Positions 1 through 64,000 of a DNA stretch of 64,000 nucleotides are shown one piece after another. Location: positions 7,791,676-7,855,675 of the forward strand of contig OY987240.1 in assembly GCA_963920705.1 (NCBI GenBank), written 5' to 3'. The notes under the pieces were generated by a model. That model searched no databases. It was not told where the DNA came from and saw only the letters and a list, made by a program, of their open reading frames with translations. Each line of letters begins with the position of its first letter. Position 1 is the first letter of the stretch. Source of the DNA: Odiellus spinosus (taxonomy: Eukaryota > Arthropoda > Arachnida > Opiliones > Phalangiidae). Both the position numbers and the translations under genes were made by a program.

Positions 1-555
1 GACATATGTACAGATGTGTAGAAAGAGTAGGGGGCGGCGAGCGACCATTTTCAAGGGCGTTGCTCCATTTTTCCAGGGTTCTAGTTTATCTACATTCATT
101 TCGTAGCAGACGCGAATCTAGTTTACTTTCATTTCTAAATAAAAAATCGTATTGATAACCTATAGACTTAGCTTATTCCTCGCTGCAAATTCCAGATGAA
201 ACAGTCAAAATCAGGCACAAATTTCGTAATTTGCTAAACCAAAACCCGTCTTATCACCATCAAAATAAAAACCTATGAATCAAAAACATAATATAAGTCA
301 GTTTACCACTTTCCATAGTTTCAATGCTTTATTTCTTATTGTCAAGGTGTGTTTCAGAGTGATAGAGATGTACAATGAGCGAGAATTGAATGGGAAATTG
401 ACGAGGTACCAGTCACTCGGCGTAATCGCGGTTGTACTGCAGGATTTACCTTTGATTGTACTAAAGCGATTACGCGTAATCTATAGAATCCCTGCCCTTG
501 ACAGTGAGCGTAAAATTATTACACGTAATCCGTAATCGGTGCAGGGTTGCCGCAG
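1..555. other. AT-rich non-coding flank
   Basis: No coding region or RNA gene is supported. A motif GCGATTACGCGTAAT and variants recur around 430-535, but I do not recognise an element. Confidence 0.5.
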
Positions 556-2243
556 GTCAGGGAAAACAGGGAATTTGAAAATGAATCAAAAAAGTCAGGG
601 AATTTGAAAATGAACCAAAAAAGTCAAGGAATTTGAAAATGAACCAAAAAAGTCAGGGAATTTGAAAATGAACCAAAAAAGTCAGGGAATTTGAAAATGA
701 ACCAAAAAAGTCAGGGAATTTGAAAATGAACCAAAAAGTCAGGGAATTTGAAAATGAACCAAAAAGTCAGGGAATTTGAAAATGAACCAAAAAAGTCAGG
801 GAATTTGAAAATGAACCAAAAAGTCAGGGAATTTGAAAATGAACCAAAAAAGTCAGGGAATTTGAAAATGAACCAAAAAAGTCAGGGAATTTGAAAATGA
901 ACCAAAAAGTCAGGGAATTTGAAAATGAACCAAAAAGTCAGGGAATTTGAAAATGAACCAAAAAAGTCAGGGAATTTGAAAATGAACCAAAAAGTCAGGG
1001 AATTTGAAAATGAACCAAAAAAGTCAGGGAATTTGAAAATGAACCAAAAAAGTCAGGGAATTTGAAAATGAACCAAAAAGTCAGGGAATTTGAAAATGAA
1101 CCAAAAAGTCAGGGAATTTGAAAATGAACCAAAAAGTCAGGGAATTTGAAAATGAACCAAAAAAGTCAGGGAATTTGAAAATGAACCAAAAAAGTCAGGG
1201 AATTTGAAAATGAACCAAAAAGTCAGGGAATTTGAAAATGAACCAAAAAGTCAGGGAATTTGAAAATGAACCAAAAAGTCAGGGAATTTGAAAATGAACC
1301 AAAAAGTCAGGGAATTTGAAAATGAACCAAAAAGTCAGGGAATTTGAAAATGAACCAAAAAGTCAGGGAATTTGAAAATGAACCAAAAAGTCTGGGAATT
1401 TGAAAATGAACCAAAAAGTCTGGGAATTTGAAAATGAACCAAAAAAGTCTGGGAATTTGAAAATGAACCAAAAAAGTCAGGGAATTTGAAAATGAACCAA
1501 AAAAGTCAGGGAATTTGAAAATGAACCAAAAAAGTCAGGGAATTTGAAAATGAACCAAAAAAGTCAGGGAATTTGAAAATGAACCAAAAAAGTCAGGGAA
1601 TTTGAAAATGAACCAAAAAGTCAGGGAATTTGAAAATGAACCAAAAAGTCAGGGAATTTGAAAATGAACCAAAAAGTCAGGGAATTTGAAAATGAACCAA
1701 AAAAGTCAGGGAATTTGAAAATGAACCAAAAAGTCAGGGAATTGGAAAATGAACCAAAAAGTCAGGGAATTGGAAAATGAACCAAAAAGTCAGGGAATTT
1801 GAAAATGAACCAAAAAAGTCAGGGAATTTGAAAATGAACCAAAAAAGTCAGGGAATTTGAAAATGAACCAAAAAGGCAGGGAATTGGAAAATGAACCAAA
1901 AAGTCAGGGAATTTGAAAATGAACCAAAAAAGTCAGGGAATTTGAAAATGAACCAAAAAAGTCAGGGAATTTGAAAATGAACCAAAAAAGTCAGGGAATA
2001 TAGAAAATGAACCAAAAAGTCAGGGAATTTGAAAATGAACCAAAAAGTCAGGGAATTTGAAAATGAACCAAAAAGTCAGGGAATTTGAAAATGAACCAAA
2101 AAAGTCAGGGAATTTGAAAATGAACCAAAAAAGTCAGGGAATTTGAAAATGAACCAAAAAAGTCAGGGAATTTGAAAATGAACCAAAAAAGTCAGGGAAT
2201 TTGAAAATGAACCAAAAAAGTCAGGGAAAATTCAGGGAATTTT
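556..2243. repeat. 27-28 bp minisatellite, about 60 copies
   Basis: Tandem unit beginning GTCAGGGAATTTGAAAATG and ending in ACC plus five or six A. The only common length change is in the A run (27 versus 28 bp). A few local variants form short blocks (TCTGGGAA around 1,390-1,450; ATTGGAAAAT around 1,740-1,890), as expected from local duplication. Degenerate relatives of the same phrase (GTCAGG, GGGAAATTTGAAAAT) continue to about 2,510 and reappear at 18,690-19,620. Confidence 0.97.
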
Positions 2244-2650
2244 AAGATATTTTAAAAAGCCAGAGAAAAGTTAGGGAATTTAAAGATCTTTCAAGAAGCT
2301 AGGAAATTAAAATCATTGTCTGCAGAAAAGATTTGGAGCTGATCGTGGCAGTTGCGTAGATTAGAACAAAGATACGCGTGCAAAAAGTTTGGCGAATGCA
2401 ATTGCAAAATAAAAGGTTAAAAATTGTGTAGTATTAGCTGAAACGGTCAGGGGAAATCGTTGGAAAAGGTCAGGGAAAACCTGGAAAAGTCAGATAATTA
2501 GAATCTGAAATAACTGTGGCAACCCTGCGGTGCGTACAGGAACTTAAAAAAAAAAAAAAAACTTTGTTCATATCACCGTTACATCTATGTATACCAAAAG
2601 TCTATGACTTTATTCCATAAAAGTAAACAACGCCCCTAGCTTAATATTAT
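2244..2650. other. Degenerate GTCAGGG-type repeats and a dispersed-repeat fragment
   Basis: Decayed minisatellite-like units run to about 2,510, followed by a short A run. From about 2,600 (TTTATTCCATAAAAGTAAAC) the sequence matches 16,160-16,230, so this is a copy of a dispersed repeat into which the next element inserted. No gene. Confidence 0.6.
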
Positions 2651-3069
2651 CAGAGGTATATAATAACCCCCTTCGGGGGGAAGTATGAAAGGTAGGCAAA
2701 ATCGACGAACAACGACTGCCCGGCGTAAATCGCGGTGGATCGACACACCACTTTACTCCCAAAAAATAGTTACCCCATTTTGAGCCTCACTAAATTTTCC
2801 CTACGCGCGCTTCCGGAACTCGCGAGCCGAAGTCAACCTTCGACTCCATTTTTAACAGACAGCCTGACTCCCGAGACAGGAAGTTCTAAACACAAATCGA
2901 GCCGTCTTGTTTATACGAAGACCATTTACTAGAGTAGCGACATTGAGAAGTCCAGCGCGAGCTAGTGGCCTAGATAGTCAGCAGCGGGCTCTTGTTGTTC
3001 GTGATTTTTAGCCTAGGTGGTATAGGGGCTTTCATACTTCCCTCCGAAGGGGGTTATTATATACCTCTG
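2651..3069. mobile_element. 419-bp MITE, CA...TG ends, 7-bp target duplication
   Basis: Terminal inverted repeats of about 40 bp start CAGAGGTATATAATAAC. The flanks are ATATTAT (2,644-2,650) and ATATCAT (3,070-3,076), a 6/7 match. The unoccupied paralogue of the insertion site is at 16,205-16,211 (ATACTAT), in the same flanking repeat. No transposase is encoded. Termini and duplication length suggest the P/Galileo superfamily; that assignment is inference. Confidence 0.85.
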
Positions 3070-3076
3070 ATATCAT

Positions 3077-3586
3077 CAGCAAAGGTCCGGGTAAATGTAC
3101 GGACAGATTCTGATTCGAGACACTCTAACGGCCACAAACGGTGTAAATAGTGAACGGAGGAAGGAGAGGGAAAAGTTATAGGATAGTAAAATTATATGGT
3201 TAATTTACAGTATAAATATGATTTGATGACGTTAAGCCTAACTCAATTTTATTCCACTGATATTACGTATATGATAGGCGAAAACCTAAAAAAAAAAACG
3301 CTGAAATTTCTGATTGACGATGACTGTGCGCTTTTGCGCCGGCCTCGTTACACTCTCATTTATGCCCCTCCCTTCTATTAATGTCACTCGGCTCTACTTA
3401 TAGCTAAATGGGAAGCGCTCGATATCTAATAAAACATTTCGTCGAAATTTCTTTGTTGAGGCTTTGGGAGGGGCTACCAGAATGACCGTTGTTTTTAATG
3501 GCTTTACTCAAAGGCATTGCGAACATTTTCCTCTTTAGAGTAGTAGAATATGGACTCGTTATAACGAAGTTGAATGAGAATTACGA
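3077..3586. other. Remainder of dispersed repeat, no gene
   Basis: About 3,080-3,150 (CAGATTCTGATTCGAGACAC) matches the reverse complement of about 17,020-17,095. Beyond this I see no recognisable feature. Confidence 0.5.
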
Positions 3587-3593
3587 ATATAAC

Positions 3594-3930
3594 CAGAAGC
3601 CGATGAAACCCTCCTTTGAAGTCTATTACTCCCGGGTCTTGTCTACCCCTCTCTGTATGGGTTATTCTCAAAAGGCGCGATCCGTACGCCTCCTAACTGT
3701 AGATGTTTTCGGAGCGGGAGCTCGTCGAGCGAATATCTCTAGCAGCCTCGGAGTTCGTCCAAAAAACGTCGTCGTTTGTGGAGAGAGAGAATTTCCAATT
3801 TTCCGTAGACAGGGGGGATGAAGTAGGACCCCTTCTAACTCGCAAAATTGGGAAATTTACCCATACAGAGAGGAGCGCTATATGGAACATTGGAGTAGTA
3901 GACTTCAAAGGAGGGTTTCATCGGCTTCTG
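3594..3930. mobile_element. 337-bp MITE, CAGAAGCCGATG family, 7-bp TSD
   Basis: Inverted termini begin CAGAAGCCGATGAAACCCTC and end in the complement, nearly perfect over about 30 bp. Perfect 7-bp flanking duplication ATATAAC at 3,587-3,593 and 3,931-3,937. Short open frames on both strands are shadows and conserve no family motif. Other copies: 5,104-5,425 (opposite orientation), 8,033-8,229 (truncated), 34,271-35,619 (long form) and a lone end at 22,928. Confidence 0.93.
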
Positions 3931-3937
3931 ATATAAC

Positions 3938-5096
3938 TTAGTTATTATTGACGTTACGTGGATTTCTAACGCGCGCCAAATGATTCTAATATATCAAATG
4001 GTATTTTAATGTTTTTAATGAAGATGAATATTCTTCAAGGTTAAAATCTTAATGTCTGTCTGTCTCTGTCGGACGCTAACGCTAAACTTTAAACTTGACG
4101 TTAGCAAAATGACAAAGCTGATGAAGCGAAATGATAGACAATGTTTATAATAATTTTTTTTTTAACCAATGTTAATAGATGATTATATAAATAGCTCAGT
4201 TCGGCTTGATCAACTTGTTAGTTTAGCGGCCGCGTCACTGTAGACGTCACTCATCCCCTAGAGCTCCGGATGTATAAAGAGCGCAGGCGCGGAGAAAGCG
4301 GGCGTTAAGCTTGAGAGTAAAACTAGAGATCTTTAGAATTTTGTCATTCTGACTGCGGGCGCCGTGTTTCTGTACAAGAAACGTCACAGGTGACGTCGAC
4401 GTCGACGCTCAACTTACGAAAAAGGACTCCTCCCTTTTATATATTTATCTATTGTACCCTCTTAAGGACAAAACCTGTGAGATGTGATTAATACCGGATG
4501 GACGCAAAAATATACGGATAGAAATTAAAAATAAAGGTTCTCGTTATAGGTTTAAAATTATAGACTATATAAAAAAAGTTAAAAATTAATTGTAAAGTTC
4601 ATATTGTTCAAAAATATTTTATAGAGTCGGATCTATAAAACTTAATTAGCTAATTTGACACTATCTTACCCTAATCGATATTAAAATCGCTCGAAATCGT
4701 TTTAAGCTCGCCATCAGTATACGGTATCTTGAACGAAATCTCTGGGAAGCTCGTAATAAAGGTTTTACTATCCCTTCAATACTCTTCGAGCTATCTTTGT
4801 CGGGGTCATGGCGGGTAGGGGATTAAGAGACCGATGGGCGTGTAAACGAAGGTATTGTTTTTGATATAGTTGTTAAGAGTATGACGGCGGTCTTTGAGCG
4901 ATCGTTTTCTGACGTGCAACCGAGGCTTAATTACGCGCTCTCTCTCTCTTTACACTTACAATAGACCCTTTCATGATGATTTTTTCCTAGAAATAATAAA
5001 AAAAACTATTATTATGTTCTTATATCCTCATATATCTCCGATCCACTTTTACGTGGAGTGATGACGTCATCACTCAACGTTATTAAAAGATAACTC
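3938..5096. other. No gene recognised
   Basis: AT-rich sequence without a supported ORF, tandem array or inverted-repeat element that I could see. Confidence 0.4.
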
Positions 5097-5103
5097 GAAA
5101 TAC

Positions 5104-5425
5104 CAGAAGTAGATGAAACCCTCCTCTAATGTTCGATATAGCGCTCCTCTCTGTATGGGTAAAATTCACGATTTTACGAGATCGGAGGGGTCCTACTTCA
5201 TACCCCCTGTCGACGGAAAATTGGAAATTCTCTCTCTCCACAAACGACAACGTTTCTTTGACGAACTCCAAGGTTGCTAGAGATATTCGCTCGACGAACT
5301 CCCGCTCCGAAAATATCTGCCGTTAGGAGGCGTACGAATCGCGCTTTTTGAAACTAACCCATACAGAGAGGGGTAGACAAGACCAGGGAGTAATAGACTT
5401 CAAAGGAGGGTTTCATCGGCTTCTG
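5104..5425. mobile_element. 322-bp MITE, CAGAAGCCGATG family, 7-bp TSD
   Basis: Internal sequence is the reverse complement of the 3,594-3,930 copy, with one decayed end (CAGAAGTAGATG) and one intact end. Perfect duplication GAAATAC at 5,097-5,103 and 5,426-5,432. Independent target duplications at two copies fix the element ends and the 7-bp length. Confidence 0.93.
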
Positions 5426-5432
5426 GAAATAC

Positions 5433-6080
5433 AGATGTAGTTAGGGGAAGGAACGTAGCTCTCAGCGCGTTTACTCCTCTTCGTGTCTAAGAAAACGGTT
5501 TTCAGGAAGAGGGTCTTGTTTATATTCAGCGACTAAGATACGAGATTTTCAAGAAAATTTGAGATTTTAAATCCATTTTTGGAAGTTATTTGGAGATTTC
5601 AATGTTAATTCTCCATAGAGTAAGTTCATAGATTTTGGAATTTTGGTCAAACTGTACTGGACTTTTTTCAGTTGCAAAGGAACCGCGGAAGGGGCTAATT
5701 TTGTAATGAAATATCTGTGGCAACCCTGTGCTAAATTTCGTCCTTACGAACTACATCAAATCATCAAATGCCATGTCCGCAACTTTTCCAGAAAGGTGCA
5801 ACAGGTTGGGCTTCACTCTGAACACCGGAGCGCGGAGGCTGGAACACCTTTACAGGCGCTTAACCTCAATTTATAATATTGGCGGGGTCATAAACTTAAC
5901 AACATATATCAAGATCCCTTGATTTTTCACGGCTTTTTTGCTGGTATTCATTTAAAAAGCCTTAATATGTCTAGCTACGTGTTATTTTTTCCCCTCAATG
6001 ATCGATTCTAATTGACGAATTCGAAATTTCCATACTCATAAACCAACTTAAGAGGGGCTACGATCATTGGGATACAAATA
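5433..6080. other. No gene recognised
   Basis: Two overlapping short open frames (5,643-5,922) contain nothing I recognise. No repeat structure seen. Confidence 0.4.
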
Positions 6081-6086
6081 TAATGA

Positions 6087-6528
6087 CAGGGCTCCCACCA
6101 GGTCCCTAAAATACCTAAAACCCCCTACTTTTTTTATGGTCCCTAAACCACCCTAAAATCGTGATTTTGGTCTCTAAATCACCATATTTCTAGTCAATTT
6201 GGTTAAAAGTACCGTCGTCCTATAATATTGAACCCAAATTTTATGATAAGTCGAAAAACTGGCAGCCAGAAAAACTGACTAAGTCAGTATGATATAATAT
6301 CACGAAAAAATGTGATTATATTAAAGTCAGATTTGTGATAAAATGCTTTTACAAAAAAAAAAAAAACCTACTTTAAAAGTCATTTTGTGAAAATTAAAGA
6401 TCTAATTTCTTCTAAAAAGGGTTCCTATTTGCTCCATATTTTGAAAATTTTGGTTCCTATTTCACCCCATTTCTAGCCTGAAAAATCCCCTATTTCCCTA
6501 TTTTTTTAAGATTTTGGTGGGAGCCCTG
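6087..6528. mobile_element. 442-bp element, CAGGGCTCCCACC termini, 6-bp TSD
   Basis: Inverted termini CAGGGCTCCCACC at both ends, flanked by TAATGA at 6,081-6,086 and 6,529-6,534. The termini look like hAT (CAGGG...), which normally makes 8-bp duplications; only 6 bp match here. The interior is AT-rich with no ORF. Confidence 0.8.
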
Positions 6529-6534
6529 TAATGA

Positions 6535-7069
6535 ATTATCATGATAGATGGCGCGCCCGCTCCTCACTCAATCTCTCACTATCGTACTTATCCACGCATT
6601 ACACGGCCGTTGCTATGGGAAACGCGTCAAGTCTCGAAGCGCAACGGGAGAGGTTACTGCGTATTTTGTCTCTGAATCGGAATAGGATCAGAATGAGAAC
6701 TTCGATAGCGACCTCTCTTAACAGATCGGCGCGTAACGAGTGTACCCCAATGGCACGCTGCCCCAACAAGTTCCTATTCAATTTCGAATTCGTCTATGGA
6801 AGGTCCTACTAAACATTAGTGTCTCTAGGTGCCTCCCGTAATAACGAAACTACTGTACGATTACTGGTTAGTAGGGGAGATGTGTTTTGAAAGTGTAGGC
6901 TCCCATTTGGTGTTAGATTTTTGTTAGTGTAAGTTTTAATTCTAAATACTGACGCGTGTGTGGGTGTTCCAACGGCTGGGCTTCGGTGGTCAGAGTGAAG
7001 CTACCCTACAGCGATCCTATAAATTACCCGTATATTCGAGATAGTTCATTATAGAATTATTCAAACTTA
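6535..7069. other. No gene recognised
   Basis: A 93-residue open frame at 6,531-6,812 and its antisense partner have no recognisable motif. Non-coding as far as I can see. Confidence 0.4.
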
Positions 7070-7076
7070 ACTAAAC

Positions 7077-7368
7077 CAAGAAGGATCAGATAAGGAGAGG
7101 AAAAGTGGGAACGGCGCGGCTCCTACTGCGTCGGCCTAAACTCCCACTCTGGGAGAACGGGGGACAGACGGGGGTAGAGATGCTTCGTGGTAAATTATTG
7201 TCACGTGGGTAAAACGAATCCTTTATAAGACGCGCTAGCTAGCGACCACGTGACAAGAGTTTACCTCGAGAATTTCCTATCCCCCCTTTCCACCCGAGTG
7301 GGAGGTTGGCTCTTCTCTCTATAACTCAACGCAGCCCCACTTTTCCTCTCCTTATCTGATCCTTCTTG
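7077..7368. mobile_element. 292-bp MITE, CAAGAAGGATC family, 7-bp TSD
   Basis: Long inverted termini (about 35 bp) begin CAAGAAGGATCAGATAAGG. Perfect duplication ACTAAAC at 7,070-7,076 and 7,369-7,375. The interior has a second inverted structure around CACGTG and GCTAGCTAGC (about 7,190-7,260). The sister copy at 21,805-22,096 has the same length in opposite orientation. Confidence 0.95.
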
Positions 7369-7375
7369 ACTAAAC

Positions 7376-8032
7376 TTAACAAAATAATTTAGAAACAGTA
7401 TAAATCGAATAAATGATAATTTGTTTCTGAGCTCGCTAAATATTGTCGTTTTCACCTTCCCTTAATTTAAACGATAATTTGTCTTTTATCTTAAATGATC
7501 CGTTGACAGCTTCGTGACAACTACAACGCTTTTATTGTTTCGATTTTATCACTTCGCAACGTAATATGTTATGTTATGGTTTAAGAGTCGCCTTGAATTT
7601 CAATCAAATTTAATTTACTATTTGAAAATTACTGTAAGCTGTCTTTTTTGAAAGGCGAGAAGGAAACGTGTTGTTTCATGAATAACCTAATAACAATTTC
7701 AAAAGCAATTTATTTTAGTTTCGAGACCCTTCTAACTTTCAAGAGTTTTAAATCTTACAAAGTCTCGCTTTTACAGCTAACTATTATTAACCAGTTAGCC
7801 CAGTGGTCCTATTATTCCTATAAAATCCTATAGTAACCCGTATTTCCTTGAAGTGACCTATAAAGACATACATGTATAATTTTGAGTTAAAGGGAGAATG
7901 CAACCTAATTACAAGTGATTTTTTATCGATTCCTTATCGTTTAAATAGGCCTAATCCATCGATAAAAAGTTTACAATACAAATATTAAACTAGAAATAAA
8001 TTTAAAACTTATCCTGAAAATTGGCTTAGCGG
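7376..8032. other. No gene recognised
   Basis: AT-rich; no supported feature. Confidence 0.4.
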
Positions 8033-8229
8033 GATGGGTGAAATTCCCAATTTTACGAGATAGGAGGGGTCCTACTTCATACTAGAGATATTCGCTCGAC
8101 GAACTCCAGCTCCGAAAATATCTACCGTTAGGAGGCGTACGAATCGCGCTTTTTGAAACTAGCCCATACAGAGAGGGTAAACAAGACCCGGGAGTAATAG
8201 ACTTCAAAGGAGGGTTTCATCGGCTTCTG
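8033..8229. mobile_element. Truncated MITE copy, CAGAAGCCGATG family
   Basis: Matches the inner and right part of the 5,104-5,425 copy, ending in the family terminus at 8,229 (ATCGGCTTCTG). The other terminus and about 70 internal bases are missing, so no target duplication can be read. Confidence 0.85.
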
Positions 8230-9385
8230 GCATATCTTATTAGATTAAAATAAGAAAACTTGTCATTTACAAGCGCCCTCTAACGGCAAACATATTTAAC
8301 TAGGAACTAACAAAACCTCGTAAGTGGCTTCTTCATGGATAAAGAATATTAGCAGCTAGTAGCTAGGAGGATGAAGGGGGACCTCTGGAGAAGAAAGCAA
8401 GCGTTGCATGAACGGCATACTGAAATGTGCGTGACATAACTATAGACTGCCACCTAACGGAAACTTTTAGAAACTATATTACTATTTTCGTACAGGTTTT
8501 TAAACTTTATGAAAAGTTAAATTCTTCTGGCAGCTAAAATCGCTACGACAATTATCGAAAAAGCAATATATCCTCATTTTAATTTGAAATACTATATAGC
8601 AGACTAATTTTATTACGTATTATATATTTTATTTTATATTTCGAGCTTCTTACGCCTATCATATGATGGCGCTACCTACTATGTCCGTCGATTTTGGCTC
8701 GGCCGAGTCAGCCGTAGATGAATCGCGCAGCTCGTGTTGGGGGAATACGATTTTCTGTTCCAGAGGCACGAGTATTATATTCCTAGCTAGTAGCACGTCG
8801 GTTTTTGGTTCCTAGTTTTTGCCTTCTCTGATTTGGCCGCTTATTAACGCCACCCACGTTTTGCTTATCTTTATTAGACTATTAAGAAGGAATAGAAACT
8901 ACTGACCTCGGGCAGCTTCTGATTGGACATTTCAAAGGGATCAGACAAAGTAATATTAAATATTAGTCTCCCAAGTCCCTTTTTCAATCAAGATGTTTTG
9001 GGTCAAAATAGTATCTTTTTCGTCGTAACGTGTCACTGGTGTCAGAACGCGCGATAATCACCTGTAGGCTCTCAATAGCGCGATGACGTAAAATTGTAGA
9101 TGAAATTCTATTTTTAAAAATTTTGAAAATGGCGATAAAATATGTATTTTTACAGTCGCGGTAATGTTTTTCTATGACATTATCTTTTCACGATAACCTA
9201 TTATCTAGATAAGCGATTACGCGGAACATAGATTTTTCCAATGATTTGACAATATAACTTTTTTTTGAAGAAGCATGATCTTTATCCAACAAGTCGCGAA
9301 CGAAGGATTAATAAAATCAAATATCGCCGGATATTGGTCCTAAGCTATTAGGGCTAGAATTAAAAGTTTTCCCAAGGAAAGTATA
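8230..9385. other. No gene recognised
   Basis: AT-rich sequence without a supported ORF or repeat array. Confidence 0.4.
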
Positions 9386-9392
9386 CATCATC

Positions 9393-9862
9393 CACTGCCT
9401 TCTTTAATACTATGCCTATCCGTAGGAAAAGCAAGGGGGTGGCGTTACCGATTTTAAAAATATCGTTAGACGTCGCTTTCTTGAGGTTAAAAAAAGCGGG
9501 AAATTCAAATGTAGGCCGAAAATTATAAAATAGATACGAATTTTAGGTTAATAATGGAGAATAAATTAATTAGGATTTAATTTAAATAATTAAACAGTGA
9601 TTTTTAAATATTTACATTAAAAGCGAGTTCTAAATCAAATCGTAAAATTAAATCAAGATCTCTACGTTATCACCTAGATGTCGCTAGGAGTTCTACGATC
9701 TTACTTCGATAGAGCCTTATCTAATTTGCTCTTGTTGACGCGAGACTCGCGATTGGCTATTCATACATCAGGAAAGTGACATCTATCTCCTACAAATTGC
9801 AAATGTCAAGAAAAAAAAAGTTGTAGTTGGCATTTCGTGGCCTAGTATTACAGAAGGCAGTG
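9393..9862. mobile_element. 470-bp MITE, CACTGCCTTCT family, 7-bp TSD
   Basis: Inverted termini CACTGCCTTCTTTAATACTA and CACTGCCTTCTGTAATACTA; perfect 7-bp duplication CATCATC at 9,386-9,392 and 9,863-9,869. A full copy in the opposite orientation lies at 46,616-47,095 and a diverged copy at about 21,045-21,555. No transposase ORF. Confidence 0.94.
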
Positions 9863-9977
9863 CATCATCGGACGTAGTAAACGGGAAGGGGTAGTTTTGG
9901 AAATTCTCACATTCCTGGAGGCATTCTTCGGAATGGATAAAAATATTACTTTTTTGGGAAATGTTGGCGAGGGATTT

Positions 9978-10065
9978 TTACCAACATATTGCCATATTTA
10001 TTAATTTAAATTATTTTCAAATTACCAACATATTGCCATATTTATTAATTTAAATTATTTTCAAA
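9978..10065. repeat. 44-bp direct tandem duplication
   Basis: Two adjacent identical copies of a 44-bp AT-rich unit beginning TTACCAACATATTGCC. Confidence 0.9.
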
Positions 10066-10191
10066 TTTCTTAAAGGTATTGTGAAACAAATGCATTTATA
10101 GGAAATATTAAAATGAAGTTTAATTAATACAATTAAAATTATAATTTAGGAATTCATTCTCTCTTGAAATAAAATTTGAAATGACCTGCAA

Positions 10192-10421
10192 ATATTTATA
10201 CAGGTTTGTTTAGAGAAAAACTCAATAGGTTCCATGGAGGGATAAAATGCCTATTGAGCGCGTTAGCGTCTGTTAAACTAATTCATTTATTTCATTTTCT
10301 TCATACTCGAGCGCAAGAATTCATCGAAAAAAAATTAATTACCTTGCTCAATGGCGATTTTATCCCTCCATATCTATTGGTTGTTTTTTTCCTAAACCAC
10401 CTGTATATACAAATATACACC
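10192..10421. mobile_element. Foldback/MITE-like palindrome, about 230 bp
   Basis: Imperfect inverted arms contain TATGGAGGGATAAAAT and CTCAATAGG on one side and their complements on the other, with CAGGT/ACCTG near the ends. No clear target duplication. A 90-residue open frame over it is not considered real. Confidence 0.7.
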
Positions 10422-10894
10422 AATAATTTCGAAACACACGTGTATATGCCACGTATGGCCAAAAAATATAATGTTTAGGTATAAAAAAGTATCCTTCGCT
10501 ATTTGGACATTGATTGATCATCGGCGTAGATGTATATTAACGCTAAAATCCTACTCCAGCTAGCGACGCTCAAATTTGAAAGAAAAAAAAATAGAAAAGT
10601 CTTCAATTCTATTTAATTTAGTTCGTTCCAGTCAGTGAATTCATCTGGTTAAAAAGCTATCAGTTTTGGCATGGCCTTAAAATCCTGGAAATAAGAAACA
10701 TGAACCTTGGAGGAAATAAAAAGGGATTAAACGGGTCCTAATTTTTTTTTTTTCAAATTACTTTATATTATTTTATGGACTCCAACACGCTAGTGTATTT
10801 TATTTGATGATCAGGCCCGTTTAAAATCACGGTAAAAGCGAGAGGGGTTCGTAGGCCTAGTGAATTCCGAAGAGCGACGTTCGCTTGGTTCAAT
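10422..10894. other. No gene recognised
   Basis: AT-rich with short T runs; nothing supported. Confidence 0.4.
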
Positions 10895-11375
10895 TTTACC
10901 ATTTAAAGGGAGTTAGAAATATTTACCATATAAAGGGACTTAGAAACATTTACTATTTTAAGGGAGTTAGAAGCATTTACCATTTTAAGGGAGTTAGAAG
11001 CATTTACCATTTAAAGGGACTTGGAAACATTTACCATTTAAAGGGACTTGGAAACATTTACCATTTAAAGGGACTTAGAAACATTTACCATTTAAAGGGA
11101 CTTAGAAACATTTACCATTTAAAGGGACTTAGAAACATTTACCATTTAAAGGGAGTTAGAAACATTTACCATTTAAAGGGAGTTAGAAACATTTACCATT
11201 TAAAGGGAGTTAGAAACATTTACCATTTAAAGGGAGTTAGAAACATTTACCATTTAAAGGGAGTTAGAAACATTTACCATTTAAAGGGAGTTAGAAGCAT
11301 TTACCATTTTAAGGGAGTTAGGAGCATTTACCATTTAAAGAGACTTTGAAACATTTACCATTTAAAGGGACTTAG
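10895..11375. repeat. 27-bp minisatellite, about 18 copies
   Basis: Unit CATTTAAAGGGAGTTAGAA plus ACATTTAC. Because 27 is divisible by three, a 154-residue open frame of repeated NIYHLKGVR-like units runs through it; I treat that as an artefact of the array. Confidence 0.95.
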
Positions 11376-13432
11376 TTTCTTAGTTTTACTTTTACTTTAG
11401 ACTACAGTTTCAGTATCTCTAGAGGTCATTGGAAAGGAAACGACGTCATTCGGGTCATTCGTCGCTTCGTGCGCCTCTTTTAGCTATCTAACCAATGGTC
11501 GTACTGTAAGGCTCTATAACAGAAGTTGAAATTGAATCGATAGCGCATTAGATTCAATTAATTTTTAGAAGTCTGAAACTGATTTCTATTGTTCTATTAT
11601 TATCAATTTAATTTTCTATCAATTAAAAAAAAATAAAATTCAATGATTCAAAACTAACTCCATGGTTTCGGATTTGCGGAAATTTTTTCGCGTCTTACAC
11701 TAGCTAATTTTTCCCTCCAATTAGTTGGCCCAATTCCGTCATTCACACTCATGACACAAAATAATAAATAGACCCTAAAATAAAATCGTTCGAATTTTCC
11801 AACAACTTTTACTCTTGCTTGCTGGGAAGAGGCAATATATGGCCGATCCCGATTGGCTGAGTTTGGTCACATGAATGCGCCGCCGCAGATCCCTGAATTT
11901 TATCTTAGCGCCTATAGAGAGAAAACCACCTTGAATTGTCACCACGCTCTATATCTCCAAGGGAGTTAACACGGTCTTGTAGGTGCAGACAAGTCACGGT
12001 GGATGATTTTTGAGATACTGAAGCTCGCCACTAGGTTTTACCCACGCTTAAATATTAAATTGTATATTACAACGTATTTATTAACGAATAACTAGAGAAT
12101 ATTTATCGCGGTTAATTAGAAATTTTAATACGTCAATTACTTAATTTTCCCAAGCCTAATTTATTTTTAAGAATGACCGAAAAAAGGTTATAAGTTTTTA
12201 TCACGATAGATGGCTGTAGTAGCGATTTTACGCCCCGTTCTACACCCCTTTCTTAAATATTGCTTGCCTGGGGGCGTGGATTTCCAGCTCGTTTTATTTA
12301 TTTTAGGGTCTGCATATTTTAGGATCTGCGCTGACATTCGAGAATTGTCAGTCGCTGTTACCCCTTCTATTGTTCCTCCAAGCATGATCTTTGGTTTAAG
12401 GGATTCACCGCTATTAGCATTGAAATAAACTTTAAGCTATACCATACATTCACAACGAGGCTTATAGAAAGGCAAAAGGGAAAATCCTTTACTTCCGTCT
12501 CAAAAAGATATTGCAACGTTATTTTATTGAACTTTACTCTTACGAAACGCAAACGTCAGTCCGCGCTTTGAAGCGGACTGTGTAGGCAATTCACAAATTG
12601 TAATTTTACATTGAGATCAATTTTAGAGCATTTTTTTCCTAATTGGATTTGTTCAGCCCTTCTTTCAATTCTAACAGTCGACGCGCGTGACTCAGAAAAA
12701 CGAAGGGAATGTCGCGATCACCTTGAAATTGCCCTACGTACGAAGCTAGGTTACCTTTTATCTCTAAGTTAGTTTCTTAGAGGTACATATCGCCATAACT
12801 CCTACACTTACTGGAATCTCTAGTACGCTTTAATCAACGCTAGTTGTTACTAGTACCAAAACCGGGGGAATGTGTATTTCAAATCCATAAGTTAAGCCTT
12901 TACTCCTAGTACCGTGTTTTATGGAAAACATAACTAAATTAAAAAACAAGAAGATAGTTGAGGATTTTGTGGCGTTGGTATGGTTTCGGTTTTAGCTCTG
13001 ATTTTTCTGGCAAATCCTTTTAAAAAGTTACAGAGAACGTTATTAGGAATATACCGCCTAGGCTAGAAGAACTTCCTCGTCACCTATAGTATATTTTCAC
13101 GATATTATATTTGGTGTTTATTTGGAAAAAGGAAGAACTTGGATACGAATGCCTTTAGGTTGGTTTTGAATAATTTTTGTTTTTCCATCTTGGCTTGTTT
13201 TACTTTTTAATTGAAGATAGATCTACTGAATTATATATTCAGGTATTACCCTTTTGTTTAAAATTAGACTAATAATCATTTTTAATTAACTTATCCGAAG
13301 ATAAAATAAATAATATCTCTCGTATGTTTTTATCTGAAAATTTCAACTTATCCTAGGATATTTTCCCAAGTTCGTCGCGAGTAATAAATATAATCTAAAC
13401 CTAAAAGCTTGGTTTTATTGTTTTTTGGGTAA
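11376..13432. other. No gene recognised
   Basis: Non-coding, AT-rich. A small perfect hairpin (CAGTCCGC, eight-base loop, GCGGACTG) lies at about 12,555-12,580. Short overlapping open frames at 12,188-12,552 are not convincing. Confidence 0.4.
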
Positions 13433-13856
13433 GGTTAAAATTGCGCAGTTCCCTTTTACGCATTTCCTACAAGCGCATTTCCTTTTGCGCAGGTTTTTCC
13501 ATTTCCGCAGGTTTTTCCATTTCCGCAGGTTTTTCCATTTCCGCAGGTTTTTCCATTTCCGCAGGTTTTTCCATTTCCGCAGGTTTTTCCATTTCCGCAG
13601 GTTTTTCCATTTCCGCAGGCTTTTCCATTTCCGCAGGCTTTTCCATTTCCGCAGGCTTTTCCATTTCCCCAGGTTTTTCCATTTGCGCAGGTTATGTTAG
13701 GTTAGGTTAGTTAATCATTCGAACTAGCCTGTCCCTCTTGGTGTCAGCTCGAATGGCAAACTGCGCAAATGGAAATGCGCAAATGAGAAACCGCGCAAAT
13801 GGCTACTGCGCAAATGAAAATGCGCCAATGGGAAACTGCGCAAGGGGACGCAAACC
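13433..13856. mobile_element. Foldback element with TTAGG core, GCGCAAATGG arm type
   Basis: Left arm: about 11 copies of an 18-bp unit (TTTTTCCATTTCCGCAGG). Core at about 13,690: GTTATGTTAGGTTAGGTTAG. Right arm: degenerate units of GCGCAAATGGAAAT, the inverted sense of the left arm. Same plan as the elements at 16,384, 29,968 and 47,976, but with different arm sequence. The ends are approximate and I found no target duplication. Open frames on both strands are by-products of the 18-bp unit. Confidence 0.75.
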
Positions 13857-14708
13857 GTTTTCGTAAATTGTGAGGGAATTTGAGTTAAATTTATTTGACA
13901 TGACTTCTAAGAAATGTGTATTTTCTTGTTTAATTTAAAATTTTATCTTCTGATAAAACCAATTAAGATTTTTTTTATTCACAAACAAATAATCGGAAAT
14001 ATCTTAAAAAAATATGAATAGCAGAAGATAACGGATTGATTCTATTCCGAACAGACATATTTTTCGTTTGAACTTTTTGTCGATTTTTTATTTCTCTTGG
14101 AACAAGTTTATGTTTATTAATAATTAGATTGTCATTTAAAGATATTGGAAGACACGCGTAGGTTGGGAATTACATCGCCTAGAAGCAGTTTTTTTTTCTA
14201 CTATGTTTGTTGTTAACTCACTACACTGTTTGCAAAGTTGATTGAGGTACCATTATATATTTTTTAGAAGTTTAAGGTTGGGTTTGGTTTTTTTTTCGCT
14301 TATTTGAGTCTCGTATAGTCGGTATTTTAAACGTTATAATGGTAGGTTTTCGTATGGGGGTTTAAGTTATGGTTTTCGGTGTTTTTTTTTCAATTAGGGC
14401 AGAGGTCATAAACCTAATTATTTTACTTTTAATCATAATTTGAAATTATCCAGTGCGGGGAGTCAATGATAATCCAACGTAATCGAAATATTTAACTAAT
14501 TATTCTTATGAATAACTAATTAACTTAATATTTGTGGATTATCTCGTCCAGACTCCGAATTCTAGCAAACGGTATTGGATTTTACGCGTTAAATTACTTT
14601 TTAGGATTAAGAAAAAGGTGGATATTTATTTTTTAGTTCCACATGTTGCTATGCACCCGAGTGAATGGACTCCGTCCTTGAATATGCAGAGATTCGGACA
14701 ATTAATTT
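13857..14708. other. No gene recognised
   Basis: AT-rich; no supported feature. Confidence 0.4.
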
Positions 14709-14957
14709 CTAAAGTTTGGTAAAATTTGAATAATACCAAGTATAAATTTCGGCCAATCGTATTAGTTCAGCCTTCAACGGTGCTTGTAATGTCCTAACAT
14801 AAGAAGAATATTTCGGCTTTTGTCACTCAAGGTCTTGGCTTTCGAATGCCGGCCTATTCTATTAATGTTAGGACATTACAAGCTCTGTTGAAGACTGGAA
14901 TAATATGATTGGCCGAAATTTATATTTACTTTTATTCAAACTTTAAAAAAACTTTAG
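14709..14957. mobile_element. Palindromic MITE, about 249 bp
   Basis: Arms of about 100 bp: AAATTTCGGCCAATC and GCTTGTAATGTCCTAACAT on the left recur inverted on the right (ATGTTAGGACATTACAAGC, GATTGGCCGAAATTT). The short loop is around 14,800-14,860. Exact ends and target duplication not resolved. Confidence 0.85.
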
Positions 14958-15295
14958 GAATTGATTTGAATACCAAAAACGCAATTAAAAATTCCAAAAA
15001 AAAAAAAAAAAATTCTCGAAAACGTTTTGCTCCAAGTTTCCATTTAAGGTTTATTCATCGAGCTATTGACGTTTTTGAGAAGTCGATGGCAAGCAAAATT
15101 TTTAAATCATAAAAAACGATGGAACACCTGAAATGAACAGAAAAAAATGTTAGATGGCGCCACGTTCTCTCATTTCGCCTTGCCAGAAAAAATGGTTGCA
15201 CTGAAAACACCGACATACTATGTTAATATATATTGTTGCAATTCTGTCCCTGTTTATTACATTTATTCCGTAAAACGGCTTATTTTAGTTGCTAT
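14958..15295. other. No gene recognised
   Basis: A-rich and T-rich runs; nothing supported. Confidence 0.4.
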
Positions 15296-15834
15296 TTAGT
15301 TACTTTGTGGCTACTATTTAGTTACTTTGTGGTTACTTTTTGATTACTATTTAGTTACTTTTTGATTACTATTTAGTTACTTTTTGATTACTATTTAGTT
15401 ACTTTTTGATTACTATTTAGTTACTTTTTGATTACTATTTAGTTACTTTTTGATTACTATTTAGTTACTTTTTGGTTACTAGTTAGTTTCTTTTTGATTA
15501 CTATTTAGTTACTTTTTGATTACTATTTAGTTACTTTTTGATTACTATTTAGTTACTTTTTGATTACTATTTAGTTACTTTTTGATTACTATTTAGTTAC
15601 TTTTTGATTACTATTTAGTTACTTTTTGATTACTATTTAGTTACTTTTTGATTACTAGTTAGTTACTTTTTGGTTACTAGTTAGTTTCTTTTTGATTACT
15701 ATTTAGTTACTTTTTGATTACTATTTAGTTACTTTTTGATTACTATTTAGTTACTTTTTGATTACTATTTAGTTACTTTTTGATTACTATTTTGTTACTT
15801 TTTGATTACTATTTAGTTACTTTTTGATTACTAT
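15296..15834. repeat. 22-bp minisatellite, about 24 copies
   Basis: Unit TTACTTTTTGATTACTATTT plus AG, highly homogeneous, with two variant copies (GGTTACTAGTTAG) near 15,475 and 15,670 about 195 bp apart. This suggests a block of about nine units was duplicated. Confidence 0.96.
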
Positions 15835-16204
15835 TTTCATTAAATTTATGTAAACTTTGAGTATATATCCTGCAAATATTGTGTCTGTATATTTATATAT
15901 GAATTTCTGACTAATCATATTATAGAGAAATAAATTCAAAATTGAATTTTAATCGATTAAGGATTTTAATCGATAAAATGTTTGTTATCCTGTCGGACGC
16001 CTTAAATGTTATAGAAAAGTCATTTTTCTAATACACGAGTGCTTTTTCGCTGATCATTAAATACTATTGGAGTATTAGATTATTGATTACTTTATTTAAA
16101 GTAAGGCTGTTACCATTTTTTTCGAATGTCTATGGATTATATTTTTAGTGTTATCATAAGTCAATTACTTTATTCCATAAAAGTAAACAACGCCCAGTAG
16201 CTTA

Positions 16205-16211
16205 ATACTAT
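16205..16211. other. Unoccupied paralogous target site of the 2,651-3,069 MITE
   Basis: The flanking repeat (from about 16,160: TTTATTCCATAAAAGTAAAC; after 16,211: AAGCAAAGG) matches both sides of the 2,651-3,069 element, but only one copy of the 7-mer (ATACTAT) is present here and no element. Confidence 0.8.
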
Positions 16212-16383
16212 AAGCAAAGGGCCAGGTAAAGGTACTAGCCCATCGCTTAAAACTAGCCACTGTCTGGATCGAGTGATTTGGACTCTTCAGCTCGATATTT
16301 TGAGTTGGGAAAGAAGATTGAAATTTAGGCGGGCCGTGCTTGGCTATGTTGTCTTCCCCCCAACTCCTCCATTCAACCTATAC

Positions 16384-17011
16384 GGTTTGTTCCCATTTCG
16401 CCCAAATATTTCGCCCAAAATTATCTATTCCCATTTCGCCCAATCCTACTTCACCCAAACGTGTTATCATTTGGCCCAAAATGATCGATTCCCAATTCGC
16501 CCAAACCAAAATTTCCTTGTCCCAATTCGCCCAATCCCACTTCGCCCAATCGTTTTATCAGTTAGTAAAGAATTATCTATTCCCATTTCGCTCAACCTAA
16601 AATTCCTTTTCCCGTTTCGCCTAAAATTGTTAGGTTAGGTTAGGTTAGGTAGAAATAATTAAACAGGACGAAGGAACCGATCAAGAGGATTTTGTTCGCA
16701 TATGCCTTGGGTGTGGATTGGCGAAATAAGAATTTGGCAAAAATGGAATTATGCGAAATGTGATTTGGCGAAATGGGAATTAGGGTAAATGGGATTGGAC
16801 GAAATAGGATTGGGCCTAATAAATTGGGCTGATTGGGAATTGGGCCTAATAAATTGGGCTGATTGGGAATTGGGCCTATTACATTGGGCTGATTGGGAAT
16901 TGGGCCAGTTGGGATTGGGCCAGTTAGGATTGGGCCAATTGAGTTTGGGCCAATTGAGATTGGGCGAAATGGGAACTGGGCCAAATGTTTTGGGCGAATC
17001 GGGGTAGAACC
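16384..17011. mobile_element. Foldback hAT-like element with TTAGG core, copy 1 (628 bp)
   Basis: Starts GGTTTGTTCCCATTTCGCCC and ends in the inverted form (GGGCGAATCGGGGTAGAACC). The left arm is dense in CCCATTTCGCCCAA, the right arm in TTGGGCGAAATGGGAA. The middle (about 16,630) is TTAGGTTAGGTTAGGTTAGG. The 8-bp flanks (ACCTATAC, CTACATAC) match only in the last four bases. Open frames in both directions follow the repeat units and are not genes. Confidence 0.85.
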
Positions 17012-17407
17012 CTACATACACGTTGACTGCGGCCGCTAAAGTGTCTCGAATGAGAATCTGCCGGTACATTTGCTGATAGAATAAAATGGTTTTATCATAT
17101 TGTTAAAACGCTATATTCTAAATTGTATAGCTCTGTTTGCCGACTCGTTCAAACATGTATTTTTTCTCCGATATAACGTAGCTTATTTCTGGATCGTAAT
17201 TAGCGATAATTATGATACCAAAATAAAATCAGTTTGGATTAATTACTTTTAGGAAAAAGGCCGCCCGAAGATTACCTTTCTAGTGTTAGAACGCGTTAGA
17301 ATCAACTGCAGGCTTTAGAAGAGCAACGCGACCATTTTGGTGACGTAGCATTGCGAGCAATTTTATTTTAATGCTAATTTTTTTTCTATGATAAAAAGGC
17401 CTATGTA
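17012..17407. other. Inverted dispersed-repeat fragment, no gene
   Basis: About 17,020-17,095 is the reverse complement of 3,080-3,150. With the forward match at 16,160-16,230, the foldback copy 1 lies between oppositely oriented pieces of this repeat. The rest is unannotated. Confidence 0.5.
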
Positions 17408-17411
17408 TATA

Positions 17412-18199
17412 CAGGGTGTTTCGAAAATGGTGGTAAGACCGAGCTACATCAGGTTTGATTGTTAAGGGGGTGCACCGTGCTGGGAAGCACATAACACCTC
17501 CGCCAATCCGTGCGGCTCATCATTTGTCCCTAAAGTGCCGCACGCGAAACCGTGCCCGGAACGGGTAACAAGGCCAAAGAGCGGGAACCGAAGTTAACCA
17601 GACCAGTGCTCCCGCATACACGTGCCGAGGGACTAAGGCAGCAAAAGGTGGAGAAACGGCTTGGCGACCAGAACCCACACAGCTGCGCCATACGGCCTCC
17701 ATAATGTAACCGTGACCCAAGAAGACCGACTCAAAGGCAGAGGGAGCTGCCAGGGCCCAGAACGGGCCCTGCGAGTCGGCCGGGTGTGGGCGAGACGGCC
17801 CTGTTCCGATTCGCGGAACTAGGACGGATCCTAGAACTCGGGCCCCCTCACCACGACAAGGATGGAACACTACCCCCACCCTGCGCACGGACAGGTGGGG
17901 GGGAGGGGGAAGACCGAGCTACAATGGTTCTAAAGGTTATTTTAAGACGAAAAGGTACATTAATAAACGGATACTCAATGATGAAATACGCTTATCATTA
18001 AAATACGCGCTAAATAATTAAGCGTATTTTATTATTGAGTATACCTTTATTAATGTACGTTAAGGATTCATCCGTACATGATTCATTTGGTAACTCTTAA
18101 ACGACGCCGCGTACGAAAACGTCATAGAACCTTTTCGTCTTAAAATGACCCATAGAACCCACTGTAGCTCGGTCCTACCACCATTTGCGAAACACCCTG
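17412..18199. mobile_element. Tc1/mariner-like foldback MITE interrupted by an insertion
   Basis: Inverted termini CAGGGTGTTTCGAAAATGG and CAGGGTGTTTCGCAAATGG, flanked by TATA on both sides (17,408-17,411 and 18,200-18,203), consistent with a TA target. The inner arms include GACCGAGCTACA and TTTTAAGACGAAAA. A relative lies at 43,668-43,856. Removing the 17,449-17,909 insertion leaves about 310 bp. Confidence 0.85.
17449..17909 (-). mobile_element. GC-rich retroelement-like insertion with 14-bp target duplication
   Basis: A 461-bp block, strikingly GC-rich against its surroundings. AAGACCGAGCTACA lies directly at both ends (17,435-17,448 and 17,910-17,923). A direct duplication of this length suggests a non-LTR retrotransposon or SINE made by target-primed reverse transcription. 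I see no poly(A) tail and no reverse-transcriptase motif. A 122-residue minus-strand open frame (17,520-17,888) is not recognisable. Orientation is a guess. Confidence 0.65.
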
Positions 18200-18312
18200 T
18201 ATATGTGGAATCGTTTTTTAAATGATATTTCCGAAAATGCTACTCTTTAATGGTCAATACAACTCTTGTACCAAAGGTTATTCAATATTTTCTTTTTTTT
18301 TTTTGTTCACAG

Positions 18313-18421
18313 GTTATGGAGGAGAAGAGAAAATTGTCGTTGTATCGATCTCATCATAATTTATAGAAGCTAATCATTATATTCGTATCTTGTCGATTGA
18401 CTTGGGGAATTTCGTTGAAGC
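18313..18421 (+). other. norpA: norpA 5'UTR part of the first recognised exon
   Basis: A T-rich tract ending TTGTTCACAG gives a splice acceptor at 18,311-18,312, so at least one further non-coding exon lies upstream, which I cannot place. The leader contains an upstream ATG at 18,316 followed by 16 codons and TAG at 18,364-18,366, ahead of the main ATG. Confidence 0.75.
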
Positions 18422-18505
18422 ATGACTAAAGCCTTCGAATTCATTTGGCGTCGACCCATTCCGGAGATTTTACTCAATGGTTGTGTCTTCGATCGATGGG
18501 AAGAG
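18422..18505 (+). CDS. norpA: norpA exon 1 (coding part), residues 1-28
   Basis: ATG with A at -3. Encodes [16 protein letters not shown] and onward to FDRWEE; donor GTAGGC, phase 0. Start of the PH-like region. Confidence 0.9.
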
Positions 18506-21500
18506 GTAGGCCCTAAACTTATTTTAAAAACTAAATCTGGCCAATCTCTTAATTTATTCGTGCTTTGGAAAATTAGCAGACATTTGGCATAGTTTTTTCA
18601 CCGAAAATTTGTTTGAAATTTAATGTTGTAGAGTCGCGCTATAGGGAAAAATTTAACACCTGGAATTCTTCTATAAATTGAATGTTGGGTAAGTTAAAAG
18701 TCGGGGATATTTGAAAATTCGGCATAAAGGTCAGGAAAAGTCGAGGGAATTTGAAATTTAGGTTTAAAGATCAGGAAAAATTGGGGAAATTTCAAAATTA
18801 GCCTTAGAGGTCAGGTCGGGAAATTAGGTTAAGAGGTCTGGAAAAGTAGCGGAAATTTGAAATGCGGTTTCAAGCTTAAGAAATGTTTGGGAAATTTTAA
18901 AATTTGGCTCCAAAGGTCAGGGAAAATTTCAAAAATAGGCTAAGAGGTCAGCTTGGGGAAATTTCAGAGTAGTTGAACAGGTCAGCAATAAACAGGGAAA
19001 TATTAAAATTTTTGTGTAAATAAGGATCAGTAAAAGTCGGAAATTTTTCAAAAATCTGCAAAATGTTTTTAATATTTTGGCTTAATTTAAAAGTTCGGGG
19101 AAATTGTAAAATTAAGCTAAAAGGTCATGAAATGTATGGTAATATTTGAAAATTAGGCTTAAAGGTCAGGAAAAATGGGTGAAATTTGAAAATTTGGTTT
19201 AAACGTTAAGAAAGGTTGGGGAAATTTCAAAGTTGTAGGCCAAAAGGTCAACGCGTAAAACGTCAGGAAAATATGAAAATACGTTAAAAGATCAGCAAAA
19301 CACAAAAATATTAATTTTTTGGCTTCATAGCCACTAAAAGTCGGGTAAACCTTAAAATTAAGCTTAAACGTCAGGAAAAGTTAGAGAATTTTATGTATGA
19401 AAAGTATGGAAATTTCAAAATTAGGATAAAATCAGATGAAGTCGGTACAATTTTAAATAAGTTAAATGGTCAGCAGAAACCGGGAAATTTTAAATTTTGG
19501 TTTCAAGCCCAGTAAATGTCGGTTAAATTTTAAAATTAGGCATAAATGTCAGTTAAAAGTCGGGATTTTTGAAAATTACTTTATAACATGGTCAGGTTAA
19601 ATCTGGTAGTTAAAACTTTATGACAACCGATTTACATTGATATTACACTATTTGATATGATTAAAATCTTAGACTGCTTAAAAAGGGGTTTCACCCTGGA
19701 CACGCGACGTGCTTCGTACGTCATTGGTAAGTGTTATTGTTGATAGAGGTGGTACTAATACTTTTCGATGGTGCGCTCTTCCTTCCCACCATCTCTACCG
19801 CTACGATAATTGGCTTGATGACCGCTAGAGGTGCCAGAGAACTGCGCCACCAAGATCAATATTAAAAACAATCTGCTAACTACGGTGGAAGGCAGAGATA
19901 GCGGCGCGTCGCGTGTCCAGGGTGAAACCCTTTCTTAGGCCAACAACCAAAACATCATATTCTTATATCAAGAATAGATTCAACGCTATACCTCTGGTGT
20001 AACGCTAGTTTCGAGCGGGTGGAGCTTACTAGATTTCACGTTATATGCGTTTTTATTTTCACCCTATCACGAGCTTTCGAGGTCCGCGACAGAGAGCTAG
20101 CTCTACCGGCAGCGCCTATCCCCGCAGCCTGATATCCTCCCCCCCCCCCCGCACTTATCGTAGAAAACCGCCAATCGCTTCCTGTGCACGTGACATGAGG
20201 CGCGGCGTAAGACCTCCGTAGGCTCCATCCACTTGAGACTAGCGCGCGGACGAAGGTATAGCTCTTCCATATTCTTGTGTTAAATCTATTCTTGCTTATA
20301 TGTAATAATCACCTGATGATGGAGTCCTAGCTCCGAAACGTTGTTAACTCAATGCAGTGAAGTTATTTTTTTAAATATGTACAATACCTGCACTAAGAAG
20401 AATGATCAATTAAATCATAATTTTAAACCATTTGTACAGGAAAAAGAGCAACTGGTGTACGAACCAGGGGCCACTTTTAAAGTGGACGAATTTGGATTCT
20501 TCATATTTTGGAAGAGCGATAACCGGGTAAGTTTGGTCGATTCCAGACTTTTTCTTTTTACTAAATCAGCTACGTGGCTCCATTAAAAAGCCCTATGCGC
20601 AAGTGGACCAAAAAGTAGTACAAATCCAATAAAACGGCTAAAAAGACAAATTGAGAAACTTCCAACGCCTAAATTAGAGGTCGGGGGTTTGGACTCCATA
20701 TTTCTGCTTAACTTTATTAGTAACTTGAAATTATCCGCGGGAAGGCTTTGATAAATCAAATTTAATCGAAATATTTAACTGATTATAACTGATAATTAAC
20801 TAATCAACCAAATATTTGTATATTATCTTGTCCAAAAACCGACCTCTAGCGTAAATACCTGAAGCTAAGCTAGCTTATACAGAACCAGAAGTTCACAACA
20901 TACAACCTAAAAGTAATATAACGCAAACAGTAAAGTTGACTTCATAGCCAAACAAGTTTGAACGTGCCCTAGAGAAAAAATAAACATACCACCCCTGATT
21001 TGGGGTCTTCCTCAAAATTTGGAATGTGGTCTAAATGGAATATTGTCTCTAATACTACGCCTATCTGAAGGAAAAGAAATAGGGCGGTGGTAACGATTTT
21101 AAAAATATCGTTAGATGTCACTTTCTTGGGGATAAAAAAAGGGAAATATATATGAACGTTAGGTTAATAATCGAAAATAGCTTTTGTGTAAATTAGGATT
21201 ATAGTTTAATTTGTAAAACTTAGCCGCTTCTTCGATTGGTGAAAATTTGTAAACTTTTCTAAATGTGAAATAGTAAATTTAAACCAAGATCTTTATATTA
21301 TCGCCTAGATGTCGCCAGGGGCTCGATGTCGCCAGGGGCTCTACGATCTTCGTTCGATAGAGCCTCGCGTAATTGGCTTTTGTCGACGCTAGACTCACGA
21401 TTGCCTAGCCCTATTGAATTCATTACCTAATCTCCTGTCGCGATTGCCTATTCATTACGTAATCTCCAGACAGATTCCCCCGAGAAAGTGACTTCTACCT

Positions 21501-24500
21501 CGGACAAATTGAAAATGTTGTAGCTGATATAGTAATAGAGAATACAATGGTTTGAGTTACGCTGCTGACACTAATTACTTTTTTGGAATATGTTATAAAC
21601 TTTTGACATAACTCTCATCACGTGACCAAAACGCCCCTATTGAAAGTACCTTCACGCAAGGAACTGTCTAACTGGAGGAGTTTTATTTTCAGACCTAAAA
21701 CGTCCATAAACTTTTGCGCGTTCTGCTCAACCTGTTCGCGCAAACAGAACCCAACTCAAACTGTCCAAATTTTAATCAATCTGCGCATATGGTACCAGCT
21801 AAACCAAGAAGGATCAGATAAGGAGAGGAAAAGTGGGGCTGCGTTGAGTTAGAGAGAGAAGAGCCAACCTCCCACTCGGGTGGAAAGGGGGGATAGGAAA
21901 TTCTCGAGGTAAACTGTTGTCACGTGGTCGCTAGCTAGCGCGTCTCATAAAGGATTCGTTTTACCCACGTGACAACAATTTACCACGAAGCATCTCTACC
22001 CCCGTCTGTCCCACGTTCTCCCAGAGTGGGAGTTTAGGCCGACGCAGTAGGAGCCGCGCCGTTCCCACTTTTCCTCTCCTTATCTGATCCTTCTTGGCTA
22101 AACTAACCATTTTACCGTCGGTTCTATGAGCAAGGCTTATGAAACACTGCAAGAAAACAAGCGGCCATTTTATTTGTTTATCTAGTAGTATATATCACGA
22201 AACTTACGTCGTCTGCTAACTTTTTTATTATTATTATTTATTATTATTATTTATTATTAGTAGTAGTATTATAGTATTATTATTAGTATTATAATTAGTA
22301 TTAATATTATAATTAGTATTAGTATTATTACTATTTATGGAGGCTTTAGGTAAGAAAAGCTAACGTTTAGTTCTGCACAGTTCTGGTTAGGTATACAGTT
22401 CCGGTTTACGTGCCCATAAAGGTTCCAAACATAATTTCTCAACCTGAATAATCGATAAGCATAAGTAACATGATCTCTCACAAGTATGGAAAAATCATAC
22501 TAACACCTTATTTAAGAGATTGCGTTACTTAAGCTACAAGTTAATTGTAAAGTTGGTTTTTGTTCGAGGCTAAAATATAAGTTGCGTATTGTTTTTTAAT
22601 CGTCTAGGATGGTCAAGTATTAGAATTGTGCCAAGTGAACGATATCAGGGCAGGCGGGGTTCCTAAAGACCCTCGATTGTTGGCGGAACTGCAAAACCGG
22701 GCGAAAGGCAATCTAGACGATCTCTCATTAACTATTTGTAGCGGAACGGACATGGTCAACATTAATTACACGCACGTAGTTTGTCCAAACGCCGAAACCG
22801 CTAAAGTAAGACCACAACTATGCTTTCCAAGGCAATTGAGCAGATATTTCGTTATAAACGAATCATTTTGAAATTGCCATTTTAAAATTATTTTAAAATT
22901 ATTATCCCCGCTTCAATTAATCTGAATCAGAAGCCGATTAAATTAAACCCTCCTTTGAAGTCTATTAATCTAATATAAGGTGGTAAATGCGCTTTTACTA
23001 GCTCGTAGGGAACCTAAATTATAACGAAGTAATTTTGGTTAAACTCCGTTAATCAGTGGCGTCACTAGGATATTTTCATAGACGGGCTGATATATTTGAG
23101 GCTCCCTAAGGACCTGAATCATTAGAGCCCACACCCGTAATTTTTTTTTTTTTGGTAGATCTCTCACGGTCTAAATTATAACCACGTGATAAGCAAGGTT
23201 CCATATATCTTCAAGTAAACAATTCAAAGAGATAACGGTTAGCGTGGCTTTGTACACGCTGGTTAAGGTGGACTAAAGTAGAGTCAAGCAGCTGTGTTGA
23301 GATGACCTTCGACGATTCTTCAAACACGATATTCAGCGCGCGTAAACCGAGAGTTTCTATATCACCTGAAATAAAAAAATTGTCGAGATAACGGCTATCG
23401 TTGTACGCGCAGCAAACGATGTTGGAGTAAAATTAAGCAACGCGTGGCTAATTAGGCATTACCCTGCCCCTCACTGTGAAAGAATTATTTCATTCTATTG
23501 AAAATGCAAAATAAGTTACAGACTTTGAAAAACGTGTCAAATTGGTGCCCAATTTAGAATATTTGGAGGCCCCATTTAGAAGTTCGAGGCCCCTGCGAAA
23601 TCTCAACATAGGCTTCAGACTATCCCAGCTTACCTTTAGCGACGTCACTACCTGAAACTTCGTTATAACGTAGATTTTTATCGTTTACGATTGGTTTTTT
23701 AACGAGACTCGCTCATTAAACTGTGACCTTTGACTTTTAGGCTTGGCAGATTGGTCTCAGAAGTATTACTAATAACATCAAAGCCAATAATGTTTGCCCC
23801 ATTACGTGTTTGAGGAAACAGTAAGAATTTGTTTTTTATCTGAATTATTCTTCTCATTAAAGCTTTTTTTTTTCTGGGCCCTATTTTAGACACTTATTTC
23901 TTGGCTTTAAGGGCTATCAGAACTGTTTCCTTACTTGATAATGAAACTAGAGACAATTCTAAGTAATTTCCCCGAGTAATTTTTTCAATTAATTTTTCAA
24001 TTAAAACTTTAAACTTCGCTTAATAGTGAGAAAGCGTTTTTTTTTTTTTGTTTACTATATGAGATGTGATAAGGTAGCTTCCAAGAGAGACAATTAAAAA
24101 AAAAAGTATTTTCATTTAATTACCCTTCAAAATAACCCTATAATTAACGTTATCTTTTCAGAGTTAAGGGAACCATTTAACAATTTTGTTATAAATATAC
24201 TACTAGATAAGCGGTAATCATTTATGGGAATTTGAGATTTCTTTTATACCTTAATTATAAACAGAGATATGATAAAATTAACCCTTATGGAAAAAAGTTA
24301 GTCTGATCTGAAGATGTCTTCAAGAACACAACAAAAGTCTCGGGGAAGCCATTAAGACTTCCCCAAGACCTCTTAAGACTACATAAGACACCCGAAAGAC
24401 TTCCCCAAGACCTCTTTAGACTAACTTCTTTTTGGTAAGGGAATTAATCGATTTTTCCACTAAATCTACCAGAGACTCGTGAAAAATTAAAATCATACTT

Positions 24501-27500
24501 AAGTTGCTGTATATATCACGAATAAAATTATCATAACTCGCTTAATAATAAGTATAGCTCTTAATTCAAACATTGGTATGATAGATGAAAAACTTATCTA
24601 TAACAATATTTAAAAGTAACGCAATTAGTTCGGTTAATTAACAAAGAAAAATAACGTCAAACATAAGGTTATTTTGAATGGTAATTAAATGTTAACACTT
24701 TTTTAAATTCAATGTCTCTCGGGGAATTTACTTTATCATATCTCATATAGTAAACAAAAAAGACCGCCTAAAATAATCCTGCCTAAGTGGTTATCTTTCC
24801 AATATTAATGAAGTTTAAAGATAATTTAAAATTTATGTATGGTAGGGTCGCCTAATTCTGAACGCTTCTAATTCTGAATTGGTCTATTTAAAGATGGAAG
24901 AGCTCATTTTGTAGATTAAGAATGGGGCTATTCGCGGAACGCGACTTCAACACTCTAGGAAAAGATCCGGAGAAGATACGACCCTAATTAGCCAACCACG
25001 ATAATTAGCCTAATTAATTAGACCGTTTTTAAGGGAATGCTTCCCTTTAGGGTCCGGGAAATAAGGTTTTACGAGCTTCGGAAAAATCGCGGGCTTACGC
25101 GATCGATTTCGTCGTACAGTTGGAGTTCCCCGCTACAAAATAAACTTCTCAAACCCAGAATTTGGCCACAAACCCTTCGCGAAAACGTAATTTCAAAATA
25201 GGTCTAAAAATTTCTAATTCTGAAAATTTATGAAAAACTCCCAAAGTTTGCAAAAGGAACCACTTCCGCGCCTCGGATCGAGAAACGAGTGTCAACAATC
25301 GATTCCTTGGCCGAATTTAAGAGGGGAATGGCGGAATTAGGGCGCTCGAGCCAGTATTTACAAAGTTATCGACGATTTCCTTCCAAGTCCATTCCTTTAC
25401 GGGTTCTATGCCAAAGTAATGCCAAAATTTTAAATCGTCAATAACTTCGCAAATACTGGCTCGATCGCGCTAATTCCGCCTTAAATGAAAATGTTACTCG
25501 GTTATTTAGAATTGTCTCTAGTTTCATTATCAAGTAATTAAATAGTTCTTATACTGTAGCCTTAGAAGCGAAGAGAAACGTGTCTAAAATAGGGCCCAGA
25601 AAATCATTTGCAAGCTAAAGTTTACCTATAATTTGCGTATAGTTGGATGCGATTGGGTTTCTCAACGGATGCTGATGGAAAACTTCCTGTTAGAAGGTAC
25701 GTATATTTATAGCCACAGGTAAATCATGCTTCAAGTCTACAACCGGGCATATAACGAATGAACTGAAGGTCTGAGAGTTGTGTCGTCACAACTTTCGAGC
25801 GGGGAGAGAGGAAAAATCTGAAAATTGTAAAACTGCCGAGAAACAGAAGTCGAAATTGCCCTCTCTAGCGGTTAAGATAGGAACTAAGTAGGCGGTGCTA
25901 ATTATTTTGCCTTCGTTGAAGTTCGTTCGCGACTTCGCGCGTCGTCTGTAGAATCGTTAAGGGGGGTAGGAAATGTAACTAAGAAACTCGGCTTTCCCCT
26001 CTCTCTCGCGAAACGAAAGAGGCCCTCGCCGGGGCGTCGCGAGTTCAAGTTTGATTTACTCTACCAGCAATACTGGGCCATACCGCTCTTCTGTAGAAAT
26101 TTGGAATACTTAGGGTGGAATCATTGACTGAGGAAATCGGACCTTCATCATTGTAACCCGTAGTATGTCGTCTTGTAGACTTGGGGATGATTTTCTTGTG
26201 TTATAGCTAAATCCCCTTTTGGATAAACTTATCAAATTTCTGCTGAAGGGATAGTACCCCGATAAGTTTAATTTCTAATTGAGACGAAACATTTTAAGCA
26301 GTGGCGGCGGACTGTTCTAATTTGGGGGGGGGGGGGACATTTTTCGTTAAAGAACTTGGAAACAAGTTGCTCAAGACCAATATACCTGCTACCAATCTGA
26401 GTGAAGAGTATTGTTGGAAATTAAAAACGTCACCTAGTTTATGAATTGAAGAACAATGTGCCTTTTTTTTTTTTTCTTGCTAAAGTTCAGCCTGGTAAGG
26501 TATTGTACGATAACTCCAAACAGGTTGAGATTATAGACTGATTTGTCTTATAATTCATTGAATTCAATTATATTCTGAGATTAATCAGAGTATTGACTGA
26601 ACAATTTGGTTGAGGGACCAGTCCCCACCTGGTTTAATTGAGGGGGGACAATGTCCCCCTGTCCCCACCCGTTCCGCCGCCACTGATTTTAAGGACACTT
26701 TAAGGGGATCGGGAAAATTCGAGTTAAACGGTTTTGAATGTAGAAAATAGGGCTAAAAGACAATATTCAGACTCCCCACTAAATGACAATGGTGATCGGA
26801 GTAGCTCAGAAAAAATACTTAAAAAATGTTATTAAAACCGATTTTAAATTTTCAAATTTCCATATTAAAATCCCCTTTGAATTTTAAAATGGAGATTTGA
26901 AAATTACAAATAAGTTTTTCCTACATTTCTTCTGCTTGTAGATTTTTAAGTTTTGTTTTCTGAACTCCACAAGTCCCAATTATATAGTGGGGGCTAGAAG
27001 GGGATATTATAAAAAAACGAATTTAAATTAACAAAAATAATTCAATAACCCGAGTTTATCACGGGTTTTTCTATTGTAGGTAAATCTTCTTGACATAAAA
27101 ATCGCCTCGTTCCTAAATTGCGTCATTAATCTTCCGTGATTATACACTCTAGGAAACTGGCGCCTTTAGCGCTTGATAATCTAAAATAACCTACCCTTGA
27201 AATTTGATCACTGCTAGTTCGTCAACTATTGAATTGTTTATTTTTAGGATAGCTCAAACATTTGCTTCGGGTAAAACGGAAAAGTTAATTCATCAGTGCG
27301 TTGGAGAAGTTGGTTTACCTAATGGGAAAGTAAGTTCAATTTTTAATAACGGTAATTCTAGATATTGAAGGAGTAACAAGCTATAATTTCGATAGTATTT
27401 TCCTATAATTTCGATAGTATTTTCTATAATTTCGATAATACTCTCCTATATTTCCTATAATTTCGATAGTATTCTCCTATATTTTCCTATAATTTCGATA

Positions 27501-30500
27501 GTATTCTCCTATATTTTCCTATAAATTCGAAAGTATTCTCCCATATTTTCCTATAAATTCGAAAGTATTCTCCCATATTTTCCTATAATTTCGAAAGTAT
27601 TCTCCCATATTTTCGTATAATTTCGAAAGTATTCTCCCATATTCTCCTATAATTTCCATAGTATTCTCCCATATTTTCCTATAATTTCAATAATTCTATA
27701 TTTTCAATAGCAATCCTCCTATATTTTCAATAGTAAATTCCTATAATTTCAAAAGTAATTTTTCTATATTTCATTAGAAATTTTACAATTTCCTTTAATA
27801 TCAATAGTATTCTCCTATATTTTCTTATAATTGCAATAGGCAATTCCCTTAGATTTGATAGGATTCTCCTATATTTTCCTTTATTTTCGATATTCTCCTA
27901 TATTTTCCTATAATCTCGATAGTATTCTCCCATATTTTCCTATAATCTCGATAGTATTCTCCCATATTTTCCTATACTTTCAATAGTAATTTCCTACACT
28001 TTCAATAGTAATTTCCTACACTTTCAATAGTAATTTCTTACAATTTCAAAAGTAATTTTTCTATATTTTCCTGCAATTTCATTAGTAATTTGTCTATATT
28101 TTCTTATAATCTCAATAGTAATTTTAGATTTTCCTACAATTTCAATATTAATTTTCGATATTTTCCTGCAATTTCAATCTTAAATTTCGATATTTTCCTA
28201 CAATTTCAATATTAATTTTCTAGATTTTCCTACAATTTCTGTTGTAATTTTTCTATATTTTCCTATAATTTCAATAGTAATATTTGTATATTTTACTCTA
28301 ATTTCAATAGTAATATTTCTATATTTTACTCTAATTTCAATAGTATTATTTCTATATTTTCCTATAATTTCAATAGTAATATTTCTATATTTTTCCTTTA
28401 ATTTGAATAGAAATTCTAAGATTTCGTTTAATTTGTATAGATATTCTACAATTAGCTTTAATTTCAATAGCAATTCTACAGTTTCCTTTAATTTCTATAG
28501 AAATTCTATAGGTTGCTTTAATTTCTATAGAAATTCTAGTTTGCTTTAATTTCTATAGAAATTCTATAGTTTGCTTTAATTTCTATAGAAATTCTAGTTT
28601 GCTTTAATTTCTATAGAAATTCTATAGTTTGCTTTAATTTCTATAGAAATTCTATAGTTTGCTTTAATTTCTATAGAAATTCTATAGTTTGCTTTAATTT
28701 CTATAGAAATTCTATAGTTTGCTTTAATTTCTATAGAAATTCTATAGTTTGCTTTAATTTCTATAGAAATTCTATAGTTTGCTTTAATTTCTATAGAAAT
28801 TCTATAGTTTGCTTTAATTTCTATAGAAATTCTATAGTTTGCTTTAATTTCTATAGAAATTCTATAGTTTGCTTTAATTTCTATAGAAATTCTATAGTTT
28901 CTGAAAATAGATTCGTAAAAAAGCGCGTAAAAATTATTTTCTTGGCAGTAAAGTGCTGTGTCAATCCTATTGAGTTTAACAGGGAAACTTTTTAAATTTT
29001 TAGAATGACGTCATTGAGTTGGAAAATTTTACTTTTGAGAAATTTTGTCAGTTATATCACAAAGTTTGCCCACGTAACGACATTGAGGAATTGTTCAACT
29101 CCATGTAAGTTTTTTAATTCACGACATCAAGTGCTATCAGACGTTTCCAAAAATGTATTTGAACGCCCAGTTGCGTAATGCTATTCACAAATTCTAGAAA
29201 CGCGATAGTGTAAAACTAACCAAGCTCGAATGGAATTCAGGTAGCAATGCTGCCCAATATTGACTTCAGTTCCTACCCGAGAGTTTATCCGGTAGAGGCG
29301 CTACCAAGAAAGGATAGAAGTTCCACTGTGAATTTTTAAGGGGCGCGATTTGACCGCGTTCAATTAAAAATTGTAGGATCGAGTGGTATCACTGCTCATA
29401 AAGCCTGCTTGCGGCTTTGTACAAACATCGAAAGTTCAGTGAAGGTTAAAATAAAAGATAAAATAGTGTAAGTAACGTTCTATTTATCATATCAAGACGT
29501 CTTTCCTTCCCTGATGACCCTACTGACTTTAATATCCAATTATAACTGCTCGTAGTGACCAAGGGTTATCATAAAATAACTAGGGAGAGACAAATAACGC
29601 CACTTTCGTTTTTACACAAATGTCTTATTCTGAATCTTAGTTGTTACTCGAGCGATGACGCCATTATTTTTCCTCGCTCTCGAAAAACTACTTCAAACCC
29701 GTTACACCACGCAAATTTAGTCAAATTCCTCGAGCGTCCTGTGAGACTGTTGACTTTTTCATTGAACTCGTAAGAATTTCCTATGTAACTTCTATCGTTT
29801 CTTGGCGCTATCGATCTCAAATGTTTAATCCAACGACAGCCGCTTTGTTATCTCAGATCAATCTTCTCCCTTTGCGCCTGATTTTTAGTTTGCTAGTAAC
29901 GTTTCGCTACTGATGGGACCTTAAATACTTTTTTGGAAGCAGTCGCGAGCTTTGCTATAACCGTCAGGGTTTGTTCCCATTTCGCCCAAATATTTTGCCC
30001 AAAATATTCTATTCCCATTTCGCCTAGTCCTACTTCACCCAAACGTATTATCATTTGGCCCAAAATTATCGATTCCCAATTCGCCCAAACCAAAATTTCC
30101 TTGTCCCAATTCGCCCAATCCCACTTCGCCCAATCGTTTTATCAGTTAGTAAAGAATTATCTATTCCCATTTCGCTCAACCTAAAATTCCTCTTCCCGTT
30201 TCGCCTAAAATTGTTAGGTTGGGTTAGGTTAGGTTAGGTAGAAATAATTAAACACAACGAAGGAACCGATCAAGAGGATTTTGTTCGCATATGCCTTGGG
30301 TGTGGATTGGGCGAAATAAGAATTTGGCAAAAATGGAATTATGCGAAATGGGAATTAGGGGAAATGGGAATTAGGGGAAATGGGAATTAGGGGAAATGGG
30401 AATTAGGGGAAATGGGAATTAGGGGAAATGGGAATTAGGGGAAATGGGATTGGACGAAATAGGATTGGGCCTAATAAATTGGGCTGATTGGGAATTGGGC

Positions 30501-31543
30501 CAGTTGGGATTGGGCCAGTTGGGATTGGGCCAGTTGGGATTGGGCCAGTTGGGATTGGGCCAATTGAGTTTGGGCCAATTGAGATTGGGCGAAATGGGAA
30601 TTGGGCCAAATGTTTTGGGCGAGTCGGGGTAGAACCATTGTCAGACTTATAAACTTGTCAAAAAGTGTTCAATTTAAATTTTGTTTTTGAATTTGCGCAG
30701 AACTCAAGGAAAAACGGATTATATTGATATAAAACAACTGATAAACTTTCTAAATGAGGTAAAATAATCGTTAAAGGTAAATTACGTCTTAATATTTTAA
30801 TTTTTGAAATCTTTTCCCGTTGTTGGGAAATCTGATAATAGTATAGGGGATTGAGTTTCAAAAATAGTTTTAGAGCCAATCCAAGTACCCTATTGGATAG
30901 AGCGTTAAATTTAGGCCCCTATATAGCCGAAGCGTGTTAAAAATTTCTGTTATGTTTACGTTACAATGAAAATGAAAGGAATTAAACCATAAGCTTATTA
31001 ATTCACCCGTAAGGTACAAACGAGAGTTGTTTTAGCGTTAAGCTTATGACTGACCAATCTCGCGACTAAAATCCATCTAGCGGTGGTAGCTCGAAACTCT
31101 CCCAATGCACGCTGGGACATCCCGTTTCCTCTCAAGAGGAATGACGCGGGGTAGGGGGTAGGGAGAATTAATTAGGTGTTTCCTCGAGGTGGCGTAGAGC
31201 TTCAAATTTCTATCTCTCTCCCGTTGAGTGCCGATCACAAAGGGCTCTTTGGGAACTCAAACTTACGGGTGAAGAATTAATAAGCTTATGATTAAACCTA
31301 TTGAAAAGGAATAGAGCAAGGTTTAGACTTTGATTAACAAATCGTACCACAGAGATTTAACCCGCGCTCACGCACATTCGTCACTTGCCATTAGAGATCT
31401 TACAATGCTGGTCTATAGAGATATGACACATTTTGGAAGATGGCGCTAGCTTTGCGAATAATTGAAGTCAGACTGAGAGACCCTTGGCTTCGTTCACTAA
31501 CACTCGACGCAAAGAATCCTGTTTTTAGAAAATAGGGTTTTGT

Positions 31544-31577
<34 letters not shown>

Positions 31578-34500
31578 GCAACGCTACGTGTGAAGTTGTT
31601 GAACGAGTTTTTGGTACGTTGTAAAAAAGGCGGTTTCAACCTCATGGCAAAGGCTTAAAGAATTATCGCTAATAGGGATCGGATCCAACTAAATCTCACT
31701 CGTCAAAAAATAATTTCGGTTATAATCTATCCCACTTAATTAAAATTAAGATCAATATATCATAACTCTCAGCCATCCTACGTCATCATTCCTTTGCTCA
31801 GCAGACGACCTCGTTGAATGCCCGATGAACAACGTAAATAAGCTAAGCGCCTAGTCCGTGAAGTGTTGTATGGAATTCTACCTATTATACCCTGTCTGGC
31901 GGATGGCGCCACCCGTCTCTCGAACTCACTTTACCCGAAGATGAATATCTCTATTTTCACAGTTGAAAGATCTCTGCGCGTGCATTACAAGCACTAACTT
32001 ATAATCAATAAATCGTAGATAGCAAATCAAAGTTTAGAAGTGTTTCTTAAAGTCTGAAAACAATTGCAATTTTTAATATTTGGCAACAGTATGCCTTCAT
32101 TTAACGCTATTTCTATTGGTGCGCTTAATTTTGTTCTAAAATATTTTTTGGCGATATACGGCTAAAATCGACGTTAAAATTTTTTTTCCAGCCTAGAAGA
32201 TAATCAGTTTAGTTACTTTAGCGCACTTCCATATCCCTCCTAAAGCCTACCCCTCGGTGTTTGACACTCAGAGGTCGTTATCGTGTGAAGAGAATGTAAT
32301 TTAATCGATTTTATTTTATTTAACCATTCCAATGGATTTCAAAAAACAAAATAATGAAATATTAAGACGTAACTTTCCTTAACTACATGTTATTAATTAT
32401 TATTTAAGATAATTTTTTTTCTATCAGCGTCAACGCGACCCCAGACTTAATGAGATTCTCTATCCATTCTACGATGAAAAACGATCCCGTGAAATTGTTA
32501 TTGCCTACGAGCAAAACCCGGAAATGGCCAAAGAAGGTAAACCTTTCCAGTGTTTTAAAAGGACTCTTGTTATTACATATTGAGATATAATTATAAGAGA
32601 AGGGAAATTTCGATTACACCAACGCCTCGAGGCGTTGATTACACCCAGATACTCGCGCAGTTTTAACTTAAAAAAGGGTAAAACTTTTAAGGAATACATT
32701 ATATTTGGGAAAGAATTCCATTTAATAATAGTACTACAGAAAAAGAACAGAGGCATCGGTGCCAGAGTTCTACAGATGCAACTTTCCCTCTTTTCCGCGT
32801 CACAGACTCGCAGTGAAAGAAGAGACGTGTATTTGAAAAAAGATAGATTAGACGACTGAAAATTCTTTTCAGGAGTGAATCACTGGTAGAATCTACCTAA
32901 TGACGCGTTGAATGGACCTCCAGCCCAGTCACGGCATAACTCTCTTAACAAAACCTTCCCGATCTCTCACCCCCTTCCCGAAAATTTTCCCTCTCTCTCT
33001 GAGAACCAGCTCTTTCGCAAGGGGTCAAAATTGATAGAAATAGGGATAAATTTATTATTTTGGAAGGGTATATTTACGTGGCGGTCTGGTGTTTGGAACT
33101 CTTAGTGAACCGCACCTAATATTCAATAAGCCTAGATAAGATCGTGTTTATGGGGAAGTCGATACACGTTTTTGAGTGCGTTTCATGTAAGGTAATTTAA
33201 GTAATGTAAAAAATAACAAATTTTAATTAAGCATAACCACGATGTAAATTCGTAACTTTATCGAGTTAAGTAATGTTTATTTTTTATCATCTGGGCACAC
33301 GCATGATGGTCTAAGTTTCTCTTTTACAATTCGCGAGTAAGAGAGGAGGGTAACACATTCTTGAAAAGGACTATTCAGTTATTGTTATTAAGTAAATTTA
33401 TTATTACAATTTGTTACCGTGACCAGGTCGATTGACCCAAGACGGCTTGATTCGTTATTTGATGTCCGACGAAAATGCTCCCGTGTTTTTGGATCGTTTG
33501 GACATGTACATGGACATGGACCAACCGATGTCTCACTACTACATCAATTCTTCTCACAATACGTACCTGAGTGGTCGACAATTCGGTGGTAAATCATCCG
33601 TCGAAATGTATCGGCAAGTTTTATTGACCGGTTGTCGATGCGTCGAACTCGATTGCTGGGACGGTAGAACGGAAGAAGAAGAACCAATCATCACTCACGG
33701 AAAAGCTATGTGCACTGACATTCTATTTAAGGTTGGTAGCCTTAGTTGTCGTAGAAAATTTATTTTATACTTAATAAGACGTCGCTGATTGGTTCTTGGT
33801 ACTTCTAGGATGTGATGTTTGCCATCAGAGATTGTGCCTTCGTAACTTCCGATTATCCAGTCATATTATCCTTTGAAAATCATTGCTGGTAAGTAGCTTA
33901 TACTGCGCTTTCTCGATAGTTTCCGGTGCAATCTTGGAAAGGAACCAATTCGGGTTCCTTCCTACGTTATAACCCAGTTTTTGATAATCGTACTAAATAA
34001 ATTTCTTTATTTCTTAGTAAAAAGCAACAGTATAAATTAGCCAAATATTGCGATGAAATTCTAGGAGATTTATTATTAGGCGAACCTTTACCAAACTTCC
34101 CGGTAAGTAACCAAATTTTTAAATAGGGGTGTGCTGGTACCCTATACCAGGGCTCGTACAAACTTGGAATACCTTTAAATATCAGAGAATTTGAATTTTG
34201 AATAAAAATCGGGAAACCCCTAAAAATTAGGCATAAAATTAGGGAAATATCAAGGAAACTCAACAATTAGCAGAAGCTGGCTAAACTCTCCTTTGAAGTT
34301 TATTATTCTCAGGTCTTTTTTTTCCCGTGTCTGAATGGGTAAGTTTCAAAAATCCCTATTTATATCCTCCTAACATATTTTCGGGACAGGAGTGGAGATT
34401 AGACTATCACGCCAAAAAAATGTTTGCGGGTGGAGTTCCTTGGCCAGGGTTTATTTCATTCGATTCTGTGAAAAGTGAATACAATGCCTTATTTTTTTCG

Positions 34501-37500
34501 GGTGGTAAAGTTACGGCAGGTGGTTATCACGGAAATTTCAGAGAAATTACAATTTTTGCCTAGAAAGGGGTTCGAAGTAGGTCCCCTCTAAGATAGTAAA
34601 AGAGGGAATTTTATCACCCTCAAGATTATAGAGAATTAGCAGAAGGGGATGGAAACTCTAAGAAGTCTGGGACGTTAGCCCTATGGGGCTCTATGTAATT
34701 TGTGTACCCCTTTTTTTTAACCTACCCCCTTGGGCGGATGCATACGAATGAGGGGCGTAGTATAAGTAACACCAGAAGAAAATAGAGGAAGTGGATTACT
34801 GTACCTTTGAGCCATGCAAGTCGGCCCTTACCTCAGCGTAACAATAGTCATATCACCCTCCACCCCTAGAATTTGAATCTAGCCAATCGGGACAAAGCTT
34901 AAAAAATCCTCTCTCGGAATATTTTTAAGGGAAGGCGCCACCATGTAGCGTGTTTTGGAAACAATCTTTAACCTTTGACCGACAGTTGTATTTCTGTCGT
35001 CTGCTCTTTAGGTCTTATATTGCTCTGTAATCTTCCCTATCAGGGTTCAAAACCTCTGACAAATTCATTTTCAAACTAGAAATTCATAGTAAGTTTTTAT
35101 TTAATAATGAAACCGTATAAAATAATAAGACTATTTAATCACTACTTGCCAGCCGATTAACAACTCGACAGAGTCGAAGATTAGAAGACGCGAAGCGGCG
35201 TAGCCCCTTATATGTTACGTCACTCGCGTGTTAATGCGCGATAAAAACCCCAATCTGTCTCTACCCCCAGGGATAGTAAATGGCGCGAAAAAAACGAAAC
35301 GGGACGCCTCGCGATTAAGGCCAAGCAATCCACTTCCTCTATTTTCTTCTGGTAACACGCGTGAATAGGCACCAAAAGGAATAAGCACGTAAGAGATCAA
35401 CGTTTGGAGCGCTGGTGTTGGACCATAATTCGTTGGGCATTTGAAACCTTGGTAACGCTCGCCCAACTCATCTTTGACTAGCCATCTTTTAAGTTATAGA
35501 CTTTTTGGCCATAACGATTTCACGGTGGCTACAGCCAAAGTTGGGGAAGAGCTTACGTCCCAGACTTTTTATAGTTTCCAAGAGTAATAGACTTCAAAGG
35601 AGGGGTTAATCGGCTTCTGCGATTAGGCATAAAATTAGGGAAATATCAAGGAAAGTCTTAAAAATTAGGCATAATCAGGGAAGTACGAGGGAAACTCTTA
35701 AAAATTTCCGCATACATCATTTAAAGGGACTATCTGGAATTTACAAATCCCCTTTAAAGTCGCCTTCTTTTCTAACTTAGCAGATGACGTTGTACAAAAT
35801 AAATTGTGCAGTCAAAGCAAGACTGCGTGCGTAAGGGAAGAGCATTTAAAAGGGGCAAGTTTCAGAGCAGATAGGGCCTTTAATATCTAAAAATCTATCA
35901 AAATTTGCGATTACGTGTACCTGCCCTGAAATTCAAACATCACAACCCTAGCTACTTCACAAAATTGATTTCCGATCGAGTTAATAAACTTTTTTTTGTT
36001 AACACCAGCTCGAACCTGGAGCTCCATTACCTAGTCCAAATGATCTCAAAAGAAAAATAATCATCAAAAACAAAAGATTAAAACCAGAATCGGAAAAAAG
36101 TGAATTTCCACGAATATAATTTCCACGATATAATGAAATATCAGATTACAATCTTAACCCTCTTTTAGTGGAGCTGGAACTGTGGAAGAAAGGTCAACTG
36201 GACAACGATGACGACGAAGTCCGAGAGGACGCGTCCATTACGGCACCCTTACCGGAAGAAACTGCCAAGGAGGAAGAAGTCGCTATGGCCAACTACCAAT
36301 ACACTGGAGCCACCACTCACGTTCATCCCTACTTGTCTTCGTTGGTAAACTACGCCCAACCCGTGAAATTCCAAGGTTTCGACGTGGCTGAAGGTAATAC
36401 GACTTAATTTACAGACTAAATCATGATAGCTACCTTCAGACTTCACATTTTCGATCTTTAAATTGGCTTTTGAATGGAATAATTGCAAATTTTGGTCCAG
36501 CTGACCCCAAAACTTTCCATATTTAAACTTTGCAAAAGGGTTTAAAACGGTTTCAAGGTTTCTAGTGTGAACGTGGGTTTTATAACTCCCATTGTTGACA
36601 CTGAATATCAATTTTCAACTCATTGACCTCAAAATTTTTCATTCCGACGTATGCAAAAGTGTTAAAGGATAAATGAAATTTGAAAAAACACATTTTTGAT
36701 TTGGGGTTTTTCTAAATCTACATTATCGAAAACCTAAAAAATATAAGTTTTATTGTTAAACATTCCCAAAATATGATAAAACTTGTTTAAATGGTCAATC
36801 AGAAAACGCTTCAATTTTCCTTTATCCTTTCGGAACGATTTTAATATTTCTTGTGTAAATGCGACTCATTTCTCACGACATTTACAGAAAAAAATATTCA
36901 TCACAACATGTCTTCGTTCGCTGAAACCACCGCGTTGGGATATCTAAAATCGCAAGCCATTGAGTTTGTCAAGTAAGTAATCGAGTAAATTAATTACTCG
37001 TACATTTTTGACTTCGAAATACTTATTTATTTATTCTTCGCTTTAATATAGTTACAACAAGCGTCAACTCAGCCGTATATACCCGAAAGGTACCAGGGCC
37101 GATTCTAGCAACTTTATGCCTCAAATTTTCTGGAACGCCGGCTGTCAAATGGTGGCTTTGAATTTCCAAACATCCGATTTGCCGATGCAACTTAATCAGG
37201 GCAAATTCGAATACAATGGCGGTTGCGGATATCTTTTGAAACCGGATTTTATGCGGCGACCGGACAAGACCTTTGACCCTTTCGCCGAATCGCCCGTTGA
37301 TGGCGTTATCGCGGCGCAATGTTCCGTGCGCGTCATTTCCGGTCAATTCTTGTCCGACAAGAAAGTTGGTACCTACGTAGAAGTGGATATGTACGGTTTA
37401 CCCACCGACACCATACGAAAAGAGTTTCGAACGCGAATGGTGCCTTCCAATGGTCTCAATCCAGTTTACAACGAGGAGCCTTTCACTTTTAGAAAAGTAA

Positions 37501-40500
37501 GTTTCGATTAATTTGAAAGGGATACTAGACTACGTTAACAAGTTAAACAATTTTTGACTGTTGACAAAGACTTAGAGATAATATTAAATTAAATATAAAA
37601 GTCACGAAATAATGCTCGCTAAGCCTAAATCGAGGGGGCAGACACTCGTGAACTCAGGTGTACAAAATTTTGGAACTCTTTGCACTACCAAAGCTAAACT
37701 CAGATTCCATAAGAGTCCGAAATTAATGCACTGTCAAAGCTGAACTCAGGTGTAAAGCCAATTCAAGAGTGTCTGACCCCTCGGCCTAAATCCATCGAGA
37801 AGAAATTTGTAAATTGAAATATCGAAACATTAAAAAAAAAAAATGCTGCAGGAACCAATTTAACACTAAAGCACACGCTATTTCTAACAAATGTGAGGTA
37901 TCAGTTCGTATTGGTTTGAGAAGCAATTTGGTCAAGTCGCTTCGGTTCTAACATGGATTAATCAACCTCACAATTCTCTTTGGTAAAATGATTGTTCGAA
38001 TCGCACCCTGGTGACAAAACACCGGAAGCTTCTAGCTACCGATACACGGGGGTGAAATATTGAAGGGGAAAAAACTAAAGCAGACGATGCTCTCATGGAT
38101 TAATCCATTTAGTTATTATTCAACCTCACACGTGTAGACCAAGGCTTAAGTTGATTCTCTTAATTTCTTTGATATAATATATTTACCTGTTTAAAGTTAG
38201 ATTATTAATTAGATTATAAACATAAATAACTTAAAATGAATATGGAAATGTTACTTACAACAAATAATTTCCAATAGACTTAAAAAGTAAATAAAATATC
38301 CTGACTGCAACGAGAAGTTGTAAACAAAAATCTCCAAAGCTTAGAAAATGTACAAAAACTCCCGGGAGATGGCAACGTTTCAAAAATCTACTTCCCGGAT
38401 TTGTATCGGTAAGGGGGTAAAATTGAGGGGCCGAATAAAATTTCTGGCAGCCATGTTTGAAACAAACATCTTCAACTGCTAGTATAGTAAATCTTACCAG
38501 AGAGAATTATCCCTGTGAGGTTGATTAATCCATGGTTCTAACCACCAAGAAAATAACCAAACCGCCTAGACGGATTTCAGCTGACAAATTTTAAAATAAC
38601 ATTATTAAAATTATAATTTCTGTCAAAAATAATTAAGCAACGATCGAGTTACAAACCCGATTAACTAATTAAGTAGGGATAATTATAATATTTAAATTAG
38701 GGAATTTTTTTAAATCGACTCTAAGCCTTGGATATGGACGAACCGTCTTGGCAAATTGTCACATGCAAACCAGGGACAAATGCAAAACTCCTAGTACCCG
38801 ATTCGGAACCGATTTTTGTCCTCGAGGTTGAACGAGGCTTAATCCGGTTCACGCTGTGGCATTTCCAAGCTTAAGCAATTTAGTAGATTAAAAACAACAT
38901 GATTCCAGTGTTTAGTATCCCTTTACGCGACATATTCAGTTAGTCTGAAGTCTAACCCATTTTCCAAAATCAAGGTTGTTTTGCCTGATTTGGCCGTCAT
39001 TAGAATCGGAGTCTTCGACGAGAATGGTAAGATGTTAGGACAGAGGATTTTGCCCATGGATGGATTGCAAGCCGGTAAGTTAATTTTCTTTCCCTCATTA
39101 TTATCTTTTGCTATTTTGTAGCCCTGGCAAATGATGTATGTAGGTTCTTAAAATTATAAAACGCAAAGGGACTCGTTTTGAGCCTTGTCAAATTAATATC
39201 ACTAATATAATATTTAGAAATTTAAAAAAAATCCTGAGGCTTATAGTGTGACTTCGGTTTTACTCTATCAATACGTGCTTTCGTAGAGTAATGAAACAAA
39301 TTGCCTTTCACAATCAGGAAAAATCGCCCAATAGTTGGTATTATAAAATAACCTTGGAACCAGCAAAAAGAGCCGTTAAAAAGCACCTGTTTCTTTGCCT
39401 GTTTCTATGGAAGATGTTGCCCTTTTTCAAGGCTTGAGCAAAGTATATGATTATCTATACTTTTGACAACCTTGAAACCAACAAAAAGAAACGTTAAATA
39501 GAACCGGTTTGTATGGAAATGTTGCCTTTTTTCAAGGCTGGGACTAAGTGAAGTTTAATGATACCAACTATTTGGTCAAAAATGGTCCAAATTGGAAAAG
39601 TTAAACAGATTCGCCCTACAGTAATTGTCCACCAAGGTTATGATTCGCCCTACAGTAATTGTCCACCAAGGTTATGATTCGCCCTTCAGTAATTGTCCAC
39701 CAAAGTTAGGATTCGCCCTTCAGTAATTGTCCACCAAAGTTAAGATTCGCCCTTCAGTAATTGTCCACCAAAGTTAGGATTAGCCCTTCAGTAATTGTCC
39801 ACCAAAGTTATGATTCGCCCTTCAGTAATTGTCCACCAAAGTTAGGATTCGCCCTACAGTAATTGTCGACCAAAGTTAAGATTCGCCCTACAGTAATTGT
39901 CGACCAAAGTTAAGATTCGCCCTACAGTAATTGTCGACCAAAGTTAAGATTCGCCCTACAGTAATTGTCGACCAAAGTTAAGATTCGCCCTACAGTAATT
40001 GTCCACCAAAGTTAAGATTCGCCCTACAGTAATTGTCCACCAAAGTTAAGATTCGCCCTACAGTAATTGTCCACCAAAGTTAAGATTCGCCCTACAGTAA
40101 TTGTCCACCAAAGTTAAGATTCGCCCTACAGTAATTTTCCACCAAAGTTAAGATTCGCCCTACAGTAATTTTCCACCAAAGTTAAGATTCGCCCTACAGT
40201 AATTATCCACCAAAGTTAAGATTCGCCCTACAGTAATTATCCACCAAAGTTAAGATTAGCCCTACAGTAATTATCCACCAAAGTTAAGATTCGCCCTACA
40301 GTAATTATCCACCAAAGTTAAGATTCGCCCTACAGTAATTATCCACCAAAGTTAAGATTCGCCCTACAGTAATTATCCACCAAAGTTAAGATTCGCCCTA
40401 CAGTAATTATCCACCAAAGTTAAGATTCGCCCTACAGTAATTATCCACCAAAGTTAAGATTCGCCCTACAGTAATTATCCACCAAAGCTAAGATTCGCCA

Positions 40501-43500
40501 TACAGTAATTGTCCACCAAAGTTAAGATTTGCCCTACAGTAACTGTCCACTAAAGTTAAGATTCACCCTACAGTAACTGTCCACCAAAGTTAAGATTCGC
40601 CCTACAGTAATTATCCACCAAAGTGAAGATTTGCCTTACAGTAGCTGTCCACCAAAGTTAAGATTCTCCCTACAGTAATTATCCACCAAAGTTAAGTTTT
40701 GATATACAGTAACTGTCCACCATAGTTAAGATTCGCCCTACAGTAACTGTCCACCAGTGAAGATTTGCCCTACAGTAACTGTCCACCAAAGTTAAGATTC
40801 GCCCTAGAGTAACTGTCCACCAAAGTGAAGATTCGCCCTAGAGTAACTGTCCACCAAAGTGAAGATTTGCCCTACAGTAACTGTCCACCAAAGTTAAGAT
40901 TCTCCCTAGAGTAACTGTCCACCAAAGTGAAGATTTCCCTTACAGTAACTGTCCACCAAAGTGAAGATTTCCCTTACAGTAACTGTCCACCAAATTTTAA
41001 GATTCGCCCTACAGTAATTATCCACCAAAGTGAAGATTTGCCTTACAGTAACTGTCCACCAAAGTTAAGATTCTCCCTACAGTAATTATCCACCCAAGTG
41101 AAGATTTGCCTTATAGTAACTGTCCACCAAAGTTAAAATACGCCCTACAGTAATTGTCCACCAAAGTTAAGATTCGTCCTAGAGTAACTGTCCACCAAAG
41201 TTAAGATTCGCCCTACAGTAATTGTCCACCAAAGTTAAGTTTTGATATACAGTAACTGTCCACCATAGTTAAGATTCGCCCTACAGTAACTGTCCACCAG
41301 TGAAGATTTGCCCTACAGTAACTGTCCACCAAAGTTAAGATTTGCCCTACAGTAACTGTCCATTAAAGTTAAGATTTGCCCTACAGTAACTGTCCATTAA
41401 AGTTAAGATTCGCCCTAGAGTAACTGTCCACCAAAGTTAAGATTCGCCCTAGAGTAACTGTCCACCAAAGTTAAGATTCGCCCTACAGTAATTGTCCACC
41501 AAAGTAAAGTTTTGATATACAGTAACTGTCCACCATAGTTAAGATTCGCCCTACAGTAACTGTCCACCAGTGAAGATTTGCCCTACAGTAACTGTCCACC
41601 AAAGTTAAGATTCGCCCTAGAGTAACTGTCCACCAAAGTGAAGATTTGCCCTACAGTAACTGTCCACCAAAGTTAAGATTTGCCCTACAGTAACTGTCCA
41701 CCAAAGTTAAGATTTGCCCTACAGTAACTGTCCACCAAAGTTAAGATTCGCCCTAGAGTAATTGTCCACCAAAGTTAAGTTTTGATGTACAGTCCACCAT
41801 TGTCTTAATATTTACCACTTTGGAGCGGAAGTAAACAAGGCCAAATTGGAATGTATTTCCGAATATAGGTTACCGTCACGTGTCACTTAGAACGGAAGGA
41901 AACTTCCCAATGTCACTTCCCATGCTCTTCATCTGCATTGAATTAAAAATCTACGTACCTGATGGTTTAGGAGGTGAGTAAACTTTGACCCCTTCATTCT
42001 GAAGATTCTAGAGAAACCAATTTTGATAATTTCGTCTTGATAGACTTGATGGACGCGCTATCTGACCCCAGAGCGTTTTTATCCGCCCAAGAGAAACGCA
42101 TGGTTCAAATGAAAGCGATCGGTATTGAGGAAACCGATATTCAAACCAAAGATCTGAAACTTGGAAGTTCCACCTCCGCTTCTGCGAAAAAAGAAGAAGA
42201 AAAGAAAGGTAAGCGTTGCTTGGACAATGTATCGTTTAAAGTTTTTGGTTTTAAATGCTTGAAGTCTTATTCAATTAGCGGAAGAGTTCCGAATTGATCC
42301 TTTGACTTCGGAAAGCTTGAAAGGGGAAAAAGCCTTCACAAAACAGGTGCGAAAGCAACGGAAGGAATTGGAATCTTTGAGAAAGCGTCATCACAAAGAG
42401 AAAGGCGTAATTCAGAAGCAACAATGCGCGGCCATTGATAAAGTCACCAAAAATAATAAGAAGTAAGTTATTAGGATTCAAATGGTATTTTTACCATTTC
42501 ATTACCACCTCTCGAATAATATTTATAAAAGGACATTTATGGGCAAAGCGGGGAAATTCAAATATTTTCTGATTTTGGGTATGGATGGCGCTATTATGAT
42601 TTTTCTCATCCCTGGAGGTAGCTGTTAAGATTTTTTCCATCCCTGTAGGTCCCATAACCGTCGTCTGCTATATATTCCTCCTGTATTTTTGACAATGGGC
42701 CTAACCAGGGACGGAAATAAGTAAATTTTTTTATTGAACAAATGTCCAGTAACCCCCTTCAAAAATTCAAAAGTTATCGGACATTTAACAAAATAACCGG
42801 ACAATGCTACATTTCCTGTATTAAAAAATACCTATTTTTTATCGGACATTTGTCCAGTGACCCCCTCTTAAAAATAAAAAGTTATCGGACATTTTGGAAA
42901 ATTTATCCGACAATGGCCAGTGACTTGTGCTTATTCCCGTCCCTGGGCCTAACCCATGGAAATGCGTCTAGCCAGTTATATATAGGCCATCTATGGAAGT
43001 TTGGCTTTTTAATTGGTTATCAAAATAACAAATAATACATTATTTGTATATCATTTTTGGAAGTAGGTTTATGTATACTTTACTCATTTTACGCTACTTC
43101 TACCAGAAAAAAGAAAACGGATTATCCTGATATTTTTCCTTCTGGGTCATTCCATAGGGTTTCAGCTAGGCATGCAATCATGGGTCGGCAGATCTAAATG
43201 AAATTTGGTACACTTGTTTCTATGCTTAAAAAACTAGGATTCCCAGATTTTAAGATGAAAATAAGAATATTTGAATTTTTGGCGAAATTTAGAGGAAACT
43301 CCCAAGAGTTTTAGAATGTCAACGAAAAAAAAATTATGCTCTTGCGAAAAAAAAAAACAATATCTAACTGGCGCTTCGGTTGATTCTTTGGAATTTACTC
43401 ATGTTTATAGAGTAAAAGGCTAGGAATCTGATGGTAATTTTGAAAATGGTCTACCTATTTTAGTGTTTTGTTTTTTAATTTTTTTAAATTTCGCGGGTTG

Positions 43501-46500
43501 TCCTACGATGTGACGTGTGACGTCATGAGGCCCAACTTTTAGAATTTTTATTTTCGCTTATTCACCTAGTTTATGTTTGGTTTTTAGTATTTGTTTCGTA
43601 TTTAACTGGTAATCAAAAACAAAAGTTTCGAATTTTTGAAATTTTTATATTTATTTTATAGTTTACTCGAAAATGGTGGTACGACCGTGCTACAGGGGTT
43701 CTATGGGTCATTTTAAGACGAAAATGTTCAATGACTTTTGTCGTATGGGGACGCCGTTTAAGAGTTATGACATGATTCATGAAGACATTTTCGTCTTAAA
43801 ATGACCCATAGAACCCCTGTAGCTCGGTCCTACCACCATTTTCGAAATATCCTGTATGCATAATTAGATATAAAATAAATATAAAAATTCCAAAAATTTG
43901 AAACTTTTCTTTTTGATTACCAGTTAAATACGAAACAAATACCAAAAACCAAACATATACTAGGTGAAAGATGTGCCCTCGTGGTCTTAAGCGAAAATAA
44001 AAATTTTAAAAGTTGAGCCTCATGACGTCACACCTCACATTGTAGGATCACCCGCGAAATTTTAAAAAATTAAAAAACCAAAAAACTAAAAGAGATTGAC
44101 CATCGGATTCCTCGCATTTTACTCTATAAACATAAAGAATCAACCGAAGCGCAAGTTAGATATTGTTTTTTTTCGCAAGAGCATAATTTTTTTTCGTTGA
44201 CGTTCTAAAACTCTTGAGGGTTTACTCTAAATTTCGACCAAAATTCAATTATTCTTATTTTCATCTTAAAATCTGGGAATCTTAGGTTTTTAAGCATAGA
44301 AACAAGGGTACCAAATTTCATTATGATCTGCCGACCCATGGTTGCATGCCTAGGTTAAACCATATGGAATGACCCTTCTCATAAAATCCAATTGTCCAAT
44401 CATTTAGACTGAGCAAAGAAGATCTGGCAAATGACCCTCAAATCCGCGAACTGGTCGTTCAACAGATGACGCAGTGGTCGGAAATGTTGGAGCGACATCG
44501 TCGTGATGAATGGGAATTGCTGAAAACTCAACTTCACCAACAAGGCGAAGTTATGGAAAAGTTAATGGAAGCGGCGCAGGTTCAACAACTGAAACAACTT
44601 GACATGAAATTCGAACGGTGAGGAGCTTTGAAGTTGCGATTTAAACCTCAAAATTTCGCCTCATACTTTTTCTTTTAATACAAAGAGAAAACAAGGAAAT
44701 GAAGACGAAACAAGCTCGAGTGTCCGTGGAAACGGCGAAAGAAGTGGCCAATGACAAGACCTTGAGGAATAAGGCGGAACGCGAAAGACGACTCAAAGAG
44801 AAGAACAGTAACAACACCAAAAAGTTCATTGATGAGAGGAAGATGGCTGCTCACAAACAGGCCAAAGAACGGGAGAAGTTAAAAAAAATACACGAGAAAC
44901 AGCTACAAGATTTGAAAAAAGAAACTGAAAATGCAAGTATACTTTTAAATATTCGCAACCATTTTAACACAAATTCAATTATCAATTCACCCGTTACGCA
45001 CGAAATCGGAATGTTTCGCTAGATAAAAATATTTCACCTATATAGCGAGTAATTTCTTCCAAAAAAATTAACATTGACCAGCAGGCGTTTTCAAGGATTC
45101 GGGCCAATTTTCAAATTGATATTGCCCAAGCTCGCGAGTTTAATCTTCAGAAATTGAAAAATTTCCAAGGCTGTAGTGACGTTTTTACATTTATTTTCCA
45201 TCTGCTCCAATAAAATAGACAAAGAAATCGTTTTACCCAATGAGGAATTAATTTTTAAGTTGATTAAACATTGTCCAATTTTTCAAAAATTTCTACAGAA
45301 CTGCTTGTAATGCCTTGAAACGAATGGAGAAATAGCTGTCGTTGTACAAGCCTTAGAGAGAGATAAATTTGATAAAGCCGTTGCCTGATAATGATATAGC
45401 CTTTTTGTAGGATATTGTCGACTGTCATTACCTCCCTACCACGCAATGAGATAAAGGTGACTATCGTGAAAAGTCTCACCTTTTATAGCATTACGCTCTG
45501 TAGAGATTTTTTTCCTCCCGCGAAAAGAGGTGGATCTTCAAAAAGTCTAGCCGTTGCCTGATAATATTATAGCAATCGCGATCCGCCAATGAGGAGCCTG
45601 GTTGTAGAGGAGGATTTAAAGAACTTAAGGGTTTTTCGGCTCTTAACTTCCACCGCGTTCTTGCTTTATTAATAGGGGGAGAAATAAATGTAGCCCCTCC
45701 ATTATTCTTTCCACTTTCATTGATCAATTGCTTTTACGGTGAAGTCTTATTGCGCGTTCATAACTTCCCCTTATCCAACCCAGGGACCCGATTCTCTAAC
45801 TTTTCTCGATCTCGAACACGATCTCGTGTCGATGTCGATCTCGAAAGCTTTCTTATCGATGTCGATTGTAAAAATGAATTCAGTAACTCTCTCTGTTCGA
45901 GATCGATAAGAGAGTTATCGAAATGCGACTTCGAGAACGATTAACACACTTTCGGTTTTAACACGCATGCGCAAAATAATTTCACCAATAGGATATTAGT
46001 AGATCTAAGCAGACTACACAACAAGAGCATTTGGTATTTTTTCGGTTGCCATGTGTTCCATAGATTATTTTAAATTTGGACATGGCTGAAGTTAGACGCA
46101 ATCGAGTAACGCAATCACAACAAGAAACGATGATAGATGTATTAGAAAATAATGAAAGGTTTAAAACAAGAAAGCTTTCGGCAGGGTTTACATTAAATGA
46201 ATATGATAAAGTATGAAATTTTCTAGCTGATAAACTATACTTTGATGGAAATGGCCCAAAAAAAAATAAATTTTATCTCAATCTCCAAGGCGACATTTAA
46301 TACGGCTAGACGAGCAAAATTATTTACGACCATTTTAGTTTTCACTCATAAGCTGACGCCCCGTATGGATTTCTTTTGATGCACTGATTGGGCGAAAACC
46401 CTGTCGAAAAGGATATCGACAGCCCAAACCCCGGTGAGATCGACTTCGATTACGCAGTCGAAGTTCGAGAACTTTTTTGCGACAAATATCTTACAGAATT

Positions 46501-47215
46501 CAGTTTTGTTCGTTTTCGACATCTCAGTTCGACTTCGACTGAGATGTCGATCGACATTTAGATCTCGAGTCTTAGAGAATCGAGGTCCTGGTAACAGCCT
46601 TAAAACGTATCCAATCACTGCCTTCTGTAAAACTAGGCCACGAAATGCCAACTACAACTTTTTTTTCTTGACATTTTTAATTTGCAATTTGTCCGAGATA
46701 GATGTCACTTTCCTGATGTATGAATAGCCAATCGCGAGTCTCGCGTCGCCAAGAGCCAATTACATAAGGCTCTATCGAAGTAAGATCGTACAACTCCTAG
46801 CGACATCTAGGTGATAACGTAGAGATCTTGATTTAAATTTACGATTTGATTTAGAACTCCCTTTTAATGTAAATATTTAAAAATCACCGTTTAATTATTT
46901 AAATTAAATCCTAATTAATTTATTCTCCATTATTAACCTAAAATTCGTATCTATTTTTTTATTTTCGGCCTACATTTGAATTTCCCTCTTTTTTTTTTTA
47001 ACCTCAAGAAAGCGACGTCTAACGATATTTTTGAAATCGGTAACGCCACCCCCTTGCTTTTCCTAGGGATAGGCATAGTATTAAAGAAGGCAGTGATCCA
47101 ATGCTTGTGAAATCTCTATGAATATGGTTTAATACTAATTATACAGGCTGTGGAGACGTATAACAACGCCGAGGCTGAATATAAACTGGCTGCTAAAATG
47201 GAGTGTTTCATATGA
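18422..47215 (+). CDS. norpA: norpA-type phosphoinositide phospholipase C beta (23 coding exons, about 1,082 aa)
   Basis: Hydrolyses PIP2 to IP3 and diacylglycerol downstream of Gq; in insects norpA is the photoreceptor phototransduction PLC. The exons join in phase into an N-terminal PH region, EF hands (about 124-270), PI-PLC X (about 315-470), an acidic linker (about 475-520), PI-PLC Y (about 530-650), a C2 domain (about 660-790) and a long charged coiled coil (about 830-1,082). Catalytic His328 ([10 protein letters not shown]) and His375 (ITHG), calcium ligands Asn329, Glu358, Asp360 and Glu409, and the Y-domain Ser582-Arg583 ([10 protein letters not shown]) are all present, so the enzyme should be active. 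The length is close to Drosophila NORPA, and the start resembles it (MTK..F.WR.P.PE). All introns are GT-AG except the last, where a GC donor is needed. The introns hold many transposons. Assignment to norpA rather than Plc21C rests on overall similarity and is confident but not tree-tested. Confidence 0.93.
18690..19620. repeat. Degenerate GTCAGGAAAAGTCGGG repeats in intron 1
   Basis: Loose 35-45 bp periodicity with phrases GGTCAGGAAAAGTCGGGGAA and TTTGAAAATTAGGCTTAA. The vocabulary is shared with the 556-2,243 minisatellite and with 34,190-34,265 and 35,620-35,710, suggesting an old decayed array family. Confidence 0.7.
19681..19933. mobile_element. 253-bp MITE in norpA intron 1, possible CTTA TSD
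   Basis: Inverted termini include GGGTTTCACCCTGGACACGC, with GCGACG continuing inward on both sides. CTTA flanks both ends (19,677-19,680 and 19,934-19,937). Confidence 0.75.
19968..20312. other. GC-rich stretch with flanking inverted repeats, intron 1
   Basis: AAGAATAGATT near 19,970 recurs inverted near 20,285 (AATCTATTCTT), and CGCTATACC/GGTATAGC lie just inside. The interior is GC-rich (20,080-20,250). Possibly a further transposon; superfamily not recognised. Confidence 0.45.
20313..20338 (+). other. Hammerhead-like core motif CTGATGA...GAAA
   Basis: CTGATGA, a GGAG/CTCC hairpin, then GAAAC: the arrangement of a hammerhead ribozyme core. AATAATCAC just upstream can pair imperfectly with GTGAAGTTATT downstream, but I cannot place a proper cleavage site next to that stem. 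The same phrase also occurs as a retroelement tail motif in animal genomes. Low confidence as a ribozyme. Confidence 0.3.
20440..20526 (+). CDS. norpA: norpA exon 2, residues 29-57
   Basis: Acceptor TTTGTACAG, donor GTAAGT, phase 0 at both ends. Encodes [19 protein letters not shown], the PH-like region. Confidence 0.9.
21045..21555. mobile_element. Diverged copy of the CACTGCCTTCT MITE family, intron 2
   Basis: Aligns over its length with 9,393-9,862 (TTAAAAATATCGTTAGA; AGATCTTTATATTATCGCC). A 15-bp segment near 21,310-21,340 (CTAGATGTCGCCAGGGGCTC region) is locally duplicated. Termini are degraded and I find no target duplication. Confidence 0.8.
21805..22096. mobile_element. 292-bp MITE, CAAGAAGGATC family, 7-bp TSD, intron 2
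   Basis: Reverse-oriented sister of 7,077-7,368 at the same length. Perfect duplication GCTAAAC at 21,798-21,804 and 22,097-22,103. Confidence 0.95.
22226..22340. repeat. ATT-rich trinucleotide microsatellite
   Basis: Interrupted (TTA)n/(ATT)n run with TAG variants, in norpA intron 2. Confidence 0.9.
22608..22805 (+). CDS. norpA: norpA exon 3, residues 58-123
   Basis: Acceptor CGTCTAG, donor GTAAGA, phase 0. Encodes the PLC-beta PH segment [18 protein letters not shown] and the stretch ending [14 protein letters not shown]. Confidence 0.93.
22928..22970. mobile_element. Solo terminus of the CAGAAGCCGATG MITE family, intron 3
   Basis: CAGAAGCCGATTAAA followed by CCCTCCTTTGAAGTCTATTA, the family terminus, with no partner end nearby. 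Confidence 0.75.
23054..23654. mobile_element. Possible hAT-like element, intron 3
   Basis: Left end CAGTGGCGTCACTAGG is typical of hAT termini. The right end (GACGTCACTACCTG) only partly mirrors it, and the 8-bp flanks do not match. Treated as a decayed element. Confidence 0.35.
23741..23820 (+). CDS. norpA: norpA exon 4, residues 124-150
   Basis: Acceptor GACTTTTAG, donor GTAAGA, phase 2 out. Encodes [27 protein letters not shown], start of the EF-hand lobe. Confidence 0.92.
23874..25599. mobile_element. 1.7 kb element with about 95-bp inverted termini filling intron 4
   Basis: Starts CTGGGCCCTATTTTAGACAC; the last about 95 bp is its imperfect reverse complement, including GATAATGAAACTAGAGACAA. 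It also contains an inner inverted repeat at about 25,330-25,482 (GCCAGTATTT...AAATACTGGC). No coding capacity is seen and no target duplication was identified. Confidence 0.75.
25643..25696 (+). CDS. norpA: norpA exon 5, residues 150-168
   Basis: Acceptor GCGTATAG, donor GTACGT. Completes His150 and encodes [17 protein letters not shown] (EF-hand). Confidence 0.88.
25697..26290. other. Intron 5, left part: nothing recognised
   Basis: No repeat or gene seen. Confidence 0.4.
26299..26685. mobile_element. 387-bp hAT MITE with perfect 8-bp TSD, intron 5
   Basis: Inverted termini CAGTGGCGGCGGAC and CAGTGGCGGCGGAAC; perfect duplication ATTTTAAG at 26,291-26,298 and 26,686-26,693. The subterminal regions carry G-run/C-run complements (GGGGGACA...TGTCCCCC). 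hAT superfamily by termini and 8-bp duplication. Confidence 0.95.
26694..27247. other. Intron 5, right part: nothing recognised
   Basis: AT-rich, no repeat or gene seen. Confidence 0.4.
27248..27329 (+). CDS. norpA: norpA exon 6, residues 168-195
   Basis: Acceptor TATTTTTAG, donor GTAAGT, phase 0 out. Encodes [27 protein letters not shown]. Confidence 0.9.
27370..28905. repeat. AT-rich degenerate array passing into a 30-bp array, intron 6
   Basis: 27,370-28,480 is a loose repeat of CCTATAATTTCGATAGTATT-like phrases. From about 28,480 it becomes a homogeneous 30-bp unit (GCTTTAATTTCTATAGAAAT plus TCTATAGTTT), about 13 copies. Each unit contains the palindrome ATTTCTATAGAAAT. The gradient from degenerate to perfect suggests one-directional expansion. 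Confidence 0.93.
29004..29104 (+). CDS. norpA: norpA exon 7, residues 196-229
   Basis: Acceptor AATTTTTAG, donor GTAAGT. Encodes [33 protein letters not shown] (EF-hand). Confidence 0.92.
29105..29959. other. Intron 7, left part: nothing recognised
   Basis: No gene or repeat that I can support. Confidence 0.4.
29968..30636. mobile_element. Foldback hAT-like element with TTAGG core, copy 2 (669 bp), intron 7
   Basis: Very similar to 16,384-17,011. Starts GGTTTGTTCCCATTTCGCCC, ends GAGTCGGGGTAGAACC, with TTAGG-type core near 30,213-30,240. The right arm has an expanded run of GGGGAAATGGGAATTA units (about 30,350-30,440) and GGGCCAGTTGGGATT units. Flanks ACCGTCAG (29,960-29,967) and ATTGTCAG (30,637-30,644) match 6/8. 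Confidence 0.88.
30701..30758 (+). CDS. norpA: norpA exon 8, residues 229-248
   Basis: Acceptor TTTGCGCAG, donor GTAAAA, phase 0 out. Encodes [19 protein letters not shown]. Confidence 0.9.
30988..31290. mobile_element. 303-bp MITE, CATAAGCTTATT family, 7-bp TSD, intron 8
   Basis: Inverted termini begin CATAAGCTTATTAATTC, with CACCCGTAAG following. Perfect duplication ATTAAAC at 30,981-30,987 and 31,291-31,297. CA...TG ends as in the other 7-bp families. Confidence 0.94.
31298..32427. other. Intron 8 remainder with a 32-bp poly(T) run
   Basis: Poly(T) at about 31,545-31,576; otherwise no recognised feature. The T run could be the tail of a minus-strand retroelement, but I see no associated body or duplication. 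Confidence 0.5.
32428..32536 (+). CDS. norpA: norpA exon 9, residues 249-285
   Basis: Acceptor TTTCTATCAG, donor GTAAAC, phase 1 out. Encodes [36 protein letters not shown]. Confidence 0.93.
32537..33426. other. Intron 9: no repeat element recognised
   Basis: Contains a perfect 18-bp palindrome (CAACGCCTCGAGGCGTTG) at 32,620-32,637, flanked by GATTACACC on both sides. Otherwise nothing supported. Confidence 0.5.
33427..33731 (+). CDS. norpA: norpA exon 10, residues 285-386, PI-PLC X core
   Basis: Acceptor GTGACCAG, donor GTTGGT, phase 0 out. Carries both catalytic histidines (His328 in [11 protein letters not shown], His375 in ITHG) and calcium ligands Asn329, Glu358 and Asp360 (CVELDCWDG). 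Confidence 0.97.
33809..33888 (+). CDS. norpA: norpA exon 11, residues 387-413
   Basis: Acceptor ACTTCTAG, donor GTAAGT. Encodes [26 protein letters not shown]; Glu409 is the fourth calcium ligand. Confidence 0.95.
34018..34102 (+). CDS. norpA: norpA exon 12, residues 413-441
   Basis: Acceptor TATTTCTTAG, donor GTAAGT. Encodes [28 protein letters not shown]. Confidence 0.95.
34271..35619. mobile_element. 1,349-bp long member of the CAGAAGCCGATG family, intron 12
   Basis: Termini CAGAAGCTGGCTAAAC and CAGAAGCCGATTAACCCCTC, both followed by CTTTGAAGT(C/T)TATTA. Flanks CAATTAG (34,264-34,270) and CGATTAG (35,620-35,626) match 6/7. It sits inside a degenerate AAATTAGGCATAAAATTAGG repeat seen on both sides. 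No transposase ORF, but it may be closer to the ancestral long element than the roughly 330-bp copies. Confidence 0.85.
36009..36099 (+). CDS. norpA: norpA exon 13, residues 442-472
   Basis: Acceptor GTTAACACCAG, donor GTGAAT, phase 1 out. Encodes [30 protein letters not shown], the end of PI-PLC X. Confidence 0.93.
36169..36393 (+). CDS. norpA: norpA exon 14, residues 472-547, X-Y linker and start of Y
   Basis: Acceptor CTCTTTTAG, donor GTAATA. An acidic linker ([21 protein letters not shown]) precedes [20 protein letters not shown], the start of PI-PLC Y. Confidence 0.94.
36394..36887. other. Intron 14: nothing recognised
   Basis: A 120-residue antisense open frame overlaps exon 14 and this intron; no family motif. 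Confidence 0.4.
36888..36972 (+). CDS. norpA: norpA exon 15, residues 547-575
   Basis: Acceptor CATTTACAG, donor GTAAGT. Encodes [27 protein letters not shown] (PI-PLC Y). Confidence 0.94.
37052..37496 (+). CDS. norpA: norpA exon 16, residues 575-723, PI-PLC Y and start of C2
   Basis: Acceptor CTTTAATATAG, donor GTAAGT, phase 0 out. Contains [16 protein letters not shown] with PIP2-contacting Ser582/Arg583, [17 protein letters not shown], and the C2 start [20 protein letters not shown]. Confidence 0.97.
37952..38534. mobile_element. 583-bp MITE, CATGGATTAATC family, 7-bp TSD, intron 16
   Basis: Inverted termini CATGGATTAATCAACCTCAC on both sides. Perfect duplication GTTCTAA at 37,945-37,951 and 38,535-38,541. 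A further partial terminus-like copy lies inside at about 38,095-38,140. Confidence 0.93.
38542..38974. other. Intron 16, right part: nothing recognised
   Basis: No repeat or gene seen. Confidence 0.4.
38975..39074 (+). CDS. norpA: norpA exon 17, residues 724-757, C2
   Basis: Acceptor AAATCAAG (weak polypyrimidine tract), donor GTAAGT. Encodes [33 protein letters not shown]. Confidence 0.94.
39600..41795. repeat. 34-bp minisatellite, about 64 copies, intron 17
   Basis: Unit GATTCGCCCTACAGTAATTG plus TCCACCAAAGTTAA. Variants occur in ordered domains: AATTGTCC and AATTGTCG first, a block with AATTATCC in the middle, then AACTGTCC copies. In the last part a supra-repeat marked by TTTTGATATACAGTAACTG recurs near 40,695, 41,235, 41,510 and 41,780. 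It accounts for most of the intron. Confidence 0.97.
41869..41973 (+). CDS. norpA: norpA exon 18, residues 757-792, end of C2
   Basis: Acceptor CCGAATATAG, donor GTGAGT. Encodes [34 protein letters not shown]. Confidence 0.95.
42044..42208 (+). CDS. norpA: norpA exon 19, residues 792-847
   Basis: Acceptor CGTCTTGATAG, donor GTAAGC. Encodes [20 protein letters not shown] and the start of the lysine/glutamate-rich C-terminal region. Confidence 0.94.
42279..42462 (+). CDS. norpA: norpA exon 20, residues 847-908, coiled coil
   Basis: Acceptor TTCAATTAG, donor GTAAGT. Encodes the PLC-beta C-terminal helical start ([20 protein letters not shown]) and [19 protein letters not shown]. Confidence 0.93.
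42706..42945. mobile_element. 240-bp hAT MITE with perfect 8-bp TSD, intron 20
   Basis: Inverted termini CAGGGACGGAAATAAG and CAGGGACGGGAATAAG; perfect duplication GGCCTAAC at 42,698-42,705 and 42,946-42,953. The interior carries a duplicated AAAGTTATCGGACATTT module. Confidence 0.95.
43144..44375. mobile_element. 1,232-bp near-complete palindrome (foldback), TTCT TSD, intron 20
   Basis: Begins GGGTCATTCCATAGGGTTT and ends in the inverted sequence; arms of about 600 bp align along their length. TTCT flanks both ends (43,140-43,143 and 44,376-44,379). At the centre it contains a Tc1/mariner-like palindrome. In the norpA primary transcript the arms could pair into a long double-stranded hairpin. 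Superfamily not assigned. Confidence 0.93.
43668..43856. mobile_element. Nested Tc1/mariner-like palindrome at the centre of the foldback
   Basis: CGAAAATGGTGGTACGACCG...TTTTAAGACGAAAA and its inverse share arms with 17,412-18,199. The left terminus is degraded (TTTACTCGAAAATGG); the right reads CCATTTTCGAAATATCCTG. Confidence 0.85.
44408..44617 (+). CDS. norpA: norpA exon 21, residues 908-978, coiled coil
   Basis: Acceptor CAATCATTTAG, donor GTGAGG. Encodes [20 protein letters not shown] and [20 protein letters not shown], the PLC-beta C-terminal helical domain used for Gq and membrane interaction. Confidence 0.95.
44686..44932 (+). CDS. norpA: norpA exon 22, residues 978-1060, coiled coil, GC donor proposed
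   Basis: Acceptor AATACAAAG. Encodes [40 protein letters not shown] and [16 protein letters not shown] donor at 44,937 would leave phase 1, which cannot join the terminal exon in frame. GCAAGT at 44,933, a standard GC-AG donor sequence, restores the frame. Confidence 0.85.
44937..45779. other. Intron 22, left part: no exon found
   Basis: Searched for an extra exon of phase 1-in, 0-out; none convincing. A phrase GCCGTTGCCTGATAAT recurs at about 45,379 and 45,551. An open stretch near 45,085-45,200 does not fit the splice phase or the PLC family. Confidence 0.45.
45780..46592. mobile_element. 813-bp Harbinger-like element with Myb/SANT relic, intron 22
   Basis: Inverted termini CCAGGGACCCGATTCTCTAA and ACCAGGACCTCGATTCTCTA, with TCGAGATC-type motifs repeated subterminally. 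AAC flanks both sides (45,777-45,779 and 46,593-46,595), consistent with a 3-bp duplication. It carries a decayed Myb/SANT-like ORF but no transposase. Harbinger elements typically encode a transposase and a Myb-like protein, so this is an internally deleted copy by inference. Confidence 0.75.
46082..46379 (+). pseudogene. Broken Myb/SANT-like DNA-binding ORF
   Basis: The ATG frame reads [20 protein letters not shown]...[13 protein letters not shown], then TGA at 46,214-46,216 where the family has a conserved tryptophan, then [17 protein letters not shown] frameshift follows near 46,265-46,290, after which [16 protein letters not shown] appears in another frame. The arrangement fits the insect Myb/SANT-like DNA-binding domain (RVT.SQ...D.LE.N; W..L...LN..GP.K; W......K). 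Inactivated by at least one stop and one frameshift. Confidence 0.75.
46616..47095. mobile_element. 480-bp MITE, CACTGCCTTCT family, 7-bp TSD, intron 22
   Basis: Reverse-oriented full copy of 9,393-9,862 with near-identical termini; perfect duplication ATCCAAT at 46,609-46,615 and 47,096-47,102. It lies 20 bp from the Harbinger-like element and ends about 50 bp before the last norpA exon. Confidence 0.95.
47147..47215 (+). CDS. norpA: norpA terminal exon 23, residues 1061-1082
   Basis: Acceptor TTATACAG. Encodes [22 protein letters not shown] then TGA. The AEYKL helical tail and a short hydrophobic C-terminus suit a norpA end; Drosophila NORPA binds INAD PDZ domains through its C-terminal residues, so Cys-Phe-Ile may serve as a PDZ ligand (inference). 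Joins exon 22 only with the GC donor. Confidence 0.65.
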   Translation, partial: AVETYNNAEAEYKLAAKMECFI

Positions 47216-47385
47216 AAAAAATAGTCATTATTTCTATCCGTCGCTAATTCCGTTGATGGCGCCATATTAATATACGGATCCTTTTTCGAATCTCTTCATA
47301 AAGAATCTTCTCGTCACGCGCGGCCTATTAAAATCCCCATTTTTGACTAGGTCTACAATTTAAATAATAGCGTAATAATATTGAT

Positions 47386-47396
47386 AATAAAATAAA
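47386..47396 (+). terminator. norpA: norpA polyadenylation signals (two overlapping AATAAA)
   Basis: AATAAAATAAA starts about 170 bp after the stop codon, giving two overlapping hexamers. No other gene intervenes. Confidence 0.6.
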
Positions 47397-47967
47397 AATG
47401 GGTGGGGTCAATTTCTATAACTATATATATTTAATAGTATTTTAAAAGAATGTCTTTCCTTATTCGTTAAAAATAACGTTTTATTTGTAGAGGAGTCACG
47501 TTCAGGTTTACGTTTTACAAATTTTATACCTAGATGTATTGACAAAACGTTCGCTCGTATTAATTCGAAGATTACGTCGATTATCTAGTCAAATTTATCA
47601 ACTATCCTATATATAGATTGAAAACGCTGTTCGAATTTTTATTTTTATTTTTTTCTAGTCCGACTAATTAACCAAAAAAAAGAAATAATAAATTTAATTT
47701 TATTTAAGATTTTATTTTTTACAAACCTTAACTCTTCTTATAAATCATTTACGGCTTATTGGCTACGTTTAAAATAGCGGGTAAATAGTGATATAAATTT
47801 CGAAAGACTTGTATCGAAATAGGCCTAATTACTAAACGAAAAAAAAAAAAAAAAAAATTAAGAACACTTTAGCCACAGCGCAATAAATTGTCGTGCCAAA
47901 TATCCCGAAGTGCAGTGTTTTCTGTAAAAAAAAAAAAATAAATAAAATATTAGAATATTCGAATGTC
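47397..47967. other. Intergenic: nothing recognised
   Basis: AT-rich with A runs at about 47,840 and 47,926. Confidence 0.4.
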
Positions 47968-47975
47968 GATTATTA

Positions 47976-48588
47976 GGTATGTCCCCATTTCGCCCAAAAT
48001 ATTTCGCGCAAAATGATCTATTCCCATTTCGCCCAATCCTACTTTGCCCAATCGCTTTATCATTTGGCCCTAAATTATCTCTTCCCATTTTGCCCAAACT
48101 AAAAATTCCTTTTCTCAATTCGCCCAATCCCAATTTGCCCAATCGTTTTATCAGTTAGCCTAGAATTATCTATTCCCATTTCGCCCAACCCAAAAATTTC
48201 TCTTCCCTTTTCGCCTAAAACGATTAAAGCTTAAATCTTTTAAAATTTGAAGTCTTAGTAGGCCAAAAAAGTGACTTTTATTTAATTTAGGTTAGGTTAG
48301 GTTAGGTTGGGGGGAAAAAAGTGGAAAAATGTGACTTGGGCAAAATCACAATTGGGCGAAACGAGATTGGGCGAGAAGACATTAGGCCAAATGGGAATTG
48401 GGCCAAATGGGAATTGGGCCAACGGGAATTGGGCGAAAAGAAATTGGGCCAAATGGGATTTGGGCGAAAAGAAATTGGGCGAAATGGGAATTGGGCGAAA
48501 TGAAATTGTGCGAAAAGAAACTGGGCGAAATGGGAATTGGGCGAAATGAAATTGGGCGAAAATAAATTGGGCGAAATGGGGGTAGACC
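47976..48588. mobile_element. Foldback hAT-like element with TTAGG core, copy 3 (613 bp), perfect 8-bp TSD
   Basis: Starts GGTATGTCCCCATTTCGCCC and ends in the inverse of GGTCTACCCCCATTTCGCCC. Perfect duplication GATTATTA at 47,968-47,975 and 48,589-48,596. Core (TTAGG)n at about 48,284-48,305. Arms of CCCATTTCGCCCAA and TTGGGCGAAATGGGAA units. This copy defines the ends and the 8-bp duplication of the family. Open frames follow the repeat. Confidence 0.95.
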
Positions 48589-48596
48589 GATTATTA

Positions 48597-49059
48597 ACTT
48601 TGTGAATAAGCGCGTATTTCTTTCAGTTTAAAATTCTCGCTCAAAAGCATTGCTGGTCAGGCTTGATCTAATGATGTTTTCAAGGAAGGAAATTAGCAAC
48701 CTAACCAGAAATGGTCCAATATGCTTCATTTTTGAAGATGATCACTGAGCGGGTCAATTAAGGTATTAATAATCATTGTACCTTAGTGCCCAAGGTGTAA
48801 ACACATTTTATTGGAGGACCTATTCACAGAAAAACTGGTTCCACATTTCATTTATTAACTGTTTGATAACCGTGTGGCATTACAAGCGAGCAAACCAACA
48901 TGAATTTCATATATGTTGCGGAAATAATTCGAGAGATCTTATCACGCTGCGCTATAGAGGTACGCCTCTTTGGGCATGGGTTAATAACGCAAAGAGGTTA
49001 CCCTTAAAAACGTTATTTCCTTAGTTCAGATCAGAACCGTAAAGAGACTGAAATTAAAA
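48597..49059. other. Intergenic: nothing recognised
   Basis: An 82-residue open frame at 48,776-49,024 has no recognisable motif. Confidence 0.4.
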
Positions 49060-49440
49060 ATTCAAACCTGTGAAGGGGCAGAAATTAAAATTTAACTGTG
49101 AAACAAAAATATCAAAGCCACAATCTAAAAATTTAGAAAGGTGGTTATAAAAATTAATATAAATTAAAATTATACCAAAAAATTCAGCGTGAATTCGGTT
49201 TATCTAAGTTTTATGCACAAGTCTTTCTATAAGTAGAATCTTTCTACGCCACTCATATAGTTGTAAAAGGGTACCCTTTCCAAGGATGAATTCTACTATA
49301 GAATGACTTCTACATAAATTAGAGCTTCGATAAATTTATACATAATTTCTGGTATAATTTTTAATTATATTAATCTTTTTAACTTTCTAAATCCTTAGAA
49401 TGTGACTTTAATGTTTTTTCACAGTTAATTTTTAATTTCT
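49060..49440. mobile_element. Foldback palindrome, about 380 bp
   Basis: Imperfect arms of about 170 bp meet near 49,265 (AACTGTGAAACAAAAA, ATTTAGAAAG, AAAATTATACC on the left; complements on the right). Target duplication not identified. Confidence 0.8.
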
Positions 49441-49581
49441 GTCCATTCGCGGGTTTGACCGCAACCAATTATAATTTCTGTAATTTTTTTAGTTACACCC
49501 CTCTCACTAGAAGGGGTGTAGGTATTTCGTTCAATGCTTCGCTGCCGCCGCCGTTGGAAATGACGAAAATCAAGTAGTCGC

Positions 49582-49975
49582 GTATGGTTACTTGAAAACG
49601 CGATTACCCTTAATTTTGACAAGCAGTTAAAAGAGCCAAGACGAATGCAATATGAAAGGGGCAAATGCGAAGGGTATGTATGGTTACTTAAAAACGCGAT
49701 TACCCTTAATTTTGACAAGCAGTTAAAAGAGCCAAGACGAATACAATATGAAAGGGGCAAATGCGAAGGGTATGTATGGTTACTTAAAAACGCGATTACC
49801 CTTAATTTTGACAAGCAGTTAAAAGAGCCAAGACGAATGCAATATGAAAGGGGCAAATGCGAAGGGTATGTATGGTTACTTCAAAACGCGATTACCCTTA
49901 ATTTTGACAAGCAGTTAAAAGAGCCAAGACGAACGGAATATGAAAAGGGGCAAAGGCGAAGGGTATGTGAAAAGG
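49582..49975. repeat. 96-bp tandem array, about 4 copies
   Basis: Unit includes TATGTATGGTTACTTAAAAA and AGTTAAAAGAGCCAAGACGA; starts near 49,582, 49,675, 49,771 and 49,867. The unit length (3 x 32) leaves both strands open (170 residues on +, 143 on -). The + frame has a lysine/arginine-rich tail after the array, but I do not regard either as a supported gene. Confidence 0.93.
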
Positions 49976-50159
49976 ACCGAGATAAAGGGCGGGCGAAAAG
50001 GATCAAGATAAAAGAAGGACGAAAAAATGAAAGTCGAAAAATAAAAAGACGAAAAATAAAAATTCGTATTATCTTCAAACTTTTTTCAAATGTCAGGGGT
50101 GTATCTATTTATATGGGCTTGAACATCTTGTTTTGTGAAAAATTATACACCTTATAATA

Positions 50160-50600
50160 ATATTAACAACAATTCACTAGTAACCAAAAATTAGCCTTTT
50201 TATAACTTCATTGCTCAGAAATTAATACTGAATAACGAATATATTAATTTTACAAACCATGGTTTGTCAACCGGCTCAAGTAATTGTCCTCGAAATAGTC
50301 TAAAACAGGTTGAATAGAAACAAATTTTATCAAAGGCTTCTTCTATGCGGTTTTCCGGTACTATGGCTAGAGCTGGAATTAACGCTAGTTATTCTGCTAT
50401 TATAATTTTTTTGTTATAGTTAAGAGTTATTTTTTATAATTTTTTCGTTTTATAGGTCGGAGTTATTTTTTATTATCATTTTTAAACTTTAAAGATAATT
50501 TTTTTTGCACCGAATTTTCCGCCCAAATCGCACCAAATATTCTCGCACCCAATATTCCTAAAACCAAATTATCCCGCAGCCAATTTTCTTGCACCGAACT
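50160..50600. other. Intergenic: nothing recognised
   Basis: AT-rich, no gene; short CACC(G/A)AA(T/C)TNTCC phrases near 50,500-50,610. Confidence 0.4.
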
Positions 50601-50935
50601 ATCCGTATACCATTGAAAATTATCCACCAAAAAGTCTGGAAAATTTTTAAATTTATTGATAAAGTTCTGGAAAATTTGAAATTATCCATAAAGTCTGGGA
50701 AAAGTTGCCGTTTGTCGATAAAGTCTGGAAAAAGTTGCCATTTATCGATAGAGTCTGGTAAAATTTGCAACTTGATAAAGTCTGGTAAAATTTCAATTTA
50801 TCCATAGAGTCTGCGAAAATTTGCAATTTTTCCGTTAGGCCTGAGAAAATTGCAATTAATAAATAAAGTCTTGAGAAATTTAACAATTCTCGATAAAGGC
50901 TGGGAAAATGTGCAATTTATCGATAAAGTAGACAT
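50601..50935. repeat. Degenerate 25-30 bp repeats (GATAAAGTCTGG)
   Basis: About 11 loose units of GATAAAGTCTGGAAAAATTTG followed by CAATTTATC. Open frames through it are not considered genes. Confidence 0.8.
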
Positions 50936-51339
50936 TGTTCCGAAAATAAATTCAAAGCTGTTCCAATTTTAACTCCAAGTTTCCCTTAAATATGATGGAG
51001 TTTTTAAGCCCACTACACATTAGGCTATTTTGGAACGTTGCGTCATAATCGCGTCACGTGTCGCTAATAATTTTAACTCGTCACGTTCGATATTGATATC
51101 AATATTAGATCGTGTATGTTTATCACGTTGTTTGCTGCAAAATGTAATTAGAATTCGACTGTTACTTTCACACTATAATTATCTACTAGCGCGGCGAAAG
51201 ACAATTCGAAAAACGCTTTTCTCGATTTGTATTAATCTGTAAGAGGTCAATAATCATTTTTCAGTCATCAGTCCGTTTCCGCAATCTACTCAATTCGCAA
51301 CTATGCTACTGAACAGTAGTGTGATATCTCAGGTCAATG

Positions 51340-52440
51340 TGGTAGAATACGCCCTTATCGGGGTGGAATATTCTACCAGTATCGCGACGATGATATAGCT
51401 ATAACCAGTTTTAGACTAAAGTAAAAATTAGCTGATATAAGCATTTTAAACTTAAAAACTACATGATACATGAAATAGCATTTTTCTATTCGAATTAATA
51501 TTAATTACTCCAAAACCGGTTAGCCCCCAGATATGACGGTATGACCATTGGATAGATTATTAAATACTTTAACATGTGTTTTCATTTGAGAAGGTTTCAA
51601 TGTGTTTGTCGAGGGAGGTATTGGCCCTTTTTCCAAACCCTACATCAATTTCTAGGTAAATTTTTTATTATAGCTTTTTTTCTAAATTAATTAATATTAA
51701 TTATACCGAAACGGTTTAGGATCCGTATATCACGCTAGTACCATTTCACAGATAATTAAATGCTTAGCAATATGCTTTTATATCAGAAGCTTCCTTTGTG
51801 TACGGGAACGATAGTAGCCATAATTCCAACACCCAATAAATTTTCTATTTATATTTTTGATTGTAGCATTTTTTTTTTTTTATATATTTGAATTAATATT
51901 AATTACTCCAAAACGGCTTAGGGCCCAGATATGATCCTAATTCCATTGGATAGATAAATAAATTATCTGTAAAAAACTACATTTGAAACCAAACGCATTT
52001 ACATACATATAGCAATTATTAATATTTTTATCGTTTTAATTAGTTTTATTTCATGTATCAAGTAGTTTTTCAGCGTAAAATGCTGAAGTCCGTTCATTTT
52101 CACTTTAGTCTGAAGTTGGTTATAGATATATCGTCCGTCGCGATACTGGTGAAATAATCCACCCAGATTTGGTTTTAGGGCGTATTCTGCCAGGCTAATG
52201 CTATTGAGACCACCGTCAATCTGCCAGAATACGCCCTAATAAAGCGTATCGTCGCTGGGTGGATTATTCCACCAGATCCGCGACGAACGATATAGCTATA
52301 ACCAATTTCAGACTATGGTAGAAACGAACGGATTTATTAATTTTAAGCTGAATAACTACACGGTATATGAAAAAAAAAAATAATTAAAACGAAAAAAATA
52401 TTAATAATTGCTATACGTGTGTAAATGCGTTTCGTTTTAA
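51340..52440. repeat. Palindromic region with inverted satellite copies
   Basis: Inverted around about 52,195: AGGGCGTATTCTG and CAGAATACGCCCT face each other, and the arms extend about 200 bp each way (GGTTATAGATATATCGTC / GACGAACGATATAGCTATAACC). Copies of the satellite unit in reverse orientation lie at about 51,500, 51,690 and 51,880. A third copy of the arm motif (GTAGAATACGCCCTT) is at 51,344. Confidence 0.85.
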
Positions 52441-52539
52441 ATATAACTTTTTAACAGATAATCAATTGTGGCGCCCACGTTCATCAAAACGGAATTTTTA
52501 CAGGGAAATTAATCAATTTAGAAAGTGAACAATATGGGG

Positions 52540-54812
52540 TTATGGATTATATCTCCGCTCACACACATAGGAACTTTCTGAAATTAAAACATATTGTAGA
52601 GTATTTAATTATCTATTCAATGGTACTAGCGTCATATCTGGGCCCTAAGCAGTTTTGGAGTTATTAATAATAATTCACATGGAAAAAAATCTCTACTCAA
52701 AAATTCCTACAGAAAATTGTTAGGGGGGTTGACATTTTGGTTAATATCTCCGCTCACACACATAGGAGCCTTCTGAAATTAAAACATATTGTAGAGTATT
52801 TAATTATCTATCCAATGGTATTAGCGTCATATCTGGGCCCTAAGCCGTTTTGGAGTTATTAATAATAATTCACATAGAAAAAAAATCTCTACTCAAAAAT
52901 ATACATATAGTAAATTGTTAGGGGGGGTTGGAATTTCTGCTAATATCTCCGCTCACACACATAGGAACCGTCTGAAATTAAAACATATTGTAGAGTATTT
53001 AATTATCTATCCAATGGTACTAGCGTCATATCTGGGCCCTAAGCCGTTTTGGAGTTATTAAATAATTCACATAGAAAAAAATCTCTACTCAAAAATTCCT
53101 ACAGAAAATTGTTAGGGGGGTTGACATTTTGGTTAATATCTCCGCTCACACACATAGGAACCTTCTGAAATTAAAACATATTGTAGAGTATTTAATTATC
53201 TATCCAATGGTACTAGCGTCATATCTGGGCCCCAAGCCGTTTTGGAGTTATTAAATAATTCACATAGAAAAAAATCTCTACTCAAAAATTCCTACAGAAA
53301 ATTGTTAGGGGGGTTGGCTTTTTGGTTAATATCTCCGCTCACACACATAGGAACCTTTTGAAATTAAAACATATTGTAGAGTATTTAATTATCTATCCAC
53401 TGGTAATAGCGTCATATCTGGGCCCTAAGCCGTTTTGGAGTTATTAATAATAATTCACATGGAAAAAAATCTCTACTCAAAAATTCCTACAGAAAATTGT
53501 TAGGGGGGTTGGCTTTTTGGTTAATATCTCCGCTCACACACATAGGAACCTTTTGAAATTAAAACATATTGTAGAGTATTTAATTATCTATCCACTGGTA
53601 ATAGCGTCATATCTGGGCCCTAAGCCGTTTTGGAGTTATTAATAATAATTCACATGGAAAAAAATCTCTACTCAAAAATTCCTACAGAAAATTGTTAGGG
53701 GGGTTGGCTTTTTGGTTAATATCTCCGCTCACACACATAGGAACCTTTTGAAATTAAAACATATTGTAGAGTATTTAATTATCTATCCACTGGTAATAGC
53801 GTCATATCTGGGCCCTAAGCCGTTTTGGAGTTATTAATAATAATTCACATAGGAAAAAATCTCAACTCAAAAATTCCTACAGAAAATTGTTAGGGGGGTT
53901 GGCATTTTGGTTAATATCTCCGCTCACACACATAGGAACCTTCTGAAATTAAAACATATTGTAGAGTATTTAATTATCTACCCAATGGTACTAGCGTCAT
54001 ATCTGGGCCCTAAGCCGTTTTGGAGTTATTAATAATAATTCACATGGAAAAAAATCTCTACTCAAAAATACCTACAGAACATTGTTAGGGGGTTGGCATT
54101 TTGGTTAATATCTCCGCTCACACACATAGGAACCTTTTGAAATTAAAACATATTGTAGAGTATTTAATTATCTATCCAATGGTACTAGCGTCATATCTGG
54201 GCCCTAAGCCGTTTTGGAGTTATTAATAATAATTCACATAGAAAAAAATCTCTACTCAAAAATATACTTATAGTAAATTGTTAGGGGGGGGGGGGTTGGA
54301 ATTACTGCTAATATCTCCGCTCACACACATAGGAACCTTTTGAAATTAAAACAAATTGTAGAGTATTTAATTATCTATCCAATGGTACTAGCGTCATATC
54401 TGGGCCCTAAGCCGTTTTGGAGTTATTAAATAATTCACATAGAAAAAAATCTCTACTCAAAAATTCCTACAGAAAATTGTTAGGGGGGTTGGCTTTTTGG
54501 TTAATATCTCCGCTCACACACATAGGAACCTTTTGAAATTAAAACATATTGTAGAGTATTTAATTATCTATCCAATGGTACTAGCGTCATATCTGGGCCC
54601 TAAGCCGTTTTGGAGTTATTAATAATAATTCACATAGAAAAAAATCTCAACTAAAACATTCCTACAGAAAATTGTTAGGGGGGTTGGCTTTTTGGTTAAT
54701 ATCTCCGCTCACACACATAGGAACCTTCTGAAATTAAAACATATTGTAGAGTATTTAATTATCTATCCAATGGTACTAGCGTCATATCTGGGCCCTAAGC
54801 CGTTTTTAAGTA
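52540..54812. repeat. About 194-bp satellite, 11-12 copies
   Basis: Each unit begins AATATCTCCGCTCACACACA and includes CATATCTGGGCCCTAAGCCG; starts near 52,541, 52,744, 52,942, 53,135, 53,329, 53,524, 53,718, 53,914, 54,107, 54,310, 54,504 and 54,698. Spacing is 193-203 bp. Some runs of units (53,329-53,910) share private variants, showing block duplication. Confidence 0.97.
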
Positions 54813-55156
54813 ATTAATGTTAATTTAAATATTAACATTCTTAAATTAAAATATTCATTGAACTTTTCTAGATTTTTATATAGCGTCAAACTAATTGGTT
54901 TCCCCCTTTTCGTATTTAAACATGGGTACTCACAGCTCTCGCCACGTGAAGGCTAGTTTGACGCGCTTGGACTAAATCCTTAAGAGAGCCGCTAGGGAGC
55001 CTGATTGTTTATATTTTGTTGGCACTTGGTCAGACTCCCTAGGGACGATTGGTTAACTAAGAACCTTAAAGGTATATATACTGCTATGAAATATCTACAT
55101 TTCAGACCTTAGTACAATTTGCAGAATTTTTAAAGAAGTATAAATATATTCCTTAT
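54813..55156. other. Intergenic with short inverted repeats
   Basis: GCGTCAAACTA (about 54,883) faces TAGTTTGACGC (about 54,953), and CTAGGGAGCCTGA (about 54,992) faces TCAGACTCCCTAG (about 55,030). No gene. Confidence 0.5.
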
Positions 55157-55850
55157 CGTCCTTGAGCAAACGAGGCTCACTCCTTGGACAGAGCAAACGA
55201 GGCTCACTCCTTGGACAGAGCGAACGAGGCTCATTTCTTGGACAGAGCAATCGAGGCTCACTTCTTGGACAGAGCAAACGAGGCTCACTTCTTGGACAGA
55301 GCAAACGAGGCTCACTTCTTGGACAGAGCAAACGAGGCTCACTTCTTGGACAGAGCAAACGAGGCTCACTTCTTGGACAGAGCAAACGAGGCTCACTTCT
55401 TGGACAGAGCAAACGAGGCTCACTTCTTGGACAGAGCAAACGAGGCTCACTTCTTGGACAGAGCAAACGAGGCTCACTTCTGGGACAGAGCAGAGGCTCA
55501 CTTCTCGGACAGAGCAAACGAGGCTCACTTCTGGGACAGAGCAGAGGCTCACTTCTGGGACAGAGCAAACGAGGCTCACTTCTGGGACAGAGCAAACGAG
55601 GCTCACTTCTGGGACAGAGCAGAGGCTCACTTCTGGGACAGAGCAGAGGCTCACTTCTGGGACAGAGCAGAGGCTCACTTCTGGGACAGAGCAGAGGCTC
55701 ACTTCTGGGACAGAGCAGAGGCTCACTTCTGGGACAGAGCAGAGGCTCACTTCTGGGACAGAGCAGAGGCTCACTTCTGGGACAGAGCAGAGGCTCACTT
55801 CTGGGACAGAGCAGAGGCTCACTTCTGGGACAGAGCAGAGGCTCACTTCT
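55157..55850. repeat. 27-bp and 24-bp tandem array just beyond the large ORF
   Basis: Unit A (27 bp) contains GAGCAAACGAGGCTCACTTC; unit B (24 bp) contains GAGCAGAGGCTCACTTCTGG. A-type copies dominate 55,157-55,480, they mix to about 55,620, then B-type to 55,850. Both lengths are multiples of three, so several frames on both strands stay open for 160-280 codons; I see no gene there. It probably lies in the 3' untranslated region or flank of the minus-strand gene. Confidence 0.93.
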
Positions 55851-55919
55851 TGGATTTTCGGCTAAATTTCATTCAAGAGCAAACAAGGCTCGCTTATTGG
55901 ATTCAGGTTTTTATAAACT

Positions 55920-58900
55920 TCATAAAAATTCATTTTTTTTTATCTCTTGTTCATAAATATTTCTACAAAGCAGGATGTCCTTTTTGGCTAATTCATGACC
56001 TGGATATCCCAAAGCAATCCATTTAGCGTACAAGCATGTTATAGGCCCACAGTCATAACCATTGTCTTGCTTTGGAAAATTATCTGTAGATCTTTCTATT
56101 TCCCAGCTTGGCTCTCTATCTTTACGATTAAGATTAAAGCCCTCAATAATGTTGACAATAGTTCTCAGATGTTTACCATCGTACTTTCCCATATACTTAT
56201 GAATTGGTTGTTCTTCAGTGTTAGAGTCCCAAGTAGAATCATAAACAGTTATTTGAAAGATTTCCTTGACACCCGTTAAGTTTCGCTTAACGGTGAACAT
56301 AAAAAAGTGACCTTCTCTAGCCATGACAATGAAAGATAATTTGGAACGTTGGATATTTTCATACGCTTTTTCAATCCATCTGGAACTAGATTTTAACTCT
56401 AAACACCTAAGAACGTGTGAATAGAAATGTGTGTCCTGGAATGAAAGTTCAGGACATCGGTTTACTAGCATTTCGAAATAGCCTCTAATCATGTTATCGT
56501 GAAACCATTCTTTATTCTTAATGATATTATATTCTCGTAACCCTAATTGATATCCTCCATCAGGTTTACTTTTTTCAGGGCACAAATTATCATCAGATGA
56601 TAAAATATCCACAATTATTTCATCTTCAACTTCGTTAATGCTCACATCTTGAAAAGGGGACTCAGAAACTGGATCTTCACATAAGAAATCTAGTTTTTTC
56701 TTCTTTATTTTTCCTAAATCGTCGTTTGACCGGGGTTTGTTCAAGGTTCTCTTTTTGGTTTGTGACGCTTGTGGTGTTTCCGGACTTCCTCCAGTTTTCT
56801 TTTCGTATCGACGAACAAGAGATGACCCTGGACTTCGTTGATATACGCCTCTAGATCTTTCAGAAGCATCTTTCTTCACTCGAGGTCTAGTTTTCTTAAA
56901 TGTTTCCTTTATTTCCTTAATTTCATCGTACATCCTTTTGCGTCTGTTTTGATTTGGGAGAGGCGTAGATGAGTTTATCAAAGCACGCAAATACTGTTGT
57001 TTGTTGTACGTTTCAAGCTTTTGTACAACTAAGTCAGCGCGGAGTAAGAACTCTCGGGGAAGGCAAAGCTCTTTCAGAAGTTTGTGGTATCCTTCAACGT
57101 GACCTTGGGTATACACCGGGTGATCAATGTAGTTAACTAAGCCCTTCTTAAATTTATCTCTTGGTCTGTAAGCCTCGGGTATTGGTTTCGAGTTTTGTTC
57201 AAAGTGCCTGGAAAGATCTCCGGAAAGCAACCTGGTCCACAACAGTAAAGTAGGAAAATAATTCTTCTGCATGTATGCCAATAAATCTGGTCCATAGTAG
57301 GGATTTAATTCTCGGGATTGATCCAAATTCTCGTGCTTCTCAACTTCAGCCTTTGCTCGATCAATTAGACAATCTGATAAGTTCTTAAAAAACTTATTAC
57401 CGGACAATAGATCCTCCTCTTCGTTTTTGGCCAAATTAATGGTTGATGCGTCATTTTCTTCATTTGTTTCTTCTTCGTCTTTTCTTTTTTGTTCGTCTTC
57501 TTTGGTTTCTAACTTCTCGTCAACAGTATTATTAGCAGTTTTTCCCAAGGAATCTGCCAAATTCGACATTTTTCGGACATTTTCATTGGTGAAGTCATTT
57601 TTGTACTTAGACGAGAGAATGACTGCTGCACAAAATATCTTGTCTCTTACTTCTTTAAAATAATGACTATTTATAATGACGCTCAGCATAAACAATCCGA
57701 ATCTACGCTCAGAGCTATAGCATTTCCTCATAAGCCTACTACCGTCGTTCATCATATGACAAAGACCGCACTGGATTATTGTCATTTCCAAGTCTTTTCC
57801 ATTGGCATTACCCTCTAGAATCTTTCTACACACGTCCAAGTACTCGGGTAATTCCATGGAGTTGAATTCCTTCAGAGCGGCACAAATAAGAACTAAACTT
57901 CTGTCACTGGAAATAACTGCGGGCTTTATGATATCTCTATGACCTAGAAGAGTTTTTTGCGCCTTGAGAAATCCATTTAACATGCCTTCAACAGTCTCGC
58001 GTGTTTGGCTATCACTCAAAAGTTCAACTAGAGGTAAAGGAGTTGAACTATCTTGCCCCTTCTCCGTTATTTTAGCGCATCGCATAACCATGACGATATA
58101 CATGAACTGATGGTTGCCAACCTTTTGCGATACTGTTCCTGTTGCGTCCCATGAAAAATCAGTCCGTTTACAATTTTCACGGAAAGTTCTAACTGAAGCT
58201 TTCGTGTACATCAGTATGGTACATGGATTTAAGCCCACACGTCGCACATAGTCACCGTGGGTTTCAACGAGTTTATTTAAACTCACGAAAACATCTCTCG
58301 CTAACCGTTCCTTTTTCCACATTTCCGCTTTCACCTGCCTCATTGTTCCCTTTCTTAAAGTAGATTCTGTTAAAGCTCCCTTCGCTATATCAGATGATTT
58401 TGTTTTACCATCCAGTTCCAACAGCGCTTCTGAAGGCTTCTTATTCTGATTTTTAACAAATCCTTTTCGCAACTTCTGTCGTGGCTTACCACGAAGTTGG
58501 GGACAAGCTATTGTACCGAATGCGTGGGTTGGGTTGCCGTGATTTTCAATGACGCATGTATAGTCATTAAAAATTTTAATTTCACATTTGGCTCTGCATT
58601 TGAATTGTTTGGACTTTCGACGTGAACAATAGAGATTACACTGAAACCGAAACCCAGAAGCCTCTGAATCATAGGGAGCGTAGTGGTTTTCGATACACCA
58701 CATGCAATGAGGATTTTTAGCTTTTAATATATCAAGTAAAGGACTTCTATAATAATCTACGTTTAACCTCTCGTTGGCGTATCTGTTGATTACCATTTTC
58801 GACCAAATGTCCTTGGAGATACTAAACTCAACCACACGAGGTGGTGGCTTGTTTATTTCTCCTTCGGAGCTGGCTTCACGGCCTAAAATATCCTTGTAAA

Positions 58901-61900
58901 CCTCCGGAGACATTGAACTCGATTCCATAACGCTGTTGGAAGAATGGTCGGCGAAACCATTACTTGAACTACTACTGTCGTTGGATATAGACTCGACTGT
59001 AACGGGGCTGTAAGGCTGGCATCCAGGATCAGATTGAGATAAATCATCAGACAAACCTTTCATATTGTAATCCGATTGAGAATCGGAAATAAAAACACTA
59101 GGGTTATCATCTTGATTTTCATCTACATCTATTTGAGACTGACTAGAAGTTTTTGTAGATGTATGACTTGTGGTGCTTTCAGAACTGGTGATATCCAAAG
59201 GAATTATTCCGTCCACCTCGTAAAATGCCATGACCCAGTCATGAGCAATATCTGGATCACCCTCAACAGTTGTTTTCTCATCATTGTAACATCCCCAAAA
59301 ATGAGAATCGAGCTTTGAATAGGCAATGTAATGACTGTAGCTCTTTCCAATATCCCCAAGATGTACTACACAACTTTTTAATCTATACCTTAAACCCAAA
59401 TATTCTAATGTTGGCTCAAGTTCAACCATTTTGCGATTTTTTTCCCCATTATGATTACGGGGACAACAGAATATTAAAACTTGGTGTGCGTTATCTACAT
59501 CATCAATTCGCCTGCTCTCCTGCGTACATGGTTCTCCACAATCATTTGTTGCAGGACAGATGCGATTACGTTTTGGTTCTAATTCCGCAGCATACTGTGA
59601 AATGTTGTCTTTATCATTTCCTAAAATGAAATATTTAACAACAGAGTCGTTGGTTTCTGCAAAATGTGGAGTTCTACAAGAATTGCAAAGGTACATCATG
59701 ACATCCTGCAAGGTTTGAAAGCTAGCTCCAATAAACGGCAATACCAAATTTAAGAATTCCAAAGGGTCGTGCATCCCAGCTAGTTCCATATTCCCTTTAG
59801 ACAATATTTGAACGTGTCGAAGAAGCACTTCTACATCAGCTCGTGAAACAGATTTTTCGGTTTTCTCCTTAAGTTTTGACACAAAGCTACATAGTTGTTG
59901 ATCAGTTATTTTGGCATTAAAAAACGCGCGGGTCTCTAATAAAGACTGTAATAAAGAAGATAACCAACAATTCTGCAAAACATTTTGAATACCTCTACGC
60001 AAGGAGGCTTTCCAACACGGGGGACATTTGAGGTTATCATCATTTTCCACTTGTTTAGCTGTTCTTGGACTATCACGCAATCCAACACACGTAAAATGGA
60101 GCCATTGATTGCAGCCGGTGCACATAAAATACGCGGTATTCTTGTTGTTGGGTTTACCACAGAAACAGAAAGTTTCTCGATTCTTTTTTTCTAAAGTTGG
60201 ATAGACCATATCTTGATCTACTTTCTTTGAAGCGATTCGGTTGGTTCGTCTTAAAGGAAAAACTCCCAAATTGCGGGAAGCCGTAACCTGCTCAGGTAAA
60301 ACGGCCACACCAGATGGAGTCTTAACAGGCGTAGGTGGAACATTAACGGAACGAGAACGAACCTCTACGGGCGAAGCCCCGGAGCTACAAATAACTTTGA
60401 CAGGTGGAGCTGTAGAACAAGTATGAATCTTGTCCTTCAATTTGCGTTTTGGTTTTACTAATGAAAATCTCTTATTTTTGTCTTCTTTTGTGAAGATTTT
60501 GGAAACATGAGGATCTTCAGGGTGTGAAGACGCGCCCATGACCAAAGTGTTAGATGGCGCAGTAATGGCAGAAAGATCAGACGCCGCAGCAATGGTTAAT
60601 TGATCTGATAACGTATCGATGACCAAAGGGTCGTATGATCGATCGATGGCCAAGGGATTGGATGAACCATCGATGACGAAAGGGTCGGATGATCCATCGA
60701 TGACCAAAGGGTCGGATGATCCATCGATGACCAAAGGGTCGGAAGGTCCATCGATGACCAAAGGGTCGGATGGTCCATCGATGAGCAAAGGATCGAATGA
60801 CCCATCGATGAGCGAAGGATCGAATGACCCATCGATGACCAAAGGGTCAGATGACCCATCGATGACCAAAGGGTCAGATGACCCATCGATGACCAAAGGG
60901 TCGGATGACCCATCGATGACCAAAGGGTCGGATGACCCATCGATGACCAAAGGGTCGGATGACCCATCGATGACCAAAGGGTCGGATGACCCATCGATGA
61001 CCAAAGGGTCGGATGACCCATCGATGACCAAAGGGTCGGATGACCCATCGATGACCAAAGGGTCGGATGACCCATCGATGACCAAAGGGTCGGATGACCC
61101 ATCGATGACCAAAGGGTCGGATGACCCATCGATGACCAAAGGGTCGGATGACCCATCGATGAACAAAAGGTCGGATAACGCATCAATGTCAAAAGGGTCC
61201 GACGACGCAGCAATGACCAAAGGATCGGACGACGCAGCGATATCTGAAGGGTCTAACGGCACAGCTATTGGATCTAATGACGCAGCGATGACCGAAAGGA
61301 CGGACGGTGCAGAAGTGGCCAATGGATCTGATGACGCAGCGATGACCGAAAGGACGGACGGTGCAGAAGTGGCCAATGGATCTGATGACGCAGCGATGAC
61401 CGAAAGGACGGACGGTGCAGAAGTGGCCAATGGATCTGATGACGCAGCGATGACCGAAAGGACGGACGGTGCAGAAGTGGCCAATGGATCTGATGACGCA
61501 GCGATGACCGAAAGGACGGACGGTGCAGAAGTGGCCAATGGATCTGATGACGCAGCGATGACCGAAAGGACGGACGGTGCAGAAGTGGCCAATGGATCTG
61601 ATGACGCAGCGATGACCGAAAGGACGGACGGTGCAGAAGTGGCCAATGGATCTGATGACGCAGCGATGACCGAAAGGACGGACGGTGCAGAAGTGGCCAA
61701 TGGATCTGATGACGCAGCGATGACCGAAAGGACGAACGGTGCAGAAGTGGCCAATGGATCTGATGACGCAGCGATGACCGAAAGGACGGACGGTGCAGAA
61801 GTGGCCAATGGATCTGATGACGCAGCGATGACCGAAAGGACGGACGGTGCAGAAGTGGCCAATGGATCTGATGACGCAGCGATGACCGAAAGGACGGACG

Positions 61901-63149
61901 GTGCAGAAGTGGCCAATGGATCTGATGACGCAGCGATGACCGAAAGGACGGACGGTGCAGAAGTGGCCAATGGATCTGATGACGCAGCGATGACCGAAAG
62001 GACGGACGGTGCAAAAGTGGCCAATGGATCTGATGACGCAGCGATGACCGAAAGGACGGACGGTGCAGAAGTGGCCAATGGATCTGATGACGCAGCGATG
62101 ACCGAAAGGACGGACGGTGCAGAAGTGGCCAATGGATCTGATGACGCAGCGATGACCGAAAGGACGGACGGTGCAGAAGTGGCCAATGGATCTGATGACG
62201 CAGCGATGACCGAAAGGACGGACGGTGCAGAAGTGGCCAATGGATCTGATGACGCAGCGATGACCGAAAGGACGGACGGTGCAGAAGTGGCCAATGGATC
62301 TGATGACGCAGCGATGACCGAAAGGACGGACGGTGCAGAAGTGGCCAATGGATCTGATGACGCAGCGATGACCGAAAGGACGGACGGTGCAAAAGTGGCC
62401 AATGGATCTGATGACGCAGCGATGACCGAAAGGACGGACGGTGCAGAAGTGGCCAATGGATCTGATGACGCAGCGATGACCGAAAGGACGGACGGTGCAG
62501 AAGTGGCCAATGGATCTGATGACGCAGCGATGACCGAAAGGACGGACGGTGCAGAAGTGGCCAATGGATCTGATGACGCAGCGATGACCGAAAGGACGGA
62601 CGGTGCAGAAGTGGCCAATGGATCTGATGACGCAGCGATGACTAAAGGTTCGGCTGGAAGGTCTGACGACACAGCTATTGGATCTGATGACGCAGCGGTG
62701 ACTAGAAGTTCACACGACGCAGCGATACCTGGAAGGTCTGACGACACAGCTATTGGATCTGATGACGCAGCGATGGCTGAAAGATCTGACGACACAGCTA
62801 TTGGATCTGATGACGCCGGTAATGGAAATGACGACGCAGCGATGACTAAAGGATCGGACGACGCGGTATTGGCTGACAAGTTGGTATGATGTTTTTGAAT
62901 ATCAATAATAATCTCGTGGAAAAAGGTATTAAAGCCTTTGTAGTTCTTCGTGTACTTTTTATGGAAGTACTTAGACGCATACTTAAAACTTCTTTTACTG
63001 ATCCCTACTTCGTAAGCTACTCGATTATAAATCTCTGACCATTCACCATCAAATTCATGAATTCTTTTATAGTCGAAAACAATGACCCGTAACATAGCCT
63101 GGGGAAGATCGTAATGAAGAACCTTAGAGTGCTCCAAAGTAAACACCAT
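55920..63149 (-). CDS. Intronless ~2,409-aa protein: PHD finger, USP protease, MULE-type DDE transposase, Ulp1/SENP protease
   Basis: I chose the ATG at 63,149 (AAGATGG, good context); the frame is open 18 codons further upstream through a poorly placed ATG at 63,182. Domains: conserved-looking helical N-terminus (1-90); serine/aspartate/alanine repeats (about 90-830); PHD finger (about 992-1,046, CFCGKP...CTGCNQWLHFTC...CPPC); USP domain (about 1,050-1,312) with Cys1061 (LQNCWLSSLLQ), His1273 (YSHYIAY) and Asp1290 (CYNDE), plus CNSC finger cysteines; Cys/His zinc-binding segment (about 1,480-1,545); MULE-like DDE domain with Asp1668 (WDATGT), Asp1749 (ISSDRS), a CGLCH motif and Glu2019 (HVEGYHKLLK); basic linker (KIKKKKLD); C-terminal C48 peptidase (about 2,205-2,400) with His2281, Asp2304, Gln2361 and Cys2367 (QDNGYDCGP). 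All three active-site sets look intact. Plant KI-MULEs are known to carry Ulp1-like domains; a USP in addition is unusual. Probably an autonomous transposon or domesticated gene. I see no terminal inverted repeats and no AATAAA before 55,000. Confidence 0.87.
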   Translation of the reverse strand: MVFTLEHSKVLHYDLPQAMLRVIVFDYKRIHEFDGEWSEIYNRVAYEVGISKRSFKYASKYFHKKYTKNYKGFNTFFHEIIIDIQKHHTNLSANTASSDPLVIAASSFPLPASSDPIAVSSDLSAIAASSDPIAVSSDLPGIAASCELLVTAASSDPIAVSSDLPAEPLVIAASSDPLATSAPSVLSVIAASSDPLATSAPSVLSVIAASSDPLATSAPSVLSVIAASSDPLATSAPSVLSVIAASSDPLATFAPSVLSVIAASSDPLATSAPSVLSVIAASSDPLATSAPSVLSVIAASSDPLATSAPSVLSVIAASSDPLATSAPSVLSVIAASSDPLATSAPSVLSVIAASSDPLATSAPSVLSVIAASSDPLATFAPSVLSVIAASSDPLATSAPSVLSVIAASSDPLATSAPSVLSVIAASSDPLATSAPSVLSVIAASSDPLATSAPSVLSVIAASSDPLATSAPFVLSVIAASSDPLATSAPSVLSVIAASSDPLATSAPSVLSVIAASSDPLATSAPSVLSVIAASSDPLATSAPSVLSVIAASSDPLATSAPSVLSVIAASSDPLATSAPSVLSVIAASSDPLATSAPSVLSVIAASSDPLATSAPSVLSVIAASLDPIAVPLDPSDIAASSDPLVIAASSDPFDIDALSDLLFIDGSSDPLVIDGSSDPLVIDGSSDPLVIDGSSDPLVIDGSSDPLVIDGSSDPLVIDGSSDPLVIDGSSDPLVIDGSSDPLVIDGSSDPLVIDGSSDPLVIDGSSDPLVIDGSFDPSLIDGSFDPLLIDGPSDPLVIDGPSDPLVIDGSSDPLVIDGSSDPFVIDGSSNPLAIDRSYDPLVIDTLSDQLTIAAASDLSAITAPSNTLVMGASSHPEDPHVSKIFTKEDKNKRFSLVKPKRKLKDKIHTCSTAPPVKVICSSGASPVEVRSRSVNVPPTPVKTPSGVAVLPEQVTASRNLGVFPLRRTNRIASKKVDQDMVYPTLEKKNRETFCFCGKPNNKNTAYFMCTGCNQWLHFTCVGLRDSPRTAKQVENDDNLKCPPCWKASLRRGIQNVLQNCWLSSLLQSLLETRAFFNAKITDQQLCSFVSKLKEKTEKSVSRADVEVLLRHVQILSKGNMELAGMHDPLEFLNLVLPFIGASFQTLQDVMMYLCNSCRTPHFAETNDSVVKYFILGNDKDNISQYAAELEPKRNRICPATNDCGEPCTQESRRIDDVDNAHQVLIFCCPRNHNGEKNRKMVELEPTLEYLGLRYRLKSCVVHLGDIGKSYSHYIAYSKLDSHFWGCYNDEKTTVEGDPDIAHDWVMAFYEVDGIIPLDITSSESTTSHTSTKTSSQSQIDVDENQDDNPSVFISDSQSDYNMKGLSDDLSQSDPGCQPYSPVTVESISNDSSSSSNGFADHSSNSVMESSSMSPEVYKDILGREASSEGEINKPPPRVVEFSISKDIWSKMVINRYANERLNVDYYRSPLLDILKAKNPHCMWCIENHYAPYDSEASGFRFQCNLYCSRRKSKQFKCRAKCEIKIFNDYTCVIENHGNPTHAFGTIACPQLRGKPRQKLRKGFVKNQNKKPSEALLELDGKTKSSDIAKGALTESTLRKGTMRQVKAEMWKKERLARDVFVSLNKLVETHGDYVRRVGLNPCTILMYTKASVRTFRENCKRTDFSWDATGTVSQKVGNHQFMYIVMVMRCAKITEKGQDSSTPLPLVELLSDSQTRETVEGMLNGFLKAQKTLLGHRDIIKPAVISSDRSLVLICAALKEFNSMELPEYLDVCRKILEGNANGKDLEMTIIQCGLCHMMNDGSRLMRKCYSSERRFGLFMLSVIINSHYFKEVRDKIFCAAVILSSKYKNDFTNENVRKMSNLADSLGKTANNTVDEKLETKEDEQKRKDEEETNEENDASTINLAKNEEEDLLSGNKFFKNLSDCLIDRAKAEVEKHENLDQSRELNPYYGPDLLAYMQKNYFPTLLLWTRLLSGDLSRHFEQNSKPIPEAYRPRDKFKKGLVNYIDHPVYTQGHVEGYHKLLKELCLPREFLLRADLVVQKLETYNKQQYLRALINSSTPLPNQNRRKRMYDEIKEIKETFKKTRPRVKKDASERSRGVYQRSPGSSLVRRYEKKTGGSPETPQASQTKKRTLNKPRSNDDLGKIKKKKLDFLCEDPVSESPFQDVSINEVEDEIIVDILSSDDNLCPEKSKPDGGYQLGLREYNIIKNKEWFHDNMIRGYFEMLVNRCPELSFQDTHFYSHVLRCLELKSSSRWIEKAYENIQRSKLSFIVMAREGHFFMFTVKRNLTGVKEIFQITVYDSTWDSNTEEQPIHKYMGKYDGKHLRTIVNIIEGFNLNRKDREPSWEIERSTDNFPKQDNGYDCGPITCLYAKWIALGYPGHELAKKDILLCRNIYEQEIKKNEFL
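60660..61172 (-). repeat. In-frame 27-bp coding minisatellite (9-aa unit), about 19 copies
   Basis: Encodes SSDPLVIDG units (residues about 660-830 of the large protein). The 5' and 3' edge units are diverged and the central ones nearly identical at nucleotide level. Confidence 0.95.
61276..62640 (-). repeat. In-frame 54-bp coding minisatellite (18-aa unit), about 25 copies
   Basis: Encodes SDPLATSAPSVLSVIAAS units (residues about 170-623). Copies are almost identical; only a handful carry substitutions (for example SAPSVLS to FAPSVLS or SAPFVLS). The complementary strand is also free of stops (60,619-62,889), a by-product of the unit. Such homogeneity implies recent expansion or ongoing homogenisation. 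Confidence 0.96.
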
Positions 63150-63473
63150 CTTGAATAATCTATATATAAAGCAGTAAAACATATAAAAAAATATTACTGG
63201 CAAGACTAAACAGTTTGCGCAGTAAAGCTTTAACAGCTTACTGTGATAAGTTGCTTTTAACGCGCAAAAGCATTGCGATAATGAAAATAAGCTTTTACTA
63301 CAGTAAAATGAAGGGTGATTTAACTGAAGGGTGATTTAAGCGTAAAACGAGTTTTGCCAGTCTCAGAAAGGGTATGGAAATTATATCCAAGCTACAATAA
63401 CCCAACACTCCACCTATTAAGTTATATAGAAATTCAAATCATATCTCAGTTGATCTGCCAGCCATTTAAGGGA
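63150..63473. other. Upstream flank of the large ORF
   Basis: TATATATA occurs at about 63,160-63,167, but it is too close to the chosen ATG to act as its TATA box. GAAGGGTGATTTAA is directly repeated near 63,310-63,340. No terminal inverted repeat matching the 3' side found. Confidence 0.4.
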
Positions 63474-63640
63474 GTAGAAACTAATTCAAGGAAAACCTAA
63501 ACTAATTTAAGGAGCCTAAACTAATTCAAGGAAGCCTGAACTAATTCAAGGAAAACCTAAACTAATTTAAGGAGCCTGAACTAATTCAAGGGTGCGTATA
63601 ATAATTCAAAGGTGCGTAAACTAATTCAAGGGAGCATAAA
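63474..63640. repeat. Degenerate ACTAATTCAAGGAA repeats
   Basis: About nine loose units of 19-23 bp: AAACTAATTCAAGGAAAACC, alternating with AAACTAATTTAAGGAGCC. Confidence 0.85.
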
Positions 63641-64000
63641 CCTTGGATATATTAATGGTACCATAGTGCCTAGGAACATTTCTTGGAAAAGTAAGCTAAA
63701 CCAGTCGGCCAGGAGTTCCAGGCGTCAACCCCCTAATTACTCCCCTTTTAGAGGATAAAACTTCTATTATAGAAGGCTTCAAGCGAGAGAAAAAAGGGAT
63801 TGTTGCCCCAAAAAGTGAATACAAAGACCCTTTTTTATCAGAAAATTAACTGTAGCTATGCATCTGCAGGGTTTCCCTAAGTTCAAGCTTAGGCGGTTTG
63901 ATAAAAATGGTTAAAATCAAAGAGTGCCCAATTTCCGCTTGAAGATAAGTATGCCCCTTATGTAGAATTCAAGTGAAATTACAGGAATTTACGAAGAAGC
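63641..64000. other. Right window edge: nothing recognised
   Basis: No gene or repeat seen. Confidence 0.4.

Follow-up and report, generated by a model that had tools for sequence, protein, structure and literature searches.

An apparent 24.3-kb DNA transposon of Odiellus spinosus combines a putative transposase, predicted ubiquitin- and SUMO-protease domains and an AlkB-type gene

Rehavkus elements are DNA transposons of the Mutator superfamily or its sister, and the accessible text of their descriptions gives them a PHD finger in the transposase, a minisatellite before the 3′ terminal inverted repeat (TIR), long TIRs and arthropod hosts, with satellite arrays in the inverted termini (a 164-bp unit in a 9.5-kb Tribolium element) (PMC6446971, PMC10218199). 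Another group of relevant systems consists of the KI-MULE/KIU, VANDAL-VANC and CACTA-ULP elements, which are plant transposons with a Ulp1/C48 domain (PMC2528002, PMC13317346). According to the available parts of these sources, the Ulp1 domains of KI-MULEs lie in reverse orientation to mudrA, those of other plant MULEs occur in both orientations relative to it, and certain rice proteins combine the CACTA Tnp2 with a ULP1 domain (PMC2528002), while the VANC proteins counter silencing (PMC2528002, PMC13317346). The initial annotation of the locus described here had appealed to such a plant precedent for a C48 domain beside a MULE transposase, and the precedent is a real one. The plant elements differ from the present one in their hosts and in that neither USP nor AlkB is mentioned in those parts of the sources (PMC2528002, PMC13317346).

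The window analysed here is a stretch of 64,000 nucleotides from O. spinosus (contig OY987240.1, positions 7,791,676 to 7,855,675). On its minus strand lies ORF1 (55920..63149), which has 2,409 codons plus a stop, is intronless as read, and whose frame is open further upstream to 63335 (2,471 codons). Minisatellites found by TRF within this frame (60615..62862, minus strand; 27- and 54-bp units and a short part with a 75-bp period) make up roughly 750 of its 2,409 codons. It had been proposed that this single frame unites a PHD finger and a DDE-like region with two proteases, a USP deubiquitinase and a C48 protease; the frame is indeed open, and a Pfam search run in pieces finds PHD, USP and C48. 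All of the named residues are as originally numbered (C1061, H1273, D1290, D1668, D1749, E2019, H2281, D2304, Q2361 and C2367). Searches of PHROGs and NCBIfam gave nothing useful, and no relatives were found in the public collections viral_contigs and genome_contigs.

The PHD finger (residues about 990-1046; 60012..60182, minus strand) matches PF00628 (E 1.7e-5, 25.2 bits, cut-off 24) and, by sequence, the DIDO1 PHD in the PDB (E 9.8e-5). It is followed by the USP domain (residues 1047-1312; 59214..60011, minus strand), which contains C1061, H1273 and the adjoining N1289 and D1290 and which matches PF00443 UCH/USP (E 7.6e-11, 42.5 bits, cut-off 23.9); in the PDB, the query as a whole matches USP47 at E 0.015; its Cys and His boxes both align, neither being significant separately. 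A divergent paralogue covers positions 1-246 of the 254 in the UCH profile (E 9.2e-13) and has, in the same frame, a PHD finger at E 1.9e-4, slightly under the PHD cut-off. The C48 (Ulp1/SENP) domain (residues 2201-2409; 55923..56549, minus strand), to which H2281, D2304, Q2361 and C2367 belong, matches PF02902 Peptidase_C48 (E 5.9e-8, 33.2 bits, cut-off 20.7) and, in the PDB, SENP1 by sequence (E 0.0011).

The DDE-like putative transposase region (residues 1600-2080; 56910..58352, minus strand) was assigned on the basis of its motifs, conservation and multicopy nature: D1668, D1749, a CxxCH at 1794-1798 and E2019, whose order could suit an RNase H-like fold, are present and largely conserved in relatives. 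Its description as "MULE-type" in the initial annotation finds no support in profile searches. Residues 1440-2140 match no Pfam family up to E 10, shorter pieces of the region give only CENP-X (0.12) and DUF3347 (2.6), and a genome search with PF10551 (MULE) returns 72 matches that do not include the DDE region of ORF1. The hhalign comparison with five MULEs of the host genome (E 0.1) is no better than its controls (0.08 for the reversed sequence and 0.02 for the best of 39 shuffles), and the DDE region of a paralogue has no relevant match in the PDB. The MULE-type label therefore rests on motifs. Before the DDE region is a Cys/His cluster (residues 1481-1545; 58515..58709, minus strand), recognised by its pattern and with zero Pfam matches, which we take to be possibly a WRKY/FLYWCH-like zinc finger; C1482, C1504, C1508, C1518 and C1522 are kept in all four divergent relatives that align here, but C1485 and H1537 are not.

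The expectation that the ORF1 protein would have multicopy paralogues was confirmed in the 443-Mb host genome, and the protein is bounded by transposon-type ends. Residues 860-2409 have at least 41 matches there, with 30 of 168 candidates scored; the DDE region has 69 (all 77 candidates scored) and PHD-USP 43 (all 57 scored). The element at the window locus is here termed copy A; copies B, C and D are near-identical to it, D being a likely haplotig of C, and their frames are interrupted or partial, as against the intact 2,409 codons in A. Five divergent relatives (L023-L027; 34-53% identity) retain PHD-USP-DDE. Alignment places the PHD finger directly before USP in all five, and all eight zinc ligands are present in L023, L024 and L025, with seven of eight plus one stop codon in L026 and L027 (in the latter in another frame). 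The USP catalytic C/H/N/D are kept in all five, at 34-44% identity. CxxCH and E2019 are likewise kept in 5/5 and D1668 in the four that align, whereas D1749 is replaced by N in L026 and L027. In L024 and L027 the C48 domain is undetected; L026 has a fragment of it and L025 a degraded version. Among closer, decayed copies, L018 and L019 have lost C1794 and H1798, L021 and L022 have D1668E, L020 and L022 have E2019Q, and L028 has lost CxxCH.

The dN/dS of the USP domain (0.17 and 0.20 in the two unsaturated comparisons) shows that it evolves under clear constraint. For the DDE region, values run from 0.22 (against C1-11.5M) to 0.38 (against C158), and for C48 from 0.27 to 0.32 with the same two copies; when the comparison is with B, C, D or the copies on C8 (whose linker rows were left out as spurious alignments), the values for DDE and C48 lie at 0.36-0.70, so that the overall ranges are 0.22-0.69 for DDE and 0.27-0.70 for C48. 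The constraint on the DDE region is thus variable between copies, and that on C48 also varies with the copy compared.

The element that bears ORF1 is 24.3 kb long, from 52209 to 76525 in coordinates extended past the window, and its last 12.5 kb lie beyond the window, which is why a search for inverted ends inside the 64 kb alone gave none that was convincing. The left TIR (52209..52548, plus strand) begins ACCACCGTCAATCTGCCAGAATACGCCC, and it is at 52208-52209 that copies B, C and D become homologous to A. This left end is thus common to a pair of further insertion sites, that of B and that of C and its likely haplotig D. The inverted partner on the right (76187-76525, extended coordinates, outside the window) is 98% identical to it. 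Inside the left repeat is an array of 11.7 copies of a 195-bp satellite (52549..54825, no strand), also present in B, C and D, and inside the right repeat an array of a 198-bp satellite (74644-76186, extended coordinates, outside the window), both found by TRF. The unique part of the TIR is about 340 bp, but the inverted similarity extends across the satellites, up to about 2 kb; the Rehavkus range in the accessible description is 26-400 bp (PMC6446971, PMC10218199). Between the ORF1 stop and the satellite/TIR end, TRF finds 26.9 copies of a 27-bp minisatellite (55164..55854, no strand), which is common to B, C and D; L018 and L022 have an array related to it. On the other side of ORF1, a central region between two divergent genes starts within the window (63150..64000, no strand) and runs on outside it to an AlkB gene and the right end at 76525. 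Searches of the window for tRNAs and Rfam families gave zero matches.

Related termini occur in the host genome in at least 44 matches (40 of 78 candidates scored), and 5 of 14 pairings of these have exact 9-bp target duplications, the length listed for Rehavkus in the accessible text (PMC6446971, PMC10218199). No target duplication was seen at copies A, B and C, B reaching 7/8 only with shifted ends. The pairs with exact duplications span 3.4-12.9 kb, and the DDE-region search of the genome has zero matches within them; in four of the five, one end is of 98-99% and the other of 86-90%, and in the fifth both are of 86-87%. Copies A, B and C, by contrast, each have two near-identical ends, and older related termini lie in A's flanks. 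These two observations suggest that A, B and C could be composites. A 57.9-kb terminus pair on C2, obtained by pairing nearest opposite ends, proved false; in its place stands a pair of 11.9 kb whose duplication is exact.

An ALKBH2-like 2OG-Fe(II) dioxygenase gene, of AlkB type and oriented divergently from ORF1, lies in the other half of the element. Its spliced exons (73579-73812, 73971-74113 and 74249-74543, extended coordinates, outside the window, plus strand) encode in copy A a product of 224 aa whose closest match is ALKBH2 (E 7e-57, residues 25-222 of 224 aligned). Being located beyond the window or in the flanks, this gene, the inverted repeats, the satellite arrays and the 9-bp duplications of the family had escaped the initial annotation. 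AlkB exons lie inside four terminus-bounded copies (A, B, C and C14), and the domain exons are free of stops in both copies read (A and B). Genome-wide, 11 of 18 AlkB matches either fall within a terminus-bounded copy or have a transposase or USP match no more than 21 kb away, the share of the genome within 20 kb of such a match being 0.4%. Of the five divergent relatives, four have an AlkB gene nearby, although these genes may belong to other MULEs. Two AlkB types are found beside MULE-type elements in the host genome.

We therefore read ORF1, with a probability of roughly 60%, as the transposase-type protein of an apparently cut-and-paste, two-gene DNA transposon with Rehavkus-like, Mutator-superfamily-like anatomy, whose proteins are proposed to counter silencing. 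In animals, transposon silencing depends centrally on marking by SUMO and ubiquitin. Given a putative transposase, ubiquitin- and SUMO-removing domains and an AlkB gene, the element may disarm this silencing. The DDE region would cut and join the element ends while the PHD finger anchors the protein on chromatin; USP and C48 would act on silencing factors, on histones or on the transposase itself, stripping them of ubiquitin and SUMO, and the AlkB enzyme would take methyl groups off element DNA or RNA, such that the element stays expressible and mobile. The anatomy is observed, and this eraser function is inferred. A more ambitious version, which we put forward tentatively, is that of a giant animal DNA transposon lineage with a self-liberation kit, in which a chromatin-reading transposase is fused to a deubiquitinase and a deSUMOylase and supplemented by AlkB demethylases from two sources, one branch having an ALKBH2-like and another an ALKBH3-like enzyme; if true, it would hit several host silencing layers simultaneously.

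Another explanation, rather unlikely in our estimation, is that the enzymes are not chromatin erasers: USP and C48 would shield a very large transposase from ubiquitin- and SUMO-directed degradation, and AlkB would repair methylated bases in single-stranded transposition intermediates. ALKBH2 repairs 1-methyladenine and 3-methylcytosine in DNA, so its position as the nearest relative of copy A's gene counts for this explanation, and an action in cis would agree with both proteases being fused to the transposase itself. However, PHD fingers of this kind often read histones, and the adjacency of PHD and USP in every divergent relative, three of them with a full set of ligands, therefore points to chromatin.

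The enzymes might instead be passengers, gene fragments captured by chance in the manner of Pack-MULEs and functionless in the element. The capture of host sequences is frequent in Mutator-superfamily elements, as stated in the available part of one source (PMC2528002), and both the occurrence of two AlkB types and the C48 dN/dS of up to 0.70 against B would be consistent with it. This is nonetheless improbable in view of the retention of the USP active site in distant relatives, the low USP dN/dS, and the recurrence of AlkB in terminus-bounded copies with stop-free exons. Domestication of ORF1 as a host gene of transposon origin, retained for a host role, would account for the intact frame in A alongside the damaged frames of B, C and D, and for the constraint on the enzyme domains. 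That constraint may, however, stem from transposition-level selection on ancestors, and the near-identical copies elsewhere with the same exact left end, the closely matching inverted partner and the many decayed copies make domestication slightly less credible still.

Returning to the preferred reading of ORF1 as a transposase-type protein, its PHD finger and the arrays at 55164-55854 and 52549-54825 correspond to Rehavkus, a likeness that is one of described anatomy rather than of compared transposase sequences. Tandem arrays are frequent in the window, and a minisatellite beside a TIR is therefore a weak criterion taken alone. The accessible Rehavkus descriptions list one ORF and mention no USP, C48 or AlkB (PMC6446971, PMC10218199), whereas the present element has two genes in 24.3 kb; because of the second, AlkB-type gene, it is classed as Rehavkus-like only. 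In the accessible literature that was searched, neither titles nor the openings of abstracts described an element with ubiquitin and SUMO erasers fused to a transposase. Because the same genome contains intact as well as decayed copies, it becomes testable whether transposons bear enzymes that undo their own silencing. Also testable is the recruitment of dioxygenases by different classes of element. Fungal DNA transposons with TET/JBP likewise carry a 2-oxoglutarate dioxygenase gene, whose product removes methylcytosine, but the available part of that source concerns fungi and TET/JBP rather than AlkB (PMC12730594); the KDZ/Zisupton family, considered for its accessory enzymes, was rejected for ORF1 for want of a KDZ Pfam match up to E 10. 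The orchid Ty3/Gypsy element is, like the present one, a mobile element of about this size (25 kb) with an AlkB-type domain, for which the accessible text reports in vitro demethylase activity; it differs in being an LTR retrotransposon, with an AlkB akin to m6A RNA demethylases and not to ALKBH2 (PMC9289625).

The minus-strand frame at window positions 63149-55920 translates into 2,409 residues (ORF1), about 750 codons of which are minisatellite. The initial annotation had read a PHD finger, a USP deubiquitinase, a DDE-like region and a C48 deSUMOylase in this one protein, and every residue it named was found in place in the translation; in a Pfam profile search, PHD, USP and C48 were each above the curated cut-off, and the DDE region had no meaningful match. 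Sequence searches of the PDB aligned the PHD with that of DIDO1 (9.8e-5) and the C48 domain with SENP1 (0.0011); the USP match was weak (USP47, 0.015): its alignment took in both active-site boxes, and neither stretch was significant alone.

The multicopy paralogues for which a search had been proposed exist: ORF1 residues 860-2409 have at least 41 matches at E <= 0.001 (30 of 168 candidates scored) in the host genome (G000; 443 Mb, 286 contigs, the window being C18:7791676-7855675), the DDE region has 69 (all 77 candidates scored) and PHD-USP 43 (all 57 scored). Copy B, on contig C9, is 98-99% identical to the ORF1 of A, the element copy holding it, and is split over several frames, with part of the USP missing. 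Over residues 1588-2408, copies C (on C9) and D (on C73) match the ORF1 of A at 98% identity, with one stop in each; their left flank is common to both, with one difference, and they appear to be the two haplotypes of a single insertion.

In alignments, the homology of A to B, C and D starts at window 52208-52209, and the flanks differ except for the C/D pair. The inverted partner of this left terminus, 98% identical, ends at C18:7868200 (extended window coordinate 76525), and A is therefore 24,317 bp long. The 340-bp terminus has at least 44 genome matches (40 of 78 candidates scored). Satellites lie inside the inverted repeats (195-bp unit on the left, 198-bp on the right), the inverted similarity running on through them to about 2 kb, and a 27-bp minisatellite stands between ORF1 and the left satellite. 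Older related termini occur in both flanks of A. A and C directly adjoin older sequences resembling their own termini, and B, by eye, perhaps likewise, as if the element preferred its own ends as insertion targets. An imperfect 1-kb palindrome (78%; extended window coordinates 65387-66413) lies between the element's genes; its centre is missing in C, and B's alignment to A stops within it.

Fourteen complete terminus pairings were examined; C14:18.89M and C4, looked at too, each lack a complete end and stand outside the fourteen. Exact 9-bp duplications at five of them (C1:8409691-8413046, C12:4645001-4657696, C1:8106-11533, C14:5647803-5660708 and C2:20984027-20995903) argue for transposition with 9-bp duplications by the family, though not for A's own insertion event. 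The pairing C5:7889881-7892189 has an 8/9 duplication with a 3-bp shift. A duplication is absent in eight (A, B, C, C2 57.9 kb, C12:14.37M, C6, C16 and C10), B having a 7/8 duplication only with both ends shifted. The 57.9-kb C2 pairing is wrong, its left end being common to the correct C2:20984027-20995903 pairing with its exact duplication; C10 and C1:8106 have one flank in common. Four of the five exact-duplication pairs combine a 98-99% end with an 86-90% end, and the fifth has two 86-87% ends; in A, B and C, both ends are at 97-100%. The exact-duplication pairings on C12, C14 and C2, and a fourth at C16:7987033-8002278 without one, bound stretches of 12-15 kb, in which the genome search found no match to the transposase (DDE) region.

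ORF1 residues were projected onto 13 loci, comprising five divergent relatives (L023 and L024 (both C18), L025 (C13), L026 (C10) and L027 (C9); 34-53% identity by stretch) and eight closer or decayed ones. The USP residues C1061, H1273, N1289 and D1290, the CxxCH and E2019 are kept in all five divergent relatives, D1668 in all four that align, and D1749 in three of five. All eight PHD ligands are present in L023-L025; in L026 and in L027 one ligand position is a stop codon, the L027 PHD lying in another frame. The C48 Cys, His and Asp occur together only in L023, with Gln changed to Glu; the domain is degraded in L025 (His and Asp to Tyr and Thr), L026 has a fragment of it, and in L024 and L027 it was not detected. 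In L023, PHD, USP and Cys cluster share one stop-free frame, and a 199-bp satellite of different sequence lies beyond its C48. Of the closer or decayed loci, L012 and L013, both from copy B, retain those of the scored catalytic residues that they cover, C1794 and H1798 are lost in L018 and L019, and the CxxCH in L028; D1668E occurs in L021 and L022, and E2019Q in L020 and L022.

For the USP, dN/dS is 0.20 against B and 0.17 against C158; for the DDE region with Cys cluster, it is 0.36 (B), 0.63 (C), 0.69 (D), 0.58 and 0.56 (C8 copies), 0.38 (C158) and 0.22 (C1-11.5M); for C48, it is 0.70 (B), 0.53 (C), 0.59 (D), 0.40 and 0.43 (C8 copies), 0.32 (C158) and 0.27 (C1-11.5M); and for A against B over 1,503 codons, it is 0.41 (22 nonsynonymous, 14 synonymous), with counts small for B, C and D, ratios biased towards 1 by stops in most compared copies, and synonymous sites saturated in the ~40% families. 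Judged by these ratios, constraint is clear for the USP and in the older comparisons, and weaker in the youngest.

The right half of A carries a second gene, AlkB, on the plus strand and divergent from ORF1. Its three exons, with GT-AG sites, join into one 224-aa stretch without stops that matches ALKBH2 (E 7e-57), exon 3 alone matching PF13532 at 2.8e-24; a low-complexity ORF lies immediately upstream. Exon 3 has 18 genome matches (all 30 candidates scored), four of them inside terminus-bounded stretches (A, B, C and C14), the C14 right end lacking 19 bases and the bounds of B and C lacking duplications. The AlkB of C is 99% identical to A's and that of C14 64-65%; B's is likewise only 64-65% identical, yet its transposase region is 98-99% identical, and the A/B alignment outside the ends stops at window 65586, from which it follows that the two halves of the element are exchangeable.

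Nine of the 18 matches lie <21 kb from a transposase or USP match and, with C and C14 inside their stretches, 11 are associated, whereas the sequence within 20 kb of such a match makes up about 0.4% of the genome. The remaining matches are at C15, C1:8117233 (a related terminus being 1.3 kb away), C180 (two), C33, C84 and C2:30419470. Apart from A and B, seven AlkB matches lie <21 kb from transposase loci: five are divergent (near L023, L024, L026, L027 and the C2:30.11M relative), C2:30126380 is on the same strand as its neighbour, and C10:1301477 is convergent and 96% identical to B's AlkB over 118 codons; none of the 18 is near L025. Some loci near divergent relatives may be duplicates of each other; L054 (near L024), whose AlkB was compared with the PDB, is ALKBH3-like (1.1e-17 vs 1e-8 for ALKBH2). 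Since such genes also adjoin PF10551 MULEs (C33 at 1.8 kb, C2:30.42M at 1.7 kb, C84 at 7.5 kb, C10:1281806 at 7.6 kb), nested MULEs may account for part of the association. The AlkB at C15:8456490 is 60% identical to A's over 145 codons and likewise divided between exons 2 and 3; it is probably the ALKBH2 of the host itself. On C33:934801-938800, an intronless AlkB ORF with a minisatellite-coded tail (L057:561-2447 and 2713-3432; PF13532 E 8.4e-27) stands ~1.8 kb ahead of a canonical MULE transposase (PF10551), making this a second family of Mutator type to carry an AlkB gene.

Elsewhere in the window, plus-strand exons at 33423-45019 look, by eye, like those of a phospholipase C-beta gene; many long tandem arrays lie in 1-54825 (e.g., 567-2228, 29 bp; 39607-41779, 34 bp; 27418-28886, 30 bp), and searches of the window for tRNAs and Rfam families found none. 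Host contig C1 has TCAGG/TTAGG repeats in both orientations in its first 300 bases, a pattern that would suggest a beetle.

The element thus described has inverted ends, 9-bp duplications at the family level and conserved enzyme residues. D1668, D1749 and E2019 would catalyse transposition, the PHD would dock the protein on chromatin, the USP and C48 would take off ubiquitin and SUMO, and AlkB would demethylate. Transposon silencing in flies is SUMO-dependent.

The full combination (a transposase with PHD, USP and C48 plus an AlkB gene) was not found in the literature searched, Repbase not covered. Plant KI-MULEs had been put forward as a precedent for a C48 domain alongside a transposon, and this is upheld by PMC2528002, which describes Ulp1 in reverse orientation to mudrA in KI-MULEs, Ulp1 in both orientations in other plant MULEs, and rice proteins with CACTA Tnp2 together with ULP1; the pairing of a transposase with a C48 domain is therefore not new in itself. 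Other papers place TET/JBP in fungal DNA transposons (PMC12730594) and AlkB in orchid Gypsy elements (PMC9289625). In anatomy, A bears a close likeness to Rehavkus elements, which are described as having TIRs of 26-400 bp with a minisatellite ahead of the 3' one, a TSD of 9 bp and a PHD finger (PMC6446971) and, in the 9.5-kb Rehavkus-1_TC, satellite arrays within inverted termini (PMC10218199). Rehavkus has one ORF and a 9-bp TSD, whereas A has a second gene, AlkB, and no TSD at its own ends; because of these differences, and because the comparison is by anatomy and not by sequence, we would call the element only Rehavkus-like.
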